From positions 1-64,000 of the forward strand of contig JAIESQ010000069.1 in the NCBI GenBank assembly GCA_019745975.1: a DNA stretch of 64,000 bases, read 5' to 3'. The notes under the pieces were generated by a model. The model did not search any database, was not told the DNA's origin, and was given only the letters and a program-made list of their open reading frames with translations. This stretch comes from Pirellulales bacterium. GTDB taxonomy: Bacteria; Planctomycetota; Planctomycetia; Pirellulales; JAEUIK01. Made by a program: the position numbers and the translations under genes. Numbering within the stretch: the first letter of the stretch is position 1; every line of letters starts with the position of its first letter. Of the stretch, positions 1 through 64,000 are shown piece by piece.

Positions 1-238
1 GGTGGAAAATAGGCAACCCTCCTACACCAACCACCAACAGACCAGATTTTCCACCTACTTTCGAGACGCCCACCCCTTGAAATGAGTACCGCCCAATTTG
101 GCATCTCGCTGGCTTGCCAGCGGGGTTGTGCTAGCGGATTGTGGTCGACTGTGGTGCGTTCGTCGTCTGTAGCGCCTGCGACCGTCGTAAGGGCGGCGGA
201 ACCCGGCTGGCGACCGATATCCAGCATAGGGCTGCCCT
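1..238. repeat. Non-coding lead-in with a 10-bp inverted repeat
   Basis: Bases 1-10 (GGTGGAAAAT) are the exact reverse complement of 46-55 (ATTTTCCACC), so a 10-bp stem with a 35-nt loop is possible. It could be part of a terminator, or of a repeat cut by the window edge. I see no gene in the remaining bases up to the GTG at 239. Confidence 0.3.
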
Positions 239-1564
239 GTGGAAAAAACTCGGCGAGTTGACGTCGTGCGAAATCTCGTGACCGCAATATTTCATTTGTT
301 AGTAGCGTTGCCCAGCTCGTTCGCCCTCGCACAGCCGAACCTACTCCCTATGCCAAATCAGGCGGAGCCAATTCCTGCACCAACTCCGTTGCCAAATCGC
401 CCCAGTTCACCGCAGACGCTTGTCGAGTTTGAGCAACTGGCGATGAACTTCCATCCTCTGCTACGCGCTGCTCGGGCACGAATCGGTGAAGCACAAGGTC
501 AGGCAATACAAGCGGGACTGCTTCCTAATCCACAGCAAAATAGCGGCAACCCCGTCCAACTCGGCGGACGAAACAGTACGTACAGTGCGGGCGTGATTCA
601 ACAAGTTCCGACCGCTGGTAAGCTTCGGCTCGATGTTGCCGCGGCGCGGCAAGCGATCCGGCAGGCTGAATTTGGCTTTACGCAACAGCGATTTGAAGTG
701 CTGACCGCCGTTCGCCAACAGTTCTACGAACTCTTGGCGGCGCAACAACGGGCCGAGACACTATCAACGCTGGTTGGCATCGCAAGTCAATCTTTAGCGG
801 CGATGGAGGGCGTCTACAAGGCGGGGTTTGTGAAGACTGGGGACGTGCTTCAAATCCGCATTGAACTCCGGCGTATTCAAATCGCGCTGCGAAACGCGGA
901 AATCACGGCCGCCGCGATGCGCCGATCACTGGCGGCCGTGGCTGGAGCGCCACAACTCGTCGTGGGCAGAATTGAGGGGGATTTGACGCCGCACTTGCCC
1001 GAGTACGATGATGCCCTCGTCAGCGGTGAAGTCCTGGCTCGCAACGCAAAGCTGGGCATGGCGCGGGCAAGTATTGCGAAAAGCCAGTTCTTGCTCCGGC
1101 GGGCGCGCGTTCAGCCCATCCCAAATCTGATCGTGCAGAGCGGTTTTCAGTACACGGCAACCGAACCGCACAAACAAGCGTTGATCGGCACGTACTTCGA
1201 CATTCCAATTTGGGACCGAAATCAGGGCAACATTCGGTCGGCGAACTTCGGTTTGTCGGCGGCAAACGCCCAGCTACGGGCTGCGCAGAACGAGTTGCTT
1301 CAACAATTGGCCACGGCAATCGGCCGGTCTCGAGGCGCCCAACAGACATTGACGGCTCTTCGAGACCTCGTGCTTCCAGACGCTCGCGAAAACCTGCGGC
1401 TCGTCGAACTAGAGATGGCCAATGGACAAACCGACTTGTTCCGACTGCTACAGGCGCAGAGATCCCTTTTCGAGGCAAATCTGGATATTGTGTCGGCCGA
1501 ACTCAATGCCCTGGCAGCCGCAATCGAAATTGCCGGCTTGTTGCAGCAAGAGCAATTCCCATAA
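239..1564 (+). CDS. TolC/CzcC-family outer-membrane efflux protein
   Basis: A 441-residue outer-membrane factor, the periplasm-spanning channel of a tripartite efflux or metal-export pump. An N-terminal hydrophobic signal segment (roughly residues 12-31, ending SFALAQ) precedes a Pro-rich linker. Two long alpha-helical repeats rich in Ala, Gln, Arg and Leu follow, as in the OEP family, with the typical phrases FHPLLRAARARIGEA near residue 70 and TDLFRLLQAQRSLFEANLD near 400. Length fits CusC/CzcC-type proteins (about 420-470). The start is the GTG at 239; no strong ribosome site is visible. No pump or adaptor gene lies alongside in the window, so the transported substrate is unknown. A transposase-like scrap lies just downstream. 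Confidence 0.85.
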   Translation: MEKTRRVDVVRNLVTAIFHLLVALPSSFALAQPNLLPMPNQAEPIPAPTPLPNRPSSPQTLVEFEQLAMNFHPLLRAARARIGEAQGQAIQAGLLPNPQQNSGNPVQLGGRNSTYSAGVIQQVPTAGKLRLDVAAARQAIRQAEFGFTQQRFEVLTAVRQQFYELLAAQQRAETLSTLVGIASQSLAAMEGVYKAGFVKTGDVLQIRIELRRIQIALRNAEITAAAMRRSLAAVAGAPQLVVGRIEGDLTPHLPEYDDALVSGEVLARNAKLGMARASIAKSQFLLRRARVQPIPNLIVQSGFQYTATEPHKQALIGTYFDIPIWDRNQGNIRSANFGLSAANAQLRAAQNELLQQLATAIGRSRGAQQTLTALRDLVLPDARENLRLVELEMANGQTDLFRLLQAQRSLFEANLDIVSAELNALAAAIEIAGLLQQEQFP

Positions 1565-1631
1565 GCGGCGCAGCCTTCTCGATAGTAAAACCTCTTTTCG
1601 GTAGATAGTGCCGTCGTCGGGTTGGATTGCG

Positions 1632-1745
1632 CGTTGGACTTCGAGAGACAGTGTTTCTCGGTTTGCCATTCATCGTCGAATTCCATCAGCAGCGACGTCG
1701 CGAGGCGGAGCAAGGACGCCGACACCATCGAATCTTCGTTCGTCA
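1632..1745 (-). pseudogene. Possible C-terminal scrap of an IS256/Mutator-type transposase
   Basis: One minus-strand frame reads LRLATSLLMEFDDEWQTEK, which resembles the last residues of many Mutator-family transposases (LRLVTALLxExxxEWxTxRxY). The match covers only about 35 residues, with no catalytic region, so it would be a relic. It shares no obvious sequence with the intact transposase at 45.5 kb, whose C-terminus ends differently. The rest of 1565-1875 holds no other recognisable gene. Confidence 0.35.
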
Positions 1746-1875
1746 GATATGCTGACGGCAAGCCGGACCAGAAGCCCAGCGGCGTGCCGAAGCGCAAGGC
1801 GAAGAAGTAGGCAATCGCCCAAAAGCACGGATGCGAACCGTGACTGGCGGGTGGGTAGCCTTGCAGCGCGAACGA

Positions 1876-2979
1876 CTACGCCGGGGTGGCCGCCGGGGCG
1901 GGCTGCGGATCGTCGACCAGCTCGTACCAGACGTTGCGGCGGCGTGGCGTGTAGCCCAGCTCGCGGATGGCGCCCTGCATTTCGGCCAGCGACAGGTGAT
2001 GCACCGTGCCGGCCGCCGAGACGACATTCTCCTCGATCATCAGGCTCCCCATGTCGTTGGCGCCGTAAAGCAGCGCCAACTGGCCGACCTTCAGGCCCTG
2101 CGTGACCCAGCTCGACTGGATGTTGGTGAAGTTGTCGAGATAGAGCCGGCTGACCGCCTGGGTTTTGAGGTACTCGAACGCGCCCGCGGCCGGAAGGTGC
2201 GCCAGATCGGTGTTCTCGGGCTGGAAGGTCCAGCAGATAAAAGCGGTGAACCCGCCCGTTTCGTCTTGCAGTTGCCGCAAGCGCTCGAGGTGTTCGACGC
2301 GCTCGGCGAGCGTTTCGACGTGGCCGAACATCATCGTGGCGGTGCCGCGGCCGCCAAGCTCGTGCCACACGCGGCAGACGTTCAGCCAGTCGTCGCTGAG
2401 CACCTTGCCGCGCGTGATCGCCCGACGCACGCGATCGACGAGGATTTCGCCACCGCCACCGGGGAGGCTCCCCAGGCCGGCCGACTTCAGACGCTCGAGC
2501 ACGGTGCGCAGCGGCAGTTTGTTTAGCTTGACGAAGTGGTGAATCTCCGGCGGGCTGAAGCCGTGCACGTTCACCTGCGGGAAGGCGTGCTTGATGTCGC
2601 GCAGCAGGTCTTCGTACCACTCGAGCTTGAACTCGGGGTGAAAGCCCCCTTGCATGAGAATCTGATCGCCGCCGAGGGCCACGGTTTCGGCGATCTTCTG
2701 CAGCAACTCCTGGCGATCGAGGACGTAACCTTCGGGGCTTTTGGGCTTGCGGTAGAAGGCGCAGAAATCGCAGACGGCCGTGCAGATGTTCGTGTAGTTG
2801 ATGTTGCGATCGATGTTGTAGGTACGGTAGCTCTCGGGATGGTGGCGGCGCGTGACGGCGTCGGCAGCGCGGCCCAAGGCCGTGAGGTCGTGCGATTCGA
2901 GGAGCGCGAGCCCCTCGTTGGGCGTAAGCCGCTCGCCGGCGACCGCTTTATCGAGAAGGGGTGCAATCGTCGAGGGCAA
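1876..2979 (-). CDS. mqnC: Cyclic dehypoxanthinyl futalosine synthase (radical SAM)
   Basis: MqnC performs the radical-SAM cyclisation of dehypoxanthinyl futalosine in the futalosine route to menaquinone. The radical SAM cluster motif CTAVCDFC gives Cys66, Cys70 and Cys73. The following GGDQILMQGGFHP, the Gly-rich GLGSLPGGGGEILVD and TAFICWTFQPENTDL are characteristic of MqnC. I start it at the TTG at 2979 because AAGGAG lies six bases upstream and this gives 367 residues, the family's usual length. An open frame runs further upstream, but only as a shadow of mqnA. The gene overlaps the end of mqnA by 32 bases, so the two are translationally coupled on one message. Confidence 0.93.
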   Translation of the reverse strand: MPSTIAPLLDKAVAGERLTPNEGLALLESHDLTALGRAADAVTRRHHPESYRTYNIDRNINYTNICTAVCDFCAFYRKPKSPEGYVLDRQELLQKIAETVALGGDQILMQGGFHPEFKLEWYEDLLRDIKHAFPQVNVHGFSPPEIHHFVKLNKLPLRTVLERLKSAGLGSLPGGGGEILVDRVRRAITRGKVLSDDWLNVCRVWHELGGRGTATMMFGHVETLAERVEHLERLRQLQDETGGFTAFICWTFQPENTDLAHLPAAGAFEYLKTQAVSRLYLDNFTNIQSSWVTQGLKVGQLALLYGANDMGSLMIEENVVSAAGTVHHLSLAEMQGAIRELGYTPRRRNVWYELVDDPQPAPAATPA

Positions 2980-3763
2980 GGTCGACTCCTTGGGGCGCCA
3001 GCGCGCGGGCGGCTGCCAGTTCGTAAAAGCGGGCCAGCCCACGACGCTCGCGCGGGCCGAAAGTGAAGTGCAGGTTGTCGCGCAGATAGGCCAGGCACTC
3101 GGGCTGGGTGAGGCCCAGCGGGGCAGCCTCGTGGGTGGCGATCTTGTCGAGGTTCTGCAGGCCAAGGTCGCGCGCTTCGGCCAATGCGACGTCGAGGCCA
3201 TCGAGATCGACGCCTGCCCGGGCGGTCCAGAGCGCGAACACGAAAGGCAACTCGGCCCAACGACACCACTCATCGCCCAGGTCCCAGACGGCCGTGAACG
3301 GTTCGCAGGGGGAGTGAATCGCGCGGTCGCCGATCAGGAGCACAGCGTCCGCGTCGGTTTGGGCCAGCGAGTCGCCGATGGGAAGCGGGGCGAGCGCGGG
3401 GCGAATGCCGAATCGCTCGTCGAGCAGAATCTGCACCAAGGCGGCGCTGGTGCGCGAGCCTTCGTCGAGGGCCAATGTGCGGATCGACTCGGGCGAAACG
3501 CGGCTGAAGAGCTTGACGCTGAGCACCGGGCCCTGGCAGGCGATGCAGGCATCGGAGACGATTGAGTAGGTCGGATCGCCGAAGCACTCGATCGAGGGAA
3601 TGAGCGCGACGTCCAAGTCGCCGGCGGCCAGGCGCATCGCCAGCCGGCTGGGCAGGTCGAGTACCAGTTCGGCCTGCGGGGCACGCTCGGCCAGGCCGTG
3701 GATCAGCGGTTTCGTGTTGAGGTAATTGACCGCGCCGACGCGGATTCTTCTGGGGGCGCTCAT
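2948..3763 (-). CDS. mqnA: Chorismate dehydratase of the futalosine pathway
   Basis: MqnA converts chorismate to 3-[(1-carboxyvinyl)oxy]benzoate, the first committed step of futalosine-dependent menaquinone synthesis. It has a periplasmic-binding-protein-like fold. Family features seen are RIRVGAVNYLNTKPL at the start, LDVALIPSIE near residue 60, and the run of small residues LALDEGSRTSAALVQILL. The start is the ATG at 3763, preceded by GAGGAG at good spacing; this gives 271 residues. An in-frame upstream extension to 3895 is low-complexity and not family-like. It is the promoter-proximal gene of the mqnA-mqnC pair. mqnB and mqnD are not in this window. Confidence 0.92.
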   Translation of the reverse strand: MSAPRRIRVGAVNYLNTKPLIHGLAERAPQAELVLDLPSRLAMRLAAGDLDVALIPSIECFGDPTYSIVSDACIACQGPVLSVKLFSRVSPESIRTLALDEGSRTSAALVQILLDERFGIRPALAPLPIGDSLAQTDADAVLLIGDRAIHSPCEPFTAVWDLGDEWCRWAELPFVFALWTARAGVDLDGLDVALAEARDLGLQNLDKIATHEAAPLGLTQPECLAYLRDNLHFTFGPRERRGLARFYELAAARALAPQGVDLALDDCTPSR

Positions 3764-3898
3764 CCTGAGATCTCTCCTCGACTTCCGCGGGCGGGTCGAT
3801 CGGGAAGTCGCCGTGGCAGGTAGGGTTTGATTATAAGGAACCGGGATAGGGCGGCAACGGTGAAGCTGTCGCCTGCCTGCATCAGCAAAGACCATGAA

Positions 3899-3915
3899 CG
3901 GCCTCGAAGAGGCCG
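3899..3915. terminator. Short perfect hairpin between exporter and mqnA
   Basis: CGGCCTC-GAA-GAGGCCG forms a 7-bp GC-rich stem with a three-base loop. No T-run follows on either strand. It sits in the 380-base gap between mqnA and the ABC permease, where I see no gene. It may be a transcription-terminating or mRNA-stabilising hairpin. Confidence 0.35.
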
Positions 3916-4096
3916 GCTACAGCTAATTGGCTATCACTAGAACCGCACTGTGGAGGCGGCGGATAACTGGCACTGCTGGGCAAGCCAGCAGCGGCAACCA
4001 GCGCCGTAAACACTGGGCGAAGTCACCAGAATCCATTCATGTCGCGCGGCCGTTTTCAGCCACGTTGATTCCACAAGGCCTCTTGTCGCTTCGCGA

Positions 4097-4121
4097 CCCA
4101 GGTACGCTCCGCGTCCCTGGG
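4097..4121 (-). terminator. Hairpin just downstream of the ABC permease
   Basis: CCCAGG and CCTGGG flank ACGC and GCGT around a TCC loop, giving a stem of 10 pairs with one mismatch. It lies 22 bases past the permease stop on the minus strand. A second small hairpin (GTCGC-TTC-GCGAC, 4085-4096) follows. There is no T-run, so termination is inferred only from position. Confidence 0.4.
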
Positions 4122-4143
4122 CCATCCGGCGTCGTGGCGTCAC

Positions 4144-5907
4144 TTAGAATTCCAGCTCGTCGAAGGCGCGGAAGCCCATCCGCAGCGGCAGCACGGTGGC
4201 CAGCGCTCCGATCACCACGCTGGCCGCCGCGCCGACGACCATCCAGAGCCGGAGCCGGTCGAAATCGAAGAGGATGCCGCGCGGGTCGGCCTCGCGTGCG
4301 CCCAGATAGAAGTGACTCGGCAGCGCCGTGAGGATGACGATCACGGCGATATAGATCGTGCTCACCACCAGGTTGAGCGTGCCTCCGAAGCCGGCGGCAA
4401 TCTTCGACGGCGACTCCTCACGCAGGTTGGGCATCTTGGCCCCCATGCCGACGGCCAGCGCCGAGAGCCCCAGGCACAACAGCACGCAGGCGAGCAGGTG
4501 GACGAAGAAGACCTCGGGGACGACGCGGAGCATCAAGTCGCTGAGCACTACCAGGAGCAGGCAGGGGATCAGCGAGCCGAGAGCCGCGAAGAGAAACTTG
4601 CTCCAGAGAATGGTGCGGCGGGCGATCGGCAACCGGCCGAGAATCCAGAAGCGCCGCCCTTCGAGGCTGATCATGGGAAACACGAAGCGGCCGGTGAAGG
4701 TCGAGAGAATCAACCCCACGACCGCCAGATTCAGGAAGCTGATCATGTTCACCCAAGTGGCATGGCTGAGGTCGTAGCTCAAGCGGCGGATATTGCTGAA
4801 GTACAGGCCCAAGAGGCCGAAGAAGATCAAGAACTGGCTCCACTGCACGGGGTCGCGGCGAAACAGCCGCAAGTCGTTGACCATCATCAGGCGGACGCGG
4901 GCGGGGAGAAAGCAGAAAACGCGATCGATCGCGCGATCGAGCCAGCCGAGCCCTAGCGTACCGCGGGCTGCGCGGTCGCTGTGCAGGTTTTGCAGGGCCG
5001 GGCGGTAATGTCGCCGCGCGCTCCACACGCCTGCCTGAACCAGCAGCAAGGCGTTCGAAACGAGGACGCACAACAGCAGCAGGCCGTCGGCCCAATCGCC
5101 ATCGGCCGCGCCCATCAATCCGGCGGTGAGCCACCAACTAGGGAGCAAGCGCTGCTCGCTAAACTGGAGCCGGGCCAGGATCTCGCGGAACCACGAGGGG
5201 GTCATCAGCTCCGTCTGCGACCCTTTGAGAAGCGACCACGCCAGCGCGCCGACGAGCAGCAGGACCACGATGCCGGCGCCGACGACCATCTGCACTTTGA
5301 GGGCCGGGAGGCGGTGGACGACGAGCAAGCAAGCAAGCGCCCCGACGGCGGCCGGCACCGCCACGAACGAAAGCACGTACACCGGCAGCAACAAGTAGTA
5401 AAACCACGGCGCCAGGTTCACCAGGCCGTAAGCGACGAGCATCGGGCTGCCCAAGAGAACAAAGCCCCAGCTACTGAACGCGGCCGCCTCTTGCACTTTG
5501 TGCAGAAAGACGCGCTCGGCGCGCGCGGGGAGCGTGAGCAGGTAGCGTGTCTCGGGGGACCGAAAGAGGCCGCTGTAGAGGATGATGCCAGACGAAAAGA
5601 CGAGCATCACCAACAGCGACAGAAAGAAGATATTGAAGATGGCGGCGATCGTCCGCGCGCGGGTGGCAGGATTGTTCAAAGAGCTGTCGAGAAAGTGAAA
5701 GCCGTCGAGAAACAGCCAGAACAGCCCCAGCCAGAACAGCGCGCTGAGCGAGAACACCAGGATCACGCGCAGCCGCGATTCGCGGAGGAGAACTTGCACG
5801 CTGTTGAGCACCAGCGCGCGGCGCAGGCACCAGAAAGCGCGGGCTTCGTGCTTCCAGGAGGAACCGACGTAGGATCCGGCTCGTTGTGGCTGTGTCTCGT
5901 GCGGCAT
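4144..5907 (-). CDS. ABC-2-type exporter permease, multispanning
   Basis: A polytopic membrane protein of about 587 residues with roughly 11-13 hydrophobic segments, for example VILVFSLSALFWLGLFWLF near residue 45 and LACVLLCLGLSALAVGMG near 480. It begins with a soluble Arg-rich stretch. Architecture and size suit the permease half of an ABC-2 exporter of the kind common in planctomycetes. The ATPase gene lies upstream on the same strand at 6789-7556, but a toxin-antitoxin module now separates them. I prefer the ATG at 5907; a GTG at 5922 is also possible, and neither has a clear ribosome site. Substrate unknown. Confidence 0.75.
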   Translation of the reverse strand: MPHETQPQRAGSYVGSSWKHEARAFWCLRRALVLNSVQVLLRESRLRVILVFSLSALFWLGLFWLFLDGFHFLDSSLNNPATRARTIAAIFNIFFLSLLVMLVFSSGIILYSGLFRSPETRYLLTLPARAERVFLHKVQEAAAFSSWGFVLLGSPMLVAYGLVNLAPWFYYLLLPVYVLSFVAVPAAVGALACLLVVHRLPALKVQMVVGAGIVVLLLVGALAWSLLKGSQTELMTPSWFREILARLQFSEQRLLPSWWLTAGLMGAADGDWADGLLLLCVLVSNALLLVQAGVWSARRHYRPALQNLHSDRAARGTLGLGWLDRAIDRVFCFLPARVRLMMVNDLRLFRRDPVQWSQFLIFFGLLGLYFSNIRRLSYDLSHATWVNMISFLNLAVVGLILSTFTGRFVFPMISLEGRRFWILGRLPIARRTILWSKFLFAALGSLIPCLLLVVLSDLMLRVVPEVFFVHLLACVLLCLGLSALAVGMGAKMPNLREESPSKIAAGFGGTLNLVVSTIYIAVIVILTALPSHFYLGAREADPRGILFDFDRLRLWMVVGAAASVVIGALATVLPLRMGFRAFDELEF

Positions 5908-5944
5908 GCGATACGTCGGCACGCAAGGTTCTGCTTAACGGCCC

Positions 5945-6347
5945 CTATGATTGATCCAGGAAGAGAGCGCGAAATCCGGCTTGGGCGAAGTGACGATCCG
6001 CAGTCAACGCGTCGACCAGCCCGCGACTTCGCATGATTACGAACGAGGTGCAATCGGTCAGGGACCAGTTCTTGTCGGCACGTTGCCCAAATAGACTCCA
6101 CGCGGCGTCGAAAAGCTCCGGCGTGGCGGGGACGACCTCGATGGCAGGATTCGCGACAATCGTGCGAATCAGCCTAACGCCGGCGCGGTCCACGGCACAT
6201 GCCGTCCGCGAGCTCAAGTAAAACGAAGCTGGATGTCACAACTCGATAGTCGTTTTCGGCCGCCCAATTCAAAGCCTGTTGATGCGCCGCGTCACGTCGA
6301 CTCACCAAGGCAAAGAAGTAATAGCTATCTCCAAATACAGGGTTCAT
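5945..6347 (-). pseudogene. Frameshifted PIN-domain toxin
   Basis: The ATG at 6347 overlaps the antitoxin stop (ATGA) and opens a PIN domain, MNPVFGDSYYFFALVSRRD, running to VLLELADGMCR before hitting TAG near 6170. The rest of the domain continues in the next frame, IRTIVANPAIEVV to WSLTDCTSFVIM, and ends at 5945. Joined, the two parts align along their whole length with the intact PIN toxin at 12775-13176 (LTDCTSFVVM...HHFGQAGFNPLL). A one-base insertion or two-base deletion near CGGCGTTAG explains the break. The toxin is therefore probably inactive unless frameshifting rescues it. Confidence 0.8.
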
Positions 6348-6637
6348 TCGCGCGGCGTGCCGTGAATGTAGTGATCGTGCTGCTTGGCAAAGTCGGGAGG
6401 TAAATCCGTCACGATGCCAATGACAGACTTAAGATGCTCGTAGAGCGTTGAGTGGCTCTGTCCAGGCACTTTTTGTTCCGCTTCACTCGCTGCGCCGGCG
6501 CGAGCGGTCGGCTGCGCGGGGCCATTCGCCTCGGTCGACGCCTCCGCTGGTTCGACGCGAACCTCCGTCCCTTCGGCAAGCACCACGGGTTCGTCGAATA
6601 CCACGACCCCGTTCTCGATATGTCCGCGATAGGTCAT
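6344..6637 (-). CDS. Antitoxin partner of the broken PIN toxin
   Basis: A 97-residue protein with an N-terminal beta-rich segment (YRGHIENGVVVFDEP, typical of small DUF104-like/AbrB-like antitoxins), a low-complexity Ala/Glu middle, and a C-terminal tail TDLPPDFAKQHDHYIHGTPRE. The tail closely matches the end of the other antitoxin in this window (12428-12778), so it is probably the toxin-binding part. I choose the ATG at 6637 because GGGAG lies eight bases upstream; a GTG at 6643 is too close to it. The stop overlaps the toxin start. The antitoxin reading frame is intact although its toxin is not. Confidence 0.72.
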   Translation of the reverse strand: MTYRGHIENGVVVFDEPVVLAEGTEVRVEPAEASTEANGPAQPTARAGAASEAEQKVPGQSHSTLYEHLKSVIGIVTDLPPDFAKQHDHYIHGTPRE

Positions 6638-6788
6638 CGCCACGGCTCCCTATTGACATCCATGATCTGTAACCCGCTGTGCCGGTCCACCACGTCATCC
6701 GCTGCGACGAGCCACGGCACGCTCGAACTTGCCTAAGGTCAAATCGGTGTCGAGTAAATTATATCAAACTTGCAAGCTCGCTGGATTC

Positions 6789-7556
6789 TCAGGGTGGATG
6801 CGAACGAACTAGTTTTCTGGCCGACGGCTCTGCCTGCCCGTCGGTGAGCGTCAGGAACAGCCGCTCGAGCGAAGTGCCTTCGAGCTCGAGCTGGGCTTCG
6901 AGTTGGGTGACTGTCCCCAAGAATCGCAGTTGCCCCCCGACGATGATGCCGATGCGGTCGGCGATTTCCTCGGCGATGTCGAGCGTATGCGTCGACATGA
7001 AAATCGTCGTCCCTTGGCTGGCCTGTTCGCGCAGCAGATCTTTGACGACGCGCATGCTGCGGGGATCGAGCCCGACCATCGGTTCGTCGATCACCAGCAC
7101 CTGGGGATCGTGCAACAGCGCCGAGGCAAAGACGAGCCGCTGCTTCATGCCGTGCGAATAGCTCTCGGTGAGGTCATCGACAAAATCGGCCAGCTCGAAA
7201 TGGGCGATTTCGCGGTCGATGCGCGCGGCGGCTAGTGGCCGCGGCAGCCCGAACAAATCGACGACGAACTGCAAGAATTCCCGGCCGGTGAGCTTGTCGT
7301 AGAGATGTGGCTGGTCGGGGACGTAGCTCAGGCGTAACTGCGCCTCGCGCGTTTGTGTCACCAGATCGTAGCCGCAGATCCGGACGACGCCGGCCGAGGG
7401 GCGCAGCAAGCCGACGAGCATTTTGATCGTCGTCGTCTTGCCGGCGCCGTTGGGTCCCAGAAACGCGAATAACTCTCCCTGCGGGATGACCAGCGACAGT
7501 CCGTTAACGGCCGTCTTGTCGCCATACTTGCGGGTGACGTCGACGAGCTCGATCAT
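6789..7556 (-). CDS. ABC transporter ATP-binding protein
   Basis: A complete 255-residue ABC ATPase of the ABC-2 exporter type. Walker A is LGPNGAGKTTT near residue 35, the Q-loop region follows, the signature is SYSHGMKQR near 135, Walker B is VLVIDEPMVGLDP near 157, and the switch His is in MSTHTLD near 190. It couples ATP hydrolysis to the permease that presumably is the protein at 4144-5907. Its ATG overlaps the stop of the upstream membrane-anchored gene by four bases (ATGA), so those two are co-translated. The interposed toxin-antitoxin module suggests a later insertion between ATPase and permease. Confidence 0.92.
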   Translation of the reverse strand: MIELVDVTRKYGDKTAVNGLSLVIPQGELFAFLGPNGAGKTTTIKMLVGLLRPSAGVVRICGYDLVTQTREAQLRLSYVPDQPHLYDKLTGREFLQFVVDLFGLPRPLAAARIDREIAHFELADFVDDLTESYSHGMKQRLVFASALLHDPQVLVIDEPMVGLDPRSMRVVKDLLREQASQGTTIFMSTHTLDIAEEIADRIGIIVGGQLRFLGTVTQLEAQLELEGTSLERLFLTLTDGQAEPSARKLVRSHPP

Positions 7557-8497
7557 GGCGGCCCCACTTGGCTTGCGGCGGGGGCCGGCGGTTCGCCGGT
7601 GGCGCGAGCTGGCTTCGCCGGGGAAGTCGTTGGCGCTGCTGTTCGCGATTGCGGCAGACGCACGAAACGCAGCCAGGAGTTCACGATCCGCACCTCCTGC
7701 TGCACGACGAGGCCGTCGCGGCGTACCCAGGCGCGGGCGCGCGGTTGGCGCGGGCCGCCGGCGCCGGGATCAGGTCGATAGACGACCAGCCACGTCGGTT
7801 CGACGCGCCCATTCCAAAACACGAGGTCCTCCTGCTCGACCGTCGCTTGCACGACGTCGAGCGATTCGCTCGCGGAGCGGAACGGACTGTAGATCGGCTC
7901 GGTCCAAGTCTGATTCAAGCGCAGCCCCGGCAAGCGCATTTGCGGCGAAAATGCGTCCCCCAGCGGGCGGTCGGGGCGGATAAACGTCGTCGTGCGATAG
8001 TTAAATGAGCCGGACGAGACGTTCAACTGCAACTGGGTCCCGTCGATGACGCCGCGGACCAGGATGGGCTCGGAGAGCAAGCTCGTGCTGAGCTTCGACT
8101 GAAAGCCCAAGAGTTCATGGTCGAGCGGATGGATCTCGAAGCGGCTCTCGGCCCGCAGGTCCAATTGGGTCTCAGAATAACCGGGAGGCGCGCTCAGCAC
8201 TCCCAGCCGCAGCGGATTGATTTTGGAGAGGGGAAGGCGGCGGATATCGACCTTGCTGGTCTGCACGATCAGGCCGTCACGATCGTGGACAAGGTCGCTG
8301 GTGGCGCTGCCGATCGGCTGGCCGTCCCAGAGCAGTTGCCACTGGACCGTCTGATCGTCGCGCTGGTCGGCGACAACGGTGGCGTAGGTGGGAGGCTGGC
8401 CGACCAGCATCGGCGGCAGCACTTTGACCCAGACCAGCCAGGTCATGCTTGACAGCCAGAAGCAGACGATCAGGGTATTCAGCCAGGCGCGATCCAT
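7553..8497 (-). CDS. Membrane-anchored protein co-translated with the ABC ATPase
   Basis: A 314-residue protein with one N-terminal membrane helix (LNTLIVCFWLSSMTWLVWVKVLPPML) and a beta-rich extracytoplasmic part, ending in a Pro/Ala-rich tail. I do not recognise a named family. The extracytoplasmic region has paired phrases about binding-like beta strands (WQLLWDGQPIGSATS and LVVYRPDP) but no catalytic motif. Its overlap with the ATPase gene points to a role in the same exporter, perhaps as a periplasmic accessory or lipid-handling subunit; this is inference from context only. Confidence 0.6.
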   Translation of the reverse strand: MDRAWLNTLIVCFWLSSMTWLVWVKVLPPMLVGQPPTYATVVADQRDDQTVQWQLLWDGQPIGSATSDLVHDRDGLIVQTSKVDIRRLPLSKINPLRLGVLSAPPGYSETQLDLRAESRFEIHPLDHELLGFQSKLSTSLLSEPILVRGVIDGTQLQLNVSSGSFNYRTTTFIRPDRPLGDAFSPQMRLPGLRLNQTWTEPIYSPFRSASESLDVVQATVEQEDLVFWNGRVEPTWLVVYRPDPGAGGPRQPRARAWVRRDGLVVQQEVRIVNSWLRFVRLPQSRTAAPTTSPAKPARATGEPPAPAASQVGPP

Positions 8498-8609
8498 AAC
8501 CTGTCGGCTGCGCTCCTTCGTTCCGGTATTCGCATCTGCATTCTATCAGCGCGCGCCGAGCGGGGCGAGAAATCGGTCGATGGCGAATGTCGAAACGCCG
8601 CGGCACCGC

Positions 8610-9857
8610 TTAGCGCGCCGAAACCACCTGGCGCGCCAATGGCGGACACGCCGCACGGGCCGCCGCGAACACTTGTTCGACGGTGATCGCTTGCATGCAG
8701 GCGTTGTCGCGGCACGTCGAGCGGCGATGATTGAAGGCCGTCAGGCAGGGGCTGCAAGCCAACCCTGCCCAAAGCGAGGTATTGTGCGGCGTGAGGGGGG
8801 CGTAGAGCCGCGGCGTTTCGGGGCCAAAGATCGACACGATCGGCAAATCGGTAAACGCGGCCATGTGCGCCGGGCCGCAGTCGCTGGTCACCAGCAGATC
8901 GGCGCGCGTGAACAGCGTGGCCAGCGTGCGAATCGTCGTGTCGCCGGCCAGCGAGACACAGCGCGTCGGCGAGATTTCGGCGGCCAATTCCTCGGACAAG
9001 GCCCGCTCTTTCGGCAGGCCGGTCAGCACGATCGTGGCTCCGGGCGCGTCGGCCAGAAGGCGGCGACCAAGCTCCAGGAAGCGCTCGCGCGGCCAGCGCC
9101 GCAGCGGCAACAGATCGATCAGATTGGGTTTGAGAATCACCAGCGGTCGGCCGGGCGGGCCGCCGCAACGCCGCGCCAGGAGATCGTCGATCGCGGCCAA
9201 TTCTTCGGCAGATGGTTCGAAGGTGGGCAATCGGTAGTCGCCCACGTCGACACGCTGCTTAACGAGGACGTCGGCCCTGGCGGAGCCGTCGAGGGCCGCG
9301 ACGAGCGCGAGAAACTGGGCGCTGGCGTGCTGGTAGTAGTTGAGCCAGACGCGATGCGTGAACAAGTCGCCGCGGTAGAGCCCCTCGCAGGAATAGCGGT
9401 CGAAGCCGACACGAGTCCGCGCGCCAGTGAGATACGCCAGCACCGCCGAAACTCGCGCGAAGCCTTCGAGATCGATCACCGTGTCGATCCCCTCGCGGCG
9501 GCAGCGGCGCATCAGGCGCCAGACGTCGAGGGCGAAGGTCAGCAGATTCTTGTCGCGGATCGAGATCAAGTTTGCGGTTGGAAAGAAGCCGACGAGATCG
9601 TGCATCTCGCGGTTCGTCTCGAGCATCAGACAAAACAGGTTGTCGAGACCGACGCGACGCCGCGCCGCCTCGAAGGCGGGCATCGACAGGGCAATCGCCC
9701 CCATTTCGGCCAATTTGATGAACAGGATGCGGCGTGGCGCGCCTTGGCCGGGGTCTCGGACGCCGAACAGATTCCGCAATCGTCGCCAGCGCGTCAGCAG
9801 CCAGCACAGGATCACGCCGATCCAGTAGTCCAATGCGCGGCTTTGCTGTTCGTTCAT
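8610..9857 (-). CDS. Glycosyltransferase family 9 (heptosyltransferase-like)
   Basis: A 415-residue GT9 enzyme. The N-terminal half carries ILFIKLAEMGAIALSMPAFEA, the usual GT9 opening. The C-terminal half carries LVTSDCGPAHMAAFTDLPIVSIFGPE, the conserved nucleotide-sugar binding segment, then a Cys-containing stretch (CSPCLTAF...CRDNACM) seen in bacterial ADP-heptose transferases. It presumably adds heptose from ADP-heptose to a lipopolysaccharide or other surface glycan at the inner face of the membrane. The hldE gene lies eight bases upstream on the same strand, so donor synthesis and transfer are likely one operon. Confidence 0.88.
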   Translation of the reverse strand: MNEQQSRALDYWIGVILCWLLTRWRRLRNLFGVRDPGQGAPRRILFIKLAEMGAIALSMPAFEAARRRVGLDNLFCLMLETNREMHDLVGFFPTANLISIRDKNLLTFALDVWRLMRRCRREGIDTVIDLEGFARVSAVLAYLTGARTRVGFDRYSCEGLYRGDLFTHRVWLNYYQHASAQFLALVAALDGSARADVLVKQRVDVGDYRLPTFEPSAEELAAIDDLLARRCGGPPGRPLVILKPNLIDLLPLRRWPRERFLELGRRLLADAPGATIVLTGLPKERALSEELAAEISPTRCVSLAGDTTIRTLATLFTRADLLVTSDCGPAHMAAFTDLPIVSIFGPETPRLYAPLTPHNTSLWAGLACSPCLTAFNHRRSTCRDNACMQAITVEQVFAAARAACPPLARQVVSAR

Positions 9858-9865
9858 CGAAAGCG

Positions 9866-11374
9866 CTATTTGCGATTGCTGGCCGTCGCAGCTTCGGCCC
9901 CGCTGATGATTTTGTCAACTAAGGCGCTCGTCGAATAGCCGCCACGCATGGGGATCGGCCGCACTTCGCCGCCGTAGGCAGTGACGATTTCGTGCCCGAC
10001 GACCTCCTCCGCGCCGTACGAGGCCGACTTTGCCAGAATATCGGGGCGAATCTGGCCGACAAGCGGCGCTACGCTCGGTTCGTCGAACAGCACCACGTAG
10101 TCGACGCAAGCCAGCGCCGAGAGCATGTCGGCCCGACCGACCTCGTCGATGATTGGCCTGGTGGGCCCTTTGATCTCGGCCGCGCTGCGGTCGCTGTTGA
10201 GCCCGACGACGAGACAATCGCCCATTTGTCGGGCAGTCTCCAGCGATGACAAATGCCCCGGGTGTAACAGATCGAAGCAGCCGTTGGTCATTACAATGCG
10301 CTGACCCGCTCGGCGGCGGCGCTCGAGCTGCGTGAGCAATTCTGCCAGAGGCAGCAATTTCGAGCGGCGCGAGTGCCCTTCGGCCAGCGCCTCGGCCAGG
10401 AGTTCGGCGCGCGAGAGGGGGACGGCCCCGAGCCGTTCGACTTCGAGCCCGCCGGCCAGATTGGCCAGCTCAATCACGGCTGGGAAATCCAGTCCGGCGG
10501 CCAGCCCGAGTCCGATGACCGACAGCACCATGTCCCCCGCGCCCGTGATGTCATAAACGTCGCGCGGGCGGACGGGAAACAAGCCGGTGCGTCCCTGGCG
10601 ATCGGCCCAGGCCATGCCGTCACGATCGAGCGTGACAATCACCGAGTCGATTCCCAGCGCGACCAGGGCTTTCGCCGCGCGAATACCATCATCGGGCGAG
10701 TGGATCGAAACGCCGGTGGCCAGCGATGCTTCGAGTCGGTTGGGAGTGATCGCAGTGCAGCCTGAGTAGCGGCGATAGTCTCCGACGCGCACGGGGTCGG
10801 CGACGACGAGCTTGCCGGCGTGGCGTGCGGCCGCCACGATCCACGGCACCAGGTCGCCGGCACACACGCCCTTGTTGTAGTCGCTCACCAGCACGAGTTC
10901 GACGTCAACGAGCCGCGCTCGGACGGCCGCCAGCAGTTGCTCGGCCGCGGCGGTCGGCAACGGATGATCCTCTTCGAAGTCGACGCGCAGCATCTGCTGC
11001 GGATGCCGGCTTTGGGCGCGGCCCAGTAGCCGCTCTTTGACGGTTGTAGGGCGATCGTCGACTTCAAGCACGGCGGATGTGTCGACGCCAATGCCCTCCA
11101 ACAGAGAGCGCACTTCGGCGCCGGCGTCGTCTTGGCCGACGGCCGTGGCGAGCGACACCCGCGCGTCGAGCGCGGCGAGCATGGCGGCTACGCTGCCGGC
11201 TCCGCCCAAGCGGCTCTCGCGCTTGACGACGCGCAACAACGGGATGGGCGCCTCGGGGCTGATTCGTTCGACGTTCCCCCAGAGATAGCGATCGAGGATC
11301 ACGTCGCCGACAATCAATATGCGCGGCCCACCAGGGCGAGTGAGCAGCGGCATGAAGTCTGGAGCGTTGGGCAT
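9866..11374 (-). CDS. hldE: Bifunctional heptose-7-phosphate kinase / heptose-1-phosphate adenylyltransferase
   Basis: HldE makes ADP-heptose precursors. The N-terminal ribokinase/PfkB domain starts RILIVGDVILDRYLWG, continues through ISPEAPIPLL, and has the anion hole/catalytic phrase DITGAGDMVLSVIGL near residue 280. The C-terminal cytidylyltransferase-like domain has VMTNGCFDLLHPGHLSSLE (HxGH type) and GLNSDRSAAEIKGP. Length is about 500 residues, as expected. I start at the ATG at 11374 (MPNAPDFMPLL), close to where family members begin; the frame stays open to a TTG at 11500 and an ATG at 11398, and no ribosome site decides. It is probably co-transcribed with the GT9 gene. Confidence 0.92.
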   Translation of the reverse strand: MPNAPDFMPLLTRPGGPRILIVGDVILDRYLWGNVERISPEAPIPLLRVVKRESRLGGAGSVAAMLAALDARVSLATAVGQDDAGAEVRSLLEGIGVDTSAVLEVDDRPTTVKERLLGRAQSRHPQQMLRVDFEEDHPLPTAAAEQLLAAVRARLVDVELVLVSDYNKGVCAGDLVPWIVAAARHAGKLVVADPVRVGDYRRYSGCTAITPNRLEASLATGVSIHSPDDGIRAAKALVALGIDSVIVTLDRDGMAWADRQGRTGLFPVRPRDVYDITGAGDMVLSVIGLGLAAGLDFPAVIELANLAGGLEVERLGAVPLSRAELLAEALAEGHSRRSKLLPLAELLTQLERRRRAGQRIVMTNGCFDLLHPGHLSSLETARQMGDCLVVGLNSDRSAAEIKGPTRPIIDEVGRADMLSALACVDYVVLFDEPSVAPLVGQIRPDILAKSASYGAEEVVGHEIVTAYGGEVRPIPMRGGYSTSALVDKIISGAEAATASNRK

Positions 11375-11543
11375 GCGAGCGTCGGTTGCCGGGACCATCG
11401 GTGCGAGCGAAGCCGTGCGGGTCGGCCCTTCTAATTGTAACACCTGGTTGGCGTTGCGGGACGGCGTCGCGGCGTGGGGAATGCCACGATGCGAGCTCAA
11501 ACGTAGCTGCGAAAGCGAAGAAGAAGCCGGAGAGTTGCCGCTA

Positions 11544-12260
11544 CTACGTCGCCACGAATCCCATGAGCATCGCGAAATAGGCCAACGAAACGAGGTTGAT
11601 CAGCAAGGCGCCGTACCATTTGAGCGCGCTCGCGTGGTCATCCAGATCTTCAACCGCCGCTGCCTTCAGCAGGTTCCAGATCGAATAGGCCTGGAGGAGG
11701 CCGGGGCAAACGATGCAGCCGATCACCGCGGCTTTGAAGGCGCGGTCGGTTAACACGGCGGCCGATGGTGAACGCGGCGCTGCGTCGTCGTCCAACGCTG
11801 ATTCAGCCTCGACCGCGTCTCCAACGTCCAAATCGACCGCCACGGCCGCGGCTTCGGTGCCAACGGCGAATTCCAGGGGCGATGGTTCGTCGAGTGCCGG
11901 GTCCACGGTGAGAAGAGCGCCGCAGTTCCAGCACAAATCGAATCCTGCTTGGGCGCGCTCGCCGCAGGCTGGGCAAGCGTTCGGCCGTCCGGTTCGTTGC
12001 GGCGTGTTAGGGGACTCGCCTCCCGCAGGCTGCTGTTCGAATTCCTCGGCGCGATTGAGGAACTCGCGCGCGGCGGCCACGTGCTGCTCGGGCACTTTGA
12101 CCTTGACGCCGCCGAGAGCCGTGCCCAAATGCCAGGCGAGCCCCACAATGACGTCGTCATCGACTCTGGCCGGCACGCCCGCGTCGCACAGCGCCGTGCA
12201 GGCGATATGTGCTTCCTCGGGAGTAGCGAAATTGGCGACGGTGATCCAGCGCTCGGACAT
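11544..12260 (-). CDS. DUF2007-like protein with zinc ribbon and membrane helices
   Basis: A 238-residue protein. The N-terminal part (ITVANFATPEEAHIACTALCDAGVPARVDDD) looks like the DUF2007 signal-transducing fold. A zinc ribbon follows (CPACGERAQAGFDLCWNC, near residue 100), then an acidic linker and two C-terminal hydrophobic segments (FKAAVIGCIVCPGLLQAYSIWNLL and GALLINLVSLAYFAMLMGFV). The ATG at 12260 has AGGGG about seven bases upstream; an in-frame extension to 12374 lacks family-like sequence. Role unknown. Confidence 0.7.
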   Translation of the reverse strand: MSERWITVANFATPEEAHIACTALCDAGVPARVDDDVIVGLAWHLGTALGGVKVKVPEQHVAAAREFLNRAEEFEQQPAGGESPNTPQRTGRPNACPACGERAQAGFDLCWNCGALLTVDPALDEPSPLEFAVGTEAAAVAVDLDVGDAVEAESALDDDAAPRSPSAAVLTDRAFKAAVIGCIVCPGLLQAYSIWNLLKAAAVEDLDDHASALKWYGALLINLVSLAYFAMLMGFVAT

Positions 12261-12427
12261 CGGAGCCCCTAGATCGACGAACGGGCGGAAAGATAGAGTA
12301 TATTGATGTGCGGCTGGATCTGCGAGGTTGCTGGGCGTGCACGCCGATCGAACGACAAGGCGTGGAGATGCCACCAGATGTCGATATGTTTCGCGTGGCG
12401 TCGGTCAAGTAGGCAGGAGTGATTCGA

Positions 12428-12778
12428 ATGACTTTCGATGAATGGCTAGCATCGATCCCAATTCATCAAACGCCAAAAGGCGCCCGTCTCAACTTGCGGC
12501 TTTACGTCTACCCCGATGGGCACGGGAATTTCTGCGTTGAAGACGCCGAGGGCCGAGTCGTCAGCGGCGACCAGCCCGTCAACGATCCGGATGAAGCACA
12601 GCGCGTTCTCGACAAACTGTGGTTCCGCGCGATGGCGATACGCCGCGCCGAGCCGCCGACATCGGGCGGCAAGACGTTAGCGCAACAGCTCGCGGAAGTC
12701 GTTGGTACTGTGCCCGAGCTACCAAGCGACATGGCGGAAAACCACGACCACTATCTGCATGGGGCACCGAAGCGTTGA
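12428..12778 (+). CDS. Antitoxin of the intact PIN toxin-antitoxin pair
   Basis: A 116-residue protein whose C-terminus, ELPSDMAENHDHYLHGAPKR, nearly repeats the tail of the antitoxin at 6344-6637, while the N-terminal two-thirds differ. The shared tail is therefore the probable toxin-neutralising segment and the N-terminus the variable, perhaps DNA-binding or structural, part. The ATG at 12428 has AGGAG eight bases upstream; a GTG at 12419 lies inside that site. Its TGA overlaps the TTG start of the toxin. Confidence 0.72.
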   Translation: MTFDEWLASIPIHQTPKGARLNLRLYVYPDGHGNFCVEDAEGRVVSGDQPVNDPDEAQRVLDKLWFRAMAIRRAEPPTSGGKTLAQQLAEVVGTVPELPSDMAENHDHYLHGAPKR

Positions 12779-13176
12779 AGTACATCTTCGCGGATTCGTT
12801 TTATTTCTTTGCTTTGCTCAATCCACGCGACCAAGCTCACGCCAGGGCGATCGAGTTGTCGAGTGAACTTTCCCGACCGCTCGTGACAACCGCGTGGGTG
12901 CTGACGGAGGTCGCAGATGGTCTCGCAGCGACCCCCAAGCGACAGCACTTCGGGCGGCTGTTGGGCGCTTTACAGAGCGAGCCCTCCAATCGATTGATCG
13001 AGTCGTCCCATGAGCTTTTCGAGCGTGGCACCGCCCTTTACCTATCGCCAAACGACAAGGCGTGGACGCTCACTGATTGCACCTCCTTTGTTGTCATGGC
13101 AGATCTTGGTATTACAGATGCTCTTACGGGGGACCACCATTTCGGACAGGCTGGATTCAATCCGCTGTTGAGCTAG
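12775..13176 (+). CDS. PIN-domain ribonuclease toxin
   Basis: A 133-residue PIN-fold protein, presumably an RNase toxin held in check by the gene before it. The first acidic residue is in FADSFYFFAL (Asp7), a second acidic site is in LTEVADGL near residue 42, and LTDCTSFVVM near 100 carries another conserved Asp. The C-terminus is HHFGQAGFNPLL. The start is a TTG at 12775 overlapping the antitoxin stop (TTGA), which matches the ATGA coupling of the other module. The next gene begins immediately at 13177. Confidence 0.8.
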   Translation: MKYIFADSFYFFALLNPRDQAHARAIELSSELSRPLVTTAWVLTEVADGLAATPKRQHFGRLLGALQSEPSNRLIESSHELFERGTALYLSPNDKAWTLTDCTSFVVMADLGITDALTGDHHFGQAGFNPLLS

Positions 13177-14751
13177 ATGTTGCCACGACTCTGGAATCGC
13201 CTGACGACTCTTGGCTTGGCCGCGATGGCCGTGGCACTGTCGGCCGCGCCGGCGCTGGCCGAAGCGCCACGGCCCCGGTTTGTCGTCAAGCTGCCGGTCG
13301 AGCGGAACTTCGCTCCCTGCGACGCGCGGGTGTTTGTCTTCTGCTCCCAGCGCGCGGGGCACGAGCCGCGGCTGGGCCCCAACTGGTTCGCGCCTGAGCC
13401 GTTCTTTGCCGGCGACGTGAAGCAGCTCGAGCCCGGCCGCGAGATTACGATTGACGACGCGGCCGACGGTTTTCCGGACGTGCTTTCGCGCTTGCCGGCC
13501 GGGCGCTACTTCGTGCAAGCGCTCGTCGACCGTGATCTGGATCACCACCATCCGGGGCGCGCGCCGGGCAATTGGTACAGCCGCGTGGCGGAGATCGAAT
13601 TCAATCCGCGCGCCGATCTGGTGGCCGCGCTCGATGTCGTCGAGGAAGTTCCCCTCGAGGAGCCGTTCCCCGAGACCGATGTCGTCAAGGAACTGGTGCT
13701 CGAGAGCGGGCTGCTTTCCGATTTTCATCGTCGGCCCGTGCGGCAGCGCGGCGCGGTCGTGTTGCCGATCAGCTACGCGCAACAACCCGAGCGACGCTAT
13801 CCGGTCCTCTATATCATCCCTGGCTTCGGGGGGAGCTATCGCTCGGCGCTCGCGTATCAGGCGGGCGCGCCGGCGGCCGGTCCCCAGGAAACGGAGTTCA
13901 TTCGCGTCGTCGTCGAAGGGGAATGCAAGTGGGGGCATCACACGTTCGCCGACAGCGCGACGAATGGTCCGCGCGGCACCAGTTTTGTTCGCGAATATGT
14001 GCCGCTGGTCGATCGCACCTATCGCACGATCGCGGCGCCGACCGCGCGGTTTCTCACCGGACACAGCTCGGGGGGCTGGGCGAGTTTGTGGTTGCAGGTC
14101 AGCTATCCCGACGACTTCGCGGGGGTCTGGAGCACCTCGCCCGATCCGGTCGACTTTCGCGACTTCCAGCAAGTTGATCTGTACCAGGAGCCGCCGCTGA
14201 GCTTGTATGTCGACGAGCAGGGGAATCGGCGGCCGATCGCCCGGCGCGGCGACCAGCCCGTGTTGTGGTTCGATTCGTTCGGCTTGATGGACGACGTGAT
14301 CGGACGCGGGGGGCAGTTGCGCTCGTTCGAGGCGGTGTTCAGTCCGCGCGGGCCCGACGGCCAACCCGCCCGGGCCTGGGATCGCCGCACGGGGAGGATC
14401 GATCCGGACGTGGTGCGCGCGTGGCGGTCGTACGACATTCGCCTGAAGCTCGAAGAGAATTGGGCCATCTTAGGGCCAAAGCTGGCTGGCAAATTGCACA
14501 TCTGGACAGGGGAGCTCGATACGTTCTATCTCACCGGGGCCGTCGAGAAGCTCGCTTCGTCGCTGGCCGCACTAGGGAGCGACGCGCAAGTGACGATCTT
14601 GCCCGGCCGCAATCATGCCAATGTGCTTTCGCCAGAATTGTGCGCCGAAATGCGCCGCGGGATGACTGCCGCGCTAGTGCGGCAGCACGCCGACGTGGCG
14701 GTCACAAGGGCGGACGATGCCGGCCAGTCGTCGCGCAGCCGGTTGCCGTAG
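13177..14751 (+). CDS. Secreted esterase (esterase D / PF00756-like)
   Basis: A 524-residue exported alpha/beta hydrolase. The signal peptide is MLPRLWNRLTTLGLAAMAVALSAAPALA-EA. After an N-terminal beta domain (FAPCDARVFVFCSQRAG...) comes the hydrolase core: RYPVLYIIPGFGGSYRS near residue 207, the nucleophile elbow GHSSGG with Ser297, and LPGRNHANV near 480 supplying the His. TGELDTFY near 450 probably supplies the acid. The family cleaves esters of sugars or other carboxylic esters; the substrate here is unknown. The gene starts one base after the PIN toxin stop but is unrelated in function. Confidence 0.83.
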   Translation: MLPRLWNRLTTLGLAAMAVALSAAPALAEAPRPRFVVKLPVERNFAPCDARVFVFCSQRAGHEPRLGPNWFAPEPFFAGDVKQLEPGREITIDDAADGFPDVLSRLPAGRYFVQALVDRDLDHHHPGRAPGNWYSRVAEIEFNPRADLVAALDVVEEVPLEEPFPETDVVKELVLESGLLSDFHRRPVRQRGAVVLPISYAQQPERRYPVLYIIPGFGGSYRSALAYQAGAPAAGPQETEFIRVVVEGECKWGHHTFADSATNGPRGTSFVREYVPLVDRTYRTIAAPTARFLTGHSSGGWASLWLQVSYPDDFAGVWSTSPDPVDFRDFQQVDLYQEPPLSLYVDEQGNRRPIARRGDQPVLWFDSFGLMDDVIGRGGQLRSFEAVFSPRGPDGQPARAWDRRTGRIDPDVVRAWRSYDIRLKLEENWAILGPKLAGKLHIWTGELDTFYLTGAVEKLASSLAALGSDAQVTILPGRNHANVLSPELCAEMRRGMTAALVRQHADVAVTRADDAGQSSRSRLP

Positions 14752-14784
14752 CCGCGAACTGTGGCTGGCCTCAGAGCGGCCGGT

Positions 14785-14813
14785 CCGGGGTCACAGACGG
14801 TCACCGACCCCGG
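14785..14813. terminator. Bidirectional hairpin between convergent genes
   Basis: CCGGGGTC (14785-14792) pairs exactly with GACCCCGG (14806-14813) around a 13-base loop. It lies between the ends of the converging esterase and zinc-ribbon genes. It has no T-run, but the position suits a shared terminator. Confidence 0.5.
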
Positions 14814-15506
14814 CTACAAGCCTGCGCCGAGCATATTCCACAAGTGCGGCAGGCCCACCAGCCAACGCAAGACGAGCGTCGCCAGCACGTAGAAGGCGTA
14901 GTGCAGCAGCGCTTCCTGCACGGGCAAGTCGAAGCAAGCTAGCGCGATTCCCGCGCCAACTGCCAAGAACGGCGGCGCGATAAACAGCCAGTACAAGTTG
15001 CTGCGAAAGGCATCATCGGGCAGGTACCAGAAGATTCCCCACAAGAGCGCGTAACCGGCAGCGCAGAGCGCGGCCCGCAGCAGCAGTTCGCGACCGCGAT
15101 ACGGCTCGAGCTCATCGTCGCGCAGCACGGCGTAGCCAGCAAGCGCCAGTGGCATCGAGACGACGAGCACGCCGGCGACCCGCAGCGCGACGTTCTCCCG
15201 GATCAACTCGCCCCCCAGCCAAGCGACGACGAGCACGATGAACGCTAACCCGCCGACCAGCAGAGCGGGCACGACCTTGAGTTCACGCTTGGTGCGAGCG
15301 ACGGGGCGCGGCGTGCCGGTCGCGGTGGTCGCCTTGCCGCCGGCGGCCGTTGGCGTGGCTTCTTCCGGGGCGTGAATCTTGACGTCGTCGACGAGCGGGA
15401 TCGTGATCTTCGTCTTGCACTTCGGGCAGGGGCCCTCCTTGCCGGCGAATTTCTCGCTGACTCGAAACTGAGCCCGACAGCCGGGGCAAATTACGGCAAT
15501 GGGCAT
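14814..15506 (-). CDS. MJ0042-type zinc-ribbon membrane protein
   Basis: A 230-residue protein starting with an MJ0042-like zinc ribbon, CPGCRAQFRVSEKFAGKEG then CPKC (residues 8-30). A Thr/Ala linker and about six hydrophobic segments follow, such as VVPALLVGGLAFIVLVVAWLG and ALCAAGYALLWGIFWYLP. Such ribbon-plus-helices proteins are frequent in planctomycetes; the function is not known. A 220-base gap separates it from the TPR gene upstream and holds nothing I recognise. Confidence 0.7.
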   Translation of the reverse strand: MPIAVICPGCRAQFRVSEKFAGKEGPCPKCKTKITIPLVDDVKIHAPEEATPTAAGGKATTATGTPRPVARTKRELKVVPALLVGGLAFIVLVVAWLGGELIRENVALRVAGVLVVSMPLALAGYAVLRDDELEPYRGRELLLRAALCAAGYALLWGIFWYLPDDAFRSNLYWLFIAPPFLAVGAGIALACFDLPVQEALLHYAFYVLATLVLRWLVGLPHLWNMLGAGL

Positions 15507-15727
15507 CGACTAACGCGCCGCGGCGCGCCACTGCATCTGGGGAGTACAAAAGCGTGCATCGTAGCTGGCATGGCTGCCGCCACAAGCGCGACTCGAGAAA
15601 GCCCCGACGTTCCGGTATCGGGAGCCTGAGTGACCAGTCTCTTTGGGGCTTGCGGGCAAGTCAAGGATTGGCGAACCAGGCTGCCTCGTGCTAGTGTCCA
15701 GCGCAAGGCGTTGCCCACGATACGGTA

Positions 15728-18187
15728 TCAACGACTCGGTGTGCGGGGCGGTGCGAGGTATGCCTTGCCAGCGCGGTATAGGTCGCGCCGTGCGGCGATG
15801 TCCGTCGCTTTGCTGTCCGGTTGTTGCCCGGCGAGCCGCAGCGCCTCGTCGGCGGCCGCGATGGCCCCGGGAAAATCGCCCGCGGCGGCACGCGCGGCAG
15901 CCAGGACGTCAAGCGGAAAGGGGGCCTGACGTTTGGTTACTTCGCAGGCTCGTTCGGCCAGGGCGATGGCTTGGTTCGGGTCGCGCAGCCGTTGGTCGGG
16001 CAACGTCGCCAGCAGCCAGGCCAGGTTGAGTTGCCCCACGATCCACTGCGGCTGTCTCGCGAGTGCCGCGCGGTATTGGGCCAGGGCTTCCTCGGTTCGA
16101 CCCGACGCCAATAGTGCTTGCGCCAGACCGTGGTACGCGTCGATAAAATCGGGATTATTGTGCAACACCTCGGTGAGGGTGGCGGCGGCTTCGTCGGCGC
16201 GCCCTTGCTGCAGCCGGACTTCGGCGAGCTTCTGTCGGGCGGTCAGGTCTTGGGGACGGCGCCGGACCACGACCGCGAACTCATCGGCGGCCTCGTCCCA
16301 ACGACCGCGGTTGGCCAGCAGATACGCCAGCGCAAAGTGAGCATCGGCGCCGACCTGCTGGGGGAACTGGTCGTCGAGCGCGATGACCTGGCGAAACTGG
16401 GCCTCGGCTCCGGCGTAGTCGGCTGCTTGTGCCAGTACTTTGCCGAGACCCGTTGCGGCCATCGCCGATGTGGGGGCGATGCGCAGCGCTTCGTCGAATT
16501 GGGACCGCGCTTCCTGCGGCTTGCCTAGCACCAAGAGCGCCTCGCCACAGAGGACGCGGGGGTCGGCGTCTAGCGCGTTGAGCTCGGCGGCGCGGGCCAG
16601 GTGCGGCACGGCTTCGGCATACTGCCGCTGGCTCATCAGCGCATGCCCCAGACAGTAATGCGTCACGGGGCTTAACTCGAAGATCGCTAGCGACTGATGG
16701 TAGTAGAGGATTGCCTTGTCGAGCTGACCGTGCATCGCCTGCCAACGCCCAAGATTCGTCATCGCGGCGAAGCTGTTGTCGTTGACCTTCAATGCGTGAG
16801 TAAACAGGGTTTCGTCGTTGCGCCACACGTCCACTTGCGTAAACGACAGCCCGGCCAGCAGCGCGATGACGGCGATCGCCGTGCCGATGGTCACCGGTCG
16901 CCAATGCCGCGCCAACAATTCGGCGATGATCCACGCCACGCCGAACATCGCCAGGTACGCATAGCGATCCGCCACGCTCGATACGTATTGAAAGCCAAAG
17001 GGGACCAGGCCCAGCACAGGGACCAGCGCGGCCACGAACAGCAGTGCGCCGGCAGTCCAGGTATCGCGGCGGCGCCGAGCGACGAGCCATGCGGCCAGCG
17101 CCACCGGTATGATCCAGATCGCATAGAACCACCAGGTGCCGGCAAGCACCGACGGCCGCCAGCCGTAGTCGGCCCCCAACGGCCAGGGGACGAGCGTTTT
17201 GAAGCCGTAAAACGCCAGGGCATCGAGCGCCAACAGCGGCCGCAGATAAAGCGGCGCCGTGTCGACGATCTTTTCTTGCTGCTGCGACCAGGTAATGACC
17301 AGCATCAACACGCCAAGGGCGACCCAGCCGGCGAGCCACGGCACGGAGCGCCGCCAGTTCTGGCGCAGCACTGTCATCTGCAAAACGCCCGCCAACAGCG
17401 GCAGCACGACGGCCGACGGTTTGGCCAACACCGCGAGAACCATGGCCGCGGTCGCCAGCGCGTAGCGTCCCAAGTGGCGCGGAGGTTGCGAGGCCGTCGC
17501 CGGCCGCTGCTGGTGCCGTTGGGTCCTCGCATCGGGCTTGCCGACTGGTGGCTGAATCGTGCGCACCTCGTCGGCATCGACGAATCGCACGTACTGCCAA
17601 AGCGCGAACAAGCCGGCAACGGCCGCCAGTAGGCCGCGCGTTTCGGTCACCCAGGCGACCGATTCGACCTGCAACGGATGCACGGCGAAAACCAGCGCCG
17701 CCAAGGTCGCCGCGCCGCGGTGACCGGTTAGCTGAGCCAGGAGCGCGTAGACCAACCAGCAGGCCAGCACGTGCAACAGCAGGCTGGCGGCGTGGAAGAC
17801 GACGGCCTGCGCCTCATCGCCCGACACGCTGAACCCGAACCGCTCGGACAGCCAGGTTTCGGCCGCGAAGAACGAGTAGCTGACCGGAGCGTAAAGTCCC
17901 TTGTACGGCTGGCTCCAGATGGTCGCCAAATTGCCCGCGGAGACCGGGTGCAATAGCGGGTTGTCGACAACGTTCAGCCGGTCGTCCCAGATCAAGAACT
18001 CGTTCGTCACGCCGCGGGCGAAGACGGCGGCGCATACGCCGGCTAGGAGGAAATACGGGAGGAGCAGCCGCCATGGCGATGTCGCGGTGGATTCCGATCG
18101 CTGGAAGCCGATTTGCGGGCGCGCCACATGTCGTCGAGAGTTCTTGGTGCGCGCCATGGAGACCAGTGCGAAGGCGACGAGCCGCAT
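15728..18187 (-). CDS. Polytopic membrane protein with C-terminal TPR repeats
   Basis: An 819-residue protein. The N-terminal half has around ten membrane segments in a GT-C/TMTC-like layout, with the early luminal-loop phrase FLIWDDRLNVVDNPLLHP and YAPVSYSFFAAETWL. The C-terminal half (from about residue 470) is a run of six or seven TPR units, e.g. DKAILYYHQSLAIFELSP, YAGAEAQFRQVIALDDQFP, TEEALAQYRAALARQP. This resembles TMTC-type proteins that may glycosylate or tether exported proteins, but donor and acceptor are unknown. The acidic WDD in the first loop would fit a GT-C metal site. ATG at 18187; an alternative ATG is at 18157. Confidence 0.78.
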   Translation of the reverse strand: MRLVAFALVSMARTKNSRRHVARPQIGFQRSESTATSPWRLLLPYFLLAGVCAAVFARGVTNEFLIWDDRLNVVDNPLLHPVSAGNLATIWSQPYKGLYAPVSYSFFAAETWLSERFGFSVSGDEAQAVVFHAASLLLHVLACWLVYALLAQLTGHRGAATLAALVFAVHPLQVESVAWVTETRGLLAAVAGLFALWQYVRFVDADEVRTIQPPVGKPDARTQRHQQRPATASQPPRHLGRYALATAAMVLAVLAKPSAVVLPLLAGVLQMTVLRQNWRRSVPWLAGWVALGVLMLVITWSQQQEKIVDTAPLYLRPLLALDALAFYGFKTLVPWPLGADYGWRPSVLAGTWWFYAIWIIPVALAAWLVARRRRDTWTAGALLFVAALVPVLGLVPFGFQYVSSVADRYAYLAMFGVAWIIAELLARHWRPVTIGTAIAVIALLAGLSFTQVDVWRNDETLFTHALKVNDNSFAAMTNLGRWQAMHGQLDKAILYYHQSLAIFELSPVTHYCLGHALMSQRQYAEAVPHLARAAELNALDADPRVLCGEALLVLGKPQEARSQFDEALRIAPTSAMAATGLGKVLAQAADYAGAEAQFRQVIALDDQFPQQVGADAHFALAYLLANRGRWDEAADEFAVVVRRRPQDLTARQKLAEVRLQQGRADEAAATLTEVLHNNPDFIDAYHGLAQALLASGRTEEALAQYRAALARQPQWIVGQLNLAWLLATLPDQRLRDPNQAIALAERACEVTKRQAPFPLDVLAAARAAAGDFPGAIAAADEALRLAGQQPDSKATDIAARRDLYRAGKAYLAPPRTPSR

Positions 18188-18262
18188 TGATTGGATCGCG
18201 TGCTATTTTACTCGGTTGCCGCCGAACTTTCGCATGCCGGACACGCTTGCTATTCTGGCGAC

Positions 18263-19210
18263 ATGCCACTGACCTTTCTATGTCCCAACGGACACCGCTT
18301 GAGTTGCGCCGACGAACAGGCCGGCATGGCCGGTCAGTGCCCTGAATGCGGCGTGCGCTTTCGCATCCCGCTGCCAGAGCAGCCTGACGACGCGCCGCTG
18401 ACCGACGAGCACGCAGCCGACGACGAAGCCGCGGCATCGCCCGCCGATGCGGAGGAGGGCGCCGCACTGTCGACCCCGCCGGAACGCATCGTCTTCTTGT
18501 GCCCCAATGGGCATCGACTGCACGGACCGGCGCACCTGGCGGGTCGCGCGGGGCAGTGTCCCCACTGCGGGGCCAAGTTCCGCATTCCGCCGCTCGAGGA
18601 AGTTCCCAGCGGCGAAGCGTTGTTCGAGTCGGTCGAGGACGAAGGTGCCGGCCAAGAGTACGTCGACGAGAACGTGGCGCGCGCCGAGTACGAGGGCTGC
18701 GTTTCGGCCGACGACTTTGAGCAAGCGGGCGAGCCCTCGGCGAACGGCTCTGCCGAATACGTGAGCGAGTATGTCGAAGACCTGCCGCCAGACGTCGATG
18801 ATAACCTAGCTGCCGACACGGCCGACGACGAAACATCCGCCGGAGTGGATTGGCCGGGTGTTGCGGGGGGCGAGCGCCGCCGGGAGAGTCTTTTCGGGAT
18901 CGACTCAGACCGTGACGACCAGCTCGACGAGGAACCGCCGCCAGGTGCCGAAACCCCACACCCGCTGGCTGAACTTTGCGATCGCTTGTGGGCTGAGACC
19001 GCCAGCGGCGCGAAGATCGAGCTCGTGCTCGCCGACGGCAATCACATCGTGGTGCATCATTTCGCGCGGAGCTGGTCGCAGCGCAGCCACGGGTTGTTCG
19101 CCTGCCGCGAGGGGGACGGCACCTACACGCTTACGGCGATTGCTTGGGACTCCATCGCGCGGGTGATTGCCCGCGGAGTGCCGGAGCTGGCGGAAGACTT
19201 GAGCAACTAG
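18263..19210 (+). CDS. Protein with two tandem zinc-ribbon-like motifs
   Basis: A 315-residue protein beginning FLCPNGHRL...QCPECGVRFRIP, repeated near residue 75 as FLCPNGHRL...QCPHCGAKFRIPP. Each is a variant MJ0042 ribbon in which the first CxxC is replaced by CPNGH, so Cys and His may both bind zinc. A long acidic linker (residues 115-225) precedes a small C-terminal domain that reads LVLADGNHIVVHHFARSW. I use the ATG at 18263, where the first ribbon begins; the frame is open from 18191. The gene converges on the ACT gene, overlapping it by four bases. Confidence 0.68.
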   Translation: MPLTFLCPNGHRLSCADEQAGMAGQCPECGVRFRIPLPEQPDDAPLTDEHAADDEAAASPADAEEGAALSTPPERIVFLCPNGHRLHGPAHLAGRAGQCPHCGAKFRIPPLEEVPSGEALFESVEDEGAGQEYVDENVARAEYEGCVSADDFEQAGEPSANGSAEYVSEYVEDLPPDVDDNLAADTADDETSAGVDWPGVAGGERRRESLFGIDSDRDDQLDEEPPPGAETPHPLAELCDRLWAETASGAKIELVLADGNHIVVHHFARSWSQRSHGLFACREGDGTYTLTAIAWDSIARVIARGVPELAEDLSN

Positions 19211-19698
19211 TCCTCCAGCGCCAGGTCGTTCTCGGTGATCATCGTGAAGCCCTTGGCGGCCAGGGTCTCCATGCCGGCTTCGATGTTGTCGACCATGATC
19301 GCGACGCAGGGCCGCCCGTGCGGTCGCACCAACAGGGCGTAGGTCTGCACGATGTTGACTTCGGCCTGCAACAGCGCCATGCAAACCTTCAAAAGGGGCT
19401 GATCGCTGTCGGGTAGCTCGACGCCGATCAAGTCGCTCTCGATCAGGGCCAGACCGGCCCGCTCGAGAATCTCGCGACCTTGTTCAGGATGGCTGAGCAC
19501 GAATCGCACGAAGGCGCACTCGGTGGCGTCGGCGATCGACAGCGCGACGATCCGCACCCGGCTCCCTTCGAAGCGGCGGACGACCTCGAGCAACTGCCCG
19601 ACGCGGTTCTCCAAGAAGACCGTGAACTGGCGGATGGCGGGATAGTTACGCCCGCGCATCGTCCCCAGGTCGACGCCGCTTTGATCGCCTATGCTCAT
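19207..19698 (-). CDS. Tandem ACT-domain regulatory protein
   Basis: A 163-residue protein with two ACT-like units. The first, IRQFTVFLENRVGQLLEVVRRF, is near residue 22, and the second, CMALLQAEVNIVQTYALLVRP, is near 108. ACT domains bind amino acids and regulate metabolic enzymes or transcription; no enzyme domain is attached, so this is a stand-alone sensor. ATG at 19698 or, with a better fit to the domain boundary, ATG at 19659. Confidence 0.72.
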   Translation of the reverse strand: MSIGDQSGVDLGTMRGRNYPAIRQFTVFLENRVGQLLEVVRRFEGSRVRIVALSIADATECAFVRFVLSHPEQGREILERAGLALIESDLIGVELPDSDQPLLKVCMALLQAEVNIVQTYALLVRPHGRPCVAIMVDNIEAGMETLAAKGFTMITENDLALED

Positions 19699-20266
19699 CC
19701 AAGAACACTCGCTGCGCCAGGGTGGGTATTGCGGCGACTCTCTTGCCGAAAACCGCGCGATGCAGTGCCGGGGTGCGAGTCGTAAAGGCGCGGGTGTGCG
19801 GCGCCCCCAAGCGTCGACAAAATCTGTCGAGGAAATCGCCTCCGGCTGCCAGACCGACGCGCGTTGTCCCTAGGGGTGTTTTGATCGGACTCAAATGTAA
19901 GAAACTCGACCCCTTAGGTCAACTTGACGATAGTGGTCGATGGCCGCCCGCGAGGTCAGGACTCTGGTGGGCTGGCCTGCGCACCCCGGCAACCGACACG
20001 CAGGACGCTCGGAGCATGCGAATCTCCGCGGCGCGGGGCTGTGGCCGGCCGCGATCGCCGGGTCAAAAACCTCACGCGAGCACCATACGATCGGCATGAT
20101 CCCCGTGTTATGCTCAACCGATACGGCGATGACGACCCCACCTACCACGAGCTTTCGCCAGCCGCACTCGGCGGGCGATTCTGCCAAACCCACCGACGGC
20201 CGCAATCCGGCCCCACCCGCTACTCACGCTGTAGGGCATTCACCGTCTGGCGCAGCCGAAACTGCC
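19699..20266. other. Intergenic region without a supported gene
   Basis: The only long frame here is an N-terminal extension of the thioesterase gene, from 19940. It is low-complexity (Pro/Thr/Ala-rich) and not family-like. I see no RNA gene or repeat. Confidence 0.5.
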
Positions 20267-20677
20267 ATGCTCACCCAGCACGACATTGAGTTTCGCGTCC
20301 GGTACCAGGAGACCGACGCGATGGGCTTCGTGCATCATGCGAATTACTTGACCTGGTTCGAAATGGGTCGGGTTGAGCTGTTGCGCGCTGGCGGCGGCAA
20401 CTATCGCCAGATGGAGGAAGACGGCCTGTACCTGGTTGTGGTGCGGATCGAATGCCGGTACCGCAAGCCGGCGCGATATGACGACGTGCTGCGGCTGCGA
20501 ACCCGGCTGGCCCGAGTTGCCACGGCCAAGATCGAACACGACTACGAGCTCTATCGCGGCGAAGAGCTCTTGGCCGAGGCTCACACGGTGATGGGCTGCG
20601 TCGATAGTCGCGGCACGATTCAGCGGTTGCCGGGCTGGATGCGCGGCGACGCGCACGAAGCGCCGCGACGCGGCTAG
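20267..20677 (+). CDS. Acyl-CoA thioesterase, YbgC/4HBT family
   Basis: A 136-residue hot-dog-fold thioesterase. The hallmark is RVRYQETDAMGFVHHANYLTWFEMGR (residues 9-34), where the Asp is the catalytic residue and HHANY is the family motif. The rest, IECRYRKPARYDDVLRLRTRL, also matches. It hydrolyses acyl-CoA or acyl-ACP, and in proteobacteria YbgC sits near tol-pal, but there is no tol-pal here. The ATG at 20267 matches the family N-terminus; an earlier in-frame ATG at 20130 would add about 45 poorly conserved residues. Confidence 0.88.
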   Translation: MLTQHDIEFRVRYQETDAMGFVHHANYLTWFEMGRVELLRAGGGNYRQMEEDGLYLVVVRIECRYRKPARYDDVLRLRTRLARVATAKIEHDYELYRGEELLAEAHTVMGCVDSRGTIQRLPGWMRGDAHEAPRRG

Positions 20678-20735
20678 ACACGGCACGCCGCTGCCGACGG
20701 GCGCTGGTCGACAGCGTGACGCAAATCGCGCGGCC

Positions 20736-21233
20736 TTAGCTCGCGGTGGAGCGCCGCACAAGAAAGACGATCACCGATCCGGCGGCCAGACCATTTGTGA
20801 TCCCCATCAATCCACCTACCAGCAACGAGCGCTGGACCATCGTCCAGGCCCAGTCGATGTTGCTCGAGCCGATGAGCAAGACGAGCGGGCACGAGCCCGC
20901 CGAGACGGCGCCGACAATTCCGCCCAAGAGCGCGCCGCCGATCGCGCCACGAAGATACGTTGGCTTGCCGGCGAATTTCAATCCAAGACTCGCGGCCGCG
21001 GCGGCGGTCCCGGCACCCACGGTCAGCCCAAGCACGTTACCCAAGACAAGCCGCACGAAGTAGATCGTGCGAAAGGTCTGCTCGTCAGGCGCTTCGAGCG
21101 GTGGCACGCCCCACGTGGCGACGACGGCAATCGTCAGCACGTACGGGGGCATCAAGCCAAAGAACAATCCGGCCAACCCAGCGCCGAGCACCAGCTTGCG
21201 ATGCAGTTCTGGCGTGGCAATCGATGGGGGCAT
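20736..21233 (-). CDS. Small multispanning membrane protein
   Basis: A 165-residue, very hydrophobic protein with four predicted helices (LVLGAGLAGLFFGLMPPYVLTIAVVATWG, LVLGNVLGLTVGAGTAAAAASL, a Gly-rich GAIGGALLGGIVGAVSAG helix, and VGGLMGITNGLAAGSVIVFLV). Glycine zippers suggest tightly packed helices. I do not recognise the family. Confidence 0.6.
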   Translation of the reverse strand: MPPSIATPELHRKLVLGAGLAGLFFGLMPPYVLTIAVVATWGVPPLEAPDEQTFRTIYFVRLVLGNVLGLTVGAGTAAAAASLGLKFAGKPTYLRGAIGGALLGGIVGAVSAGSCPLVLLIGSSNIDWAWTMVQRSLLVGGLMGITNGLAAGSVIVFLVRRSTAS

Positions 21234-21285
21234 TACGCCGCCTTTTGATCAACGGAATCTCGCTGCGCGGTTTCAACGCTGCCGG

Positions 21286-21879
21286 CTAAAGCGCGTGCGC
21301 TTCGCTTCTCAGCCGCAATAGGCGCCGGACAACTCGTTCGACGACAAAGAAATAGACTGAAGCCGCGCCGATTGTAACGGCCAAATAGCTGACGTGGGAA
21401 GTAAAGTAGTCCACCCAGCCACGCTGGATATTGAAGGCCACGTTAATATTGGCTTCTGCAGGCGTTGTGAGTCGGCAAATCGCGATCAGTGCAATTAGAG
21501 TCGCGATCGTCTTCCACCAGGTTCCGCTCGGCAGGCCCAGTCGCGCGACGCCATACAGTCCGAGAGCCAACGCCACGACATGCGTTAAGAGCGACGAAGG
21601 GTAGAACTGTCCGCCAGTCGCGAGATCGGCTAACCACAGCGGCAGTCCCATCAGTCCCAGCAGGACGCCAATGCCGTTGATCGCAGAGTTTCTCGCGATC
21701 AAGCCGACACCGACAAGGATCGCTGCCAGGTGGCACGCCCAGACTAAGTCGTACCAGCGGCCGTGCACGAGATGGAAAGCCGCATGTGTCGCGTAGCAGA
21801 CCAAAGCGGCCATCCCGGCCAGCGGCATGGCACGATCGCTGTCACGGCGCACGGCGGTCACCGCGGATGAGAGTCGCAT
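21286..21879 (-). CDS. Membrane protein of unknown function
   Basis: A 197-residue protein with about six membrane helices. YATHAAFHLVHGRWYDLVWACHLAA places several His residues in or near the first helices, which may bind a metal or haem. HVVALALGLYGV and TSHVSYLAVTIGAASVYFFVVERVVRRL follow. It is transcribed in the same direction as the neighbouring 165-residue membrane protein gene, 52 bases away. Family not recognised. Confidence 0.58.
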   Translation of the reverse strand: MRLSSAVTAVRRDSDRAMPLAGMAALVCYATHAAFHLVHGRWYDLVWACHLAAILVGVGLIARNSAINGIGVLLGLMGLPLWLADLATGGQFYPSSLLTHVVALALGLYGVARLGLPSGTWWKTIATLIALIAICRLTTPAEANINVAFNIQRGWVDYFTSHVSYLAVTIGAASVYFFVVERVVRRLLRLRSEAHAL

Positions 21880-21950
21880 TGCTTCGTTGCTTTACCGCAG
21901 TGCTCTCAGACACGTCTCCGACGACCTGCGAGATTGGTCAATAGTACGCC

Positions 21951-22661
21951 CTAGTTGCTCGCCGCATCCTCGTCAGCACCTGCTTCGTCCCAATTGTATT
22001 CCATTCCTTTCGCGACCCGCACCGCCGCTTTGTGGCCAAGGAGGCGGTCAACCACATGGAGCGCGCCGTCGATACCGGCGGACACGCCGGCCGTCGTAAC
22101 GATTCTTCCTGTGTCGACAAACCGCACCTTGCTCCGCACTTGAATGTCGGGCGCGGCCTTACCCAGTCGTGTCAGATGGAACCAGTGGGTCGTGGCCTCC
22201 TGACCGTCGAGCAAGGCGGCCTTCGCCAAGATGAAAGCGCCGGTGCAGACCGACATGGTGACCTCGGCTTCTCCCGAGACTCCTTTCACCCAAGCAACGA
22301 CGTCTAGGTTCTTGAGCGGGGCCGACGTGTCCCCCCCCGGGATGACGAGCAAATCCGGCTTGGGGCAGTCTTGGATTGAGTACTCAGGTATGATTTTGAC
22401 AAATCCCTGACTCACAATTGGCTCGGTCGACTCGCCGACACTGTAGACTTTGAACTGGGGGCCTGCTGCCTGGAAGACTTCACCCGGACCGGCGAAATCG
22501 AGAAGTTCCATTCCCTGAAAGACAAAGATTGCGACGTTGCGAGGCGACTGGCGAAGTGAGGTGTCCTGTGCCTTGTTCGCCGGCTCGGCTGATGCGGCCA
22601 TCGCAGTACACCACGACAACACAATTCCGAGACAAAAGAGTTGAGCGAGACGTAACCTCAT
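21951..22661 (-). CDS. Secreted DJ-1/PfpI-family protein
   Basis: A 236-residue protein with a signal peptide (MRLRLAQLFCLGIVLSWCTAMAASA-EP) ahead of a DJ-1/PfpI domain. The nucleophile elbow is MSVCTGAF with Cys139, and the fold's start is NVAIFVFQGMELLDFAGPGEVF, typical of the GATase1-like AraC-N/transcriptional-regulator-type members. THWFHL near residue 157 also fits those members. No DNA-binding domain is attached, so it is a stand-alone, exported member of unknown substrate. The ATG at 22661 has AGGGAGA six bases upstream. Confidence 0.82.
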   Translation of the reverse strand: MRLRLAQLFCLGIVLSWCTAMAASAEPANKAQDTSLRQSPRNVAIFVFQGMELLDFAGPGEVFQAAGPQFKVYSVGESTEPIVSQGFVKIIPEYSIQDCPKPDLLVIPGGDTSAPLKNLDVVAWVKGVSGEAEVTMSVCTGAFILAKAALLDGQEATTHWFHLTRLGKAAPDIQVRSKVRFVDTGRIVTTAGVSAGIDGALHVVDRLLGHKAAVRVAKGMEYNWDEAGADEDAASN

Positions 22662-23022
22662 GGGTGTCTCCCTATCGCTGGGGATATTGGGGTTTTTCTG
22701 GATGGCGCGCAGCGAATGGACCAACTGGCGCGAGAACGGGGCTCCCGGCCTCTGCTGGTCGGCCGGGGATCATCCTCCGCGCAGCGAGGAATCGAGGGAG
22801 AGACTTCGGATTTACCGGGAGGGGGCGTCGCCGATTGTGATGCTTCCCCATGTCCAATGCAATGCTCTCGCTGAATTGCCGGTTCTACGGAGCCGCTGGT
22901 TTAGCGAGCTCGGGCGCGGCGAAATGCGTCTCAAACCCTCTGAAGACAGACCGTGACACGCACCGGCAACACGCCCGCGATTCCGGCGCATTTGGCAATG
23001 GGCGATACTAGAGAACACCCAA
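22662..23022. other. Intergenic region at the island edge
   Basis: About 360 bases between the DJ-1 gene and the tRNA fragment. I see no gene, repeat or RNA. Confidence 0.5.
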
Positions 23023-23063
23023 GCGCCCGTAGCTCAAATGGATAGAGCAGCGGACTTCTAATC
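23023..23063 (+). pseudogene. 5' half of a tRNA-Arg (TCT anticodon), truncated
   Basis: The sequence matches a tRNA-Arg(TCT) from position 1 through the anticodon loop. It has acceptor strand GCGCCCG (23023-23029), D-arm GCTC...GAGC (23032-23048), anticodon stem GCGGA and loop CTTCTAA (23055-23061), then TC. From 23064 it departs (GAAAAAGTGCC), with no 3' anticodon stem, T-arm or acceptor strand. Such a break just after the anticodon loop is where tyrosine integrases exchange strands, so I read it as an attachment-site junction. The missing 3' half is not elsewhere in the window. Confidence 0.75.
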
Positions 23064-23170
23064 GAAAAAGTGCCTTCCACGAAACTTGCGGATTTTGGCC
23101 ACAAAACCGTGATTTTCAGGCACTTCTGGCAATTTCGGTGACCGCCGAGAAAGCCCCCGTAAGCCCCCAA

Positions 23171-23201
23171 CTACACCCGGCGCGGGTGTAGCTACACCCG
23201 G
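23171..23201. repeat. CTACACCC hairpin and direct repeat near the island edge
   Basis: CTACACCC (23171-23178) pairs with GGGTGTAG (23184-23191) across a GGCGC loop, and a third copy in direct orientation, CTACACCCGG, follows at 23192-23201. Nearby, AAGTGCC (23069) and GGCACTT (about 23118) form a longer-range inverted pair. These could be recombinase or excisionase arm sites, or the terminator of the minus-strand ubiquitin-like operon that ends at 23262. Confidence 0.45.
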
Positions 23202-23261
23202 TGAAGAATCCGCCATCCGCCCGGCACAATGACGCTAGACCGGCAGCGGCCGCACATCCTT

Positions 23262-23732
23262 TCATCGCCGCCAGCGCTTTCGGATCCATTCCTTAACCTT
23301 AGACCACCTGTTGAGCGCGCCCGATTGGGACGACGTACCCAGCGACGCCGCGGCATCCGACACTGCTTCAATTCTGTCAGGCACTTTGTCTGGATTGTAG
23401 TGACTGGCTTTAGCGGACCCATTCCTCCGCTGCTCCGCCGCTATTTGGCGCTTGGTCAATGGCGGCGCCTTCAGGACCCGCCCATGGTCAATGATGTAGT
23501 GCGATCGGCACTTCAGAGTCCAGTTACCAACCGACGGCCAGAGCGATATCGTCTCCCCATCAAAGGTCAGCTTCCAGTCGGTCGGGCCCAGGGGCGTCAC
23601 GACCTCCTCGCCGCAGCCACAGCAGCAGCTGTGCGTGACCGTGCAGTACTCCATCGAAATATAAAGTATCCCCGGCTCAAGGAGGTCGGGAGCGTGCTTG
23701 ACAAAGCGGTGCTCTAGGCGGGTGTGTCGCAC
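23262..23732 (-). CDS. DUF6527 zinc protein of the ubiquitin-like cassette
   Basis: A 156-residue protein. The core runs LEPGILYISMEYCTVTHSC, then CCCGCGEEVVTPLGPTDW, WPSVGNWTLKCRSHY, with clustered Cys and a late Cys/His pair that should bind zinc. This is the DUF6527 pattern, repeatedly encoded beside multiubiquitin and ThiF-like genes in bacteria. Its role is unknown; a ligase-like or target-recruiting role is only a guess. After residue 105 it has an added basic tail (KVKEWIRKRWRR). It starts at GTG 23732, whose G is the last base of the E1 stop (TAGTG), so it is translationally coupled to the activating enzyme. Confidence 0.8.
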   Translation of the reverse strand: MRHTRLEHRFVKHAPDLLEPGILYISMEYCTVTHSCCCGCGEEVVTPLGPTDWKLTFDGETISLWPSVGNWTLKCRSHYIIDHGRVLKAPPLTKRQIAAEQRRNGSAKASHYNPDKVPDRIEAVSDAAASLGTSSQSGALNRWSKVKEWIRKRWRR

Positions 23733-24907
23733 TATTCGGGATCGCTGTTTAGAAGCATGTTGCCGTCAGTGGTGTACGTAGAGTGGTGCTCGTGCTCAAG
23801 GTCGCGGTAAAACCCGCGAAGTTTTTTCCATTTGATCACTGCCAAGACTGCGTTCAGGGCGTTGAGGTCGGCCACTTGAATGTTGGACGAGTAGACATCC
23901 TCGGGCCCGCCGCCAGTGAAGGAGATGCGCCCTTGGTAAACGTGGTCACGCTTCTCCGGCGTGCTGGCAGTGACTCGCAAAATGCCGCCCAAAGAACCAT
24001 CAACGAGTTCCAACCCCATACCCATGTCGATGAAGCCCACGCCCAGCGACTCAAGCTTTTGGACTACATGCTTCTTCGCCTCCCCGGCGTCCATGGACAG
24101 AAAGGCAAAGGTGATGCTGTCCAGCAGGCCCAAGTTCTCACCAGTGAGCAACACGTCGTGCGCCACGATCCCGCGATGCATGCGTGAGTATAGCTGCTTA
24201 AAATACTCCACCTTTTTTGGCGCCTCCCGGAGCTGATCGATTGATGGAGCGCCAGGCGCCCGAAAAGCGTTGTGCTGAAGGAATTCATCGTTGTCGAACA
24301 GGTGAATCTCGCGCACGGGCGTCTTTGCCACGAGATCAAGAACGTAGGAGCCGGTGCCGCCTAGGCCGATGATTGCCAGCTTCTCGCCGGCCAACCGCTC
24401 GGTCAGCGCTCCAATGCCCACGCGGTCCGATGCGGTCTCAATGTAGTTGAACACGTTGTCCTCATCGTCCTCTTCCGGCACGCGAAACGTTCGTGGGCTA
24501 ATGCCCGGTTTCAGGACCGCAGCCGGACCCGACAAGATGCCGGCGTAAGTCGCCATCTTGTGGTAGTAGTCCGTGTAGCCGTCACCTGGCTTGCTAGAAA
24601 AATCGTGCTTCGCTGTCAGCCCATGTCCGAGGTTGAAGTCTTTGCTGCTGTGCGAAATCGGCAACGGCTTGCCGGCGGTGTCGCAAGGGAAGTCCCCGTC
24701 GAAAAAGACTATGTGGTTTTTTGGCTTGCAGGCGATATCGCCTGCGAGCTCTAGGGCCGAAACGAGCATGCCCAGGCGGACCTCACGCTGCGCGGTCACG
24801 TACGGCACATCGCGCATGACGAGGAAACTGCCTCGGATCTGCACGAAGTAGCCATCGTCGCGAAGGCGCTTGAGGTCCGGGCTAAGATTGAACGGTCCTT
24901 GTGGCAT
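23732..24907 (-). CDS. E1-like ThiF adenylyltransferase with N-terminal extra domain
   Basis: A 391-residue activating enzyme for ubiquitin-like proteins. Residues 1-160 form an extra N-terminal domain of the DUF6791 type. The ThiF/E1 Rossmann domain begins at LAIIGLGGTGSYVLDLVAKTP (near 175), and its nucleotide-binding acid and Arg are in HLFDNDEFLQHNAFR (near 200). It should adenylate the C-terminus of the multiubiquitin protein, whose gene end it overlaps by 26 bases. The only cysteines in the entire protein are Cys60 and Cys75, both in the N-terminal domain. The usual E1 catalytic Cys is absent, so any thioester step would have to use the N-terminal domain. No separate E2 or JAB peptidase gene is seen in this cluster. 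Confidence 0.85.
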   Translation of the reverse strand: MPQGPFNLSPDLKRLRDDGYFVQIRGSFLVMRDVPYVTAQREVRLGMLVSALELAGDIACKPKNHIVFFDGDFPCDTAGKPLPISHSSKDFNLGHGLTAKHDFSSKPGDGYTDYYHKMATYAGILSGPAAVLKPGISPRTFRVPEEDDEDNVFNYIETASDRVGIGALTERLAGEKLAIIGLGGTGSYVLDLVAKTPVREIHLFDNDEFLQHNAFRAPGAPSIDQLREAPKKVEYFKQLYSRMHRGIVAHDVLLTGENLGLLDSITFAFLSMDAGEAKKHVVQKLESLGVGFIDMGMGLELVDGSLGGILRVTASTPEKRDHVYQGRISFTGGGPEDVYSSNIQVADLNALNAVLAVIKWKKLRGFYRDLEHEHHSTYTTDGNMLLNSDPE

Positions 24908-25631
24908 TGAAAATCGTTCCGTTTTTTACCTCGACGACACCTCCGGCTCCGAGTTCGCCGGCATGTGGCTTTGAGGCCGCGTGGCGGTAGGTCATCGAAA
25001 AAACCACGTTCGGGTCATGATCGCCCGGAAAAGCCAACTCCACGACCTGCTCGAATGTCACTTGGCGGCCAGTGACGATCTTTGGCCGTGAATTGACAAT
25101 GATCTCAAACGTCGGCACGGGCTTCGGCGCAGTGAGGAAGCGCTCGATTCCAGGTTGGGTTAGGTCAATCAGGTCTTCGGGCTCAATCAAACGGTCTTGG
25201 CCCCCACGGACCTCAAGAAAAACTGCCTGGTCTTCGCCGGCATTTGCCAAGGTATAGATTGAAGCACCCCGGATAACCGGCTTGCCCCACTTAAGCTGAT
25301 GATCATTGATCATGAGCTTGTAGTCGCGGTCTGTCAGAAAGGCGACGAATCGCTCTGCCCCTCGACCTCGAAGGTCGAAAGGCTCATCAAGCCGCACGTC
25401 TTCGAAATCGCCGCTCGGAACGATGGCGAACAGACTGTAGCCGTCACCGGCGTTAAGGCCGGCGGCGGATAGGATCTGACGGCCGAGTGGCACAGGATCA
25501 GAAATATCCAAGGGGTGGAAGTTCAGGTCGCCCCGCGCGAACTGAATGCGATAGGCTCTGGCGGGACGCAATGGGCGCCCTTCGCGGATAGCTTCGTCCA
25601 AATTATCAAATTCACGTTCCTCAGCGCTCAT
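24882..25631 (-). CDS. Multiubiquitin protein: three ubiquitin-like domains in one chain
   Basis: A 249-residue protein made of three successive beta-grasp domains: about 24-97 (YRIQFARGDLNFHPL...), 98-168 (YKLMINDHQLKWGKPVI...) and 170-249 (FEIIVNSRPKIVTGRQVTF...). The last ends VVEVKNGTIFNATRTVQS, the characteristic end of this family. There is no terminal Gly-Gly, so if it is conjugated it must use a different C-terminus or be processed. The ATG at 25631 has AGGAG eight bases upstream; the frame is open to 25772. It is the putative modifier consumed by the E1-like enzyme encoded next. Confidence 0.85.
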   Translation of the reverse strand: MSAEEREFDNLDEAIREGRPLRPARAYRIQFARGDLNFHPLDISDPVPLGRQILSAAGLNAGDGYSLFAIVPSGDFEDVRLDEPFDLRGRGAERFVAFLTDRDYKLMINDHQLKWGKPVIRGASIYTLANAGEDQAVFLEVRGGQDRLIEPEDLIDLTQPGIERFLTAPKPVPTFEIIVNSRPKIVTGRQVTFEQVVELAFPGDHDPNVVFSMTYRHAASKPHAGELGAGGVVEVKNGTIFNATRTVQS

Positions 25632-25804
25632 GTTCACTGCTCCTGTCGAGTTGGCGGAGAATCGCTGCGGGCAGTTGCGGATCTGCCAAACACAGCTCGA
25701 ATCGGGCGCGCTAGGGCATCTTTGCCCAAGGCGCAAAGGGACATAAAGAGTGCCGCACGCCGTGCAGTGCACTTGGCTGTCGTTCTATCTCTTAGATAGG
25801 CCGC

Positions 25805-25822
25805 GAGCGCAGGAATGCGCTC
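25805..25822 (-). terminator. Small hairpin between PRTase and multiubiquitin genes
   Basis: GAGCGC-AGGAAT-GCGCTC is a perfect 6-bp stem, nine bases past the PRTase stop in a 199-base gap. No T-run follows, so it may attenuate or process rather than end the operon transcript. Confidence 0.3.
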
Positions 25823-25830
25823 AAGAAGTT

Positions 25831-28371
25831 TTACTCGGCGATGACTTCCTGCATCTGACGCAGACCATCCTGAACGACCGAGTCGGTCAGGCGGCTAAGC
25901 AGTTCATCAATCCGGGCCTTGACTTCACTCCGCTCTGACTCGCCGTTTGTCGCCAAGAGATAGGCGTTGCAGGCCATGTGGTTCCAGAAAGAGGGGGACG
26001 TGCGAAGCTTTCTTTGAGTCATTCGTCCGACCATCGCTTCGAGATAGTCCAACCACACGTAATTTCCCTCGCGAGAAAGAAGATTGGCAGTAGCCTTCCA
26101 AATCGCCACGTAGTCGACATTTGCCAGCACATTCGATAGGTCTGCCACGAGCGTATCTCCGGTCCATTCCAAGATGCCAGGTGGCAGGTTCTCCACCATA
26201 GTCGCTCTCGATCTCCACGGTATCCGCTCATCAAATAGCTCAGGAAGGGTCAGCGGTGCGCTGCCATTTGTGCCAGCCGCCCCCAGTGCATGCAGAGTTA
26301 TTCCGCTTGCCACCGCGGAGCCGCAGTCTGACAAGAATGAGAATTCTTCCGGAAACAAGTCCAACTGTCTTCGATTCCTTCGTTGGCTCTCGCGCTTTGG
26401 TCTGCGTCGGCACTTTAACAAGCTGTCGGCCCATTCTTCGAGGGAGGCGATGTCTGACTCTTCTACAAAACGGCGTAGCGCAGCCTTCCGACGACAAATT
26501 GGGCACAGATCTGTCCGGTCGCCGCGGATTGCGACTGGCCGAATTGGAAGACTAAAGAGGCGATGGTATCCACCGCTTAGTCGTAGATTGAACGCGTCCT
26601 CACAGGGTGGTGTGAGTCGACTCAACAAGACGGCGGCCCCGACTCGACGCGCATCAGCACCACTTGCAATCGTTCCTAGCTGGTCGATTGTTCGTCCGTG
26701 GCCAGCGGCAGTGTCGACGATCAAAACATCTGCGTCGCGAATGTGCCCTCTCTCGTCTTCAGCCAATTCCCACTGGCCGGTGTTCCACTTTCTCGACACC
26801 TTAATAATCCGTGGGCGAGCTCCCATACGGCTCCCTATTGCCCACGCCATTTTCCCGGCGAGCAGCTCCGCCCGAGCTCGATTCGGCATCAAAAGAACAT
26901 TTGGTGTGTTGCCGGATTTCGCAACAACATCCGTGAGTTTCTCGACAAGCGCCTTTCCAATCGCCTTCGCTTCAAGCAATTTACGGGTATCGACAAACCC
27001 TATGTAGTGGGTGTCGCCTTCCTTGCGATGGTGCTCATAGGCTTGAGCGCTCTTTACGCATTCCCACAGTTCGCGTGCAGTTGCGTCCTCATTTAGAAAC
27101 TGCGACGGGCTCCGAGATGAGCTGCACTTGGTCGTCATGCATCCGGCAACCGGATTGAATTCCTGTTGAGGGAGGACTCCACAACGAGGACATTTCGCGT
27201 GCTGCGGGTCCACAAGGTCCATTTCAATCTCGCAAAGCGCGCGGACCTGTGGGCCCTGCGCCTGCTCGACTCCGTGCGGTCGGACGAGCGACAGAATGCC
27301 CACAACGTCAGAACTGGCAGCCTGCACCAATCGCTTAAGCTCTGCCGCCAGTCTGCCTGTGACCACAACGTCGAGCATGATCAGCACTTGGCTGCCCGGA
27401 ATGATGTCTTGCATCAAGACCGGTTCACCGTACCCCTCGCACATTACCTGACGAAGGGGTGCCTCGCGGCCCTGGGCGCGTCGGGTTGCCGCCAAGCGTC
27501 GTGCTATAAGATCCATCGCCCAGCCATTCGCCAGGATGGTATCGAATTGCACGTCTGACAGAACGAAATCTGCCTTTGCAGCAATCAATTGCATCGACTC
27601 TTCGCGCGAACAAAGTGCAGCCGAATTGATGTACGTATCGCTGTGGAGTCCGCAGGGCAGAATGTAGTCGGCGCATCGTTCGACGGCTTGATGCTGCTCC
27701 AGCACATCGAGTATGTCCGTCGCTTCGCGTTGACTGCCATCGGCGGACAGATCATCCATGTCTACGACCAACTGAAGCTTGAACGCGGAAAGCTGCGTAC
27801 AAAGCTCCGAGAAGGTCACGAACACTTCTTCATCGCACTCCTCATCTCCAAAGACCAATAGCCTGACGGCTGAATCTCCCTCTTCGCGCTTCAGAAACTG
27901 GATTCCGCTTCCAGTCATTAGGCCTATCCGCTCAATGCCGATAGGCACGTCGAGAACTGTCAGGCTGAATACCTGAATTTCCATATCAACGACGAGATTG
28001 ACTCGCATCGCAAGCGGCGACGAAGTCCATTCATCCTCGCGGCACAACTTGAACTCGCGAGATTGCAGATCGATATGTCCCAGAATCTGCAAAGTTGAGT
28101 CATCGGAGTCCTCGCTTCGTTGTCGCAGCGACGCACCCACGTGAACGGTCCAGCGATCCGGAAGCGCTGCGAGAGAGCGACCTGCATTGAGTACCATGAA
28201 CTGCGACGCGCACCGAGGGCAGTTCTCGACATGGCTCCGTTTTGCGGAGGAGAGTGCATTGATGTCGCCAGCCGCGAGATCCACAAGTCGCTGCATGGAA
28301 AGGCAGTCTCCGACCGCTGTATCGCCGTCGTTTCTGTCGAAGAGTATTGCTTGTTTTGCTTTAGTGGACAT
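25831..28371 (-). CDS. Fusion of anti-sigma-type zinc motif and two PRTase-like domains
   Basis: An 846-residue multidomain protein. Residues 29-58 carry LAAGDINALSSAKRSHVENCPRC, an HxxxCxxC zinc anti-sigma motif (His47, Cys51, Cys54). A first phosphoribosyltransferase-like domain of orotate-PRTase flavour follows (LPCGLHSDTYINSAALCS near 245), with its PRPP loop altered to VLIMLDVVVTGRLA near 345. A CxxC pair (CPRCG) and further Cys lie between the domains. A second PRTase-like domain has VLIVDTAAGHGRTIDQL near 565, and another CPIC is near 630. Both loops lack one of the two acidic residues of a normal PRPP loop. The C-terminal 200 residues are unassigned. The ATG at 28371 has GGAG eight bases upstream. 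It lies 31 bases after the sigma gene on the same strand. Confidence 0.75.
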   Translation of the reverse strand: MSTKAKQAILFDRNDGDTAVGDCLSMQRLVDLAAGDINALSSAKRSHVENCPRCASQFMVLNAGRSLAALPDRWTVHVGASLRQRSEDSDDSTLQILGHIDLQSREFKLCREDEWTSSPLAMRVNLVVDMEIQVFSLTVLDVPIGIERIGLMTGSGIQFLKREEGDSAVRLLVFGDEECDEEVFVTFSELCTQLSAFKLQLVVDMDDLSADGSQREATDILDVLEQHQAVERCADYILPCGLHSDTYINSAALCSREESMQLIAAKADFVLSDVQFDTILANGWAMDLIARRLAATRRAQGREAPLRQVMCEGYGEPVLMQDIIPGSQVLIMLDVVVTGRLAAELKRLVQAASSDVVGILSLVRPHGVEQAQGPQVRALCEIEMDLVDPQHAKCPRCGVLPQQEFNPVAGCMTTKCSSSRSPSQFLNEDATARELWECVKSAQAYEHHRKEGDTHYIGFVDTRKLLEAKAIGKALVEKLTDVVAKSGNTPNVLLMPNRARAELLAGKMAWAIGSRMGARPRIIKVSRKWNTGQWELAEDERGHIRDADVLIVDTAAGHGRTIDQLGTIASGADARRVGAAVLLSRLTPPCEDAFNLRLSGGYHRLFSLPIRPVAIRGDRTDLCPICRRKAALRRFVEESDIASLEEWADSLLKCRRRPKRESQRRNRRQLDLFPEEFSFLSDCGSAVASGITLHALGAAGTNGSAPLTLPELFDERIPWRSRATMVENLPPGILEWTGDTLVADLSNVLANVDYVAIWKATANLLSREGNYVWLDYLEAMVGRMTQRKLRTSPSFWNHMACNAYLLATNGESERSEVKARIDELLSRLTDSVVQDGLRQMQEVIAE

Positions 28372-28402
28372 AGTCTCTGCTCCAGCCATACGGCGGCGCA
28401 CC

Positions 28403-29587
28403 TTACTTCGGTTTCCGAAGTGGCCGGTTGGGATCCAGGTAGTCAGCCATCTTTTGCAGCGATTCAATGCATATATCGCGCAAAGTGTTCGGCGATTTCT
28501 TGAGGCGTTTAGCGAGTCGACGAAATGATAGAGCGAGTACGCAGCGACCGACGACGACTCGTCTTTCTAGTCGTGACAGTCTTCGAAATGCTGCCCTCAG
28601 GCGCTGTGAGGTTTCTTTCTCCGACACAACTTGGAAAGGATCAGGCAATTGAAGATCTCTGAGATCTGCAAGTGCCTGGGCGGAGTGAGGATGAGGCTGC
28701 CGGCGAGCTTTCAGAATTCGACGAACATTTTCGATTTCGGCGCGCGTCCGATCGGGACAGGCAAGGCGCTCGTAAACTTCTTCCATCGTCACTGAGTGGC
28801 CCTGCTCATGTGCCAACTTCTGCTCAAGTTTTCTGACCTCCTCCACTTGATCTCTACTGTGCCGTGTCAGTCCGATGCTCGTTGGAGAGCGGCGCCAGAG
28901 ATCCCGTTTCAGCGCGACCTTCGCATAGCTGGAGAATCGGTTTCCAGAGTCTGGATCAAATCGCTCCGCCACGTGCCTAAGGATGAGCGCGGACTCGTTC
29001 ATCATGTCGTCAAACTCAAAAGGTTGCCGCATCGCGCTTCTCGCTATGGGCTTTGCGAGCGGCAGATGCCATTCGACCAATTCGCCTATGGCTCGTTCAC
29101 GGCGCGAAATCAGGTCAAATTGGCCATCAGCCGCGAGGAGCGTCGGTGAAATGGCCTGCGATACGGCAAGTTGCGCCAGCCGCTCAGTGAGCCAGCCCTG
29201 GGCATCTTGTCCCTCAAGGACATCTTCCGCCGCAAGCAGATCGGCGAGTGCTCGGTGAATTTCCCTTCCCACTAGCTCTGTGCGGCCAGCCTGTTTACTT
29301 TGCGCACAACGGATAAGGACTTCACCCACCGCCTTCGTGACCAAGGCCGATAGGGTCGTGGGTTTGACTGGCGCCACTTCGACTGCGTTCAAATGCGTCT
29401 TGATCGCTTGAACAATGGCTTCGCCCAGCTCGGAGAGAGCAACATTGCCTTCCTGAATCGTCCGTCCAAGGCGGCGTTCATCATCGAGCTTGAGCGATCC
29501 CTTTTTTACGGTCCGGTAGCCGTGGACCGCCGGCGCTTCCGAGGGAGGCTCGTCGCCGGTCCGTTTTTGTGGGCTTCGTTTCCGCAT
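28403..29587 (-). CDS. Sigma-70 family RNA polymerase sigma factor
   Basis: A 394-residue sigma factor larger than an ECF type. A possible region 1.2 (LDDERRLGRTIQEGN) is near residue 35. Region 2 starts near 165 and has EFDDMMNESALILRHVAERFDPDSGNRFSSYAKVALKRDLWR (the aromatic/basic promoter-melting and -10 recognition part). Region 3 is around SVTMEEVYERL, and region 4 is LSRLERRVVVGRCVLALSFRRLAKRLKKS near 350. Residues 50-160 are an insertion not usual in the family. It heads the minus-strand cluster and precedes a protein with an HxxxCxxC motif, so a sigma/anti-sigma pair is likely. The promoters it reads are unknown. Confidence 0.82.
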   Translation of the reverse strand: MRKRSPQKRTGDEPPSEAPAVHGYRTVKKGSLKLDDERRLGRTIQEGNVALSELGEAIVQAIKTHLNAVEVAPVKPTTLSALVTKAVGEVLIRCAQSKQAGRTELVGREIHRALADLLAAEDVLEGQDAQGWLTERLAQLAVSQAISPTLLAADGQFDLISRRERAIGELVEWHLPLAKPIARSAMRQPFEFDDMMNESALILRHVAERFDPDSGNRFSSYAKVALKRDLWRRSPTSIGLTRHSRDQVEEVRKLEQKLAHEQGHSVTMEEVYERLACPDRTRAEIENVRRILKARRQPHPHSAQALADLRDLQLPDPFQVVSEKETSQRLRAAFRRLSRLERRVVVGRCVLALSFRRLAKRLKKSPNTLRDICIESLQKMADYLDPNRPLRKPK

Positions 29588-29910
29588 TGCTCTGAGCCAT
29601 CATGGCGAAGAAAAGCGACGCACCGACCCACTTCTAAGTAGGCTGCCAGGCTCGGTGGTGCGCCGCAGTTTTTGTCATTGTCTTGCTGAGAGGCTTAGGT
29701 GCCCAGGGATAGGGGACCGCCTCAGTTTTGTCCGGCAGGGGTGCCAGTACGATGCAACCTAATGCCCGTTGGGAGGTTATTACAGATGAGCATTTGGGCC
29801 TCTTTGTAGGGGTTGAAACGCCGGACGCGTTGGGAACGGTCACAGAAGCGTCACAAAGGCAAGCAAACCAACGAGTTATGGCGTAATACTTTCGAACTCA
29901 GCGGGGTCTT
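29588..29910. other. Divergent intergenic region between sigma and Fic genes
   Basis: About 320 bases upstream of both the sigma gene (minus) and the Fic gene (plus). No coding frame is convincing. Presumably it holds the promoter of the sigma/ubiquitin-like cluster, but I could not pick a consensus box. Confidence 0.4.
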
Positions 29911-29994
29911 TGCGGTGAATACGGGTGTTATTCACCGCATAAGACGCGGCGAATGTGCTTTACCTTGCGGCGAATAAGCGCTATAATCACCGCA
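29911..29994 (+). promoter_or_regulatory. Two palindromic operators before the Fic gene
   Basis: Operator 1 is TGCGGTGAATA (29911-29921) and its exact reverse complement at 29929-29939, 7 bases apart. Operator 2 is TGCGGCGAATA (29966-29976) with TAATCACCGCA (29984-29994), again with a 7-base spacer and two mismatches. Further half-sites are GCGGCGAAT at 29946 and TGCGGCGAAAA at 30000, at the start codon. Operator 2 covers the -10 box, so a bound repressor would block transcription. The Fic protein's own C-terminal winged-helix-like domain is a likely ligand (inference). Confidence 0.75.
29959..29987 (+). promoter_or_regulatory. Sigma-70-type promoter of the Fic gene
   Basis: A perfect -10 box TATAAT (29982-29987) with a -35-like TTTACC (29959-29964) separated by 17 bases. 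Transcription would start around 29994, almost at the ATG at 29999, so the message would have little or no leader unless translation begins at the ATG at 30011. Confidence 0.65.
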
Positions 29995-29998
29995 GGAA

Positions 29999-31129
29999 AT
30001 GCGGCGAAAAATGACCTATATCCATCAAATCCCAGGCTGGCCAAACCTCGTCTGGAACAGCGATGCTCTCGCTGCATCCCTAGCCGAGGTTCGCCACAAG
30101 CAGGGGAAGCTCCTCGGCAAGATGGAAGCCCTGGGGTTTGACCTCCGGAGCGAAGCGAGCCTAGCTGTTCTCACAGCCGACGTTGTGACCACATCCGCGA
30201 TTGAAGGCGAAACTCTCAATCCGGACGAGGTCCGCTCCTCAATTGCACGGAGGCTTGGAATTGAGACCGCCGGACTCGTTAAAGTCGGCCGCGATGTCGA
30301 AGGTGTCGTCGAGATGATGCTCGATGCCACAGGCCAGTTTCAAGATGAGCTGACGACCGATCGCTTGTTCGGGTGGCACTCTGCCCTTTTTCCAACCGGC
30401 AGAAGTGGAATGAACCGGATTGCTGTCGGCTCGTGGCGACCCAAGGAAGCCGGCCCTATGCAGGTCGTCTCCGGGCCTTTCGGGCATGAACGGGTTCATT
30501 TTGAAGCGCCCGATGCAGATCAACTCGCAGCGGAGATGAGCGCGTTTCTCAAGTGGTTCAACGTACCTCCACCAATCGATCCGGTCCTAAAGGCAGGCGT
30601 TGCGCACTTTTGGTTCGTAACAATCCATCCGTTCGAAGACGGCAACGGTCGCATTGCTCGCGCGATTGCCGATATGTCCCTCGCACGGGCCGATGGCACA
30701 AAGGATCGGTTCTACAGCATGTCTTCGCAAATCGCGGCTGAGCGCAAAGAGTACTACCGGCATCTTGAGGCCGCACAACGCGGCGAACTCGATATCACCT
30801 ATTGGCTAAAGTGGTTTCTTGAATGCTTGGGTCGTGCGATCGATGGGGCTGAAGAAACGCTCGGTGCGGTGCTCCATAAGGCGAAACTTTGGCAGCGCAT
30901 CAATCGACGGCCTGTCAATGATCGCCAGCAAGTCGTGATCAATCGGCTGCTGAACGACTTCAAGGGATTCCTCACGACGTCGAAGTACGCGACATTTGCA
31001 AAGTGTTCAACCGATACAGCGCTCCGCGATATTCGCGAATTGGTTGAACGCGGCATCCTGATTCAGAACTCCAAGGGTGGCCGCAGTACAAGTTATCGCC
31101 TCGCAGATCCGGAACAGATCCAGGACTGA
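29999..31129 (+). CDS. Fic-domain AMP-transferase with intrinsic inhibitory helix
   Basis: A 376-residue Fic protein. The catalytic loop HPFEDGNGR is at residues 210-218, with the invariant His210. The inhibitory motif TTSAIEGE (the S/T-xxx-E-G/N type, residues about 64-71) lies N-terminal, so this is a class II Fic whose own N-terminal helix restrains it. An N-terminal segment (YIHQIPGWPNLVWNSDALA) matches the DUF4172 domain often found in this class. Residues 300-376 look like a winged helix (FATCSTDTALRDIRELVERGILIQ is close to the observed AKCSTDTALRDIRELVERG). It transfers AMP to a hydroxyl of a target protein; the target is unknown. The start could be the ATG at 29999 or 30011. Confidence 0.88.
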   Translation: MRRKMTYIHQIPGWPNLVWNSDALAASLAEVRHKQGKLLGKMEALGFDLRSEASLAVLTADVVTTSAIEGETLNPDEVRSSIARRLGIETAGLVKVGRDVEGVVEMMLDATGQFQDELTTDRLFGWHSALFPTGRSGMNRIAVGSWRPKEAGPMQVVSGPFGHERVHFEAPDADQLAAEMSAFLKWFNVPPPIDPVLKAGVAHFWFVTIHPFEDGNGRIARAIADMSLARADGTKDRFYSMSSQIAAERKEYYRHLEAAQRGELDITYWLKWFLECLGRAIDGAEETLGAVLHKAKLWQRINRRPVNDRQQVVINRLLNDFKGFLTTSKYATFAKCSTDTALRDIRELVERGILIQNSKGGRSTSYRLADPEQIQD

Positions 31130-31155
31130 TGGCAGGCGAGTTCTCTAGCCCACGA

Positions 31156-31172
31156 GCCCGTCGGAATCGGGC
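31156..31172 (+). terminator. Small hairpin after the Fic gene
   Basis: GCCCG-TCGGAAT-CGGGC, a 5-bp stem 26 bases past the Fic stop, with no T-run. The remaining 31173-31537 has several other GC-rich inverted pairs but no coding frame I would support. Confidence 0.3.
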
Positions 31173-31537
31173 CAACAAAGGCAGGTTCGCTTCGGTGGCG
31201 GCCTGCGTCTCGGGAATTAGGGGAGCTACTCCGCCTTCGCCCGCCCCGCCCTCATCGGGGCCAAGGGCCTTTCGGCCTCCGCCGTGCGAGCCCCGACGAT
31301 GACAGGCCGACGAAGGCAGGCGAGACAGGTCTTTCGAGCCGCGCTCGCGGCTAGAAGGGTCATTCGGCCCACAGCCACCTTTGTACGGGAAACCCGTATA
31401 TCCCTTGGTAAGTGATTGATCATTGACATCGTTGGTGGGGGTAGAAGGGGACGCAGCCGGGCTCTCGTTGGGAAGTAGCTCCTTTCCTTCCGAGCGAGAG
31501 GTCGGTGGTGCAAAGGGTTAAATCCATGAGGTTTTTT

Positions 31538-31558
31538 TGAAGCCGGCTGTCGGCTTCA
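31538..31558 (+). repeat. Stem-loop just before the DUF932 gene
   Basis: TGAAGCCG (31538-31545) pairs with CGGCTTCA (31551-31558) over a 5-base loop, directly after a run of seven T. It lies 26 bases before the preferred start of the DUF932 gene and could shape translation of that message. Confidence 0.4.
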
Positions 31559-31584
31559 GCATGGGTTCCAAACAGAAAGGACAA

Positions 31585-32625
31585 ATGATCGTGCAAAACT
31601 TGACACGTGCTCACGACGAGCTGTTCAGGAGAGCAGATGACGAGCGCTTTGAGTCGCTCTCTTCGCTCTCTGCCCACTTACGGGCAAAGAAGGAACACTC
31701 GAAGGATCGTTGGCATCCGCCAACTGGAATAGCTACGTCGCCACTCGACGGAGGGCTCCTCCTCGACGCTGGAGGCGACGGCGCGTTCCTGATGAACGAC
31801 TGGAGCTTCGGCCAGCTTTGCAAGCTGGCCGGCGTAGGAAAGGAGACAGTCAATCGACTGTCGCCTGAAACTGCGTCGCAGGTCTTCGCGGAGACTCTTC
31901 CGCGGGGCAACAAGCCGCTTCAGCTTTTTACCGATGGAGAGAACCTCCGTTCAATCCACGGGACAAGCTACACGCGGCTCTACGACGCGGACCTCGTCGC
32001 CATGCTCCAGGAATTTGCGGTGGACTTCCAGCCGCCGCAAAAGGGCTTCAACGGCGCTACCGGGCTCTATTCGGGAGAGCAGGACTTGTTCTGCTTTCTC
32101 ATAGACCCGGCCGGCTGGACGGAGATCGGAGGCGAGGCGTTTGCGCCCGGATTCTTTATCTGGAATTCGGAAGTAGGGCGCCGCTCGCTGGGCATCCAGA
32201 CCTTCTGGTTTCAGGCCGTGTGCCAGAACCACATTGTCTGGGACGCTGTGGATGTCTTCGAGTTCACTCGAAAGCATACGGCGAATGTCCACGAATCGCT
32301 CCGCGATATCCGTCGGATCGTAGAAGGCTTGGTCGAAAAGCGCGATGAACGCCGAGACGGCTTTGCCAACGTGATCCAGAAGGTGATGGAGACGAAGCTT
32401 GGTGATGATGCCGAGGAGGTGATGAAGGTTCTTGCAAAGAACGGCATCACCCGAAGTGCAGCCAAGAAGGCGCTTGAGATCGCCGAGCGGCAGGGGAGGT
32501 TCACCATCTTTGCGCTGGTGGATGCCCTGACGCGGATTGCTCGGGAGACTAGTAATGCAGGCGATCACACGGATGCGGACGAGAAGGCTTCACAGCTTCT
32601 CTCGCTCGCAGCCGTCGCGGCCTAA
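31585..32625 (+). CDS. DUF932 (phage/plasmid-related TIGR03299-like) protein
   Basis: A 346-residue protein of the DUF932 family, common on plasmids, phages and integrative elements, of unknown biochemical function. Features seen are MNDWSFGQLCKLAGVGKETVNRL near 70, RSIHGTSYTRLYDADLVAML near 125, and FFIWNSEVGRRSLGIQTFWFQAVCQNHIVWD near 195, where family members are most conserved. The ATG at 31585 is preceded closely by AAAGGA; an ATG at 31561 is an alternative. It is followed 13 bases later by a small gene with a good ribosome site, so the pair is probably an operon. Confidence 0.82.
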   Translation: MIVQNLTRAHDELFRRADDERFESLSSLSAHLRAKKEHSKDRWHPPTGIATSPLDGGLLLDAGGDGAFLMNDWSFGQLCKLAGVGKETVNRLSPETASQVFAETLPRGNKPLQLFTDGENLRSIHGTSYTRLYDADLVAMLQEFAVDFQPPQKGFNGATGLYSGEQDLFCFLIDPAGWTEIGGEAFAPGFFIWNSEVGRRSLGIQTFWFQAVCQNHIVWDAVDVFEFTRKHTANVHESLRDIRRIVEGLVEKRDERRDGFANVIQKVMETKLGDDAEEVMKVLAKNGITRSAAKKALEIAERQGRFTIFALVDALTRIARETSNAGDHTDADEKASQLLSLAAVAA

Positions 32626-32638
32626 GGAGAATCTCGCC

Positions 32639-32827
32639 ATGTCAGGGAAGATTCCGCCCGATGCCGTGTTTTCGCTCGTTTGCGAGCGATGCGACGCTGG
32701 AATGGAGATCGAGACGTATGAGCAGGCCTTGGACGAAGGCTGGACGGATATCAGCTATGAACCTGATCTGCCGTCGGCCAATTTCATTGGCCTTTGTCCC
32801 GATTGCCGTCGCGCGGAGGAGTCTTAG
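32639..32827 (+). CDS. Small CxxC...CxxC protein
   Basis: A 62-residue protein with CERC near residue 15 and CPDC near 53, a probable zinc ribbon with a beta-rich centre. TAAGGAGA lies eight bases before the ATG at 32639. It follows the DUF932 gene and precedes another small gene in the same direction. I do not recognise a function. Confidence 0.6.
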   Translation: MSGKIPPDAVFSLVCERCDAGMEIETYEQALDEGWTDISYEPDLPSANFIGLCPDCRRAEES

Positions 32828-32912
32828 GCTCATCGCGCGGCGATTCTATAGACGCGCTGACCACGTTGGTTAGCGCTCACTTGTGACTTCTTCTTCAATG
32901 GAGGTATTTGTC

Positions 32913-33170
32913 ATGTCAGCAAACAGACCAGTCCACGAAGTCCGTTTCGGGCACGTGAAAGCTGCCATTTGGGCCAACGAGGTTGACGGCTTTGTGAGGC
33001 ACAACGTCACCCTGCAGCGGCTCTACAAGGATGGCGATGAATGGAAGTCCTCGCAGAGTTTTGGCCGCGATGACCTAGCACTTGTGGCTAAGGTCGCCGA
33101 CGAAGCTCATACGTGGATCTTCCAGCATGGTCAGGAAGGAAACGCCAGCGATCGGAACGAGAAGTTCTGA
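32913..33170 (+). CDS. Small conserved mobile-element protein
   Basis: An 85-residue protein, VRFGHVKAAIWANEVDG followed by LQRLYKDGDEWKSSQSFG and DDLALVAKVADEAHTWIF. This pattern is familiar from plasmids and integrative elements, but the function is not established to my knowledge. The ATG at 32913 follows a GGAGG site nine bases upstream; an in-frame upstream ATG at 32898 overlaps that site. The 79-residue protein at 44922 has a comparable arrangement (AxIKRPYKDxxGxW) and may be a distant cousin. Confidence 0.65.
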   Translation: MSANRPVHEVRFGHVKAAIWANEVDGFVRHNVTLQRLYKDGDEWKSSQSFGRDDLALVAKVADEAHTWIFQHGQEGNASDRNEKF

Positions 33171-33187
33171 GTGCAGCGGTTCCGACC

Positions 33188-33229
33188 AAGAGAGGTTCTT
33201 AAAGCACCACCGAACCTCTCTCCATTTCC
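33188..33229 (+). repeat. Hairpin repeat, copy A
   Basis: A 42-bp element nearly identical to 40169-40210, 35 of the 42 bases or more agreeing by eye. It contains a perfect 10-bp stem AGAGAGGTTC (33189-33198) with GAACCTCTCT (33212-33221) and a 13-base loop. It directly follows a gene end, so it may serve as a terminator as well as a repeat. Confidence 0.75.
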
Positions 33230-33275
33230 ACAGTTCTGTTTGGCATCTATGACAAACGCTTCTGTGCATATCCGG

Positions 33276-33391
33276 CAGGCTTGAATCGCTGCTGGCCCTT
33301 GGCTTCACTGGCCTGCTGGCGACGACTCTCTTCTCATTCGGTCGCGCGCGGCGTTCCTTGCCGCGTCGAGTGCCTGCCGGAGAACGCTATT
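33276..33391 (+). pseudogene. Orphan PEP-CTERM tail on the plus strand
   Basis: The frame ending at the TGA at 33389-33391 reads LLALGFTGLLATTLFSFGRARR then a basic end RRVPAGERY. This matches the tail of the PEP-CTERM protein encoded on the opposite strand at 33773 (ALFLFRRARR...RVPAGERS). The nucleotides share a 22-base inverted identity with it. The Pro-Glu-Pro and the rest of the protein are missing upstream. It is therefore a relic of a third PEP-CTERM gene, now in opposite orientation. Confidence 0.6.
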
Positions 33392-33646
33392 GAACGTGCT
33401 GCATTTAGATCGATCACGATCTATCGCAGTTGCTCCGTTGATGACAGGAGCGCCCCAGGGATGACCGCTGCTTGCGCCAATCAGCCGTGCAGTCCCGAAC
33501 GATGAGGGAATGTCCGGCGTGATGCCGGAGACAGCGACGGGGCGGAAATTGCCTTGCGCAGCCAAGGACTCACAGAAGGCCCGCTGCGCGGACGGAATCG
33601 AACATAGCATCGACAGAAGCAGAACGACGACGCGGCACGGTTTCAT
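33305..33646 (-). pseudogene. Truncated secreted protein (signal peptide remnant)
   Basis: The ATG at 33646 (GGGGG six bases upstream) opens MKPCRVVVLLLSMLCSIPSA, a good signal peptide. About 60 residues follow (FRPVAVSGITPDIPSSFGTARL...SSGHPWGAPVING) that resemble the mature start of planctomycete PEP-CTERM-type repeat proteins. After ATAIDRDR the frame runs into the antisense of the orphan PEP-CTERM tail and stops at 33305. It looks like the N-terminal relic of a gene broken by inversion or deletion. Confidence 0.45.
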
Positions 33647-33772
33647 TGGTTGCCCCCATTGCATGGAAAGGTTCTTTTTGGCGCAAGCCTACGCACGGCT
33701 TGCAAACGAGAAACGAAGCACGGACGAACGAAACGACCACGCTCAAACGCAGTCAACCACGCTGCGATGCCT

Positions 33773-34852
33773 TCACGAGCGTTCTCCGGCAGGCACTCGC
33801 GGCAGCGAGGGGCGCCGCGCGCGGCGGAACAGGAAGAGGGCCGCCGCAGCCAGGCCGAGACAGCCAAGCGCGAGTGTCGACGGCTCGGGCACGATTGCCA
33901 CGCGGAACCCGACACTGGCAAACCCGCTCCCGGGCTCGCTGCCGGGCCGGGCAGAGGACTGCAAGGCGAGCGAGGGGTCGGCAAACGCACCCCCCCGCGT
34001 GCCCCGAATCGAGGGAAGCGAGGGGCTGAGCAAGGCTTCGTTCCACTCCCACAAGTTACCGCCCTGGTCGGACGTGCCGTAGAAACTTCGGCTCAAAGGG
34101 CCGGCGCTGCCCACCGTCGTCACGTTGCCATCCTGGCTATTCCAATCCGCTCCTCGGTCGTAGTTGGCCACGTTGGTTCCTGGGTTACTGATGTTGCCGG
34201 TCACGTCGGCTGAAGCCATGGCGGGAGCGCTATCACTCATCGTCGGGTAGAGCCAATAGTGGTCGTCGCCTGCCGGCCCTCCCTCGGTCGCAGTCCGCGG
34301 ATCGTAGTAGGCCGCCTTGTACCACTCGTTCTCGCTGGGCAGGAACCAAGTCGCGCCGGCGTTGCGGGTGATGGTCAGGAAGTTGGTGGGAACAGTCGTG
34401 CCACCCAACAGCGTATAGGCACCGGTTTCCGTGTCACCGGCTCCCTGCCCATTGTGCAGCCAGTTGGCAAAGCGGATCGCGCTGTACCAAAACACAAAAT
34501 TCACCGGCTTATCGGCCATGTTGGGCTTGGTGGTGTAGCTGTAGCTGCCACTGACGCCGCTGCGCGTGATCCCACCGCGGGCATCGCTGTCCATGGACGT
34601 GGTCCAGAGGGTCAACGCTCCGGTGGCCGCCTTGAAATTCAAGAATTCGGCGTACTGCGCGTTCGTCACTTCGGTCGTGCCGATGCGGTAGTCGTAGCTG
34701 ACTGCGCCGTAGTGATTACCCGTCAGTAGGTCGGGGGCGTTGCCCGGGTTGCCAACCGGCACGGTGGGGATGGTGATGGCCGACGCCGTGATGGGCGTGA
34801 GAATTGAGGTCAGCCAAGAAAGGAAGGCGGCGAGCCTGATGAAGTTAGCCAA
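33773..34852 (-). CDS. PEP-CTERM protein with formylglycine-enzyme (SUMF1)-like domain
   Basis: A 359-residue exported protein. A signal peptide (FIRLAAFLSWLTSILTPITASA) leads into an SUMF1/FGE-sulfatase-like domain, with IGTTEVTNAQYAEFLN near 55, FLPSENEWYKAAYYD near 170, and GGNLWEWNEALL...IRGTRGGAF near 265. It ends VPEPSTLALGCLGLAAAALFLFRRARR, a PEP-CTERM signal for processing by an exosortase. SUMF1-like domains in such proteins are usually non-catalytic or serve as binding modules. The gene ends 11 bases before another PEP-CTERM gene begins its end, both on the minus strand. Confidence 0.85.
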   Translation of the reverse strand: MANFIRLAAFLSWLTSILTPITASAITIPTVPVGNPGNAPDLLTGNHYGAVSYDYRIGTTEVTNAQYAEFLNFKAATGALTLWTTSMDSDARGGITRSGVSGSYSYTTKPNMADKPVNFVFWYSAIRFANWLHNGQGAGDTETGAYTLLGGTTVPTNFLTITRNAGATWFLPSENEWYKAAYYDPRTATEGGPAGDDHYWLYPTMSDSAPAMASADVTGNISNPGTNVANYDRGADWNSQDGNVTTVGSAGPLSRSFYGTSDQGGNLWEWNEALLSPSLPSIRGTRGGAFADPSLALQSSARPGSEPGSGFASVGFRVAIVPEPSTLALGCLGLAAAALFLFRRARRPSLPRVPAGERS

Positions 34853-34863
34853 TCGATCACCTG

Positions 34864-36435
34864 TCAGGACTGTCTTCGCGAAAGACCACGACGAGCGACG
34901 GAAAGTAGAAGAGCACTGAAGCCAAACCCCGCCAGCGCGAGCGTCGACGGCTCGGGCACGCCGGCCAATGCGACGTTGTCGATCCAGACTTCGGAATTGA
35001 TCGCACCGTCAAAGCTGAAATCGAGAAGGATGTCGGTGCGGTTCTGGAACAGCGGATTGGTGAGGTCGAGGTGGAAGTTCTGGAACGCGCCTGATAGGGT
35101 GCCGGGAGCGTTGAGCGTGGCCAGAAGCTGGCCGTCGAGCGACACCTTAAGAACGCCGGTCGTCGTGCGAAACTGATAGGCGAAGTCCAGCGCATTGCCG
35201 CTCGTGAACGTGTCCAGGTACTGGTCGATGATGGCTACGTGGCCCAGATACAGATCTTCCCAGACCTGTAATTTGCCCGCCCATTCACCGCCCCCGAGTG
35301 ACACCGCGTCGGCGATGCCGCCGCCCTTGGGCGACCAGCCGATCAGGTCACCTCGTTGAAAATCGAAATTGTGGATCAGTCCCGGCTCGGCCTCTGGGAT
35401 TGCCAGATAGGCTCGAGTGTGCCCATCCGCCAACTCCCCATAGCCGACGATCCAACCCTTGTCGTTGATGGCGTGGGCGTCGGCCAGATACAGTCCCGAG
35501 CCTGGATTAGCCAGCGAATTGAGGTCGTAGAAGGTTCCATCCTTGTTGATCATCGCCTGGGAGAAATGAAAGCCTCCGCCTGGAATGGCCGCACCAGGAC
35601 GCGTGTATCCGACAACTTCGCCGCGGTTGTTGATATCGCCCATCGCCCCGGTACCGGGATTCACGGCCGTCGTCGTTCCGGTCCGATAGTTCCAGACGTA
35701 ATACGTGCTGCCGAATTCTCCTTGCCCGATGATCGCTTGATAATTGTCGTTCAGCCCCACGGTGGCAGGATCGCCTGATGGGCGAATCGAGCTTACTCCT
35801 GGAACTGCCGGCAGCAGGGGGTCTCCGCCATGCTGAACGTATGCATAGTCACTGCCTCCACCGATCAACTTGCCGCCAAAATGCCCGCGCTCGTTGAGAG
35901 CAAATGCGTTGGCATTCTCCTTTAGAATTTGCGGAGCCGCGGGATACAGCGACCCAATAGGCTGACGCATTCCGTAGTTCTTCAGGTTTGTGCCTGTAAA
36001 AGAACTCACGAGCCAATCGCTATTACTCACGGAAAACCATTCGGCGTACGGGTTGCCATTGACTTGCATATACGCAGATGAAAGCGGGCTCGCAAGGTAC
36101 CCGTACGTAGTCCCATTTGTGGCCACACTCGACCCCACAGCCAAGCCATCGTTTCTGATCGAGTAGAATTGCGCCCTGGGCCCACCGCCAGTGACCTTGT
36201 CATACGTCACACCATTGGACCAAATGAACGCATGGTGGTTCGACGTCGTTCCGCTCCAGCCGACGACGTATCCATTGTCGCTCAGGCCAAGTGCTCGGCT
36301 GTCAGTGCCGAAGACGGCACCCAGATCGGTCACGTTGTAATGCGGTGGATCAGCGGCCCGCGAGTGCCATGGCGTGCCCGCGATGATTACCATTCCGAGG
36401 GCAAGGCACCGAACGACTGAGCGTGGGTTCTGCAT
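34864..36435 (-). CDS. PEP-CTERM protein with HAF-type repeats
   Basis: A 523-residue exported protein starting at the ATG at 36435 (signal peptide LALGMVIIAGTPWHSRAA). The N-terminal two-thirds carry HAF-like repeats, with YNVTDLGAVFGTDSRALGLSDNGYVVGWS and later GDINNRGEVVGYTRPGA and AHAINDKGWIVGYGE. A C-terminal beta domain (about residues 370-490) precedes VPEPSTLALAGFGFSALLLSVARRGLSRRQS, the PEP-CTERM tail. It is likely exported and anchored or released by an exosortase; role unknown. Same strand and 11 bases from the SUMF1-like gene, so co-transcription is likely. Confidence 0.8.
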   Translation of the reverse strand: MQNPRSVVRCLALGMVIIAGTPWHSRAADPPHYNVTDLGAVFGTDSRALGLSDNGYVVGWSGTTSNHHAFIWSNGVTYDKVTGGGPRAQFYSIRNDGLAVGSSVATNGTTYGYLASPLSSAYMQVNGNPYAEWFSVSNSDWLVSSFTGTNLKNYGMRQPIGSLYPAAPQILKENANAFALNERGHFGGKLIGGGSDYAYVQHGGDPLLPAVPGVSSIRPSGDPATVGLNDNYQAIIGQGEFGSTYYVWNYRTGTTTAVNPGTGAMGDINNRGEVVGYTRPGAAIPGGGFHFSQAMINKDGTFYDLNSLANPGSGLYLADAHAINDKGWIVGYGELADGHTRAYLAIPEAEPGLIHNFDFQRGDLIGWSPKGGGIADAVSLGGGEWAGKLQVWEDLYLGHVAIIDQYLDTFTSGNALDFAYQFRTTTGVLKVSLDGQLLATLNAPGTLSGAFQNFHLDLTNPLFQNRTDILLDFSFDGAINSEVWIDNVALAGVPEPSTLALAGFGFSALLLSVARRGLSRRQS

Positions 36436-36696
36436 TAGGCACTCCAACGCGCCAGGCCAAAGTTGCCGCGGACCGTCGGGGAAAGAGCGCGCGCCACCGC
36501 GAACCGCGCAGAAGCTGGCCCCTATGCCCAAGGAGCGTCAAAACCCAGGCCAATCGAACGCGAAAAATGTTGGCGGCCGACTTTTTTGCCAGATTGTTAC
36601 TCCCGGGGGCCTCAGGTATCCTCATTCATGGCCATAAGTAGCTGAAGCCAAACGGCATAGCGTCGAGAAATTCAGCGTCCTGCGGTGAGTTTGCGA

Positions 36697-37335
36697 ATGG
36701 GTCGCTCCCGGCGAAAAATGCTGCCTTCTTCGCGCCGCGTCGAACCCCTCATCGCCGCCGCCCGCGATGGTTCCGATCTGGCCCTCGGCCAGTTGCTCAA
36801 CGCCTACCGGCCGTTTCTTCTTTCTGTCGCTGCGGAGGAATTTGATTCCAAGCTCAAAGCGAAAGCTGGACCGTCGGACGTGGTTCAGGACACATTCATC
36901 GAGGCACAACGCGACTTTGGCAAGTTCAAGTCCGACTCGGCAGAGGAACTACGGATCTGGCTGCACACACTTTTGATGAACAACCTGGTGGATCTCAGAA
37001 GGCGGTATCTGCGTGCGGCAAAGCGCCAAGTGCGTCGGGAGCGCCCCCTTGGTGTCGCTGACTCGAAAGCTATTGTCCGCGAACTCGTCGCGAACAATGG
37101 CCAATCGCCGAGTCGCCAAGCGGTCTCGCGTGAGGAGCTGGCCTGCGTCGAAGCAGCGCTCGGCCGCCTTCCTCCTGCCTATCGCCAAGCGATCATTATG
37201 CGCAGCCAGGAGCGCCAGTCCTTTACTGAAATCGGCCAGGCGATCGGAAAATCATCGGCAGCAGCGCGGATGCTGTGGAAACGTGCCATGCTGAAGCTCA
37301 AACGCGAACTGGGAGCAAGTCATGGCGACCAATGA
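36697..37335 (+). CDS. ECF-type RNA polymerase sigma factor
   Basis: A 212-residue ECF sigma factor of the planctomycete kind. Region 2 runs PLIAAARDGSDLALGQLLNAYRPFLLSVAAEEF to GPSDVVQDTFIEAQRDFGKF, and region 4 is LPPAYRQAIIMRSQERQSFTEIGQAIGKSSAAARMLWKRAMLKL. Such sigma factors are usually paired with Ser/Thr kinases in planctomycetes; the kinase gene overlaps its end by 14 bases. No zinc anti-sigma partner is seen. I use the ATG at 36697 (GGTGA just upstream); a GTG at 36685 is possible. Confidence 0.85.
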   Translation: MGRSRRKMLPSSRRVEPLIAAARDGSDLALGQLLNAYRPFLLSVAAEEFDSKLKAKAGPSDVVQDTFIEAQRDFGKFKSDSAEELRIWLHTLLMNNLVDLRRRYLRAAKRQVRRERPLGVADSKAIVRELVANNGQSPSRQAVSREELACVEAALGRLPPAYRQAIIMRSQERQSFTEIGQAIGKSSAAARMLWKRAMLKLKRELGASHGDQ

Positions 37336-40039
37336 GTCCGGTATGCGTCCACCGGCCAATCAAAACGAACTGGCAAGTTGGCTGGTTCGCGAGATGGCGG
37401 CTGCAGTGGAACAACCGTCCAGTTTTGGTGCTTCAAGGGAATCAACGAGTCGCGTGATCGAGGACTGCGTCGAGCTTCTGAGCCGGATCTGGCCATTGGA
37501 TGAAGAAGACTCCTCAGAGCGTTTGTCAGCTTCGAGCACACCAGCAGGAGACATCGACCCAAGACTGCCAAACTGCGGCATTTCGCCGCCCGCACGGGCG
37601 GGCGAATGTGTGGGGCGATTTGAGGTTCGTCGCGCGCTAGGCCATGGCGGATTCGGGGTCGTTTTTCTTGTCTTTGATCCACGCTTGAATCGCGAGGCTG
37701 CACTTAAGATTCCGCGGCCGGAGATCCTCGTTTCGCCGATACTGAGGCAGCGGTTTCTTCGTGAAGCACAGGCGGCCGCCATTCTCGACCACCCGGGGAT
37801 TGTGTCGATCTACGAAACCGGAGAGATTGGGCCAGTCGGCTACATCCTGAGTGCCTACTGCAATGGTCCGACCCTGGCAAAATGGCTGGCTGACCAGGAG
37901 GAGGCTGTTTCTCCACGAACGGCCGCTCGAATCGTCGAAAGCTTGGCCGACGCCGTGCACCACGCGCACAGTCGAGGCGTTTTGCACCGCGACATCAAGC
38001 CATCTAACGTGCTGCTAGAGCCGGTCAGCGAAGAGCGCAAGGATAGTTTATTGTTCCATCCGCGCCTCAGCGATTTCGGCTTGGCCAAGCGAATCGGCGA
38101 ATCAGGCGAAGAAACCAGACGTGGAACGATCCTCGGCACGCCGCGCTATATGGCGCCCGAGCAAGCAGCGGGGGACGATCGCACCGTCGGAGTACAGACC
38201 GACGTGTACGCATTGGGCGTCATCCTATATGAACTACTGACCGGAAGGCCGCCGTTTGTCGGTCCCACCGACAGCGAGACCCTCCGCATGATTAGCAACC
38301 ACGAGCTAACGCCGGCCGATTTGCGGGCGCGACAGGTTCCGCGCGATCTAGCGACGATTGCACTGAAGTGCCTGGAGAAGGAGCAGCAGGCGCGTTACCA
38401 ATCGGCCCGAGAATTGGCCGACGACCTGCGGCGTTTTCTGTCGGGCGAGCCCGTGCTGGCTCGCGCCATTGGGTTCCCTGAGCGTCTGGTGCGCTGGTGC
38501 CGAAGGCGGCCTGTGGTCGCCGGGCTCTCGGCAGGATTGGCAGCTGCGATTGTTCTGGGAACCACTGTCGCTGCCTCGCAATGGTTCCGCGCCGAGCAGA
38601 ACCTCATTCAAGCGAAAGCCGAAGCGAACCGGGCCGAAGCCAATCTGCAGCAAGCCGAAAGCGCACTGTTGGACCTATCATGGATGGTCGAGGAGAGCGC
38701 CCTTTGGGCCCAAGAGAGCAGTTCGTTCCGCGACACGGTGCACCAGAGGCTGGCCGACTATGATAAGCACGCGGCGGCGCAGCGAGACGGCGCCGGCAAA
38801 AGCTCGCCCATGCTGGCAGCGAGTTACTCTTTCGCTGCACGAAATGCGGCTATCTCGGGCGACTTTAAGTTGGCCGACGAAAACTTCCGCCGCAGCCTCA
38901 AGGTCTGGCGCGAAATTGTCGCGGCGAATCCCGAGAGATCCGACTACCAAAGGGGAACAGCATTGTGCCTCTTCAATTATCTCTTGGTGCTCCGCCAGCA
39001 GGGCCGGACGGCTGGGCAAACGGATGGTGTCGACGCTGTGCGAAGGCAGGTCGCTGACTTCGCCAATCAAGATCGGCTTTCTGGGCGGTCGTTGTCCGCC
39101 GTCGTCGGTTTACTGCTTGAACGCGGGAACACGCTCTACAACGATCATCGCGTGCAAGAGGCGCTGGACGCGCAGGAGCTGGGACTGGTTGCTGCCAATG
39201 AGCTGCGCTCCAGATTTCCGCAGGAACCTGAATTCTTGTTTTTCGAGGGGCAGTTCTGGCGCCTGATTGGAAATAGTAAACGTCGGTTACGCGATGGAGT
39301 GGGGGCCGGAGACGCTTTGAATCATGCAAGGCAGTCATTTGAAGAGCTGGTCAAACTTACACCCGATCATCAGAAACACTGTGAAGAGCTGGTCGAGACG
39401 TACCGCGCAATTGCGGTACACTTCCGTGAAAGCAAAGAGTCGGCTGCGGCAATTGAACCATTGCAGTCGGGCGTCTCCTTTTGCGAACAGCTCGTATCGA
39501 GAAACCCAAGCGATAATCTCTTGCACATTCGCTTGGGAGCCCTGTTGCGCGAATTGGCGCTTGCTCAACTCGCGACTGGCCAGAAGCAGGAGTCGCTTGA
39601 TTCGTTCGCGCGATGCCGCGAGGTCTGGTTCGAGGCAAATAAGCGCGACGGCGGCATCCCCGACCACAATCTTCGAGAACTCGCGTATGCATGCCATCAA
39701 GCGGGGACAGTCGCAAGCCAGTTGGGCCAGCATTCAACGGCCCGCCGAGCATTCGCCGATGCAGTCGACGCGTTTCGACTGGCATCTGATCGCGTCAAAC
39801 TGGGAGCGAAAGGCGACATCGCCCGGGGGGAGTCTCATATGAGACTGGGAGACTATCAGCGCAAGGCTGGCGAAAATGACGCCGCGATCGAATCATATAA
39901 GCAGGCATTCACGTTCCTTGAGCCCTTGGCGAAGCAACGCATCAACCCACAAGTCGTCGATTGGTACGAGAAGAGTCGCAGAATTATCGATGATTTGAAT
40001 GGCGACCAGGTCACAAATTCGGAGGCCCATGCGAAGTAG
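37322..40039 (+). CDS. Serine/threonine protein kinase with TPR-like C-terminal region
   Basis: A 905-residue kinase anchored by a single membrane helix. The kinase domain spans about 98-355, with the Gly loop GHGGFGVVF, the catalytic HRDIKPSNVLL (Asp about 223), DFG in LSDFGLAKR near 251, and PRYMAPEQAAG near 276, a typical bacterial Hanks-type kinase. The helix VVAGLSAGLAAAIVLGTTVAA is near 398. Beyond it, about 500 residues of helical repeats (FKLADENFRRSLKVWREI, KSAAIEPLQSGVSFCEQL, SLDSFARCREVWFEA) face the outside or periplasm. It probably controls the overlapping ECF sigma factor gene product by phosphorylation (inference). Confidence 0.92.
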   Translation: MATNESGMRPPANQNELASWLVREMAAAVEQPSSFGASRESTSRVIEDCVELLSRIWPLDEEDSSERLSASSTPAGDIDPRLPNCGISPPARAGECVGRFEVRRALGHGGFGVVFLVFDPRLNREAALKIPRPEILVSPILRQRFLREAQAAAILDHPGIVSIYETGEIGPVGYILSAYCNGPTLAKWLADQEEAVSPRTAARIVESLADAVHHAHSRGVLHRDIKPSNVLLEPVSEERKDSLLFHPRLSDFGLAKRIGESGEETRRGTILGTPRYMAPEQAAGDDRTVGVQTDVYALGVILYELLTGRPPFVGPTDSETLRMISNHELTPADLRARQVPRDLATIALKCLEKEQQARYQSARELADDLRRFLSGEPVLARAIGFPERLVRWCRRRPVVAGLSAGLAAAIVLGTTVAASQWFRAEQNLIQAKAEANRAEANLQQAESALLDLSWMVEESALWAQESSSFRDTVHQRLADYDKHAAAQRDGAGKSSPMLAASYSFAARNAAISGDFKLADENFRRSLKVWREIVAANPERSDYQRGTALCLFNYLLVLRQQGRTAGQTDGVDAVRRQVADFANQDRLSGRSLSAVVGLLLERGNTLYNDHRVQEALDAQELGLVAANELRSRFPQEPEFLFFEGQFWRLIGNSKRRLRDGVGAGDALNHARQSFEELVKLTPDHQKHCEELVETYRAIAVHFRESKESAAAIEPLQSGVSFCEQLVSRNPSDNLLHIRLGALLRELALAQLATGQKQESLDSFARCREVWFEANKRDGGIPDHNLRELAYACHQAGTVASQLGQHSTARRAFADAVDAFRLASDRVKLGAKGDIARGESHMRLGDYQRKAGENDAAIESYKQAFTFLEPLAKQRINPQVVDWYEKSRRIIDDLNGDQVTNSEAHAK

Positions 40040-40168
40040 GGCCAAGTCAGGCGTGAAAGACTTCGCAGAGTTTCGGTCGTGACGATCTTCCCTTCCTCAC
40101 ACTCCGTTCTGTTATGAGCAGGGGAGTAAGGACGGGCAGAACGAACAGTTCTGACGCGCTCCAATCCC

Positions 40169-40210
40169 AAGAGAGGTTCTTACTGCACTACCGAACCTCT
40201 CTCCATCTAC
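40169..40210 (+). repeat. Hairpin repeat, copy B
   Basis: Second copy of the 42-bp element at 33188-33229, same orientation. The perfect 10-bp stem is AGAGAGGTTC (40170-40179) with GAACCTCTCT (40193-40202), loop 13 bases, with loop differences from copy A. AGTTCTGA also precedes both copies. It lies 130 bases after the kinase gene. The rest of 40040-40420 has no gene I would support. Confidence 0.75.
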
Positions 40211-40420
40211 GCTGTTGCCGCGTCTTCAATAAAACGTCGTGGAGTAGGGTGCAATATGCGAGGCACTTTTGAGATTGAGCGTGCCGGCGCCCATTCAATC
40301 AAACGCCGTTTCGTCTGCCAGACCCCCCTAAAATCGTTCCTGCGAGACGTGGGCTCTTTTTCTGAAAAAATCTTGCGCCTAGACCTTGCGCATTCTGGCC
40401 CATCGTTTTAGTTACGTCAC

Positions 40421-40434
40421 GGGTCAAATGACCC
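40421..40434. promoter_or_regulatory. GGGTCA palindrome before a secreted-protein gene
   Basis: GGGTCA-AA-TGACCC, a perfect 6-bp inverted repeat about 40 bases before the ATG at 40475. It could be an operator for that gene; no -10 or -35 box is obvious. Confidence 0.35.
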
Positions 40435-40474
40435 AGAGTAGTACAAGCGTAACCTTTTTGTCGTAGGAGACCAT

Positions 40475-40819
40475 ATGCGTCGTAAGTCCTTGCACCTTGC
40501 CATTCTCGTCCTTTCGCTCCTCTTTTTCCCGAGCTATTCGTTCGCCGCCAACTGCAGTACGAATGTCTACATTTTCGCGGCCAGCAATACCTACGGCGAC
40601 ACGGCACACGTGCTGGACATGAACCCCACGAACTGCTCGAGCGCGTGCTCCGGTGGCAGGGCCTATATCGACATCGACGACAAGCAGCTCTACGCAATGG
40701 CGCTCATGGCCCAGGCCCAGGGCGGGCTGTGGCGCGTCGATTGGGTGACGGGGGCGTCGTCGAAGGGCAACTCCGTCTTGGGCAACTACACCTGCAAAGT
40801 CGTGTCCATAAGCTATTGA
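40475..40819 (+). CDS. Small secreted cysteine-containing protein
   Basis: A 114-residue exported protein with signal peptide SLHLAILVLSLLFFPSYSFAA. The mature part has four Cys (NCSTN, TNCSSAC, YTCK), which could form two disulfides. AGGAG lies seven bases before the ATG at 40475. Family not recognised. The next secreted-protein gene follows in the same direction. Confidence 0.62.
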   Translation: MRRKSLHLAILVLSLLFFPSYSFAANCSTNVYIFAASNTYGDTAHVLDMNPTNCSSACSGGRAYIDIDDKQLYAMALMAQAQGGLWRVDWVTGASSKGNSVLGNYTCKVVSISY

Positions 40820-40980
40820 CCGCTTGCTGCGTGACGGCGGGCACCCAAACGGGCATGCCCAGTCAGGCGCGCTACCTATGAGGAAGTGCGCCTGACGGGC
40901 TTCGCGACATGCGGGAGCCGTGTTGAAGAAAGGTCAATCACAGCTTCGACCGGCTGGGTCGAACTATCGGGGAGTACAAT

Positions 40981-41688
40981 ATGAGTCCAAAAGCCAAATG
41001 TTTGTTGCTGCTGAAGAGAACTGTCTTTGTGGCGTGCTTGGGGGTCCTCGCCGCGGCCTCGCCGGCGATCGCCGACTGCGGGCAGTCGTCGGTCACGGCG
41101 GTCGACTCCGACACGTGGATCGTGAACCTGGACGCCAAGGACATGCAGGCGTCGCCTTATCCCGACCCCGACCTGCCGATCACTCTGTCGCTCCCGGCGG
41201 GATACTACGAAATCACACCGATCAACGGGACGTACACGGCGCAGAGCTACGACTCCTCGGCCAATGATGGGTGGTTCTACACGTACAAAGTGTTCGTGGG
41301 GGACTCCGATGTGATGTGCAACTTCAGCTCCTACGTGGCGCTGTGCGACAGCGAGGTCGGGCAGGAGGTCGTGTACGAGGAAGTCGGTTTCCAAGCCAGC
41401 GCATCGGCGGCTTTGGCGGCCGCGTCGGTGCAGAATTTTACGCTCAACTCGGCCGCGGACGTGCAGATTACCTTTGCACGCACGGACAGTAACCCGTGCG
41501 ACAACGTAGGAGGTCTCTCGCTGCAGGTCGACAAGATTCCACAGAACACGCCGACGCCCACGCCGACCGCGACGGCCACGAGCACGCCCACGTCGACGCC
41601 GACTCCAACCAGCACGCCGACCGCGACGCCGACGCCGCAGACGGACTTCTACCCAATCGATCAGGCCGGTACGACCGTGGGGCTGTAG
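40981..41688 (+). CDS. Secreted protein with Thr-Pro linker
   Basis: A 235-residue exported protein. Signal peptide TVFVACLGVLAAASPAIA precedes a beta-rich domain with four or five Cys (ADCGQSS, VMCNFSSYVALCDSE, NPCDN), and then a repetitive Thr/Pro/Ala/Ser linker near residues 190-220, typical of surface-protein stalks. It ends QTDFYPIDQAGTTVGL without a recognisable anchor. The stalk implies a following domain that is absent, so the gene may be truncated. GGGGAG lies six bases before the ATG. Confidence 0.6.
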   Translation: MSPKAKCLLLLKRTVFVACLGVLAAASPAIADCGQSSVTAVDSDTWIVNLDAKDMQASPYPDPDLPITLSLPAGYYEITPINGTYTAQSYDSSANDGWFYTYKVFVGDSDVMCNFSSYVALCDSEVGQEVVYEEVGFQASASAALAAASVQNFTLNSAADVQITFARTDSNPCDNVGGLSLQVDKIPQNTPTPTPTATATSTPTSTPTPTSTPTATPTPQTDFYPIDQAGTTVGL

Positions 41689-41816
41689 ACGCCGGTTCTG
41701 CTCCTATTGCGGATACGGAGGGGAAAGGACACGATGTAGCGCCTCAAGCGGGCGATCGATTGAGCGCTGATTGGGGACGCTGCCGCGGCGCGCGGAGACA
41801 CAGAGTAGACGCGGCG

Positions 41817-41972
41817 TTAGGGGTGATTCGTAAGAGTCTTGGTTGCGGCCTTGGTCCAAGACCATTCACCGTACAAGATGAAGTCCCAGTTGCTTGCGAC
41901 AAACCAAGTGGACCCCAAGGTCCACAGCGTAACGAACACGATCGCCAGTACTGCTGCTATTCGCTCTTTCAT
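41817..41972 (-). CDS. 51-residue membrane protein, small ORF
   Basis: Too short for most gene callers. The ATG at 41972 is preceded by GGAG at a seven-base distance. The protein begins MKERIAAVLAIVFVTLW, continues TLGSTWFVASNWDFILYGEW, and ends TLTNHP at the TAA at 41817. It has one transmembrane helix followed by an aromatic, Trp-rich segment. I know no family. The flanking stretches 41689-41816 and 41973-42223 hold nothing I support. Confidence 0.55.
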   Translation of the reverse strand: MKERIAAVLAIVFVTLWTLGSTWFVASNWDFILYGEWSWTKAATKTLTNHP

Positions 41973-42223
41973 TGGTCAACTCCAAAAACGCGCATCTGCG
42001 ACACAGTGGCATGAATCGCGTCGTAAAGCAACCGCGACACGTGATCGCGGAGGCCCGCTGACGGCGTGCCCCAGAAGCGGCACCGTGCGTGGAGCCAAGG
42101 GCCCCCTACTTCACGAGAATTAGAATTCTCAGGCCGTAACTTATCGAAATCATTGGCTTTGTTTGGGCGAGTTTTGCAGCGGCAGCGCTTGCCAATGCCG
42201 AGCGGCCGTGCCATAGATGGCGG

Positions 42224-42556
42224 ATGGCCGACGACAAACCCTTACTCTTTGACGAGGCATCCAGAGCAACGCGCAAGGCACGAGAGCGTCGATTGCACGA
42301 ACTTGCCTGCACGTTCCCAGCCTTACGATCCGCGCTTCGGCAAGACGAGTGGCTTGATGTGTCAGGCCTCATGGATTTGGCCGAGGCCGACGCCCGATGC
42401 TCGTCGCATCATGCTGCACGCTTCATCCTTGCCGTTTGGAGCAAAAACGGCGAATCGAACGAGACGCCGTTTGACGCGATCGCGGCCTTGACCGTCTGGG
42501 ACGAAGAGCACCGGACAGCATTTCTCGCCTGGGCCAGCAAGCCGTGGTTTGATTAG
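42224..42556 (+). CDS. Hypothetical protein, paralogue pair member 1
   Basis: A 110-residue soluble protein of unknown function. Its C-terminal half (HHAARFILAVW...FDAIAALTVWDEEHRTAFLAWASKPWFD) aligns with that of the protein at 43230 (CSARFVLTVW...MEALGIWDIESHRAFLTWAANPWWA). The conserved Trp and Ala-Trp-Ala pattern suggests a small helical domain. The ATG at 42224 follows GGCGG. Confidence 0.6.
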   Translation: MADDKPLLFDEASRATRKARERRLHELACTFPALRSALRQDEWLDVSGLMDLAEADARCSSHHAARFILAVWSKNGESNETPFDAIAALTVWDEEHRTAFLAWASKPWFD

Positions 42557-42669
42557 GCTCCCAGAGCGCCACGGTTGCCGAGATCACTCTGGACGAGATC
42601 GAGCCGATCCGAATCCAGCCATGTGTGACGAGGCTTGCGTCACCAAGCCATCCGTGGGAACGATAAGGC

Positions 42670-43032
42670 ATGGCCAGAAAATCGACAACGACGCTGCCTT
42701 CCTCGCCCAAAGTCGAGACGCTCGCATCGCGCCGAGAAGTGCTAGAGGAGCAATTTGGCTATCTCCTGCGGGCCTTCGAGAGGCAGTACGAGGAGGTTGC
42801 ACTCGAAGTACGCCAGCTCACCGCCCGTGAGATTCCGGGAGCCAAGAGGGTCTCGCGGCGGCTTGCAAGCCGACTCGGTACATTCAAGAAGGAGCTTCTC
42901 TCAAAGCTCCAAATCTTTTGGCGAATCGCCCGCAGTCTGTTGGAGGAACAACACCGGGGCGACATGAAAGCCGTGGCAGCCGAGTTTCGCAAAGCCCTAG
43001 ATGACTTCGAGGCCAAGTATTGGCTCAAATGA
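42670..43032 (+). CDS. Helical hypothetical protein
   Basis: A 120-residue, strongly charged and largely alpha-helical protein: REVLEEQFGYLLRAFERQYEEVALEVRQL, then FRKALDDFEAKYWLK. Likely coiled coil. It lies between the two paralogues in the same direction. Family not recognised. Confidence 0.5.
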   Translation: MARKSTTTLPSSPKVETLASRREVLEEQFGYLLRAFERQYEEVALEVRQLTAREIPGAKRVSRRLASRLGTFKKELLSKLQIFWRIARSLLEEQHRGDMKAVAAEFRKALDDFEAKYWLK

Positions 43033-43229
43033 GGCTTGCCTCATCTCCTTTTCGCAGCGAACCGTTCGGATTGCTTGCCGCGACTTGATTGCGAAGTGCC
43101 AAGCCCCAGCGCCGGCTCCCGAATCATCAGTAAACCGGACGGCAATGAGCCCGCCTTTGGGCTGTAGGGTTGCCGATTGACAAATGGTCCGAGCCCGTGG
43201 CACGGTGCTCCCGGGGCAATGACTACGAC

Positions 43230-43526
43230 ATGAGCAACAGTTTGGACAACATCGAAGCCAGGATCGTGCGGCTGGCGCGAGCGTTCCCCTGTCTTGTTCG
43301 TGCGCCCGGCATTGACCCGTGGGACGCCAATCGGCTCGACAACTGGGCGGCTAGTGGCGGAGCGAGCCACGGCGAGAAGTGCTCGGCGCGGTTCGTTCTG
43401 ACTGTGTGGAATCCGGACCACGATTGGCAAGCCGGCCGCTTCGAGCTGATGGAGGCGCTGGGCATCTGGGACATCGAAAGCCACCGGGCATTTCTTACCT
43501 GGGCGGCGAATCCATGGTGGGCATGA
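43230..43526 (+). CDS. Hypothetical protein, paralogue pair member 2
   Basis: A 98-residue protein related to the product of 42224-42556 by its C-terminal half, with WDIESHRAFLTWAANPWWA at the end. I use the ATG at 43230; the frame is open from 43170. Function unknown. Its presence with a paralogue one kilobase away suggests local duplication or a recombining gene cluster. Confidence 0.58.
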   Translation: MSNSLDNIEARIVRLARAFPCLVRAPGIDPWDANRLDNWAASGGASHGEKCSARFVLTVWNPDHDWQAGRFELMEALGIWDIESHRAFLTWAANPWWA

Positions 43527-43710
43527 CGGATTTCATCGTAGGCGTGCTTGTCACCCGGTCAAAGAGCGCCGGCGGCGACACCACGAGCGTGCCAGGATCG
43601 TTCGGGCGAGTGAAGTAATCGTTCACGGCGTCCGTTTCGAAGCGGATGCGGCCCCCGCCGCTTTCGGCGGCAATCGACATTTCCGCCCGAGACGTGATAA
43701 ACTAAAAGTA

Positions 43711-43941
43711 ATGACCGACCTCGAATGGAAAAAGCTCGAAGAGACGTTGGCCCACATGACGCCCGAAGACAAGGTGCGTTTGTTGGCACTCGTAAACTCG
43801 TCTCTGTCCCGTCAGGCGACTGCGGCTAAAGACCCTTTGCTCGGCCTTATGGCGGATGAGCCCGAGTTAATCGATCAGGTGGTCGAAGCCGCCTACGCTG
43901 CCCGAGAACGCCACCCGCTCCGCCTGCCAAGCGATGGATAA
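43711..43941 (+). CDS. Antitoxin of a VapBC-like pair
   Basis: A 76-residue acidic and helical protein (KKLEETLAHMTPEDKVRLLALVNSSL, then MADEPELIDQVVEAAYAARERHPLR). Its end overlaps the PIN toxin start by eight bases, the usual antitoxin-toxin arrangement. It is unrelated to the other two antitoxins in the window. Confidence 0.68.
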   Translation: MTDLEWKKLEETLAHMTPEDKVRLLALVNSSLSRQATAAKDPLLGLMADEPELIDQVVEAAYAARERHPLRLPSDG

Positions 43942-44353
43942 GGTCCTCCTTGATACGGATATCTTCTCGGAGGTCCTCAAGGGCCGCAATCGGACCGTCG
44001 CTCGAAATGCCACGGCATACCGCGAACATTTCGGACGCTACACGCTCTCAGCCATAACGGTGATGGAGGTCGTCAAAGGCTTCCAAAAGGCAGAGCGACC
44101 TGATCGCATTCAGTCTCTCCTCGCCTCGCTTTCCACAGAAGAAATTCTCCCGCTCGACCGAAAGGCCGCAGAACTCGCCGGCCGCATCTACGGCGAACTT
44201 GAGCGCACAGGACAGCCCATCGGCCGCGCTGACCCGATGGTTGCAGCGATCGCCCTTCAGCACTAACTCGTGCTCGTCACCGGCAACATGAATCACTTCG
44301 AGCGGATTCTAAAGTTGGGCTTCGCCCTCTCGCTCCACGATTGGCGAATGTGA
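43934..44353 (+). pseudogene. vapC: VapC-like PIN toxin broken by an in-frame stop
   Basis: A PIN-domain toxin gene starting MDKVLLDTDIFSEVLKGRN (first acids Asp8 and Asp10). It keeps MEVVKGF (Glu, near residue 39) and GRADPMVAAIALQH. A TAA at 44264-44266 then cuts it at 110 residues. Beyond that stop the same frame continues LVLVTGNMNHFERILKLGF to a TGA at 44353, the expected VapC end with its TGNxxHF motif. The stop thus removes the last 28 residues including part of the active site. It is likely inactive unless read through. Confidence 0.8.
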
Positions 44354-44859
44354 ACTGCGGCTGCATTCGGCCGTAAGCGCGTTTCGCGCTGGGCTGCAAG
44401 CCAAGATTCTTTGGCCTCCGGCCATTTTCTGCAGCGAAGCGACGCGGTTGGCTGCCATTTCTGGTCCCTCTCAATTCGCTCAATTTCGGACGGGCTGGCC
44501 TCTCAGCCGTCCCTGCGATCGGTCCGCCGCGTTCAGCCACAAATTCAGCCTTGGCGATGAGCTATTTTCCACCGTGCGAGTTCTCGCAGATTCGAGTCTC
44601 CCCTCTTTCCGTGCTGCCATTTCAAGGTCTTGGCGTGATAGTCCCGAGCCAAGGCCCGTCGATCGTGCGCCGGGCCATCCAAGGCACGCTGATGTTGCCA
44701 TCGTAGGGATGCCTTTTTTGTTCATCGCTTGCGGCAGCCTGTTTTTCCTTGGAATCGCCCTCGGGCAAGCCCGTGCCCGTCTGAAGCCCGTCACTGGGGC
44801 TTGCGACCCGGGCGGGCGATCTACTTCCCGGCTACCGCGCCGCTCGTTTCCTCCTTCCC
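44354..44859. other. Intergenic region, no gene supported
   Basis: About 500 bases with long frames only on composition. It contains several inverted repeats, for example GGACGG...CCGTCC around 44490-44515. Nothing was recognised beyond possible structured leader RNA. Confidence 0.4.
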
Positions 44860-44905
44860 AAAAGTGATTGTTCTTCAGCGCAGGGTGAAAGAACGAATCA
44901 CTTTT
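44860..44905 (+). promoter_or_regulatory. Long leader stem-loop before the small-gene/ardA operon
   Basis: AAAAGTGATT (44860-44869) pairs exactly with AATCACTTTT (44896-44905). GTTCTT (44870-44875) pairs inside with AAGAAC (44889-44894), with one bulged G, giving about 16 pairs and a 13-base loop. It ends six bases before an ideal AAAGGAGG site for the gene at 44922. A run of T follows, so it may also act as an attenuator. Confidence 0.55.
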
Positions 44906-44921
44906 TCCAAAGGAGGAAAAC

Positions 44922-45161
44922 ATGAAAAAGCAACCACTACTAACCAACAACAAACGCAGCGTGCAAATGGCTGTCTTCGAGCACACCGGCAAAAACGGTG
45001 GCACCTGGCTGTCGGCCGCAATCAAGCGGCCCTACAAGGACCAGAGCGGTCAGTGGCAGCACGGCAGCTATAGCCGGGAGCAACTCGAAGCGGTTATCGA
45101 ACTCGCCCAAGAGGCGCTTCGGTTCATCGCCGAGCGTAGTGAAACAAACACGGCGGCCTGA
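44922..45161 (+). CDS. Small conserved plasmid/ICE-type protein
   Basis: A 79-residue protein, VQMAVFEHTGKNGGTWLSAAIKRPYKDQSGQWQHGSYSREQ followed by a helix LEAVIELAQEALRFIAER. This pattern is typical of a short protein encoded beside ardA in mobile elements; the function is unknown. An excellent AAAGGAGG site precedes the ATG, and a long hairpin precedes that. It is 62 bases upstream of ardA and surely in the same operon. Confidence 0.68.
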   Translation: MKKQPLLTNNKRSVQMAVFEHTGKNGGTWLSAAIKRPYKDQSGQWQHGSYSREQLEAVIELAQEALRFIAERSETNTAA

Positions 45162-45223
45162 TCCGCCCCTGGGGCTGGCCCTCACCGGCCAGCCCTTTTA
45201 ACCGAATTATGAAGGAATCGAAT

Positions 45224-45466
45224 ATGAACCAGAAACTGAAGCCAATGATCTACGTCGCCTGTCTCGCCGCCTACAACGCCGGGATGCTTCACGGCAAATG
45301 GATCCCCGCAGCCCAAGACGCGGATTCGCTCCGAGAAGAAGTCAATGCAATTCTCAAAGAATCGCCAGTCCCGCTCGCTGAGGAGTGGGCAATTCACGAC
45401 TACGAAGGGTTCGGCGACATCCGCATCGATGAGTACCACTCACTCTCCGAAGTATCGGCCCTGTAA
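45224..45466 (+). pseudogene. ardA: ardA 5' fragment, antirestriction protein
   Basis: The first 77 codons of an ArdA antirestriction protein, a DNA-mimic inhibitor of type I restriction enzymes. It reads MNQKLKPMIYVACLAAYNAGMLHG..., then EEWAIHDYEGFGDIRIDEY and SLSEVS. The ATG at 45224 has GAAGGAA seven bases upstream. After GAAGTATC (45449-45456) the IS begins, and the frame ends three codons later at 45466 inside the IS end. The matching 3' part lies at 46879-47175. Confidence 0.88.
45449..45456 (+). repeat. Target-site duplication, left copy
   Basis: GAAGTATC here and again at 46879-46886, flanking the IS exactly. An 8-bp duplication is normal for IS256-family insertions. Confidence 0.9.
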
Positions 45467-46878
45467 GAAATCTTGTGTCAGCTAGCAGAAACGGGTAGTT
45501 TTTGTCACCCTTTTCTGATTCAGGAGACTGACGCATGGATGCTTCTTTACGATCGCGGACCGAGCAGCTAGCAGGCGACATCGCCAGCCAGGCCAGGACG
45601 GTCGAGGACCTTAACGAACTGACGCGGCTGATGGTGAAATCGGCCTTGGAGCGGATGCTCAACACCGAGATGGACGTCCATTTGGGCCGTAAGGTCTTGG
45701 GGGGCGGAGTCGCCGTCGAGGCGCCCGCCACCGTCGAGCCAGCGGCGCCGCCGGCCAGCGCCGCCAGGGCGCCCGCGCGGCGTGCCGGTCCGCCCAACCG
45801 TCGTAACGGGCGATCGCGCAAAACGGTGCAAGGCGACTTGGGCGAAATGACCCTCGCCACGCCGCGCGATCGCGACGGCACGTTCGAGCCGCTGCTGATC
45901 CCCAAGCATCAGCGGCGGGTGCCGGGCTTCGACGAGAAGATCCTCGCCCTGTATGCCAAGGGGATGACCACCCGCGACATTCAAGGGATCGTCCGCGAGC
46001 TGTACGGCGTGGACGTTTCCGCCACGCTGATCTCGGAAATCACGGCCGATCTGGACGCCGAAGTGACCGCCTGGCGAACGCGGCCTCTGGAAGCCGTCTG
46101 GCCGATCGTGTACTTCGACGGCATCGTCGTGCATGTGCGGGGAACCGATGGCCGCGTCTCGCAGCACACGGTTTACGTGGCTTTAGGCGTGAATCTGGAG
46201 GGCAAGAAGGAGCTGCTGGGGCTGTGGTTGGGTCAGAATGAGGGGGCCAAGTTCTGGCTCAGTTGCCTGACCGACATGAAGAGCCGCGGGCTGCGCGATA
46301 TCTTCGTGGCCTGCATCGACGGGCTCTCCGGCTTCGCCGAGGCGATTCGCGCGGCGTATCCCGAAGCCCAGGTGCAACGTTGCATCGTGCACCTGGTGCG
46401 CGCCGCGCTGCGCTACGTGACCACGCAAGACAGTAAGGCGGTGATCGTCGACTTGAAGAAGATCTACGAAGCGGCGACCGTCGTCGAGGCCGAAGCGGCG
46501 CTGGACTCTTTTGCTCAAGCCTTGGACGCGAAGTATCCGACGATCTCGAAGCAGTGGCGCGCCAACTGGACCGACATCATCACGCTGTTCGACTATCCGG
46601 GGCCGATTCGCAAGGCGATCTACACGACCAACGCGATCGAGTCGGTCAACAGCGTGATTCGCAAGTTCACGCGGAACCGCAAAATCTACCCTAACGAGGC
46701 GTCGGCCCTGAAGATCGTCTACATGGCCATTCGCGAGGCCTCGCGTCGCTGGACCATGCCCATCCACCATTGGAAGCAAGCACTGAACCACTTCGCCATC
46801 CTGTTCGAGAACCGCCTGCCGGAGAACCTTTGCAAATAACGTACCCTGCTGGCCTGACACAAAAATGATTACAGGGCC
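45457..46878 (+). mobile_element. IS256-family insertion sequence in ardA, 1422 bp
   Basis: Terminal inverted repeats of 25 bp, GGCCCTGTAA...TTGTGTCAG at 45457-45481 and its complement at 46854-46878, with 21 of 25 matches. It carries one transposase gene (45535-46839) and is flanked by 8-bp target duplications. The element is complete and the insertion appears recent, since removing it restores ardA exactly. Confidence 0.93.
45535..46839 (+). CDS. IS256-family (Mutator) transposase
   Basis: A 434-residue transposase. The DDE triad is visible as YFDGIVVHVRG (Asp195), ACIDGLSGF (Asp262) and NAIESVNSVIRKFTRNR (Glu369). RIVHL-type segments such as QRCIVHLVRAALRY also fit the Mutator family. AGGAG precedes the ATG at a suitable distance. 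It is full length and without lesions, so the element is probably active or recently so. Confidence 0.95.
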   Translation: MDASLRSRTEQLAGDIASQARTVEDLNELTRLMVKSALERMLNTEMDVHLGRKVLGGGVAVEAPATVEPAAPPASAARAPARRAGPPNRRNGRSRKTVQGDLGEMTLATPRDRDGTFEPLLIPKHQRRVPGFDEKILALYAKGMTTRDIQGIVRELYGVDVSATLISEITADLDAEVTAWRTRPLEAVWPIVYFDGIVVHVRGTDGRVSQHTVYVALGVNLEGKKELLGLWLGQNEGAKFWLSCLTDMKSRGLRDIFVACIDGLSGFAEAIRAAYPEAQVQRCIVHLVRAALRYVTTQDSKAVIVDLKKIYEAATVVEAEAALDSFAQALDAKYPTISKQWRANWTDIITLFDYPGPIRKAIYTTNAIESVNSVIRKFTRNRKIYPNEASALKIVYMAIREASRRWTMPIHHWKQALNHFAILFENRLPENLCK

Positions 46879-47175
46879 GAAGTATCTCGCCTGGCCTTGC
46901 TCATCGACGAGCATGGCGAAGCCTTTGCCGCCTACGCGGCCCACGTCGACACCGAAAGTGCGACCGAGGAACCGTTCCTCGATGCTTACCGAGGCCACTG
47001 GGATTCCGAGGTTGCATATGCCATGGATCTCTTCGACGAACTCTACGCCCACGAGGTGCCTGAGCATCTTCGCTCCTATATCGACTACGGGGGCTTCGCC
47101 CAGGATCTCTTCCTCGACGGGCACTTCAGCGTGCGGTCTTCGGAGTTCGGGGTCTACGTGTTCACTGATGCGTAG
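46879..47175 (+). pseudogene. ardA: ardA 3' fragment
   Basis: It resumes at the duplicated GAAGTATC and continues in the same frame: RLALLIDEHGEAFAAYAAHVD, ...WDSEVAYAMDLFDELYAHEVP, IDYGGFAQDLFLDGHFSVRS. This is the C-terminal half of ArdA, whose acidic surface mimics DNA phosphates. Splicing both fragments through one copy of GAAGTATC gives a 173-residue protein, normal ArdA length. The remaining gap 47176-47476 has no gene I recognise. Confidence 0.88.
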
Positions 47176-47476
47176 CCGTCGGCGCGGACGGCACGACCTC
47201 GTATGCGACTCGGAGGCATCGTCTTCCATGAGAGACTGCAACTGCCCGTCTTGCAGAGAGTAACGCATTCCGTTGATTGCGAATGCGCTCTTCGAGGCTC
47301 CCTGGAGGTACCCCCGATTGCTCCCCAAAGATTTTCCGCCTCTCGTCCTTTGGTCTGGACTCGCGTGATGAGGCCGGAGTAGACTTACGGGGACCGTGAC
47401 TGCATCGTAACCAACGGTCAGGAAAGAGTTTATGGTGCAGCACGAATTTCGATTCTTCTGACCAAGAAATCGCACA

Positions 47477-48454
47477 GTGGCACGTTCCGATCTCTTAATA
47501 TCGCTCGTGAAAGCCGGCACTTCCGGCGACCAAGCGTCGTTCCGTAGGGCCGTCGAAGCGCTCATAGCTGAAGAACGCGCCAAAAAGCACGAGTTACTCG
47601 CCGAACAGCTTGCCCGGCACTTGGCACGGAACGGAAGCGGGCTGCCAAATGGGGAAACTCGGTCCAGCAGCCCCACGTCCACTTATGACCTGTTTTTCGA
47701 ACTGACCCCGAATCAGCAAATCGACAAGTTGATCTTGCCTGAAGTCGTGACCGCCGCCATTCGCGAGCTTGTCGAGGAGCATAACCGTAGAGAATTGCTG
47801 CGATCTCACAATCTCAATCCACGAAACCGCATCCTTCTCGCAGGGCCACCGGGCAACGGCAAGACTTCGCTAGCGGAGGCCCTCGCCACTGCGCTAATGG
47901 TCCCGTTCATCGTCGTCAGGTACGAAGGCTTGATCGCCAGCTATCTAGGTGAGACCGCCAGCCGGCTAAGACGCCTATTCGATCACGTACGCACGCGCTC
48001 ATGTGTTCTTTTCTTTGATGAGTTTGACACCATCGGTAAAGAACGTGGAGACGCTCACGAGACTGGTGAGATCAAGCGAGTGGTCAGCTCACTCCTTCTG
48101 CAGATCGACAGTCTCCCGACTCATGTCGTGGTCGTCACCGCAACGAATCATCCCGAGTTGCTCGACCGTGCCGTCTGGAGACGATTTCAAATACGGTTAG
48201 AGCTACCTCAGCCCACTCGCTCGCAAATTGAGCGATACTTTGCCGCCATCGAGACACGCCTGAACTTTTCCCTTGGCATCACGCCCAAAACGCTTGCCGA
48301 AAAACTTGGTGGCGCCAACTTCTCGGAATTGGAGGACTTCGCCGGCGACATTGCCCGCCGATACGTGTTGTCCCTGCCCGATGCGAACGTAAAAAGAATT
48401 GTTGCTGATTGCTTGTCACAGTGGCAGCTACGGTTTCGACCGAGGCGGCGATGA
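47477..48454 (+). CDS. AAA+ ATPase paired with a subtilase
   Basis: A 325-residue AAA+ protein. Walker A is LAGPPGNGKTSLAEALA near 128, Walker B is VLFFDEFDTIGK near 176, sensor 1 is VVTATNHPELLD near 220, and the Arg finger is in RRFQIRLELP. The N-terminal 95 residues are helical with LVKAGTSGDQASFRRAVEALIAEERAK. AAA+ ATPases of this form recur directly upstream of S8-peptidase genes in bacteria, probably acting as the regulator or unfoldase for the protease. The start is the GTG at 47477, which gives the family-like N-terminus. The protease gene follows after 25 bases. Confidence 0.85.
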   Translation: MARSDLLISLVKAGTSGDQASFRRAVEALIAEERAKKHELLAEQLARHLARNGSGLPNGETRSSSPTSTYDLFFELTPNQQIDKLILPEVVTAAIRELVEEHNRRELLRSHNLNPRNRILLAGPPGNGKTSLAEALATALMVPFIVVRYEGLIASYLGETASRLRRLFDHVRTRSCVLFFDEFDTIGKERGDAHETGEIKRVVSSLLLQIDSLPTHVVVVTATNHPELLDRAVWRRFQIRLELPQPTRSQIERYFAAIETRLNFSLGITPKTLAEKLGGANFSELEDFAGDIARRYVLSLPDANVKRIVADCLSQWQLRFRPRRR

Positions 48455-48479
48455 GTGACCTCCGACCGGGGCGGCGACA

Positions 48480-51053
48480 ATGACTGAGCGACCATTTCTA
48501 ATTTTTCCCCAAGCAACGGCCGGAGACCGGATGCGTGCGGCCGGGGGCGGCGGCAAGCTCAACAAGCCATCCGCTGCGATGCAGCGCGCCCGTCTTGACG
48601 CGAAGTTCCAACAGATCGCGGCTAGCCTTCAACAAGTCCAAGCAACGGTTCAAGGCCTTGAGCCTGAACAGGTCATCGTATTTGAGACTATAGGCGAGAC
48701 GATCCACGGCCTCGCAGAAGCGGCCAAAAAAGTGCCAGGACTTGAGTGGTTGGCCGAAATGGACCTCGACGACGCTGCGCCTGGTGACGGATTCGCCGAA
48801 GAATCTGATCCAACGAAGCCTCTGTCAAGGCGACTCTACGCCGTCATGACAAACCAGGAGGCGATGAATTCCTTATTGTCGATGTGGGGACAATGGTGTG
48901 CCCACCCAGAGCAACGGGCCAAACCCGGATTCGGTCCCTTCAAGCACATTTTCGAGCAATTGAAGGATCTTCGTCGTTGGGGAGTTCAGGACCGCCTCTT
49001 CGAGACACAAGTAGTTGAGTATTGGCAAGAAAGCCTCGCTCTTCGAGATGCAACAATTCGCTTCGAGGTTGAACTCTGGTGCCGCGGACAGGAAAGTAGG
49101 CGGCGCCAAGCATACGCCGACTTGCAGAACCTCGTGCAGCAGGCTGGCGGTCAGTGCCTCCGCGAGGCCACCATCGAACAGATCCTATACCACGGCGTCA
49201 TGGCGGAACTGCCGGCGTCGGCGATTCAAGAAGCTGTCGACCGAATTCGCGACCAAAGTTATACCCAATTGCTCCGCTGCGAAGACGTGATGTTTTTTCG
49301 TCCGTTAGGCCAAGCCCGATTTGCTGCTACCACAAAAGGCGGCCAACTTGACTCAATTCGGACGCGCTTCGCCGATCAACCCCAGCCCTCAGGCAATCCA
49401 GTTGTGGCCCTGCTTGATGGTCTTCCGCTAGAAAACCATGTTGCTCTTGCGGGACGGCTCCAAATTGATGATCCGGACGGATTGTCAGCACATTACCAAC
49501 CTGAGCAGCAGCAGCACGGAACCGCCATGGCGTCCCTCGTTGTTCATGGCGACCTTAATGATGACGGCTCCGCATTGACCAAGCCCATCTACTGCCGGCC
49601 AATTCTAGTCCCAAGCGTCGACTTCCAAAACCGCGTTCACGAGCAAACCCCGACTGACGAGTTGATCGTCGACCTTGTACATCGCTGCATTCGTCGTCTT
49701 AAAGTCGGAGACGAGGCGATCGGACCAGGCATTCGCATCGTAAATCTCTCCATCGGCAATGCGTTTCAGCCTTTCGACCGTGAGCTCAGCCCATTAGCCA
49801 GGCTTTTGGATTGGCTCGCATGGGAATACAAGATCCTCTTTCTGGTGAGCGTTGGCAATCAACAACAGCAGATATCGCTCGACCTGACGGCCGACCAACT
49901 TGCAAACCTTTCGGACGACGAGGCGCTGACAAGAACTCTCCAAGCAATGCGAGACGACCAGATATTTCGTCGTCAGTATTCACCGGCCGAGGCGGTCAAT
50001 GTTCTCACCGTAGGGGCAATTCACAGTGATTCATCAACGCCGCCTCAAGGGGACCGACGGATCGACCTCCTCCGCGAAGCTCGGCTTCCCAGCCCAATTA
50101 GCACGATCACGAGTGGATACAAGCGCTCGGTGAAGCCAGAGATTTTCTTTCCTGGTGGCAGACAACTCTATCAAGCCCCAGCCGGGCAGGCCGCGGGAAA
50201 ATGGCAGTTTCGAATCGTTGATTCCACTAATCCACCAGGGCAGCTTATCAGTTCTCCAAGTAAGCAAGCGATGGAGCTGGACCGGGTCATTCACACACGA
50301 GGTACGAGCAACGCAACGGCACTCGCAACACGGTGCTCTGCCATGGCGCATTACAGGCTGCATGAGCTAATTGCAGAGCTCGCTGACGTTGATCTGCCCG
50401 CCGACACAGAAGCAGTGGTCCTAAAAGCCTTGCTGGTTCACGGTGCGTGCTGGGGCGACGCGGCGGATACCATCCAACGACTCTTTGGTCAGACAATCAA
50501 TGATTGGCGCGACATGCAGCGATTCAAAGCCCGGCTGCTCGGCTTCGGTGAAGTGAACCCCGAACGTTGCTGGTTCTGCACCGATCAACGTGTCACGATG
50601 CTCGGCTGGGGCAGGATCAGCGCCGATCAGGGTCACGTCTACTCCCTTCCTCTGCCCCCGTCACTGAGTGCTACCAGGATAAAGCGACGATTGACGATTA
50701 CACTGGCTTGGCTTACGCCGATCAATCCACGGCACCGTGACTATCGAAAAGCACAACTTTGGTTCGACGTTCCCGAAGAAGAGTTTGGCGTTGCCAAGAA
50801 GGATTTGGATGCCGACACAGCCAGGCGTGGAACGGTTGAGCATCGGGTATTCGAGGGGAACAGAGTACGCACCTTCGATGATGCGTTAGAGGTTACGGTC
50901 AACTGCAAAGAGAACGCCGGTGCTCTTACCGAGGAGATTCCCTACGCCATCGCCGTGACACTCGAAATCGCGGAACCAACTCAAGTCGTCATCTACGATG
51001 AGGTCCGGCAGCGAATTCGACCACGGGTGGAAATTGCGCCTGCTACATCGTGA
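48480..51053 (+). CDS. S8 subtilisin-like serine protease partner
   Basis: An 857-residue intracellular subtilase (no signal peptide). The catalytic Asp is in VVALLDGLPLENH near 313, the His in QQQQHGTAMASLV near 347, and the Ser in HTRGTSNATALATR near 608. The first 300 residues are helical and variable, a likely sensor or regulatory part, starting ERPFLIFPQA. The last 190 residues form beta-rich domains (ITLAWLTPINPRHRDYRKAQLWFDV). The arrangement with an upstream AAA+ ATPase is recurrent and probably defensive. The ATG at 48480 begins just after a near-duplicate of the preceding junction sequence. Confidence 0.85.
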   Translation: MTERPFLIFPQATAGDRMRAAGGGGKLNKPSAAMQRARLDAKFQQIAASLQQVQATVQGLEPEQVIVFETIGETIHGLAEAAKKVPGLEWLAEMDLDDAAPGDGFAEESDPTKPLSRRLYAVMTNQEAMNSLLSMWGQWCAHPEQRAKPGFGPFKHIFEQLKDLRRWGVQDRLFETQVVEYWQESLALRDATIRFEVELWCRGQESRRRQAYADLQNLVQQAGGQCLREATIEQILYHGVMAELPASAIQEAVDRIRDQSYTQLLRCEDVMFFRPLGQARFAATTKGGQLDSIRTRFADQPQPSGNPVVALLDGLPLENHVALAGRLQIDDPDGLSAHYQPEQQQHGTAMASLVVHGDLNDDGSALTKPIYCRPILVPSVDFQNRVHEQTPTDELIVDLVHRCIRRLKVGDEAIGPGIRIVNLSIGNAFQPFDRELSPLARLLDWLAWEYKILFLVSVGNQQQQISLDLTADQLANLSDDEALTRTLQAMRDDQIFRRQYSPAEAVNVLTVGAIHSDSSTPPQGDRRIDLLREARLPSPISTITSGYKRSVKPEIFFPGGRQLYQAPAGQAAGKWQFRIVDSTNPPGQLISSPSKQAMELDRVIHTRGTSNATALATRCSAMAHYRLHELIAELADVDLPADTEAVVLKALLVHGACWGDAADTIQRLFGQTINDWRDMQRFKARLLGFGEVNPERCWFCTDQRVTMLGWGRISADQGHVYSLPLPPSLSATRIKRRLTITLAWLTPINPRHRDYRKAQLWFDVPEEEFGVAKKDLDADTARRGTVEHRVFEGNRVRTFDDALEVTVNCKENAGALTEEIPYAIAVTLEIAEPTQVVIYDEVRQRIRPRVEIAPATS

Positions 51054-51279
51054 GCGCTTAAATGGCGCGGCTCTGGCCACGTGAAAGTCCGTCGCGTCAC
51101 TTTTGATGTCGTGATGCATCGGTTTCCGCTCGGTCGTGCCGCCGGACCATTTCTGAAGAGCAGCGTCCGCCTCGACCCAAACCCAAGCTACTGATGAAGT
51201 TATTGTCGCGGCTGCGGCGTGACATGGGCTCCAATAATTGGTACGCTGCTCAAATTGCGTACCCCCTTTTGGAACCAGC

Positions 51280-54200
51280 ATGCAGAGTCTCAAGCCAGGT
51301 CAGATCATTCGCGGACCGCTTTTCAGCGAGCCAATGCGCGTCGAGACCGTGCGGCACTCGGGCAACTCGGCCTGGATCGTTGGATTGGTCGGCCAGCAAT
51401 CCGAGCGCTTCCGCAGCGTAACCCTCACGGCTGCCGACCTGGCTGGCTTAACCGTCCTGGAATCAGCCTGCGACTACCAAGGCGACCCAACATTGCTTCG
51501 CGTAGGTGTGCAGGCCTATTCCCTCGGAATCGCCTACGAATTTGACCCGTATTTCGGGCTCTCAATTTCTCGTGTCGATCCACTCCCCCACCAGCTTGAA
51601 GCCGTCTACGACTACCTGCTCAAACTGGCCCGCGTCCGATTCCTCCTCGCCGACGACGCCGGCGCCGGAAAGACGATCATGGCCGGACTTCTGATCCGCG
51701 AACTAAAGCTCCGGGGCCTCGCCGAGCGAATTCTTATCGTCACGCCGGCAAACTTGGCCTTCCAGTGGCAACGCGAACTCAAGGAGAAGTTCGACGAAAA
51801 GTTTCTGCTTTTAAGAGGGAGTGATATCCGCGACCAGTTCGGCATGAACCAATGGATGGAGCAGAAGCACGTCATCACGTCACTCGACCTCGCCAAGCGG
51901 CATGAGATTCTGCCAGGGCTCCGCCAGGCGCATTGGGACCTGGTGATCATCGACGAGGCGCACCGCATGTCTTGGTCGCCCCCGGCCAGGAAGACGGCCC
52001 GATACGCGTTGGGCGAGTTGCTCCGTGACACGTCCGATCATTTTCTGCTTTTGACCGCAACGCCGCATAAGGGCGACCCGGACAATTTCACGCTTTTCAT
52101 GCAACTCATTGACGAAGATGCCTATGCCGACATCCGGTCCATTCGTGAGGCCATGACGCAACAGCGCGCCCCGTTCTATCTCCGCCGAACGAAGGAGGCG
52201 ATGGTCTACTTCCCAGAGCGGCAGCCGGACGGCGCCTGGGTTGCGAAGAAGATCTTCACGAAGCGAATTCCACACACTGCCGACTTTGAGATCGACGGTG
52301 CCGAGTTTCAGCTTTATCGGGATATCACGCGGTTCGTTAAACAGCAGAGCGCCAGAGCCGCTGCCCTGAGTGAAGATCCGCGGGCGCGTGCCGTCGGTTT
52401 CCTCATGTCTCTTTATCAGCGTAGGCTCGCGTCCAGCATATTTGCGGTTCGTCAGTCGCTACATAATCGAGCCGAGCGGCTTGAGCGAGGACTCAAGAAA
52501 GCCCAGGAGCTTGTAGCTACTGCTCCACCCGATCTTCCTGACCCGGACGAAATGGAGGACATGGAAGAATCCGAACGCGAGCGGCTCGAAGACATGCTCG
52601 CCGCAATCTCGCTTGCCGGGAATGCGGAGCAAGTGCGTGCCGAAATCGGTGAACTCCAGGAGCTTGCTGCCCAGGCTAAGATCGTCGAGGACTCTGGCAC
52701 TGAGGCGAAGCTCTCCCGACTCAAGGAGCTCATGCACCAGCAAGGGTTCTTCGATCGTTCCGATCAGCGACTACTTATATTTACGGAATTCAAGGACACG
52801 CTCGACTACTTGATGCGTACCCTCGCCCAGTGGGGATTCCGTGTCGGCTGTATCCACGGCGGCATGGCGCCCGGCTCGCGCGACGAACCAAACACGCGGC
52901 TTTTCGCCGAGCAGCAGTTCAAAGACGGTGACATTCAGATTCTTGTCGCCACCGAAGCCGCCGGTGAAGGTATTAACCTTCAGTGTTGCCACATCCTCTT
53001 CAACTACGACATACCTTGGAACCCCAACCGGCTCGAACAACGCATGGGCCGTATCCACCGTTACGGCCAACTGTACGACTGCCTGATTTTCAATTTTGTC
53101 GCCACGAACACGATCGAGGGACGTGTCCTCCAAAAACTCCTCGACAAGCTCCAAGAGATTCGCGACGCCCTCGACGACGACACCGTTTTCAACGTCGTGG
53201 GCGAGGTGCTCCCGGCGTCGCAAATCGAGCGAGTGCTACGCGACTACTACGCTGGCAAGATGGGCGAGGCCGATCTTGAAGAGCGGCTCTTGCGAAATGT
53301 CGATCAGGGCCGCTTCCAAGCAATCTGCCGCAATGCCCTCGAAGGCTTGGCAGCGAAGCGACTCAATCTGGAAATGCTAATTGAACGTCGTGCCCGTGCA
53401 CAGGAACGGCGTGTAGTGCCCGAAACAATTGCCCGCTTTCTCGCTGACGCCGCTCCATCCGTACCCCTCGCTTTGAAGCCAACGCCCGGAGTGTCGCACA
53501 CATTCGATGTGCCGCGCACGCCAAGTGTTCTACGTCGGTACGAAGGAGAGCCCGACTGGAAATTCCCCTCGCTCGCCGCGAAATACTCGCGTTGTTCGAC
53601 CGATCGTGAGACTGCGGAAAAGAACAACTGGGAATGGGTCACACCGGGCCATCCGCTCTTTGAGGCTGTGCGTCGACATGCTGTTACTCAGGCCCGCGAT
53701 CACTTCGCCAAAGGAGCATGCTTTTACTCACTCAGTCACAGCCAGCCCGCTCGCCTTGACTTCTATCGTGCGCGCATTGTCGATGGACTCGGCCATGTGA
53801 TCCACGAGCGGTTGTTCGTACTGGAGATCACCGGGAGTGGTCAATGCACGCTCCAAGAGCCGAGTACGTTGGGCGACCTCCTCCCAGCCCCAACACCTAC
53901 CGACACGCCGGCAGTCGCCGCGCTGCCGGAGCCCACGACCTGGCTGCACGAGCATGCGCTGAACGACTTCTTGACCGAGGTTCGCTCTGAGCGGCAGACC
54001 GAAATTGAGCGCATCGGCTGTCACGTCGAACTTTCGCTCACAGAGCTTCTGCAAAAGGCAGACGAAGAGATCGGCAAGGCCGCGGCTGACATCGAAGCCA
54101 AGATTGGTGGGGCCGAAGGACGGTTTGCACAGGCCGAGACGCGGCACGCCGACCTTTTGGCTCGCCGCGAACGACGACGCGACGAGTTAGAGCGGCAGCG

Positions 54201-54666
54201 CTCGCTCTCGCTTCAGGGTGTCGAGCGGCTCACGAGCGTTCTAGTCCTCCCCCACCCTGAGCGCGAAGCCCCAGAGGTCCGTAATCTTCGGCCGGACTAC
54301 GAAGTTGAGGCCATCGCCATGCGGACGGCAATCGAGCACGAAGAAGCCAAAGGCCGACAAGTCTACGACGTACATGAAAAGAATCTGGGATATGACATCA
54401 CGAGTCTCGATTTGAGCAGTGGCGAGCTCCGATTGATCGAGGTTAAGGGAATCGGTGCGGCCGACGGCACGATTCTCCTAACCCCGAACGAGCATCGCGT
54501 AGCCGAAGACCGCCGTGATTGCTACTGGCTCTACGTCGTCACCAATTGCAACGCCACGCCGGCGCTAAATGCCGTAAAGGATCCTGCCTCCCAACCCTGG
54601 CAGCCAGTTCAAAAAGTCCAGCACTTTAGCCTGCCTGCTCGTACCTTGAATCGCGAACAGCAATAA
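51280..54666 (+). CDS. SNF2-family helicase with DUF3883
   Basis: An 1128-residue SF2 helicase of the RapA/SNF2 type. Walker A is LLADDAGAGKTIMAGLLI near 125, the DEAH box is VIIDEAHRM near 225, TATPHKGDPDNF near 260 is motif III, and the C-terminal helicase domain has FTEFKDTLDYL, LVATEAAGEGINLQ and QRMGRIHRYGQ (motif VI) near 590. The C-terminus holds a DUF3883-like nuclease-related domain (GYDITSLDLSSGELRLIEVKG, near 1036, with the Glu-x-Lys). The ATG at 51280 is the likely start. It is the first of five co-directional genes with nuclease and methylase functions, so it should be the translocase of that system. Confidence 0.9.
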   Translation: MQSLKPGQIIRGPLFSEPMRVETVRHSGNSAWIVGLVGQQSERFRSVTLTAADLAGLTVLESACDYQGDPTLLRVGVQAYSLGIAYEFDPYFGLSISRVDPLPHQLEAVYDYLLKLARVRFLLADDAGAGKTIMAGLLIRELKLRGLAERILIVTPANLAFQWQRELKEKFDEKFLLLRGSDIRDQFGMNQWMEQKHVITSLDLAKRHEILPGLRQAHWDLVIIDEAHRMSWSPPARKTARYALGELLRDTSDHFLLLTATPHKGDPDNFTLFMQLIDEDAYADIRSIREAMTQQRAPFYLRRTKEAMVYFPERQPDGAWVAKKIFTKRIPHTADFEIDGAEFQLYRDITRFVKQQSARAAALSEDPRARAVGFLMSLYQRRLASSIFAVRQSLHNRAERLERGLKKAQELVATAPPDLPDPDEMEDMEESERERLEDMLAAISLAGNAEQVRAEIGELQELAAQAKIVEDSGTEAKLSRLKELMHQQGFFDRSDQRLLIFTEFKDTLDYLMRTLAQWGFRVGCIHGGMAPGSRDEPNTRLFAEQQFKDGDIQILVATEAAGEGINLQCCHILFNYDIPWNPNRLEQRMGRIHRYGQLYDCLIFNFVATNTIEGRVLQKLLDKLQEIRDALDDDTVFNVVGEVLPASQIERVLRDYYAGKMGEADLEERLLRNVDQGRFQAICRNALEGLAAKRLNLEMLIERRARAQERRVVPETIARFLADAAPSVPLALKPTPGVSHTFDVPRTPSVLRRYEGEPDWKFPSLAAKYSRCSTDRETAEKNNWEWVTPGHPLFEAVRRHAVTQARDHFAKGACFYSLSHSQPARLDFYRARIVDGLGHVIHERLFVLEITGSGQCTLQEPSTLGDLLPAPTPTDTPAVAALPEPTTWLHEHALNDFLTEVRSERQTEIERIGCHVELSLTELLQKADEEIGKAAADIEAKIGGAEGRFAQAETRHADLLARRERRRDELERQRSLSLQGVERLTSVLVLPHPEREAPEVRNLRPDYEVEAIAMRTAIEHEEAKGRQVYDVHEKNLGYDITSLDLSSGELRLIEVKGIGAADGTILLTPNEHRVAEDRRDCYWLYVVTNCNATPALNAVKDPASQPWQPVQKVQHFSLPARTLNREQQ

Positions 54667-54683
54667 ATACTGATCCCGCTCAC

Positions 54684-55610
54684 ATGCAACCACATTTTCC
54701 CGATAACGTCTTAAATGCCCTTAAAGAAGCTGTGGTGAACGTCTTTTGGACTAAGAAGCACCTGCGTGAAGTCATTTCCCGCTGCGACGTACCGCAGCAA
54801 CTCGTCAATGCTCAGGACTGGAACGGCTACAAGTTTCACATCATCGATCCGATTCTCAATTCCTTGAATACGATCGAGCACGGCTTGGGACCGCTGCGGC
54901 GGATTCTTGCCGAAACGCTCGAATATAAGGATGGTGAGCACCTCTTGTGGTTGCAGGATGGCCAGAAACGAAAGCGTGAGGCCGAGCGAGCACTGGACCA
55001 TCTACGTCTGTTGGTCGAGAAACACGATCAGACATTGAAAGCGGAACAAGCCGAACAATCCCGCCGGCGTGCTCAGGCCGAAGAGGCACACTCCGGCCAA
55101 GCATTCCGCCAGCGCCTGGCAACGCTTAAAGAGCGATTCTTGCAATTCCATGGCGCAACTGATCCTCAAAAGCGCGGCTATGACCTTCAGACCTTGCTTT
55201 ACGATCTGTTCGTGCTTTTCGACCTCGAACCACGGAGCGCATTTGCGCTCCGTGGCGAACAAATTGACGGCGCCTTCGTTCTCGACGCAGATGATTATTT
55301 ATTGGAGGCCAAATGGCAGAAGGAAGCATCGACGCTCAACGACCTGCGAGACCTCGATGGAGCCATTGCATCAAATCTAGATAATACGCTCGGTCTCTTT
55401 GTTTCCATCAACGGCTTTAGTCAGGATGCACTGCAGCGATACCGAGAAGGAAGCCGACCAAGGCTCATCTGCTTAGACGGCGCGGATTTGATGCTTGTTC
55501 TGGAAGGTCAGATCGACCTCCCGGATCTTCTCCGCCGCAAGCGGTCACTTGCCGCGCAGCGAGGCGAAGTCTTTGTCGCCGCTCGACGCATTCTATTGGG
55601 AGAGGCATAA
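54684..55610 (+). CDS. PD-(D/E)XK restriction-type endonuclease
   Basis: A 308-residue protein. The N-terminal 150 residues are helical (DHLRLLVEKHDQTLKAEQAEQSRRRAQAEE). The nuclease core is GYDLQTLLYDLFVLFDLEP near 166, then GEQIDGAFVLDADDYLLEAKW with Asp195, Glu208 and Lys210, the PD-(D/E)XK triad. It should cut DNA lacking the modification installed by the adjacent methyltransferase. It sits 17 bases after the helicase and four bases before the methylase. Confidence 0.85.
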   Translation: MQPHFPDNVLNALKEAVVNVFWTKKHLREVISRCDVPQQLVNAQDWNGYKFHIIDPILNSLNTIEHGLGPLRRILAETLEYKDGEHLLWLQDGQKRKREAERALDHLRLLVEKHDQTLKAEQAEQSRRRAQAEEAHSGQAFRQRLATLKERFLQFHGATDPQKRGYDLQTLLYDLFVLFDLEPRSAFALRGEQIDGAFVLDADDYLLEAKWQKEASTLNDLRDLDGAIASNLDNTLGLFVSINGFSQDALQRYREGSRPRLICLDGADLMLVLEGQIDLPDLLRRKRSLAAQRGEVFVAARRILLGEA

Positions 55611-55614
55611 AACC

Positions 55615-58600
55615 ATGATCCCCAAGGATTGCAAAAGGCTAGCAGAAGTAGATTTCCCCATTGCAGCAGTCTCCCTACAATCAGCGCGCGACAAGTACCT
55701 TCGCCATAAGCCTACGACTACGCTTCATACTTGGTGGGCACAGCGGCCTCTAGCGGCATGCCGCGCTTTGCTGACGGCCTTGTTGCTGCCAGATCCCAGC
55801 GACCCATCCTGCCCCGCGTCCTTCAAAACCAAAGCACGCGAGATTCTCACGGGCGTTATGGGGCAAGTTGACAACGATGACCTTCGACTTCGGCAGTCAC
55901 TGCTGTCCTTAGTCGCGATAATTGCTGATCCAGACTCCAGCAAGCGAGGACCATATTTGAGGACAGTCCGATCATTGATCGCCGTCGCCAATGACAATGT
56001 ACCCCCGTTAGTTGCTGATCCGTTTGCTGGCGCGGGCTCGATTCCGCTAGAAGCTCTTCGACTGTCATGTAATACGCTCGCAACCGACCTAAATCCAGTC
56101 GCTGCTTTGATTTTAAAGACCGTACTTGCTGACATCCCAAAAGCGCGTGATGCCGCACAGTCAATAGAACGGGCAGGTAAAGCACTAAAGGACGCAACTT
56201 TATCAACACTCAATAGTCTCTATCCAGTAGACCCTGATGGTAGACGCCCAGTTGCATTCTTATGGGCGCGAACAGTTCGTTGCGAGTCGCCCAAATGTGG
56301 CTCCGAGGTGCCTCTTGTAAGATCCTTTTGGCTTTGCAAGAAGTCGCAACGACGACGCGCCCTTCGCTTCAGCATAAAACGATCTGCTAGATTGGATGCG
56401 CCGCCTCAGATTGACTTCGAAGTATTTCAGCCTAGTCGAGAAGCGGATGTTCCAAAGACAAATATCACTAGAGCAAAGGCGACATGTTTGTGCTGCGGAA
56501 ATGTGCTCAGTCCAGATCGAGTGCGCGCCCAGCTCCGAGACCAAAAGGGTGGCGCGGATGTCGTATTCGACGGACAGGGGTTCCGGACTGGAGGTGCACG
56601 ACTTTTAGCTGTCGTTACTGTTGACGGCGCCTCTACCGATCGTGAATATCGAAACCCGACCCCGGCCGACTATGCTGCCATCCAAAAGGCGCGGGATCTG
56701 CTCACATCGATAGACAACGCGGAACGGGCCGCTTTCGGCCTCCCATGGATCCCCGACGAACCCGTTCAACGGGTTCCCGTGCCATTTGGCGTAATCAATG
56801 TATGGGTATACGGCGTTACGCAGTGGTGGCAACTGTTTACTGCTCGGCAGCGTGCGGCCATTGTTACTCTGCTCCGTACATTGAGAACTATGGACAGTAT
56901 TCCGCCGCTGACTCGCACCTTACTTGCATTCGCCGTCAGCAAATTTGCCAGGCACTGCAATGCTAATGCTCGATGGAACAACATAGTTGAGAGCGTCGAG
57001 CCGGCATTCGGGACCCCGTCACTTCCATTTACGTGGACCTTTCCGGAATCGGCAGTATTCGGTCCATGGGCCGAGAATTATGATGGGTCGCTCGAAGCAG
57101 TGGTGCGCACAGTCAGGGACGGTTATGAGGCTATCGCAAATGCTGGCGACGTCGAACGAGCTGACGCCAAGCAGTCGCCTTTGCCAGATGGAAGTGTAGA
57201 TGTGTGGTTTACTGACCCACCGTACTATGACAACATTCCGTACGCGTACGTGGCCGACTTTTTCTACGTGTGGCTGCGACGAGCTCTTGGTGATCAGTTC
57301 CCCGCCCTTTTTGCAACGGCTCTTACGCCCAAAGAGGATGAGGTTGTTGCATACCTTAGCGACGATGCAGACGCGACGGCCGCACGCACGCGCTTTGAAA
57401 GTGGTCTAACTCGCGCGGCATGCGAGGGGCGGCGCGTTCTTGCGGAGAATGGTATCGGCTGTGTTGTGTTTGCGCACAAGACAACTGAGGGCTGGGAGGC
57501 GCTGTTGACCGGCATCATTAGTTCGGGTTGGACGATTACGGCATCATGGCCCATTTCCACGGAGCGTGCAGGTCGAATAAGAGCTCGCGAATCTGCAGCG
57601 CTTGCCGCGAGCATTCATCTTATATGTCGACCGCGTCCTGAAAAGGCGGCACACGGTGACTGGGCAGCTGTCATACGAGAACTGCCGAAGCGTGTCGCGG
57701 AGTGGATGGAGCGACTTGAGTCTGAGGGAGTACGGGGTGCTGACTTAGTTTTCGCCTGCATCGGTCCAGCGCTTGAAATTTACAGCCGATATACCAAGGT
57801 AGTCGATGCCGAGGAGCGTGAGATTCCACTCGGTGGTGATCCCGAGGCCAAAGAGCCTCATCGTCGCGGATATCTCGCTTACGTCTGGGAAGTTGTAGGG
57901 CGGATGGCGCTTGAGCAAGTCTTGGGTACGGCGGAGGCCAAGGCGCGCAATGGAGCGGCCGGTGCGTTGGAAGAAGATTCTCGCCTGACGGCACTCTTTC
58001 TATGGACCATGCAGGCTACAGAATCGGCCACGTCTAATGGCAAAACGACCGGCGCAGAGGAAGAAGGCCCTGACGACGACGAGGAAGACGACGCCCCGCC
58101 AACAAAGAAGAAGGCCGGCTTCTCACTTCCCTTCGACGTTGTTCGCCGATTTGCCCAGCCACTTGGCATCCATTTGCCAGAATGGGAAAACCGCATCATC
58201 GAAACGGAGAAAGGCGTCGTCCGACTCCTGCCTGTCGCCGACCGAGCCAAGCTGCTCTTCGGCAATGATGGTGCCGATGCTGTCGCCACTTGGCTTGAAT
58301 CCGTCCCCGCTCGTACCGGCAGTCAGCAAATGACTCTCTTCGGCGATGAGCCTCCGGCACCTCGCCGGCGCGGCCGAGGTCGCCAACGTGCTGGACAAGA
58401 CGTATCAGATGACTCGCTACGAGCACGCCGCGAAGCAACGACCCTCGACCGCGTCCATATGGCCATGCTCCTTCAAGCCTCCGGTCGTACGAACGCCCTC
58501 CGGGCGCTACTCCAGGCAGAGCAGGACCGCGGCCCTGACTTCGTTCGTCTCGCAAACGCCCTCTCCGCCCTCTACCCTACCGGCAGCGAGGAAGAGCGGC

Positions 58601-58635
58601 TCTTGGACGCCATGCTCTTGGCCGTGCCGAGGTGA
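55615..58635 (+). CDS. DUF1156 DNA methyltransferase
   Basis: A 1006-residue adenine- or N4-cytosine-type methylase. It opens with the DUF1156 signature, DFPIAAVSLQSARDKYLRHKPTTTLHTWWAQRPLAACRA. The S-adenosylmethionine site is VADPFAGAGSIPLEAL near 135 and the catalytic motif is TDPPYYDNIPY near 532. Zinc-type Cys clusters (CESPKCG, then CLCCG) lie near 222 and 288. Residues 830-870 are an acidic low-complexity linker. The ATG at 55615 follows GGGAGAGG; the frame is open from 55495 within the nuclease gene. Length and domains fit the protein that marks DUF499/DUF1156 systems. Confidence 0.9.
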   Translation: MIPKDCKRLAEVDFPIAAVSLQSARDKYLRHKPTTTLHTWWAQRPLAACRALLTALLLPDPSDPSCPASFKTKAREILTGVMGQVDNDDLRLRQSLLSLVAIIADPDSSKRGPYLRTVRSLIAVANDNVPPLVADPFAGAGSIPLEALRLSCNTLATDLNPVAALILKTVLADIPKARDAAQSIERAGKALKDATLSTLNSLYPVDPDGRRPVAFLWARTVRCESPKCGSEVPLVRSFWLCKKSQRRRALRFSIKRSARLDAPPQIDFEVFQPSREADVPKTNITRAKATCLCCGNVLSPDRVRAQLRDQKGGADVVFDGQGFRTGGARLLAVVTVDGASTDREYRNPTPADYAAIQKARDLLTSIDNAERAAFGLPWIPDEPVQRVPVPFGVINVWVYGVTQWWQLFTARQRAAIVTLLRTLRTMDSIPPLTRTLLAFAVSKFARHCNANARWNNIVESVEPAFGTPSLPFTWTFPESAVFGPWAENYDGSLEAVVRTVRDGYEAIANAGDVERADAKQSPLPDGSVDVWFTDPPYYDNIPYAYVADFFYVWLRRALGDQFPALFATALTPKEDEVVAYLSDDADATAARTRFESGLTRAACEGRRVLAENGIGCVVFAHKTTEGWEALLTGIISSGWTITASWPISTERAGRIRARESAALAASIHLICRPRPEKAAHGDWAAVIRELPKRVAEWMERLESEGVRGADLVFACIGPALEIYSRYTKVVDAEEREIPLGGDPEAKEPHRRGYLAYVWEVVGRMALEQVLGTAEAKARNGAAGALEEDSRLTALFLWTMQATESATSNGKTTGAEEEGPDDDEEDDAPPTKKKAGFSLPFDVVRRFAQPLGIHLPEWENRIIETEKGVVRLLPVADRAKLLFGNDGADAVATWLESVPARTGSQQMTLFGDEPPAPRRRGRGRQRAGQDVSDDSLRARREATTLDRVHMAMLLQASGRTNALRALLQAEQDRGPDFVRLANALSALYPTGSEEERLLDAMLLAVPR

Positions 58636-58638
58636 TCG

Positions 58639-59004
58639 ATGAAGCGTGACATGGACTTGATTCGCAAAATGGTCTTGGCAGTCGAAGATTCGCCTTCCGG
58701 ATTCGCTCCCGACGCTCTCAATTTCGATGACTATACCGAAGAACAAGTCGGTTACCATGCCTACCTGCTCGTCGATGCAGGACTGGCGTTGGGCGCCGAT
58801 GTCACGACCATGAGTAGCAGCAGCCCCGAATACGTCCTTAGACGGTTGACCTGGGCCGGCCACGAGTTCGCCGATGCTTGCCGCAACGAGTCGATTTGGA
58901 ACCAAGCTCAAGACACGGTTAAGAAGAAGGCCGGCAGCGTCACATTTGACGTACTCAAGGAATTGCTCGTCTCACTCCTGCGCGGTGTGATAGGTATTGC
59001 ATAA
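58639..59004 (+). CDS. DUF2513-like protein
   Basis: A 121-residue protein, MKRDMDLIRKMVLAVEDSP at the start, then EEQVGYHAYLLVDAGLALG and RRLTWAGHEFADACRN. This is the DUF2513 pattern: an N-terminal helix and a winged-helix-like fold. The C-terminus has an amphipathic/hydrophobic stretch LKELLVSLLRGVIGIA. It is encoded between the methylase and the DUF499 ATPase, three bases after the former, so it may regulate or be part of the system. Confidence 0.78.
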   Translation: MKRDMDLIRKMVLAVEDSPSGFAPDALNFDDYTEEQVGYHAYLLVDAGLALGADVTTMSSSSPEYVLRRLTWAGHEFADACRNESIWNQAQDTVKKKAGSVTFDVLKELLVSLLRGVIGIA

Positions 59005-59021
59005 AACGTTTGGGGGAAATG

Positions 59022-61808
59022 ATGCCATTGGAACCTTGGTATAAGACCGTCACGCCGCGAAAGGAAGTCCGTGAAGGCCGCTCCTTCAATCCCGACGAAT
59101 TTGCCATTCATTTAGAGCAGGTCGTCGCGGGAACGGCGCCGGAGGACTACCGCGAGCCAAAGCATTTCTTTGCCCGCACCTGCTTCACTCGTGCTCTTCG
59201 CGATCACGCTGGCATGGTGCTTCGACGGTTGAGCGGCAAGACAGAGAGCACGGCTCCGGTCCTCACCCTCATCACACAGTTTGGCGGCGGAAAGACCCAC
59301 ACGCTTACCGCGCTCTACCACCTGGCCAAGACCGGTGCGAAAGCAGGCGATTTCTCCGGCGTCAAATCTCTTTTGAATGACGCGAGCCTGGCGACTGTGC
59401 CGGAGGCCAAAGTCGGCGTTTTTGTGGGCAATGCCTGGGATCCGCAAGAGGGCCGCGAGACACCGTGGATTGACCTTGCACGGCAACTTGCAGGTCAAAA
59501 GGGTGTTGACGTGTTGGGTACTGCGGCGCAAAGCACGCCGCCCGGAACCGAGTCACTAGGCCGCCTCTTCGACGCGGCCGGCGGAGCGGTCCTCATCTTG
59601 TTTGACGAAGTGCTGAACTTCATCAACCGGCACCGCGGCATGGCCGAGCCATTTCATGCCTTCATCCAAAACCTGACGGTTGCGATGACAGGAACTACTC
59701 GCGGCGCCGCCGTTATCAGCTTGCCAAGAAGCCAGGTCGAGATGACCGACTGGGACCTTCAGTGGCAAGAACGAATCACCAAGGTCGTTCGTCGGGTTGC
59801 AAAGGACCTCATCGCGAACGACGAGGCCGAGATCAGCGAAGTCATTCGCCGCCGACTGTTTGAGGATCAAGGGCCGGACAAGTTTCGCAAAGGCGTTGCC
59901 AAGGAATTCGCCGATTGGTGCTTCGAGCGGCGGGCACAGCTTCCTCCCGAATGGACGGCGGTTGACACGGCGGCCACAGAAAAAAAAGCCCGCGAGTTTT
60001 TGCAGAAGCGCTTCGAGGACTGCTACCCCTTCCACCCCGCTACGCTTTCCGTATTTCAGCGGAAATGGCAAGCATTGCCGCAATACCAGCAAACACGCGG
60101 AACGCTCGCCATGCTCGCGCAATGGATCTCATGGGCATACCGCGAGCATTTCGTCGGCGCGCGACGGGAACCTCTCATAACGCTTGGCTCTGCCCCGCTG
60201 CACGTCCCCGAGTTCCGCAGTGTCATTCTTGGGCAACTGGGTGAACCGCGATTGCTTGCCGCAATTGATGCCGATATTTCCAGTGCACAGTCGCACGCCA
60301 AGGCACTTGATGCCGACACGAAAGGGCCACTTAACGAGATTCATCGGCGAGTGGGCACAGCAATTCTGTTCGAGTCGTCCGGCGGGCAGGTCGACAAAAT
60401 TGCCCACTTGCCGGAACTACGATTTGCGTTGGGTGAACCGGATGTCGATACCACGTCGATTGACAATGCTGCTCTCGCCCTGGAATCGAAGGCATTCTTT
60501 GTCCGAAAGGTCGGCTCCGACGGCTTCCAGATTCGGCATCAGCCAACGCTAAAAAAGGTTGTAAGCGATCGACGAGCATCCCTTGATCCAGACAGCGAAG
60601 TCAAACCAACGACGAGGAACCTTGTCCAAAAAGAATTTGAGCGAGGTGCAACGCTTCCGGTCCTTTCCTTTCCAACCGATAGTACCGCCGTCTCTGATTC
60701 GCCAAAGCTTACCCTTGTGCTCATGGACCCTGATGTTGAATGGACTGGGAATGGACCAACCCGCCAGCAAATACTTGACTGGACAAAGTCGCGGGGCACC
60801 ACCAATAGGCTCTATCCTGGCGCGTTGGTTTGGTGCCTGAGGAAACCGGGACGTGACCTAAGGGAGAAGGTCGAAAACTGGCTCGCTTGGAAGCGCGTCG
60901 CCCGCGACGTAGCCGAAGGAACTCTGGGTGGCGAATTTGACCGTTCTGAGCGCGCCGACATCCAATCCAAGGTGTCGGACGCAGAGGAAGACGCCAAAGA
61001 TGAAGTCTGGGCGGGCTACAGGTTTGTCGCCCTGGCCGATCAACACGAAAAGGATGGACTCAAAGTCATTGATCTCGGAGCTGGTCACGCGAGTTCGAGC
61101 GAAACACTGTGCGGACGAGTTATCGCTGCTTTGAAATCCGACGGTTTGCTCAATGAGAACGTGGGCGCCGGCTACATCGATAGAAACTGGCCGCCAGCCT
61201 TAAAAGAGGCCGGCGCTTGGCCACTCACAGGCCTTCGCCAGTCGTTCCTCAACGGAGCACTGACACGGCTTCCCGACCCTGATGCAGTTCTCCGCCGACG
61301 AATTGTTGAGTTTGTTCTCAACGGAGATTTTGGCCTGGCATCGGGACAGAATCCCGATGGCTCCTACGATCACTTTTGGTTTGAGCAACAGATTGGTCCC
61401 GAAGAGGTCAACTTCGAGCCCAATGTCTTTCTGATTGCGAAGACCAAGGCTAGGTCGCTCAAGTCCGGCGCGGCCGAACCTAGCCCAACGCCTGCAGCCG
61501 GCACGCCCAGCACGGTTTCCACGTCAACTCAAGCTATCGTTACCCCCGTGGGCGGATCGCAGCCCGGTATCCCCTCGCCCGCCACCGCATCGACGTTGCG
61601 AATCGTTGGCGAAGTCCCGACTGAACTTTGGAATCGACTTGGCACGAAGCTGCTCCCCAAGCTTCGATCGGGTGAGGATCTAAGCGTACGAATCGACGTC
61701 GAGGTGCATTTCAAGGCGGAACTCGCAGCAAGCATGGAGGCCGATATCCGCCAGGCCATCGAAGACCTTGGACTTACTGGACAAGTTCGCGTCGAGCGAA
61801 ACTCCTAG
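59022..61808 (+). CDS. DUF499 ATPase
   Basis: A 928-residue P-loop protein. Walker A is LITQFGGGKTHTLTALYHL near 86, preceded by EPKHFFARTCFTRAL, and Walker B is AVLILFDEVLNFINRHRG near 190. These and GQLGEPRL and RLYPGALVWC later match the DUF499 family. Such proteins always travel with DUF1156 methylases and helicases. They probably drive or regulate the defence system by ATP hydrolysis. The C-terminus has a Pro/Thr/Ser-rich linker near 810-850 and a final beta-rich domain. I use the ATG at 59022 with GGGGG five bases upstream; an ATG at 59019 is the alternative. Confidence 0.88.
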   Translation: MPLEPWYKTVTPRKEVREGRSFNPDEFAIHLEQVVAGTAPEDYREPKHFFARTCFTRALRDHAGMVLRRLSGKTESTAPVLTLITQFGGGKTHTLTALYHLAKTGAKAGDFSGVKSLLNDASLATVPEAKVGVFVGNAWDPQEGRETPWIDLARQLAGQKGVDVLGTAAQSTPPGTESLGRLFDAAGGAVLILFDEVLNFINRHRGMAEPFHAFIQNLTVAMTGTTRGAAVISLPRSQVEMTDWDLQWQERITKVVRRVAKDLIANDEAEISEVIRRRLFEDQGPDKFRKGVAKEFADWCFERRAQLPPEWTAVDTAATEKKAREFLQKRFEDCYPFHPATLSVFQRKWQALPQYQQTRGTLAMLAQWISWAYREHFVGARREPLITLGSAPLHVPEFRSVILGQLGEPRLLAAIDADISSAQSHAKALDADTKGPLNEIHRRVGTAILFESSGGQVDKIAHLPELRFALGEPDVDTTSIDNAALALESKAFFVRKVGSDGFQIRHQPTLKKVVSDRRASLDPDSEVKPTTRNLVQKEFERGATLPVLSFPTDSTAVSDSPKLTLVLMDPDVEWTGNGPTRQQILDWTKSRGTTNRLYPGALVWCLRKPGRDLREKVENWLAWKRVARDVAEGTLGGEFDRSERADIQSKVSDAEEDAKDEVWAGYRFVALADQHEKDGLKVIDLGAGHASSSETLCGRVIAALKSDGLLNENVGAGYIDRNWPPALKEAGAWPLTGLRQSFLNGALTRLPDPDAVLRRRIVEFVLNGDFGLASGQNPDGSYDHFWFEQQIGPEEVNFEPNVFLIAKTKARSLKSGAAEPSPTPAAGTPSTVSTSTQAIVTPVGGSQPGIPSPATASTLRIVGEVPTELWNRLGTKLLPKLRSGEDLSVRIDVEVHFKAELAASMEADIRQAIEDLGLTGQVRVERNS

Positions 61809-64000
61809 CGACTTGCCCTTTCCAGTGCTGAGCCATGCTGTGTGTCCGTCAGGTCCTTGATGGCCTTTCTGTGCGCAAGGAGCTGAGGGAGCATCTCGCC
61901 AGCGTCGTCGATGACGACAAACCACCGCCGCTTGTAGTGGATGATCTCTTCGGCGAGTCCGTAGCCGAGTAGCTCCTCTCGATTCGCTGGCACACCGTTC
62001 AAAACAAGTTCGACGACCTCGTCGCCTGCGATGCGAGCCGTCGCGAGTCGCCAGCCGTTGTCGAGTTCAATCAGAGAACCGCCGGCCAAAAGATTCAAGA
62101 TTTCGTCAGGAGAGGCCTCGGCCAAGGGCGTGCCGATTCCAAGCCGTTGCTTGACGTTGGGCACGTCCTCGGCACCGAGATTCAAACCGACGAGTGCCTG
62201 CCCATCGGCAAGAATCGCCCGAGCGATCTTGACGCTCTGAATCCCTGATGAGCCCATTACCTTGTCATAGATCGGAAAAATCGCTCCGCTAAGGATATGA
62301 AACCGCTTGGGCTCCGTAGCTGGAGTTCGTGCGTACTCGGCGTCCCACCAGGCCTGGGCTTCCTCAAGTTCCACTTGCTCATATTTCGTCGTCAACTCAT
62401 CGGGCTCGAGGGATCGCCTGGGGCCTTTGACGGCAGTCATGTGCAGTTCGCCCCTCTCCGCATCCCAATGCTCGGCGACGGCGTAGATGCGCCGACTCTG
62501 ACGGTTTCGGAAGAATCCGAGCTTGCCCGAGCTCCCGAGCGAATCGAAGGATCGTCTCACAACATCAACTTCCCCTTCAAGTTCATGGAGCATCGTCTTC
62601 GCACCCGAGGACGAATCGACAAAGAGCGTTTCTGGCTCAGCAATCCTTCTTAGGTTTCTGGCTCGGATTTCCTCGACGCCAAAGTCAAAGGCACTTTGGC
62701 GTTTGGCTGTCTCGACCACATTGAGATACCGCTCGTAGAAGAGTTCAAAGATTCGGTTCTGCGTCTCGACATGGAGCACCATGATGCGGTTGAGGAATTG
62801 CTCAACGTTGCTCATGTAGTTCTCGCGGACAGCGGACTTCTCTTTGTTCAAGACGCCCATTCGCTCCAAGCCCCGCATGCCAAGCCCGTCGTCACTATGC
62901 CGGCTAGACTGAATCTCCCGGTAGAGCCGGGCAAGGGCTGCCTTGCCGTACTCATCAGTCACATCTTCCGGGCGAAAGAGGTCACTGGAAAGTGAGTGAC
63001 GCTCGCCCTTCGTCAGGGCACCGAGGGCTGCCAGACGTTTGGAGACTGCGTTCACGAGCCGCTTTTGGCCAGCCAGGTCCAAGAGCACAAGCCGAATGAT
63101 CGGGGCTGAGCTTTGGTTCGAGCGGTGGACTCGACCGAAGGCTTGCATCTGCTGATCCGCTGACCAGGACAACTGAAAGGCGTAGAAGACTCGCCGGTCC
63201 TGGTTCTTTGCGGCCACATCGGCATGAACGCTTATCCCTGTGGAACCTGCGCCCGAGATGACAGCGAGGCGTTTTCGGCCTTGTTGAAAAGACCTGGTCT
63301 CGTATTCGTTCAGCTCTCGGCGCGGGATGCCGTCAATTTTTCTGCGAACGTATTTTCCGTTCTCGAAGCGGTGAGTTCGGCCGCTTATTTCGGCGACGTT
63401 CCCAGCACCGAACCTAGCGACAAGAGCATCGAGGGGATTTTGCGGGAAGTCCAGATCGGCCACCTTGTCCAGAAGCTCTCGTTGCCGCCTCTGGTTTTCC
63501 CGGTTGATCTCCGGGTTGCCGGCCGCGTCCTCGACACGAACCCGGACCACGTTCCCGGTCACGGGGTCGGTTTGTTCTTGGTACTGAAAGAGCGGAAACT
63601 GCTTCTCGATAAGCTGCACAATCATCTCGCGCGGCGTAGCATCAAGCTCGGATAGCTCTACGCCCTCGCTTCGTGCGTCCCGGACCTTGCGCTCAGTCTG
63701 AGCTTCCCCTGTATTGAAGAGGCTCAAGACCACCGAGTGGCCCTGATTCAAATCTGCTTCAATCGCCGGGATCAATTCAGGGAGCGTGTATGCCATCATG
63801 AGCTGGAGAAAGAACCGCTGCTGGGCTGAGTAAAACTGGGCGTAGCGGTTGGCATTCCGGCCCTGGCAGACGTTCGCTTCGGCGGACTCGAAGGCAACGA
63901 GAAGCTCAGACCAGAGATCAGCAATCTGGTCGTACTGCCGCCTCTCTTCTCCGGTCAGGCGATGAAGAAGGGGCTCGTACTCGACAGCACTCTCGGGCAC
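61805..64000 (-). CDS. Strawberry-notch-type helicase, C-terminal part, cut by window edge
   Basis: At least 731 residues, the N-terminus lying beyond the window. It contains the second helicase domain of the SBNO family. HSVVLSLFNTGEAQTERK is near the visible start; then RRELNEYETRSFQQGRKRLAVISGAGSTGISVHAD is the SBNO motif with VISGAGSTGISVHAD, and SWSADQQMQAFGRVHRSNQSSAPI is motif VI with GRVHRSNQ. Such helicases are common on conjugative plasmids and ICEs, often with methylase domains; none is visible here. It converges on the DUF499 gene, sharing its last four bases. Confidence 0.85.
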   Translation of the reverse strand: MPESAVEYEPLLHRLTGEERRQYDQIADLWSELLVAFESAEANVCQGRNANRYAQFYSAQQRFFLQLMMAYTLPELIPAIEADLNQGHSVVLSLFNTGEAQTERKVRDARSEGVELSELDATPREMIVQLIEKQFPLFQYQEQTDPVTGNVVRVRVEDAAGNPEINRENQRRQRELLDKVADLDFPQNPLDALVARFGAGNVAEISGRTHRFENGKYVRRKIDGIPRRELNEYETRSFQQGRKRLAVISGAGSTGISVHADVAAKNQDRRVFYAFQLSWSADQQMQAFGRVHRSNQSSAPIIRLVLLDLAGQKRLVNAVSKRLAALGALTKGERHSLSSDLFRPEDVTDEYGKAALARLYREIQSSRHSDDGLGMRGLERMGVLNKEKSAVRENYMSNVEQFLNRIMVLHVETQNRIFELFYERYLNVVETAKRQSAFDFGVEEIRARNLRRIAEPETLFVDSSSGAKTMLHELEGEVDVVRRSFDSLGSSGKLGFFRNRQSRRIYAVAEHWDAERGELHMTAVKGPRRSLEPDELTTKYEQVELEEAQAWWDAEYARTPATEPKRFHILSGAIFPIYDKVMGSSGIQSVKIARAILADGQALVGLNLGAEDVPNVKQRLGIGTPLAEASPDEILNLLAGGSLIELDNGWRLATARIAGDEVVELVLNGVPANREELLGYGLAEEIIHYKRRWFVVIDDAGEMLPQLLAHRKAIKDLTDTQHGSALERASR

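Follow-up and report, generated by a model that had tools for sequence, protein, structure and literature searches.

In the window (the whole 64,000-nt stretch of Pirellulales DNA analysed here), five minus-strand genes at positions 23262-29587 join a conserved multiubiquitin-E1-DUF6527 trio to an upstream sigma-70 factor gene and a gene for a zinc-motif/tandem-phosphoribosyltransferase (PRTase) protein. By comparison with related loci, the trio itself is ordinary and the sigma/PRTase pair is the odd part, differing from the genes that stand upstream of the trio in nearly all of its close relatives. We hold with about even confidence that this is a Bub-like operon gained by horizontal transfer, in which the pair is a control cassette brought in by exchange.

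Layout of the cluster and the trio proteins

All five open reading frames are intact, in the order sigma factor, PRTase protein, multiubiquitin (mUb), E1-like enzyme and DUF6527 protein (Table 1). The sigma and PRTase genes are separated by 31 nt and the PRTase and mUb genes by 199 nt, while mUb and E1 overlap by 26 nt and E1 and DUF6527 by 1 nt. Open reading frames and domain matches confirmed the genes, gaps, overlaps and families given in an earlier note on this DNA; the word "fused" in its title was wrong, the genes being separate neighbours. At a distance of 18-32 kb from the cluster there are Iet and Hma defence loci.

Table 1 Features of the five-gene cluster and segments of the PRTase protein.
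Feature	Position	Strand	Basis
Sigma-70 family factor, 394 aa	28403..29587	-	Pfam/NCBIfam matches, alignment
Zinc-motif/tandem-PRTase protein, 846 aa	25831..28371	-	Pfam/NCBIfam, motifs, low-confidence model
Multiubiquitin, triple beta-grasp ubiquitin-like protein	24882..25631	-	Multi_ubiq x3
E1-like enzyme, DUF6791 + ThiF/E1 adenylation domain	23732..24907	-	Pfam, NCBIfam, AlphaFold model
DUF6527 protein	23262..23732	-	Pfam DUF6527
Gap between PRTase and mUb genes	25632..25830	-	
Intergenic region 5' of sigma gene, common to divergent Fic gene	29588..29998	-	
PRTase protein: zinc-like motif	residues ~22-55		
PRTase protein: uncharacterised middle	residues ~60-215		
PRTase protein: PyrE-like PRTase 1	residues ~218-400		
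PRTase protein: CPRC	residues 394-397		
PRTase protein: PRTase 2	residues ~455-620		
PRTase protein: CPIC	residues 623-626		
PRTase protein: C-terminal part	after CPIC		

The kept order and strand of the five genes and their short gaps count for an exchanged control cassette. Counting against it, GC3 is 0.57-0.61 in the sigma, PRTase and mUb genes versus 0.73 in the E1 and DUF6527 genes, and no promoter-like box was found that the 199-nt gap shares with the region upstream of sigma. Promoter and terminator counts were at chance level.

The mUb protein carries three Multi_ubiq matches (E 1.5e-59) and ends in ...TVQS, without Gly-Gly; in the PDB it matched a multi-ubiquitin protein (9cd2, E 1.9e-29), BilA (8u38, E 4.5e-22) and BubA (E 0.0029). 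The E1-like enzyme consists of DUF6791 (residues ~1-158, E 1e-55) followed by a ThiF/E1 adenylation domain (~163-391, ThiF E 3e-7), with an NCBIfam match to PRK06153 (E 2e-208). Cys75 of DUF6791 is invariant, and both it and the nucleotide-binding glycines are retained in the window protein. By sequence the enzyme matches BubCD at E 1.3e-5. Citrobacter BubCD was also the best fold match of its AlphaFold model (mean pLDDT 83; Z 22.9, rmsd 3.0, 217 residues), with other E1s close behind (Z 20-21), so that the match shows E1 kinship more than Bub operon membership; these searches were dominated by the ThiF domain and are not informative on the DUF6791 fold. The DUF6527 protein (Pfam E 1.2e-23) has conserved residues H34, C36, C37, C38, C40, S67, C75, S77 and H78 (own numbering), and a search for a solved structural relative of DUF6527 found none.

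Genes upstream of the trio in relatives

The trio occurs across phyla and on plasmids (E1 identity 64-75%), bearing out the earlier suggestion that mUb, ThiF and DUF6527 genes form a recurrent bacterial ubiquitin-like system, and the 26-nt mUb/E1 overlap is retained in 86 of 87 loci. The E1 was not found in the other six genomes of the family (0/6), which, like the nearby Iet and Hma loci, counts for the explanation favoured here. A search found 274 E1 relatives, and loci were examined among the 80 listed. Among these matches, 5.2 kb or more of upstream sequence was available for 70 close E1 loci, and in 66 of them the trio is preceded by a sigma-like gene, a gene for a protein of ~190 aa and one for an M78-UvrD-PD(D/E)XK helicase-nuclease. 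At least 7 of 12 sigma-like proteins from these relatives contain sigma-70 region 4. A limited literature search found no published description of this cassette before mUb-E1-DUF6527. The comparison reveals a widespread sigma-like/small-protein/M78-helicase-nuclease cassette as a candidate controller of this large group of trios, one open to direct testing.

Other relatives have HTH and ImmA/IrrE pairs or a WYL protein upstream; by inspection, one further type has a divergent ECF-like sigma gene with an ImmA-like peptidase gene, and another a pair resembling CapK/CapS by its domains. That nearly all close relatives carry an upstream set different from that of the window suggests exchange of a control or sensor module. 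In the E1 tree, the window E1 falls among carriers of the UvrD cassette, on a long tip branch (0.32) whose exact place is weakly supported. The gap between UvrD and mUb genes is about 81 nt in relatives, versus 199 nt between PRTase and mUb genes here. A UvrD remnant in the 199-nt gap was considered and rejected, the best frame giving an i-Evalue of 0.2 and the DNA alignment not exceeding expectation for ~80 tries.

The earlier note had proposed looking for PRTase homologues beside multiubiquitin genes elsewhere, and no second case was present in any neighbourhood examined (E1 loci among the matches listed); a second sigma-PRTase locus could lie among the 194 E1 relatives outside the 80 listed. 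The tandem-PRTase search covered genome contigs, plasmids, phages, viral contigs, 296 genomes of the order and 392 of the phylum, and yielded a relative in one other genome only (G531, L141; 22-24% identity); the 296 order genomes gave PRTase-fold matches only, and weak ones. A two-row profile (A2) gave a tandem match within the phylum for the window and G531 only. In three further groups (200, 146 and 145 genomes) it gave nothing at E 1e-8, which is weak evidence because these groups held no positive control. Next to the G531 gene lie genes for a transposase and a response regulator, together with a small kinase-like ORF, and no ubiquitin-like gene was found on its 8.1-kb contig.

The sigma/PRTase pair and its possible role

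The window sigma factor was matched by Pfam in sigma-70 regions 2 (E 2.6e-6) and 4, with the RpoD/SigA and RpoS families as top NCBIfam matches. Residues 167-384 align with RpoS and 99-297 with SigA, the C-terminal two thirds being alignable to RpoS/SigA/RpoD; the first ~160 aa have no Pfam match. By these alignments the protein is of RpoS/SigA type, not ECF. It showed no significant similarity to the relatives' sigma-like protein (two-sequence hmmsearch, E 0.02; hhalign probability 2%), which counts against an exchanged cassette.

PRTase 1 gave a pyrE-like match (E 5e-8) and PRTase 2 a Pribosyltran match just under the curated cut-off (E 1.4e-5). The PRPP motif consensus of phosphoribosyltransferases comprises an acidic pair and TG. 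Domain 1 reads VLIMLDVVVTG, with a single acidic residue, and domain 2 VLIVDTAAGHGRT, with a single acidic residue and without TG. Both motifs depart from the acidic-pair consensus, a change that would suit ligand binding or sensing better than catalysis. The AlphaFold model, built from a two-row alignment, has a mean pLDDT of 33 and a C-terminal part that is mostly helical at very low confidence, so the PRTase domains rest on sequence and we make no fold claim. Near the N-terminus, the HxxxCxxC motif seen in the earlier note starts at residue 47, within a C..HxxxCxxC pattern that occurs in 6 of 9148 background ORFs. No Pfam match to zf-HC2 appeared even at E 10, and a local profile of 17 sequences gave a marginal match (i-Evalue 0.37). 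ECF sigma factors are the usual partners of zf-HC2 anti-sigmas. The built-in anti-sigma role that had been suggested for the PRTase protein is thus a weak candidate, with a single motif, no Pfam zf-HC2 and a sigma factor of RpoS/SigA rather than ECF type.

In the Bub-like operon that we propose, mUb would be the modifier, the DUF6791-ThiF protein the activating enzyme and the DUF6527 protein a putative accessory protein, the usual upstream cassette having been swapped for the sigma factor and the zinc-motif/tandem-PRTase protein. The latter would bind the sigma factor and keep it inactive, or gate it, and may switch state on a nucleotide-type ligand (PRPP, nucleobase or nucleotide) or on a DNA-damage or infection cue. 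Once released, the sigma factor would act on promoters of its own operon, driving co-transcription of the conjugation genes. Of the sigma/PRTase switch put forward earlier, the idea of sigma control gains from the sigma-like gene upstream in nearly all close relatives, although the window sigma is not detectably homologous to it; together with the exchangeable regulators of Bub operons (PMC13373217), that upstream gene makes a switch role reasonable. More doubtful is a new class of control unit, in which an RpoS/SigA-type sigma would be held by a tandem-PRTase-derived nucleotide sensor, and purine/pyrimidine or PRPP pools, not DNA damage, would trigger conjugation. If true, bacterial ubiquitin-like operons would swap sensors like cartridges, and a nucleotide-sensing type would join the known DNA-damage types.

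A possible, though less favoured, explanation is that the sigma and tandem-PRTase genes form an independent two-gene stress or defence module, lying by chance upstream of a trio that lost or never had a cassette of its own. The pair does not recur beside mUb among the matches listed, its gap to mUb is not about 81 nt, and the sole other tandem-PRTase protein found has no ubiquitin-like gene on its contig, all of which would fit such a module. The pair nevertheless shares the strand and position of the relatives' cassette, the first gene of which is usually sigma-like, and the window would then offer the trio no regulator of another kind. It is improbable that the sigma factor controls the operon while the PRTase protein is no regulator but stands in for the UvrD-nuclease, whether as an effector, as a substrate of conjugation or as the producer of a nucleotide-like signal: the protein fills the slot of the relatives' large helicase-nuclease and its PRTase domains are still recognisable by sequence, but each domain has an altered PRPP motif and the role of the UvrD protein is itself unproven. 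Those altered motifs and the long E1 branch could also point to decayed, functionless remnants, a reading made scarcely credible by the five intact frames, the conserved overlaps and the retained E1 Cys75 and nucleotide-binding glycines.

Comparison with known systems

The PRTase protein resembles orotate and adenine/hypoxanthine phosphoribosyltransferases in its weak PyrE-like and Pribosyltran matches, but it combines two domains in a single chain, its PRPP motifs are altered, and it has additional zinc-like motifs and an extension at the C-terminus. As with zf-HC2 (ZAS) anti-sigma factors, its C..HxxxCxxC motif adjoins a sigma gene, whereas it lacks a zf-HC2 match and the sigma factor is RpoS/SigA-like, not ECF. 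Unlike type II CBASS, the cluster shows no CD-NTase match in its five proteins, and in this comparison the E1 domain gave partial E1-E2 family matches only. The mUb protein is related to BilA of Bil operons, but Pfam detected neither a JAB-type peptidase nor an E2 among the five proteins.

With the relatives' UvrD cassette loci the window shares the trio, order, strand and a leading sigma-like gene; it differs in its sigma factor, for which no homology to theirs was detected beyond membership of the sigma family, and in having the zinc-motif/PRTase protein in place of the small protein and helicase-nuclease. Bub operons carry exchangeable upstream transcription regulators (CapW, CapH+CapP, CapK+CapS), a known Cap-type regulator being common, not obligatory (278/544 operons; PMC13373217). 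In contrast, the neighbours of the trio in the window are a full-length sigma factor and a tandem PRTase, with no known Cap-type regulator upstream and no separate E2 gene among the five. For an E2-like enzyme and a deconjugating protease, possible candidates are DUF6791, with its invariant Cys75, and DUF6527, with its conserved Ser, His and Cys residues. Its likeness to Bub lies in a ubiquitin-like protein and E1 related to BubCD, and in relatives of the trio that adjoin WYL, HTH and ImmA/IrrE, and apparently CapK/CapS-type genes.

Conserved trio and its surroundings

Five separate minus-strand genes make up the locus (table), separated by 31 and 199 nt at the first two junctions and overlapping by 26 and 1 nt at the next two; the earlier note had described this arrangement correctly, although its title called the genes fused, and none is. 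The trio of multiubiquitin (mUb), E1 and DUF6527 genes, which it took to be recurrent, proved ordinary and mobile, occurring in several phyla and on plasmids: E1 relatives were found in 64 plasmid records (60-80% identity) and at least 80 genome loci from several phyla (63-75% identity). Among the matches listed, 86 of 87 loci have a mUb/E1 overlap of exactly 26 nt, and mUb ends in T[VI]QS in 81 and in Ser in all 87; Gly-Gly is absent from the C termini of the 87 loci compared. The same overlap occurs in distant plasmid copies, e.g. from Adhaeribacter, Tunicatimonas and Pseudomonas aeruginosa. Since E1 is absent from the other six genomes of the window's family and the GC content of the locus is below that of its left flank, horizontal acquisition is likely.

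In a structural model of the E1 (mean pLDDT 83), the ThiF domain is closest to BubCD of the bacterial ubiquitination-like (Bub) operons (Z 22.9), with a modest margin over other E1s (Z 20-21). Cys-75 of DUF6791 (E1 residue 75), invariant in 41 E1 sequences down to 49% identity, is a candidate catalytic residue of a putative E2-like domain, and DUF6791 could supply the missing E2 function.

Other genes of the window include defence systems and a Fic gene, just upstream of which lie several TTCGCCGCA / TGCGGTGA inverted repeats that may be its operator. The 905-aa kinase lacks HxxxCxxC.

Features of the locus and its neighbours in the window
Feature	Coordinates	Strand	Details
Sigma-70 factor	28403-29587	minus	394 aa
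PRTase protein	25831-28371	minus	846 aa; C..HxxxCxxC motif, two PRTase-like regions
mUb	24882-25631	minus	three Multi_ubiq domains
E1-like enzyme	23732-24907	minus	DUF6791-ThiF
DUF6527 protein	23262-23732	minus	
DUF4172-Fic protein	29890-31129		C-terminal HTH, SoFic-like; divergent from sigma gene
ECF-type sigma factor, Ser/Thr kinase	36685-40039		overlapping genes; kinase 905 aa with TPR repeats
IetA (AAA ATPase), IetS (subtilase)	47477-51053		anti-phage pair; PADLOC E 9e-152, 6e-302
HmaA-HmaB-HmaC type defence system	51238-61808		helicase, DUF1156 methylase, DUF499 ATPase
Mrr-like ORF	54684-55610		within HmaA-HmaB-HmaC type span

Usual cassette upstream of the trio

Upstream regions were compared in the 70 genome loci (among the matches listed) whose sequence reaches 5.2 kb or further upstream of mUb. 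In 66, mUb is preceded by genes for a sigma-like protein (~260 aa), a small protein (~190 aa) and a large one (~1130 aa) that combines M78 (IrrE) peptidase, UvrD helicase and PD-(D/E)XK nuclease domains, the last gene lying ~81 nt from mUb; the cassette is positioned about 5.7 kb upstream of E1 (e.g. loci L043, L050, L080, L028). Sigma-70 region 4 is recognised in at least 7 of 12 of the sigma-like proteins, and Pfam gives no convincing match for the ~190-aa protein. Analogy with CapH/CapP suggests that the ~190-aa protein may be cut by the M78 part, which would release the sigma-like protein. No description of this widespread cassette was found in the literature searched, a set outside which the two core Bub papers lay; it may prove more broadly useful than the window.

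A QVTFEQV segment at the end of one ~190-aa protein (L028:2220-2795) recurs in the third beta-grasp domain of mUb (window 25041-25082; 64% over 14 aa, E 0.1), possibly through mimicry or chance. On a Rhizobium plasmid (L021:1-5470), a second, divergent sigma-like/small/UvrD/multiubiquitin set adjoins the first trio.

Window sigma factor and PRTase protein

The window sigma factor aligns with RpoS, SigA and RpoD across regions 2 to 4, in contrast to the relatives' sigma-like protein, to which its similarity is not significant. The PRPP motifs of the PRTase protein, VLIMLDVVVTG and VLIVDTAAGHGRT, each hold a single acidic residue, with no TG pair in the second. Active PRTases usually have two acidic residues here; the reduced acidic pair and missing TG suggest that these domains may bind rather than catalyse. 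One tandem relative was found, a 1035-aa protein from another genome of the phylum (L141:4947-8054). It has the tandem domains in common with the window protein, and in both a CPxC motif follows the second domain; its N-terminal region appears GHKL ATPase-like by eye. Its gene adjoins a transposase, a response regulator and a small kinase-like ORF. Searches across the order, the phylum and whole collections returned no other tandem-PRTase protein, nor did searches of three further groups, run without a positive control.

The earlier note had also assigned the PRTase protein a built-in anti-sigma function. The C..HxxxCxxC motif itself is present and its pattern is rare, turning up in 6 of 9148 background ORFs; a profile built from 17 local zf-HC2 sequences places the protein second of 9150 when ranking is by best domain. 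However, the i-Evalue is 0.37, the zf-HC2 search in Pfam gave no match, and zinc-finger anti-sigmas usually bind ECF sigmas, whereas the window sigma is not ECF; an anti-sigma role is therefore possible but weak.

Proposed cassette exchange and known regulators

In the E1 tree, the window sits on a long branch among UvrD-cassette carriers, adjoining Myxococcota, Verrucomicrobiota and Hydrogenedentota loci, a placement that is weakly supported (SH-aLRT 80-82%). Exchange of the UvrD cassette is the simplest reading. The trio is conserved, and at the cassette position stand the sigma and PRTase genes. No helicase remnant was detectable in the 199-nt PRTase-mUb gap, and composition marks no module border at the expected place, because GC3 shifts between mUb (0.61) and E1 (0.73) rather than between PRTase and mUb. 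The mechanism that we favour, at about even odds, is a Bub-like operon whose control cassette has been exchanged, in which the genes would be transcribed as an operon, the sigma factor and PRTase protein would interact, the latter responding to a ligand, and the sigma factor would drive the trio. The chief rival, that the sigma/PRTase pair is a chance neighbour of the trio, seems to us possible though not probable; it gains this standing because the recurrence beside multiubiquitin genes that the earlier note had set as a check was not seen for the PRTase gene, no homologue lying near any multiubiquitin gene examined.

The locus is a real, unusual version of an already known kind of system, its novel half coming from a single locus. 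Other genes also stand upstream of related trios. Two of the four exceptions to the usual cassette (L053, L058) retain part of the UvrD gene; L061 carries a divergent SMC-like ATPase, a HEAT-HATPase and a response regulator, and L114 a gene pair resembling CapK/CapS by its domains (by inspection, without a profile test). More distant trios adjoin pairs made up of an HTH and an ImmA/IrrE protein (as, similarly, does L069), a WYL protein, or, by inspection, a divergent ECF-like sigma accompanied by an ImmA-like peptidase (L029). This variety agrees with published Bub operons, of which 219 of 544 carry CapW or CapH+CapP and 59 of 544 CapK+CapS (PMC13373217). These regulator types respond to DNA damage.

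Follow-up and report, generated by a model that had tools for sequence, protein, structure and literature searches.

Which inputs switch on bacterial ubiquitin-like conjugation operons is largely open, and the locus described here poses this question in a particular form: what is the role of a large protein, P0001, encoded between a sigma factor gene and a polyubiquitin-like (polyUbl) operon? The window analysed is a stretch of 64,000 nucleotides from a Pirellulales bacterium (contig JAIESQ010000069.1). P0001 is encoded on its minus strand (25831..28371) by a single intact ORF of 846 aa, and the coordinates given in the first-pass annotation, which was made from the sequence and its ORF list, match this one frame, 28371..25831. 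From the N- to the C-terminus the protein consists of a zinc anti-sigma (ZAS) domain, a middle domain, two tandem OPRT-like domains and a helical C-terminus. The C-terminal region (25834..26451, minus strand) matched no Pfam family below an E-value of 0.01, and its helices are seen only in a low-confidence model: AlphaFold run without an alignment gave a pLDDT of 36.1 for P0001 and 42.4 for domain 2 alone.

The ZAS domain (residues 18–73; 28153..28320, minus strand) contains C23, H47, C51 and C54, the last three of which had been read in the first-pass annotation as an HxxxCxxC anti-sigma motif. A single-sequence Pfam scan of P0001 missed the domain. Residues 1–80 were used as a query against 57 genomes, of which 56 belong to relatives and one is the window's own; the matches were weak, 12 loci were fetched and five of these were examined. 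The helix plus HxxxCxxC unit, as in P0001, is present in three of the five (L080, L082 and L089; 33–43% identical to the P0001 domain) and was not seen in L081 and L085. A profile built from P0001 and these three sequences (A3) retrieved the solved anti-sigma factors DdvA (E = 3.3e-6), ChrR (1.5e-4) and RsiW (1.1e-3). The motif is therefore real and, judged by profile homology, the N-terminus of P0001 is a true zinc anti-sigma domain, in which C23 is likely to be the fourth zinc ligand. As is the case for genes of ZAS factors, that of P0001 adjoins a sigma gene on the same strand, 31 bp away (28403..29587), so that this part of the earlier reading is borne out by profile and gene order alike. 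The product of the latter gene is a sigma-70 family factor of 394 aa with an N-terminal extension (Sigma70_r2, E = 2.6e-6; r4_2, 0.0022), which matches NCBIfam TIGR02937 with 51.5 bits over a cut-off of 42.9. Two of the ZAS relatives, L080 and L089, adjoin ORFs that read by eye as ECF sigma factors; the third, L082, reads as a planctomycete kinase. The ZAS profile also matched the N-terminus of a CHAT-domain protein (PDB 8rot_B, E = 1.2e-4), possibly another anti-sigma-like domain carried by a large protein.

Domain 1 (residues 206–400; 27172..27756, minus strand) is closest to the Thermus-type OPRT (pyrE model TIGR01367, E = 4.8e-8) and matches the solved OPRT 2wns (E = 1.3e-4). In order to compare it with ordinary enzymes, we used 28 reference OPRTs drawn from the phylum search described below; they come from the 29 loci fetched besides the window's own, L007 being left out as a tandem relative, and matches without a locus were not used. 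Alignment of domain 1 to the profile of these 28 sequences with hhalign gave a probability of 99.0, and controls against the E1 gave at most 0.3. The canonical PRPP loop with two adjacent acids is intact in all 28: the first position is E in 24 and D in four, and the second is occupied by D throughout. In P0001 the equivalent loop, VLIMLDVVVTG (residues 329–339; 27355..27387, minus strand), has L333 in the first position and D334 in the second, so that, as had been proposed, only the second acid is kept; the TG of the loop is kept as well. Eighteen columns are conserved in at least 90% of the reference OPRTs; domain 1 keeps nine of these, the altered ones including the first acid (L333), an invariant R (P365) and T337, among others. 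When each reference OPRT was left out in turn, 27 of the 28 kept 16–18 of 18–23 conserved columns, and L025 kept 11 of 19.

Domain 2 (residues 441–640; 26452..27051, minus strand) matches Pribosyltran (PF00156) with an E-value of 1.4e-5, its 24.9 bits lying under the gathering score of 26.3. A profile of the domain 2 sequences of the three tandem proteins described below matched the OPRT profile with an hhalign probability of 95.6 (controls at most 0.3) over nearly the full length, both the beginning of the OPRT domain and its CPxC end included. In this alignment D553 of the loop VLIVDTAAGHG (residues 549–559; 26695..26727, minus strand) falls at the position of the first acid and T554 at that of the second; domain 2 thus keeps only the first acid, again as proposed. 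Two further CxxC pairs had been noted behind the anti-sigma motif. Both are present, as CPRC (residues 394–397; 27181..27192, minus strand) and CPIC (residues 623–626; 26494..26505, minus strand). The former is homologous to the CPLC tail of ordinary planctomycete OPRTs (C in 21 of 28), and the latter is aligned by hhalign with the OPRT CPxC tail, together with CPCC of L007 and CPFC of L068. Since both align with ordinary OPRT tails, the pairs are no evidence of additional zinc fingers. The profile searches called for in the first-pass annotation thus find OPRT/PRTase families in both segments, and no intact double-acid loop appeared on alignment in either, in line with its reading of two PRTase folds with altered loops. 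Because both profiles match OPRTs, the two halves of the tandem look OPRT-derived. Both have the type I PRTase fold by profile, and both depart from an OPRT enzyme in lacking the adjacent loop acids, domain 1 also in other near-invariant residues.

The tandem is shared by two distant relatives: L007, a protein of 1035 aa from the same phylum (genome G332), and L068, one of 1867 aa from genome G914, which turned up in the search of the phylum of G487. L007 is colinear with residues 320–628 of P0001 (E = 5e-14) and is in turn linked to L068 (E = 1e-17 and 4e-13); a direct sequence link between L068 and P0001 was not found. The loop acids in P0001, L007 and L068 are LD, TD and ND, respectively, in domain 1 and DT, DD and DS in domain 2. 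The split pattern therefore recurs: domain 1 has lost the first acid and kept the second in all three proteins, and domain 2 has kept the first in all three and lost the second in two. Considering the nine of 18 columns kept and the recurrence of the first-acid loss in both relatives, the altered loop of domain 1 appears to reflect conserved divergence, not noise. A decaying gene, with loops altered through loss of function, would be consistent with the one full copy found; the intact frame of 846 codons and the comparable losses of loop acids in L007 and L068, both distant relatives, make this explanation highly improbable.

The pattern bears on two further readings of the tandem. In one, P0001 is an anti-sigma protein in which the OPRT pair is a structural or protein-binding platform, for instance for polyUbl or a phage protein, and binds no nucleotide. 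The change of half of the highly conserved columns in domain 1 and the alteration of both loops fit such a role, but each loop retains one acid, that of domain 1 also its TG, and the positions of D334 and D553 are occupied by D in all three tandem proteins; we regard a platform as unlikely. In the other, domain 2 or the pair is an active enzyme that synthesizes or degrades an unusual nucleotide, as an effector or signal producer, and the ZAS domain only regulates expression. Domain 2 of L007 does keep both acids (VVIWDDGSNSGDT), and a nucleoside-phosphorylase-like gene follows L068; however, the second acid of domain 2 is lost in P0001 and L068, and the first acid of domain 1 is absent from all three proteins, making an active enzyme distinctly unlikely. 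The first-pass annotation had left open whether the two domains act as a sensor or share catalysis. In type I PRTases both acids act within one active site. Because of this, and because domain 1 lacks many other OPRT residues, shared catalysis is unlikely, and the sensor reading is the likeliest.

The ZAS motif was not seen in L007 or L068, and GHKL and STAS domains read in them by eye found no real support in Pfam or PDB searches. The settings of both genes are defence-like. At the L007 locus, a gene for a receiver domain fused to a DpnII-MboI nuclease (L034 831–4801, E = 7.5e-31) lies beyond an IS-like insertion. The gene that comes after L068 (L068 10862–12124) is of the PNP_UDP type (E = 2.4e-10) and matches both a CBASS-type effector model (8.5e-16) and the PADLOC candidate PDC-M60C (5e-30); its surroundings read as a type I restriction locus.

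Relatives of P0001 numbered zero in 96 other related genomes, plasmids, phages, viral contigs and genome contigs. In the phylum, the search with P0001 matched 54 of 392 genomes, the window's own included; judged by the stretch matched, nearly all were ordinary OPRTs covering domain 1 only, and L007 was the sole tandem relative. Among the odd matches, the two that were examined, in G359 and G205, lie outside domain 1 and showed no tandem; a further one is in G135. Profile searches elsewhere matched 3 of 198 genomes (one being the tandem L068), 1 of 59 (the genome of L007), 7 of 146 and 13 of 110, all matches apart from L068 and L007 covering domain 1 only by the same judgement. Three further sets gave no match (0 of 14, 0 of 299 genomes of the phylum of G479, and 0 of 106), weak negatives because these sets contained no positive control. 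Plasmid matches were rejected as chance, one of three having been examined, and searches with L007, L068 or their alignments found nothing in plasmids or viral contigs. No ZAS-PRTase protein or tandem pseudo-OPRT was found described in the literature within reach, which excludes most subscription journals and makes this weak evidence of novelty.

What matters most for the function of P0001 is an operon that the first-pass annotation did not mention. The polyUbl frame opens 58 bp past P0001 and encodes three Multi_ubiq stretches (24882..25772; PF14452, E = 3.7e-59). It is followed by genes for an E1-like protein with DUF6791 and ThiF domains (PRK06153; 23732..24907; PF20590, E = 1e-55; ThiF, 2.9e-7; NF004802, 692 bits over a cut-off of 601) and for a DUF6527 protein (23262..23732; PF20137, E = 1.2e-23). 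All five genes lie on the minus strand in the order sigma, P0001, polyUbl, E1-like and DUF6527, and the last genes overlap; they are presumably co-transcribed, the sigma gene being the first of this putative operon. On the plus strand (47477–61808) the window carries an AAA ATPase and an IetS subtilase (IetS, E = 6e-302), followed by homologues of HmaA, HmaB and HmaC. The region is therefore a defence island, and the polyUbl operon possibly has a defensive role. The window also contains a Fic-domain gene (29999–31129), the end of which weakly matches a helix-turn-helix; upstream of this gene (29890–30000) repeated TATTCACCGC/GCGGCGAAT words form a possible operator. At 36685–40039 lies another sigma factor gene, and after it one for a Ser/Thr kinase that carries TPR repeats.

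In order to find out what accompanies such operons elsewhere, we compared 21 loci: 14 from a genome scan with the E1, in every one of which polyUbl, E1 and DUF6527 occur together, and seven planctomycete loci, read by eye, from a Pfam search that matched 8 of 392 genomes, the window's included. None of the 21 carries a P0001 homologue, nor was a second copy of the sigma, ZAS-PRTase and polyUbl arrangement found among them, and the coupling of P0001 to polyUbl consequently rests on one genome. Candidate sigma genes were picked by eye from the ORF lists. Nine loci have a Pfam sigma match at E ≤ 0.01 (L042, L043, L045, L046, L050, L092, L093, L094 and L098) and two more, L044 and L055, have a homologue of those, bringing sigma-like genes to 11 of 21; the candidate at L096 is weak, and those at L051 and L054 gave no Pfam sigma match. 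A strict pattern found an ImmA/IrrE motif within 8 kb of the operon in 16 loci, and reading by eye added L048 and L094 (18 of 21 with such a peptidase); the window has no such motif. Given these counts, a sigma-like gene beside this type of operon is recurrent, and P0001 stands in the usual place of the peptidase. At five loci (L042, L044, L046, L050 and L055) the operon is headed by a sigma-like gene and genes for a protein of ~190 aa and an ImmA/IrrE-type protein of ~1130 aa, which in L042 is fused to a UvrD helicase and a PD-DEXK nuclease (Pfam). The window's sigma factor matched none of the sigma-like proteins of the other loci at an E-value of 0.01. P0001 and its sigma factor might regulate something else, their place before the operon being a coincidence, as would be allowed by the 21 loci without P0001 and by a search of 126 other genomes of the phylum, which at E = 1e-18 found no homologue of this sigma factor; the common strand, the short gaps and the sigma-like genes at 11 of 21 loci argue against it, and we consider a coincidence improbable.

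We favour, although with no better than even confidence, an anti-sigma role for P0001 in the control of the polyUbl operon, gated by an OPRT pseudo-dimer that is catalytically dead and senses PRPP or a nucleotide. OPRTs work as dimers, and for this reason the tandem may be such a pair fused into one chain, a pseudo-dimer no longer capable of transferase chemistry. P0001 would be cytoplasmic, its zinc domain holding the sigma factor encoded just upstream, and the tandem would bind PRPP, PPi or a nucleotide, perhaps a pyrimidine one, or report its absence. A shift in the nucleotide or PRPP pool, caused by phage attack or another stress, would alter the tandem and free the sigma factor, raising expression of the polyUbl, E1-like and DUF6527 genes. 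Sigma binding, the ligand, the direction of the switch and the defence role are the points that we infer. In favour of the model are the ZAS homology, the sigma gene 31 bp upstream, the close triad on the same strand and the altered loops; both tandem relatives lack the first acid of domain 1 and lie near effector-like genes, and sigma-like and ImmA/IrrE genes stand beside the triad elsewhere. Against it are the coupling in a single genome, the occurrence of the ZAS domain on a kinase (L082) and the ZAS motif unseen in the tandem relatives. More tentatively, fused pairs of dead OPRTs might form a new class of defence switch, sensing disturbance of the PRPP/pyrimidine pool and turning on immunity through a variable output domain. 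Such a switch would in effect guard nucleotide metabolism; its output would be a ZAS domain here and, in the relatives, signalling parts of other kinds partnered by a nuclease or a phosphorylase, and in this genome the immunity turned on would be a ubiquitin-like conjugation operon.

The anti-sigma factors DdvA, ChrR and RsiW resemble P0001 in having a homologous zinc domain and a gene beside a sigma gene. In factors of this type, however, the sensory part is another domain or a membrane segment, whereas in P0001 it would be the tandem of pseudo-OPRTs. A sigma/anti-sigma pair has a precedent in immunity in the CRISPR Calp system. With the Thermus-type OPRT (TIGR01367) both domains share the fold and the CPxC tail, but P0001 has lost PRPP-loop acids and, in domain 1, half of the near-invariant columns. 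The operon itself is closest to the polyUbl operons in row 6e of Iyer et al. 2006 (PMC1779556): these encode a tandem protein with two to three Ub-like domains, here the three Multi_ubiq stretches, and an E1 with JAB or a domain replacing it, here DUF6791 with ThiF. DUF6791 is presumably their domain X, and the DUF6527 protein, found in the window and in 14 of 14 loci of the E1 scan, may be the metal-binding protein Y of that row; the words 'sigma' and 'phosphoribosyl' do not occur in the main text of that paper. By analogy, PurR of Firmicutes is the nearest precedent for the sensing half of P0001: according to PMC8789054, its PRTase domain, devoid of transferase activity, binds PRPP and ppGpp and thereby controls transcription. 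PurR, however, is a winged-helix repressor, whereas P0001 combines a ZAS domain with two OPRT-type domains with altered acids. Adjacent controllers are common at ubiquitin-like (Bub) operons, and those of Bub and other immune operons named in the available part of PMC13373217 are the repressor CapW, the repressor and protease CapH and CapP, and the kinase and STAS repressor CapK and CapS. Like P0001, these are encoded by regulatory genes adjoining a ubiquitin-like operon; no ZAS-PRTase controller is among those named, and the controllers described there answer DNA damage. If our reading is correct, an anti-sigma protein reading nucleotides or PRPP would be an input unlike these DNA-damage controllers, and the tandem pseudo-OPRT, which occurs in a different gene context in each of the three cases, would be a portable sensor core.
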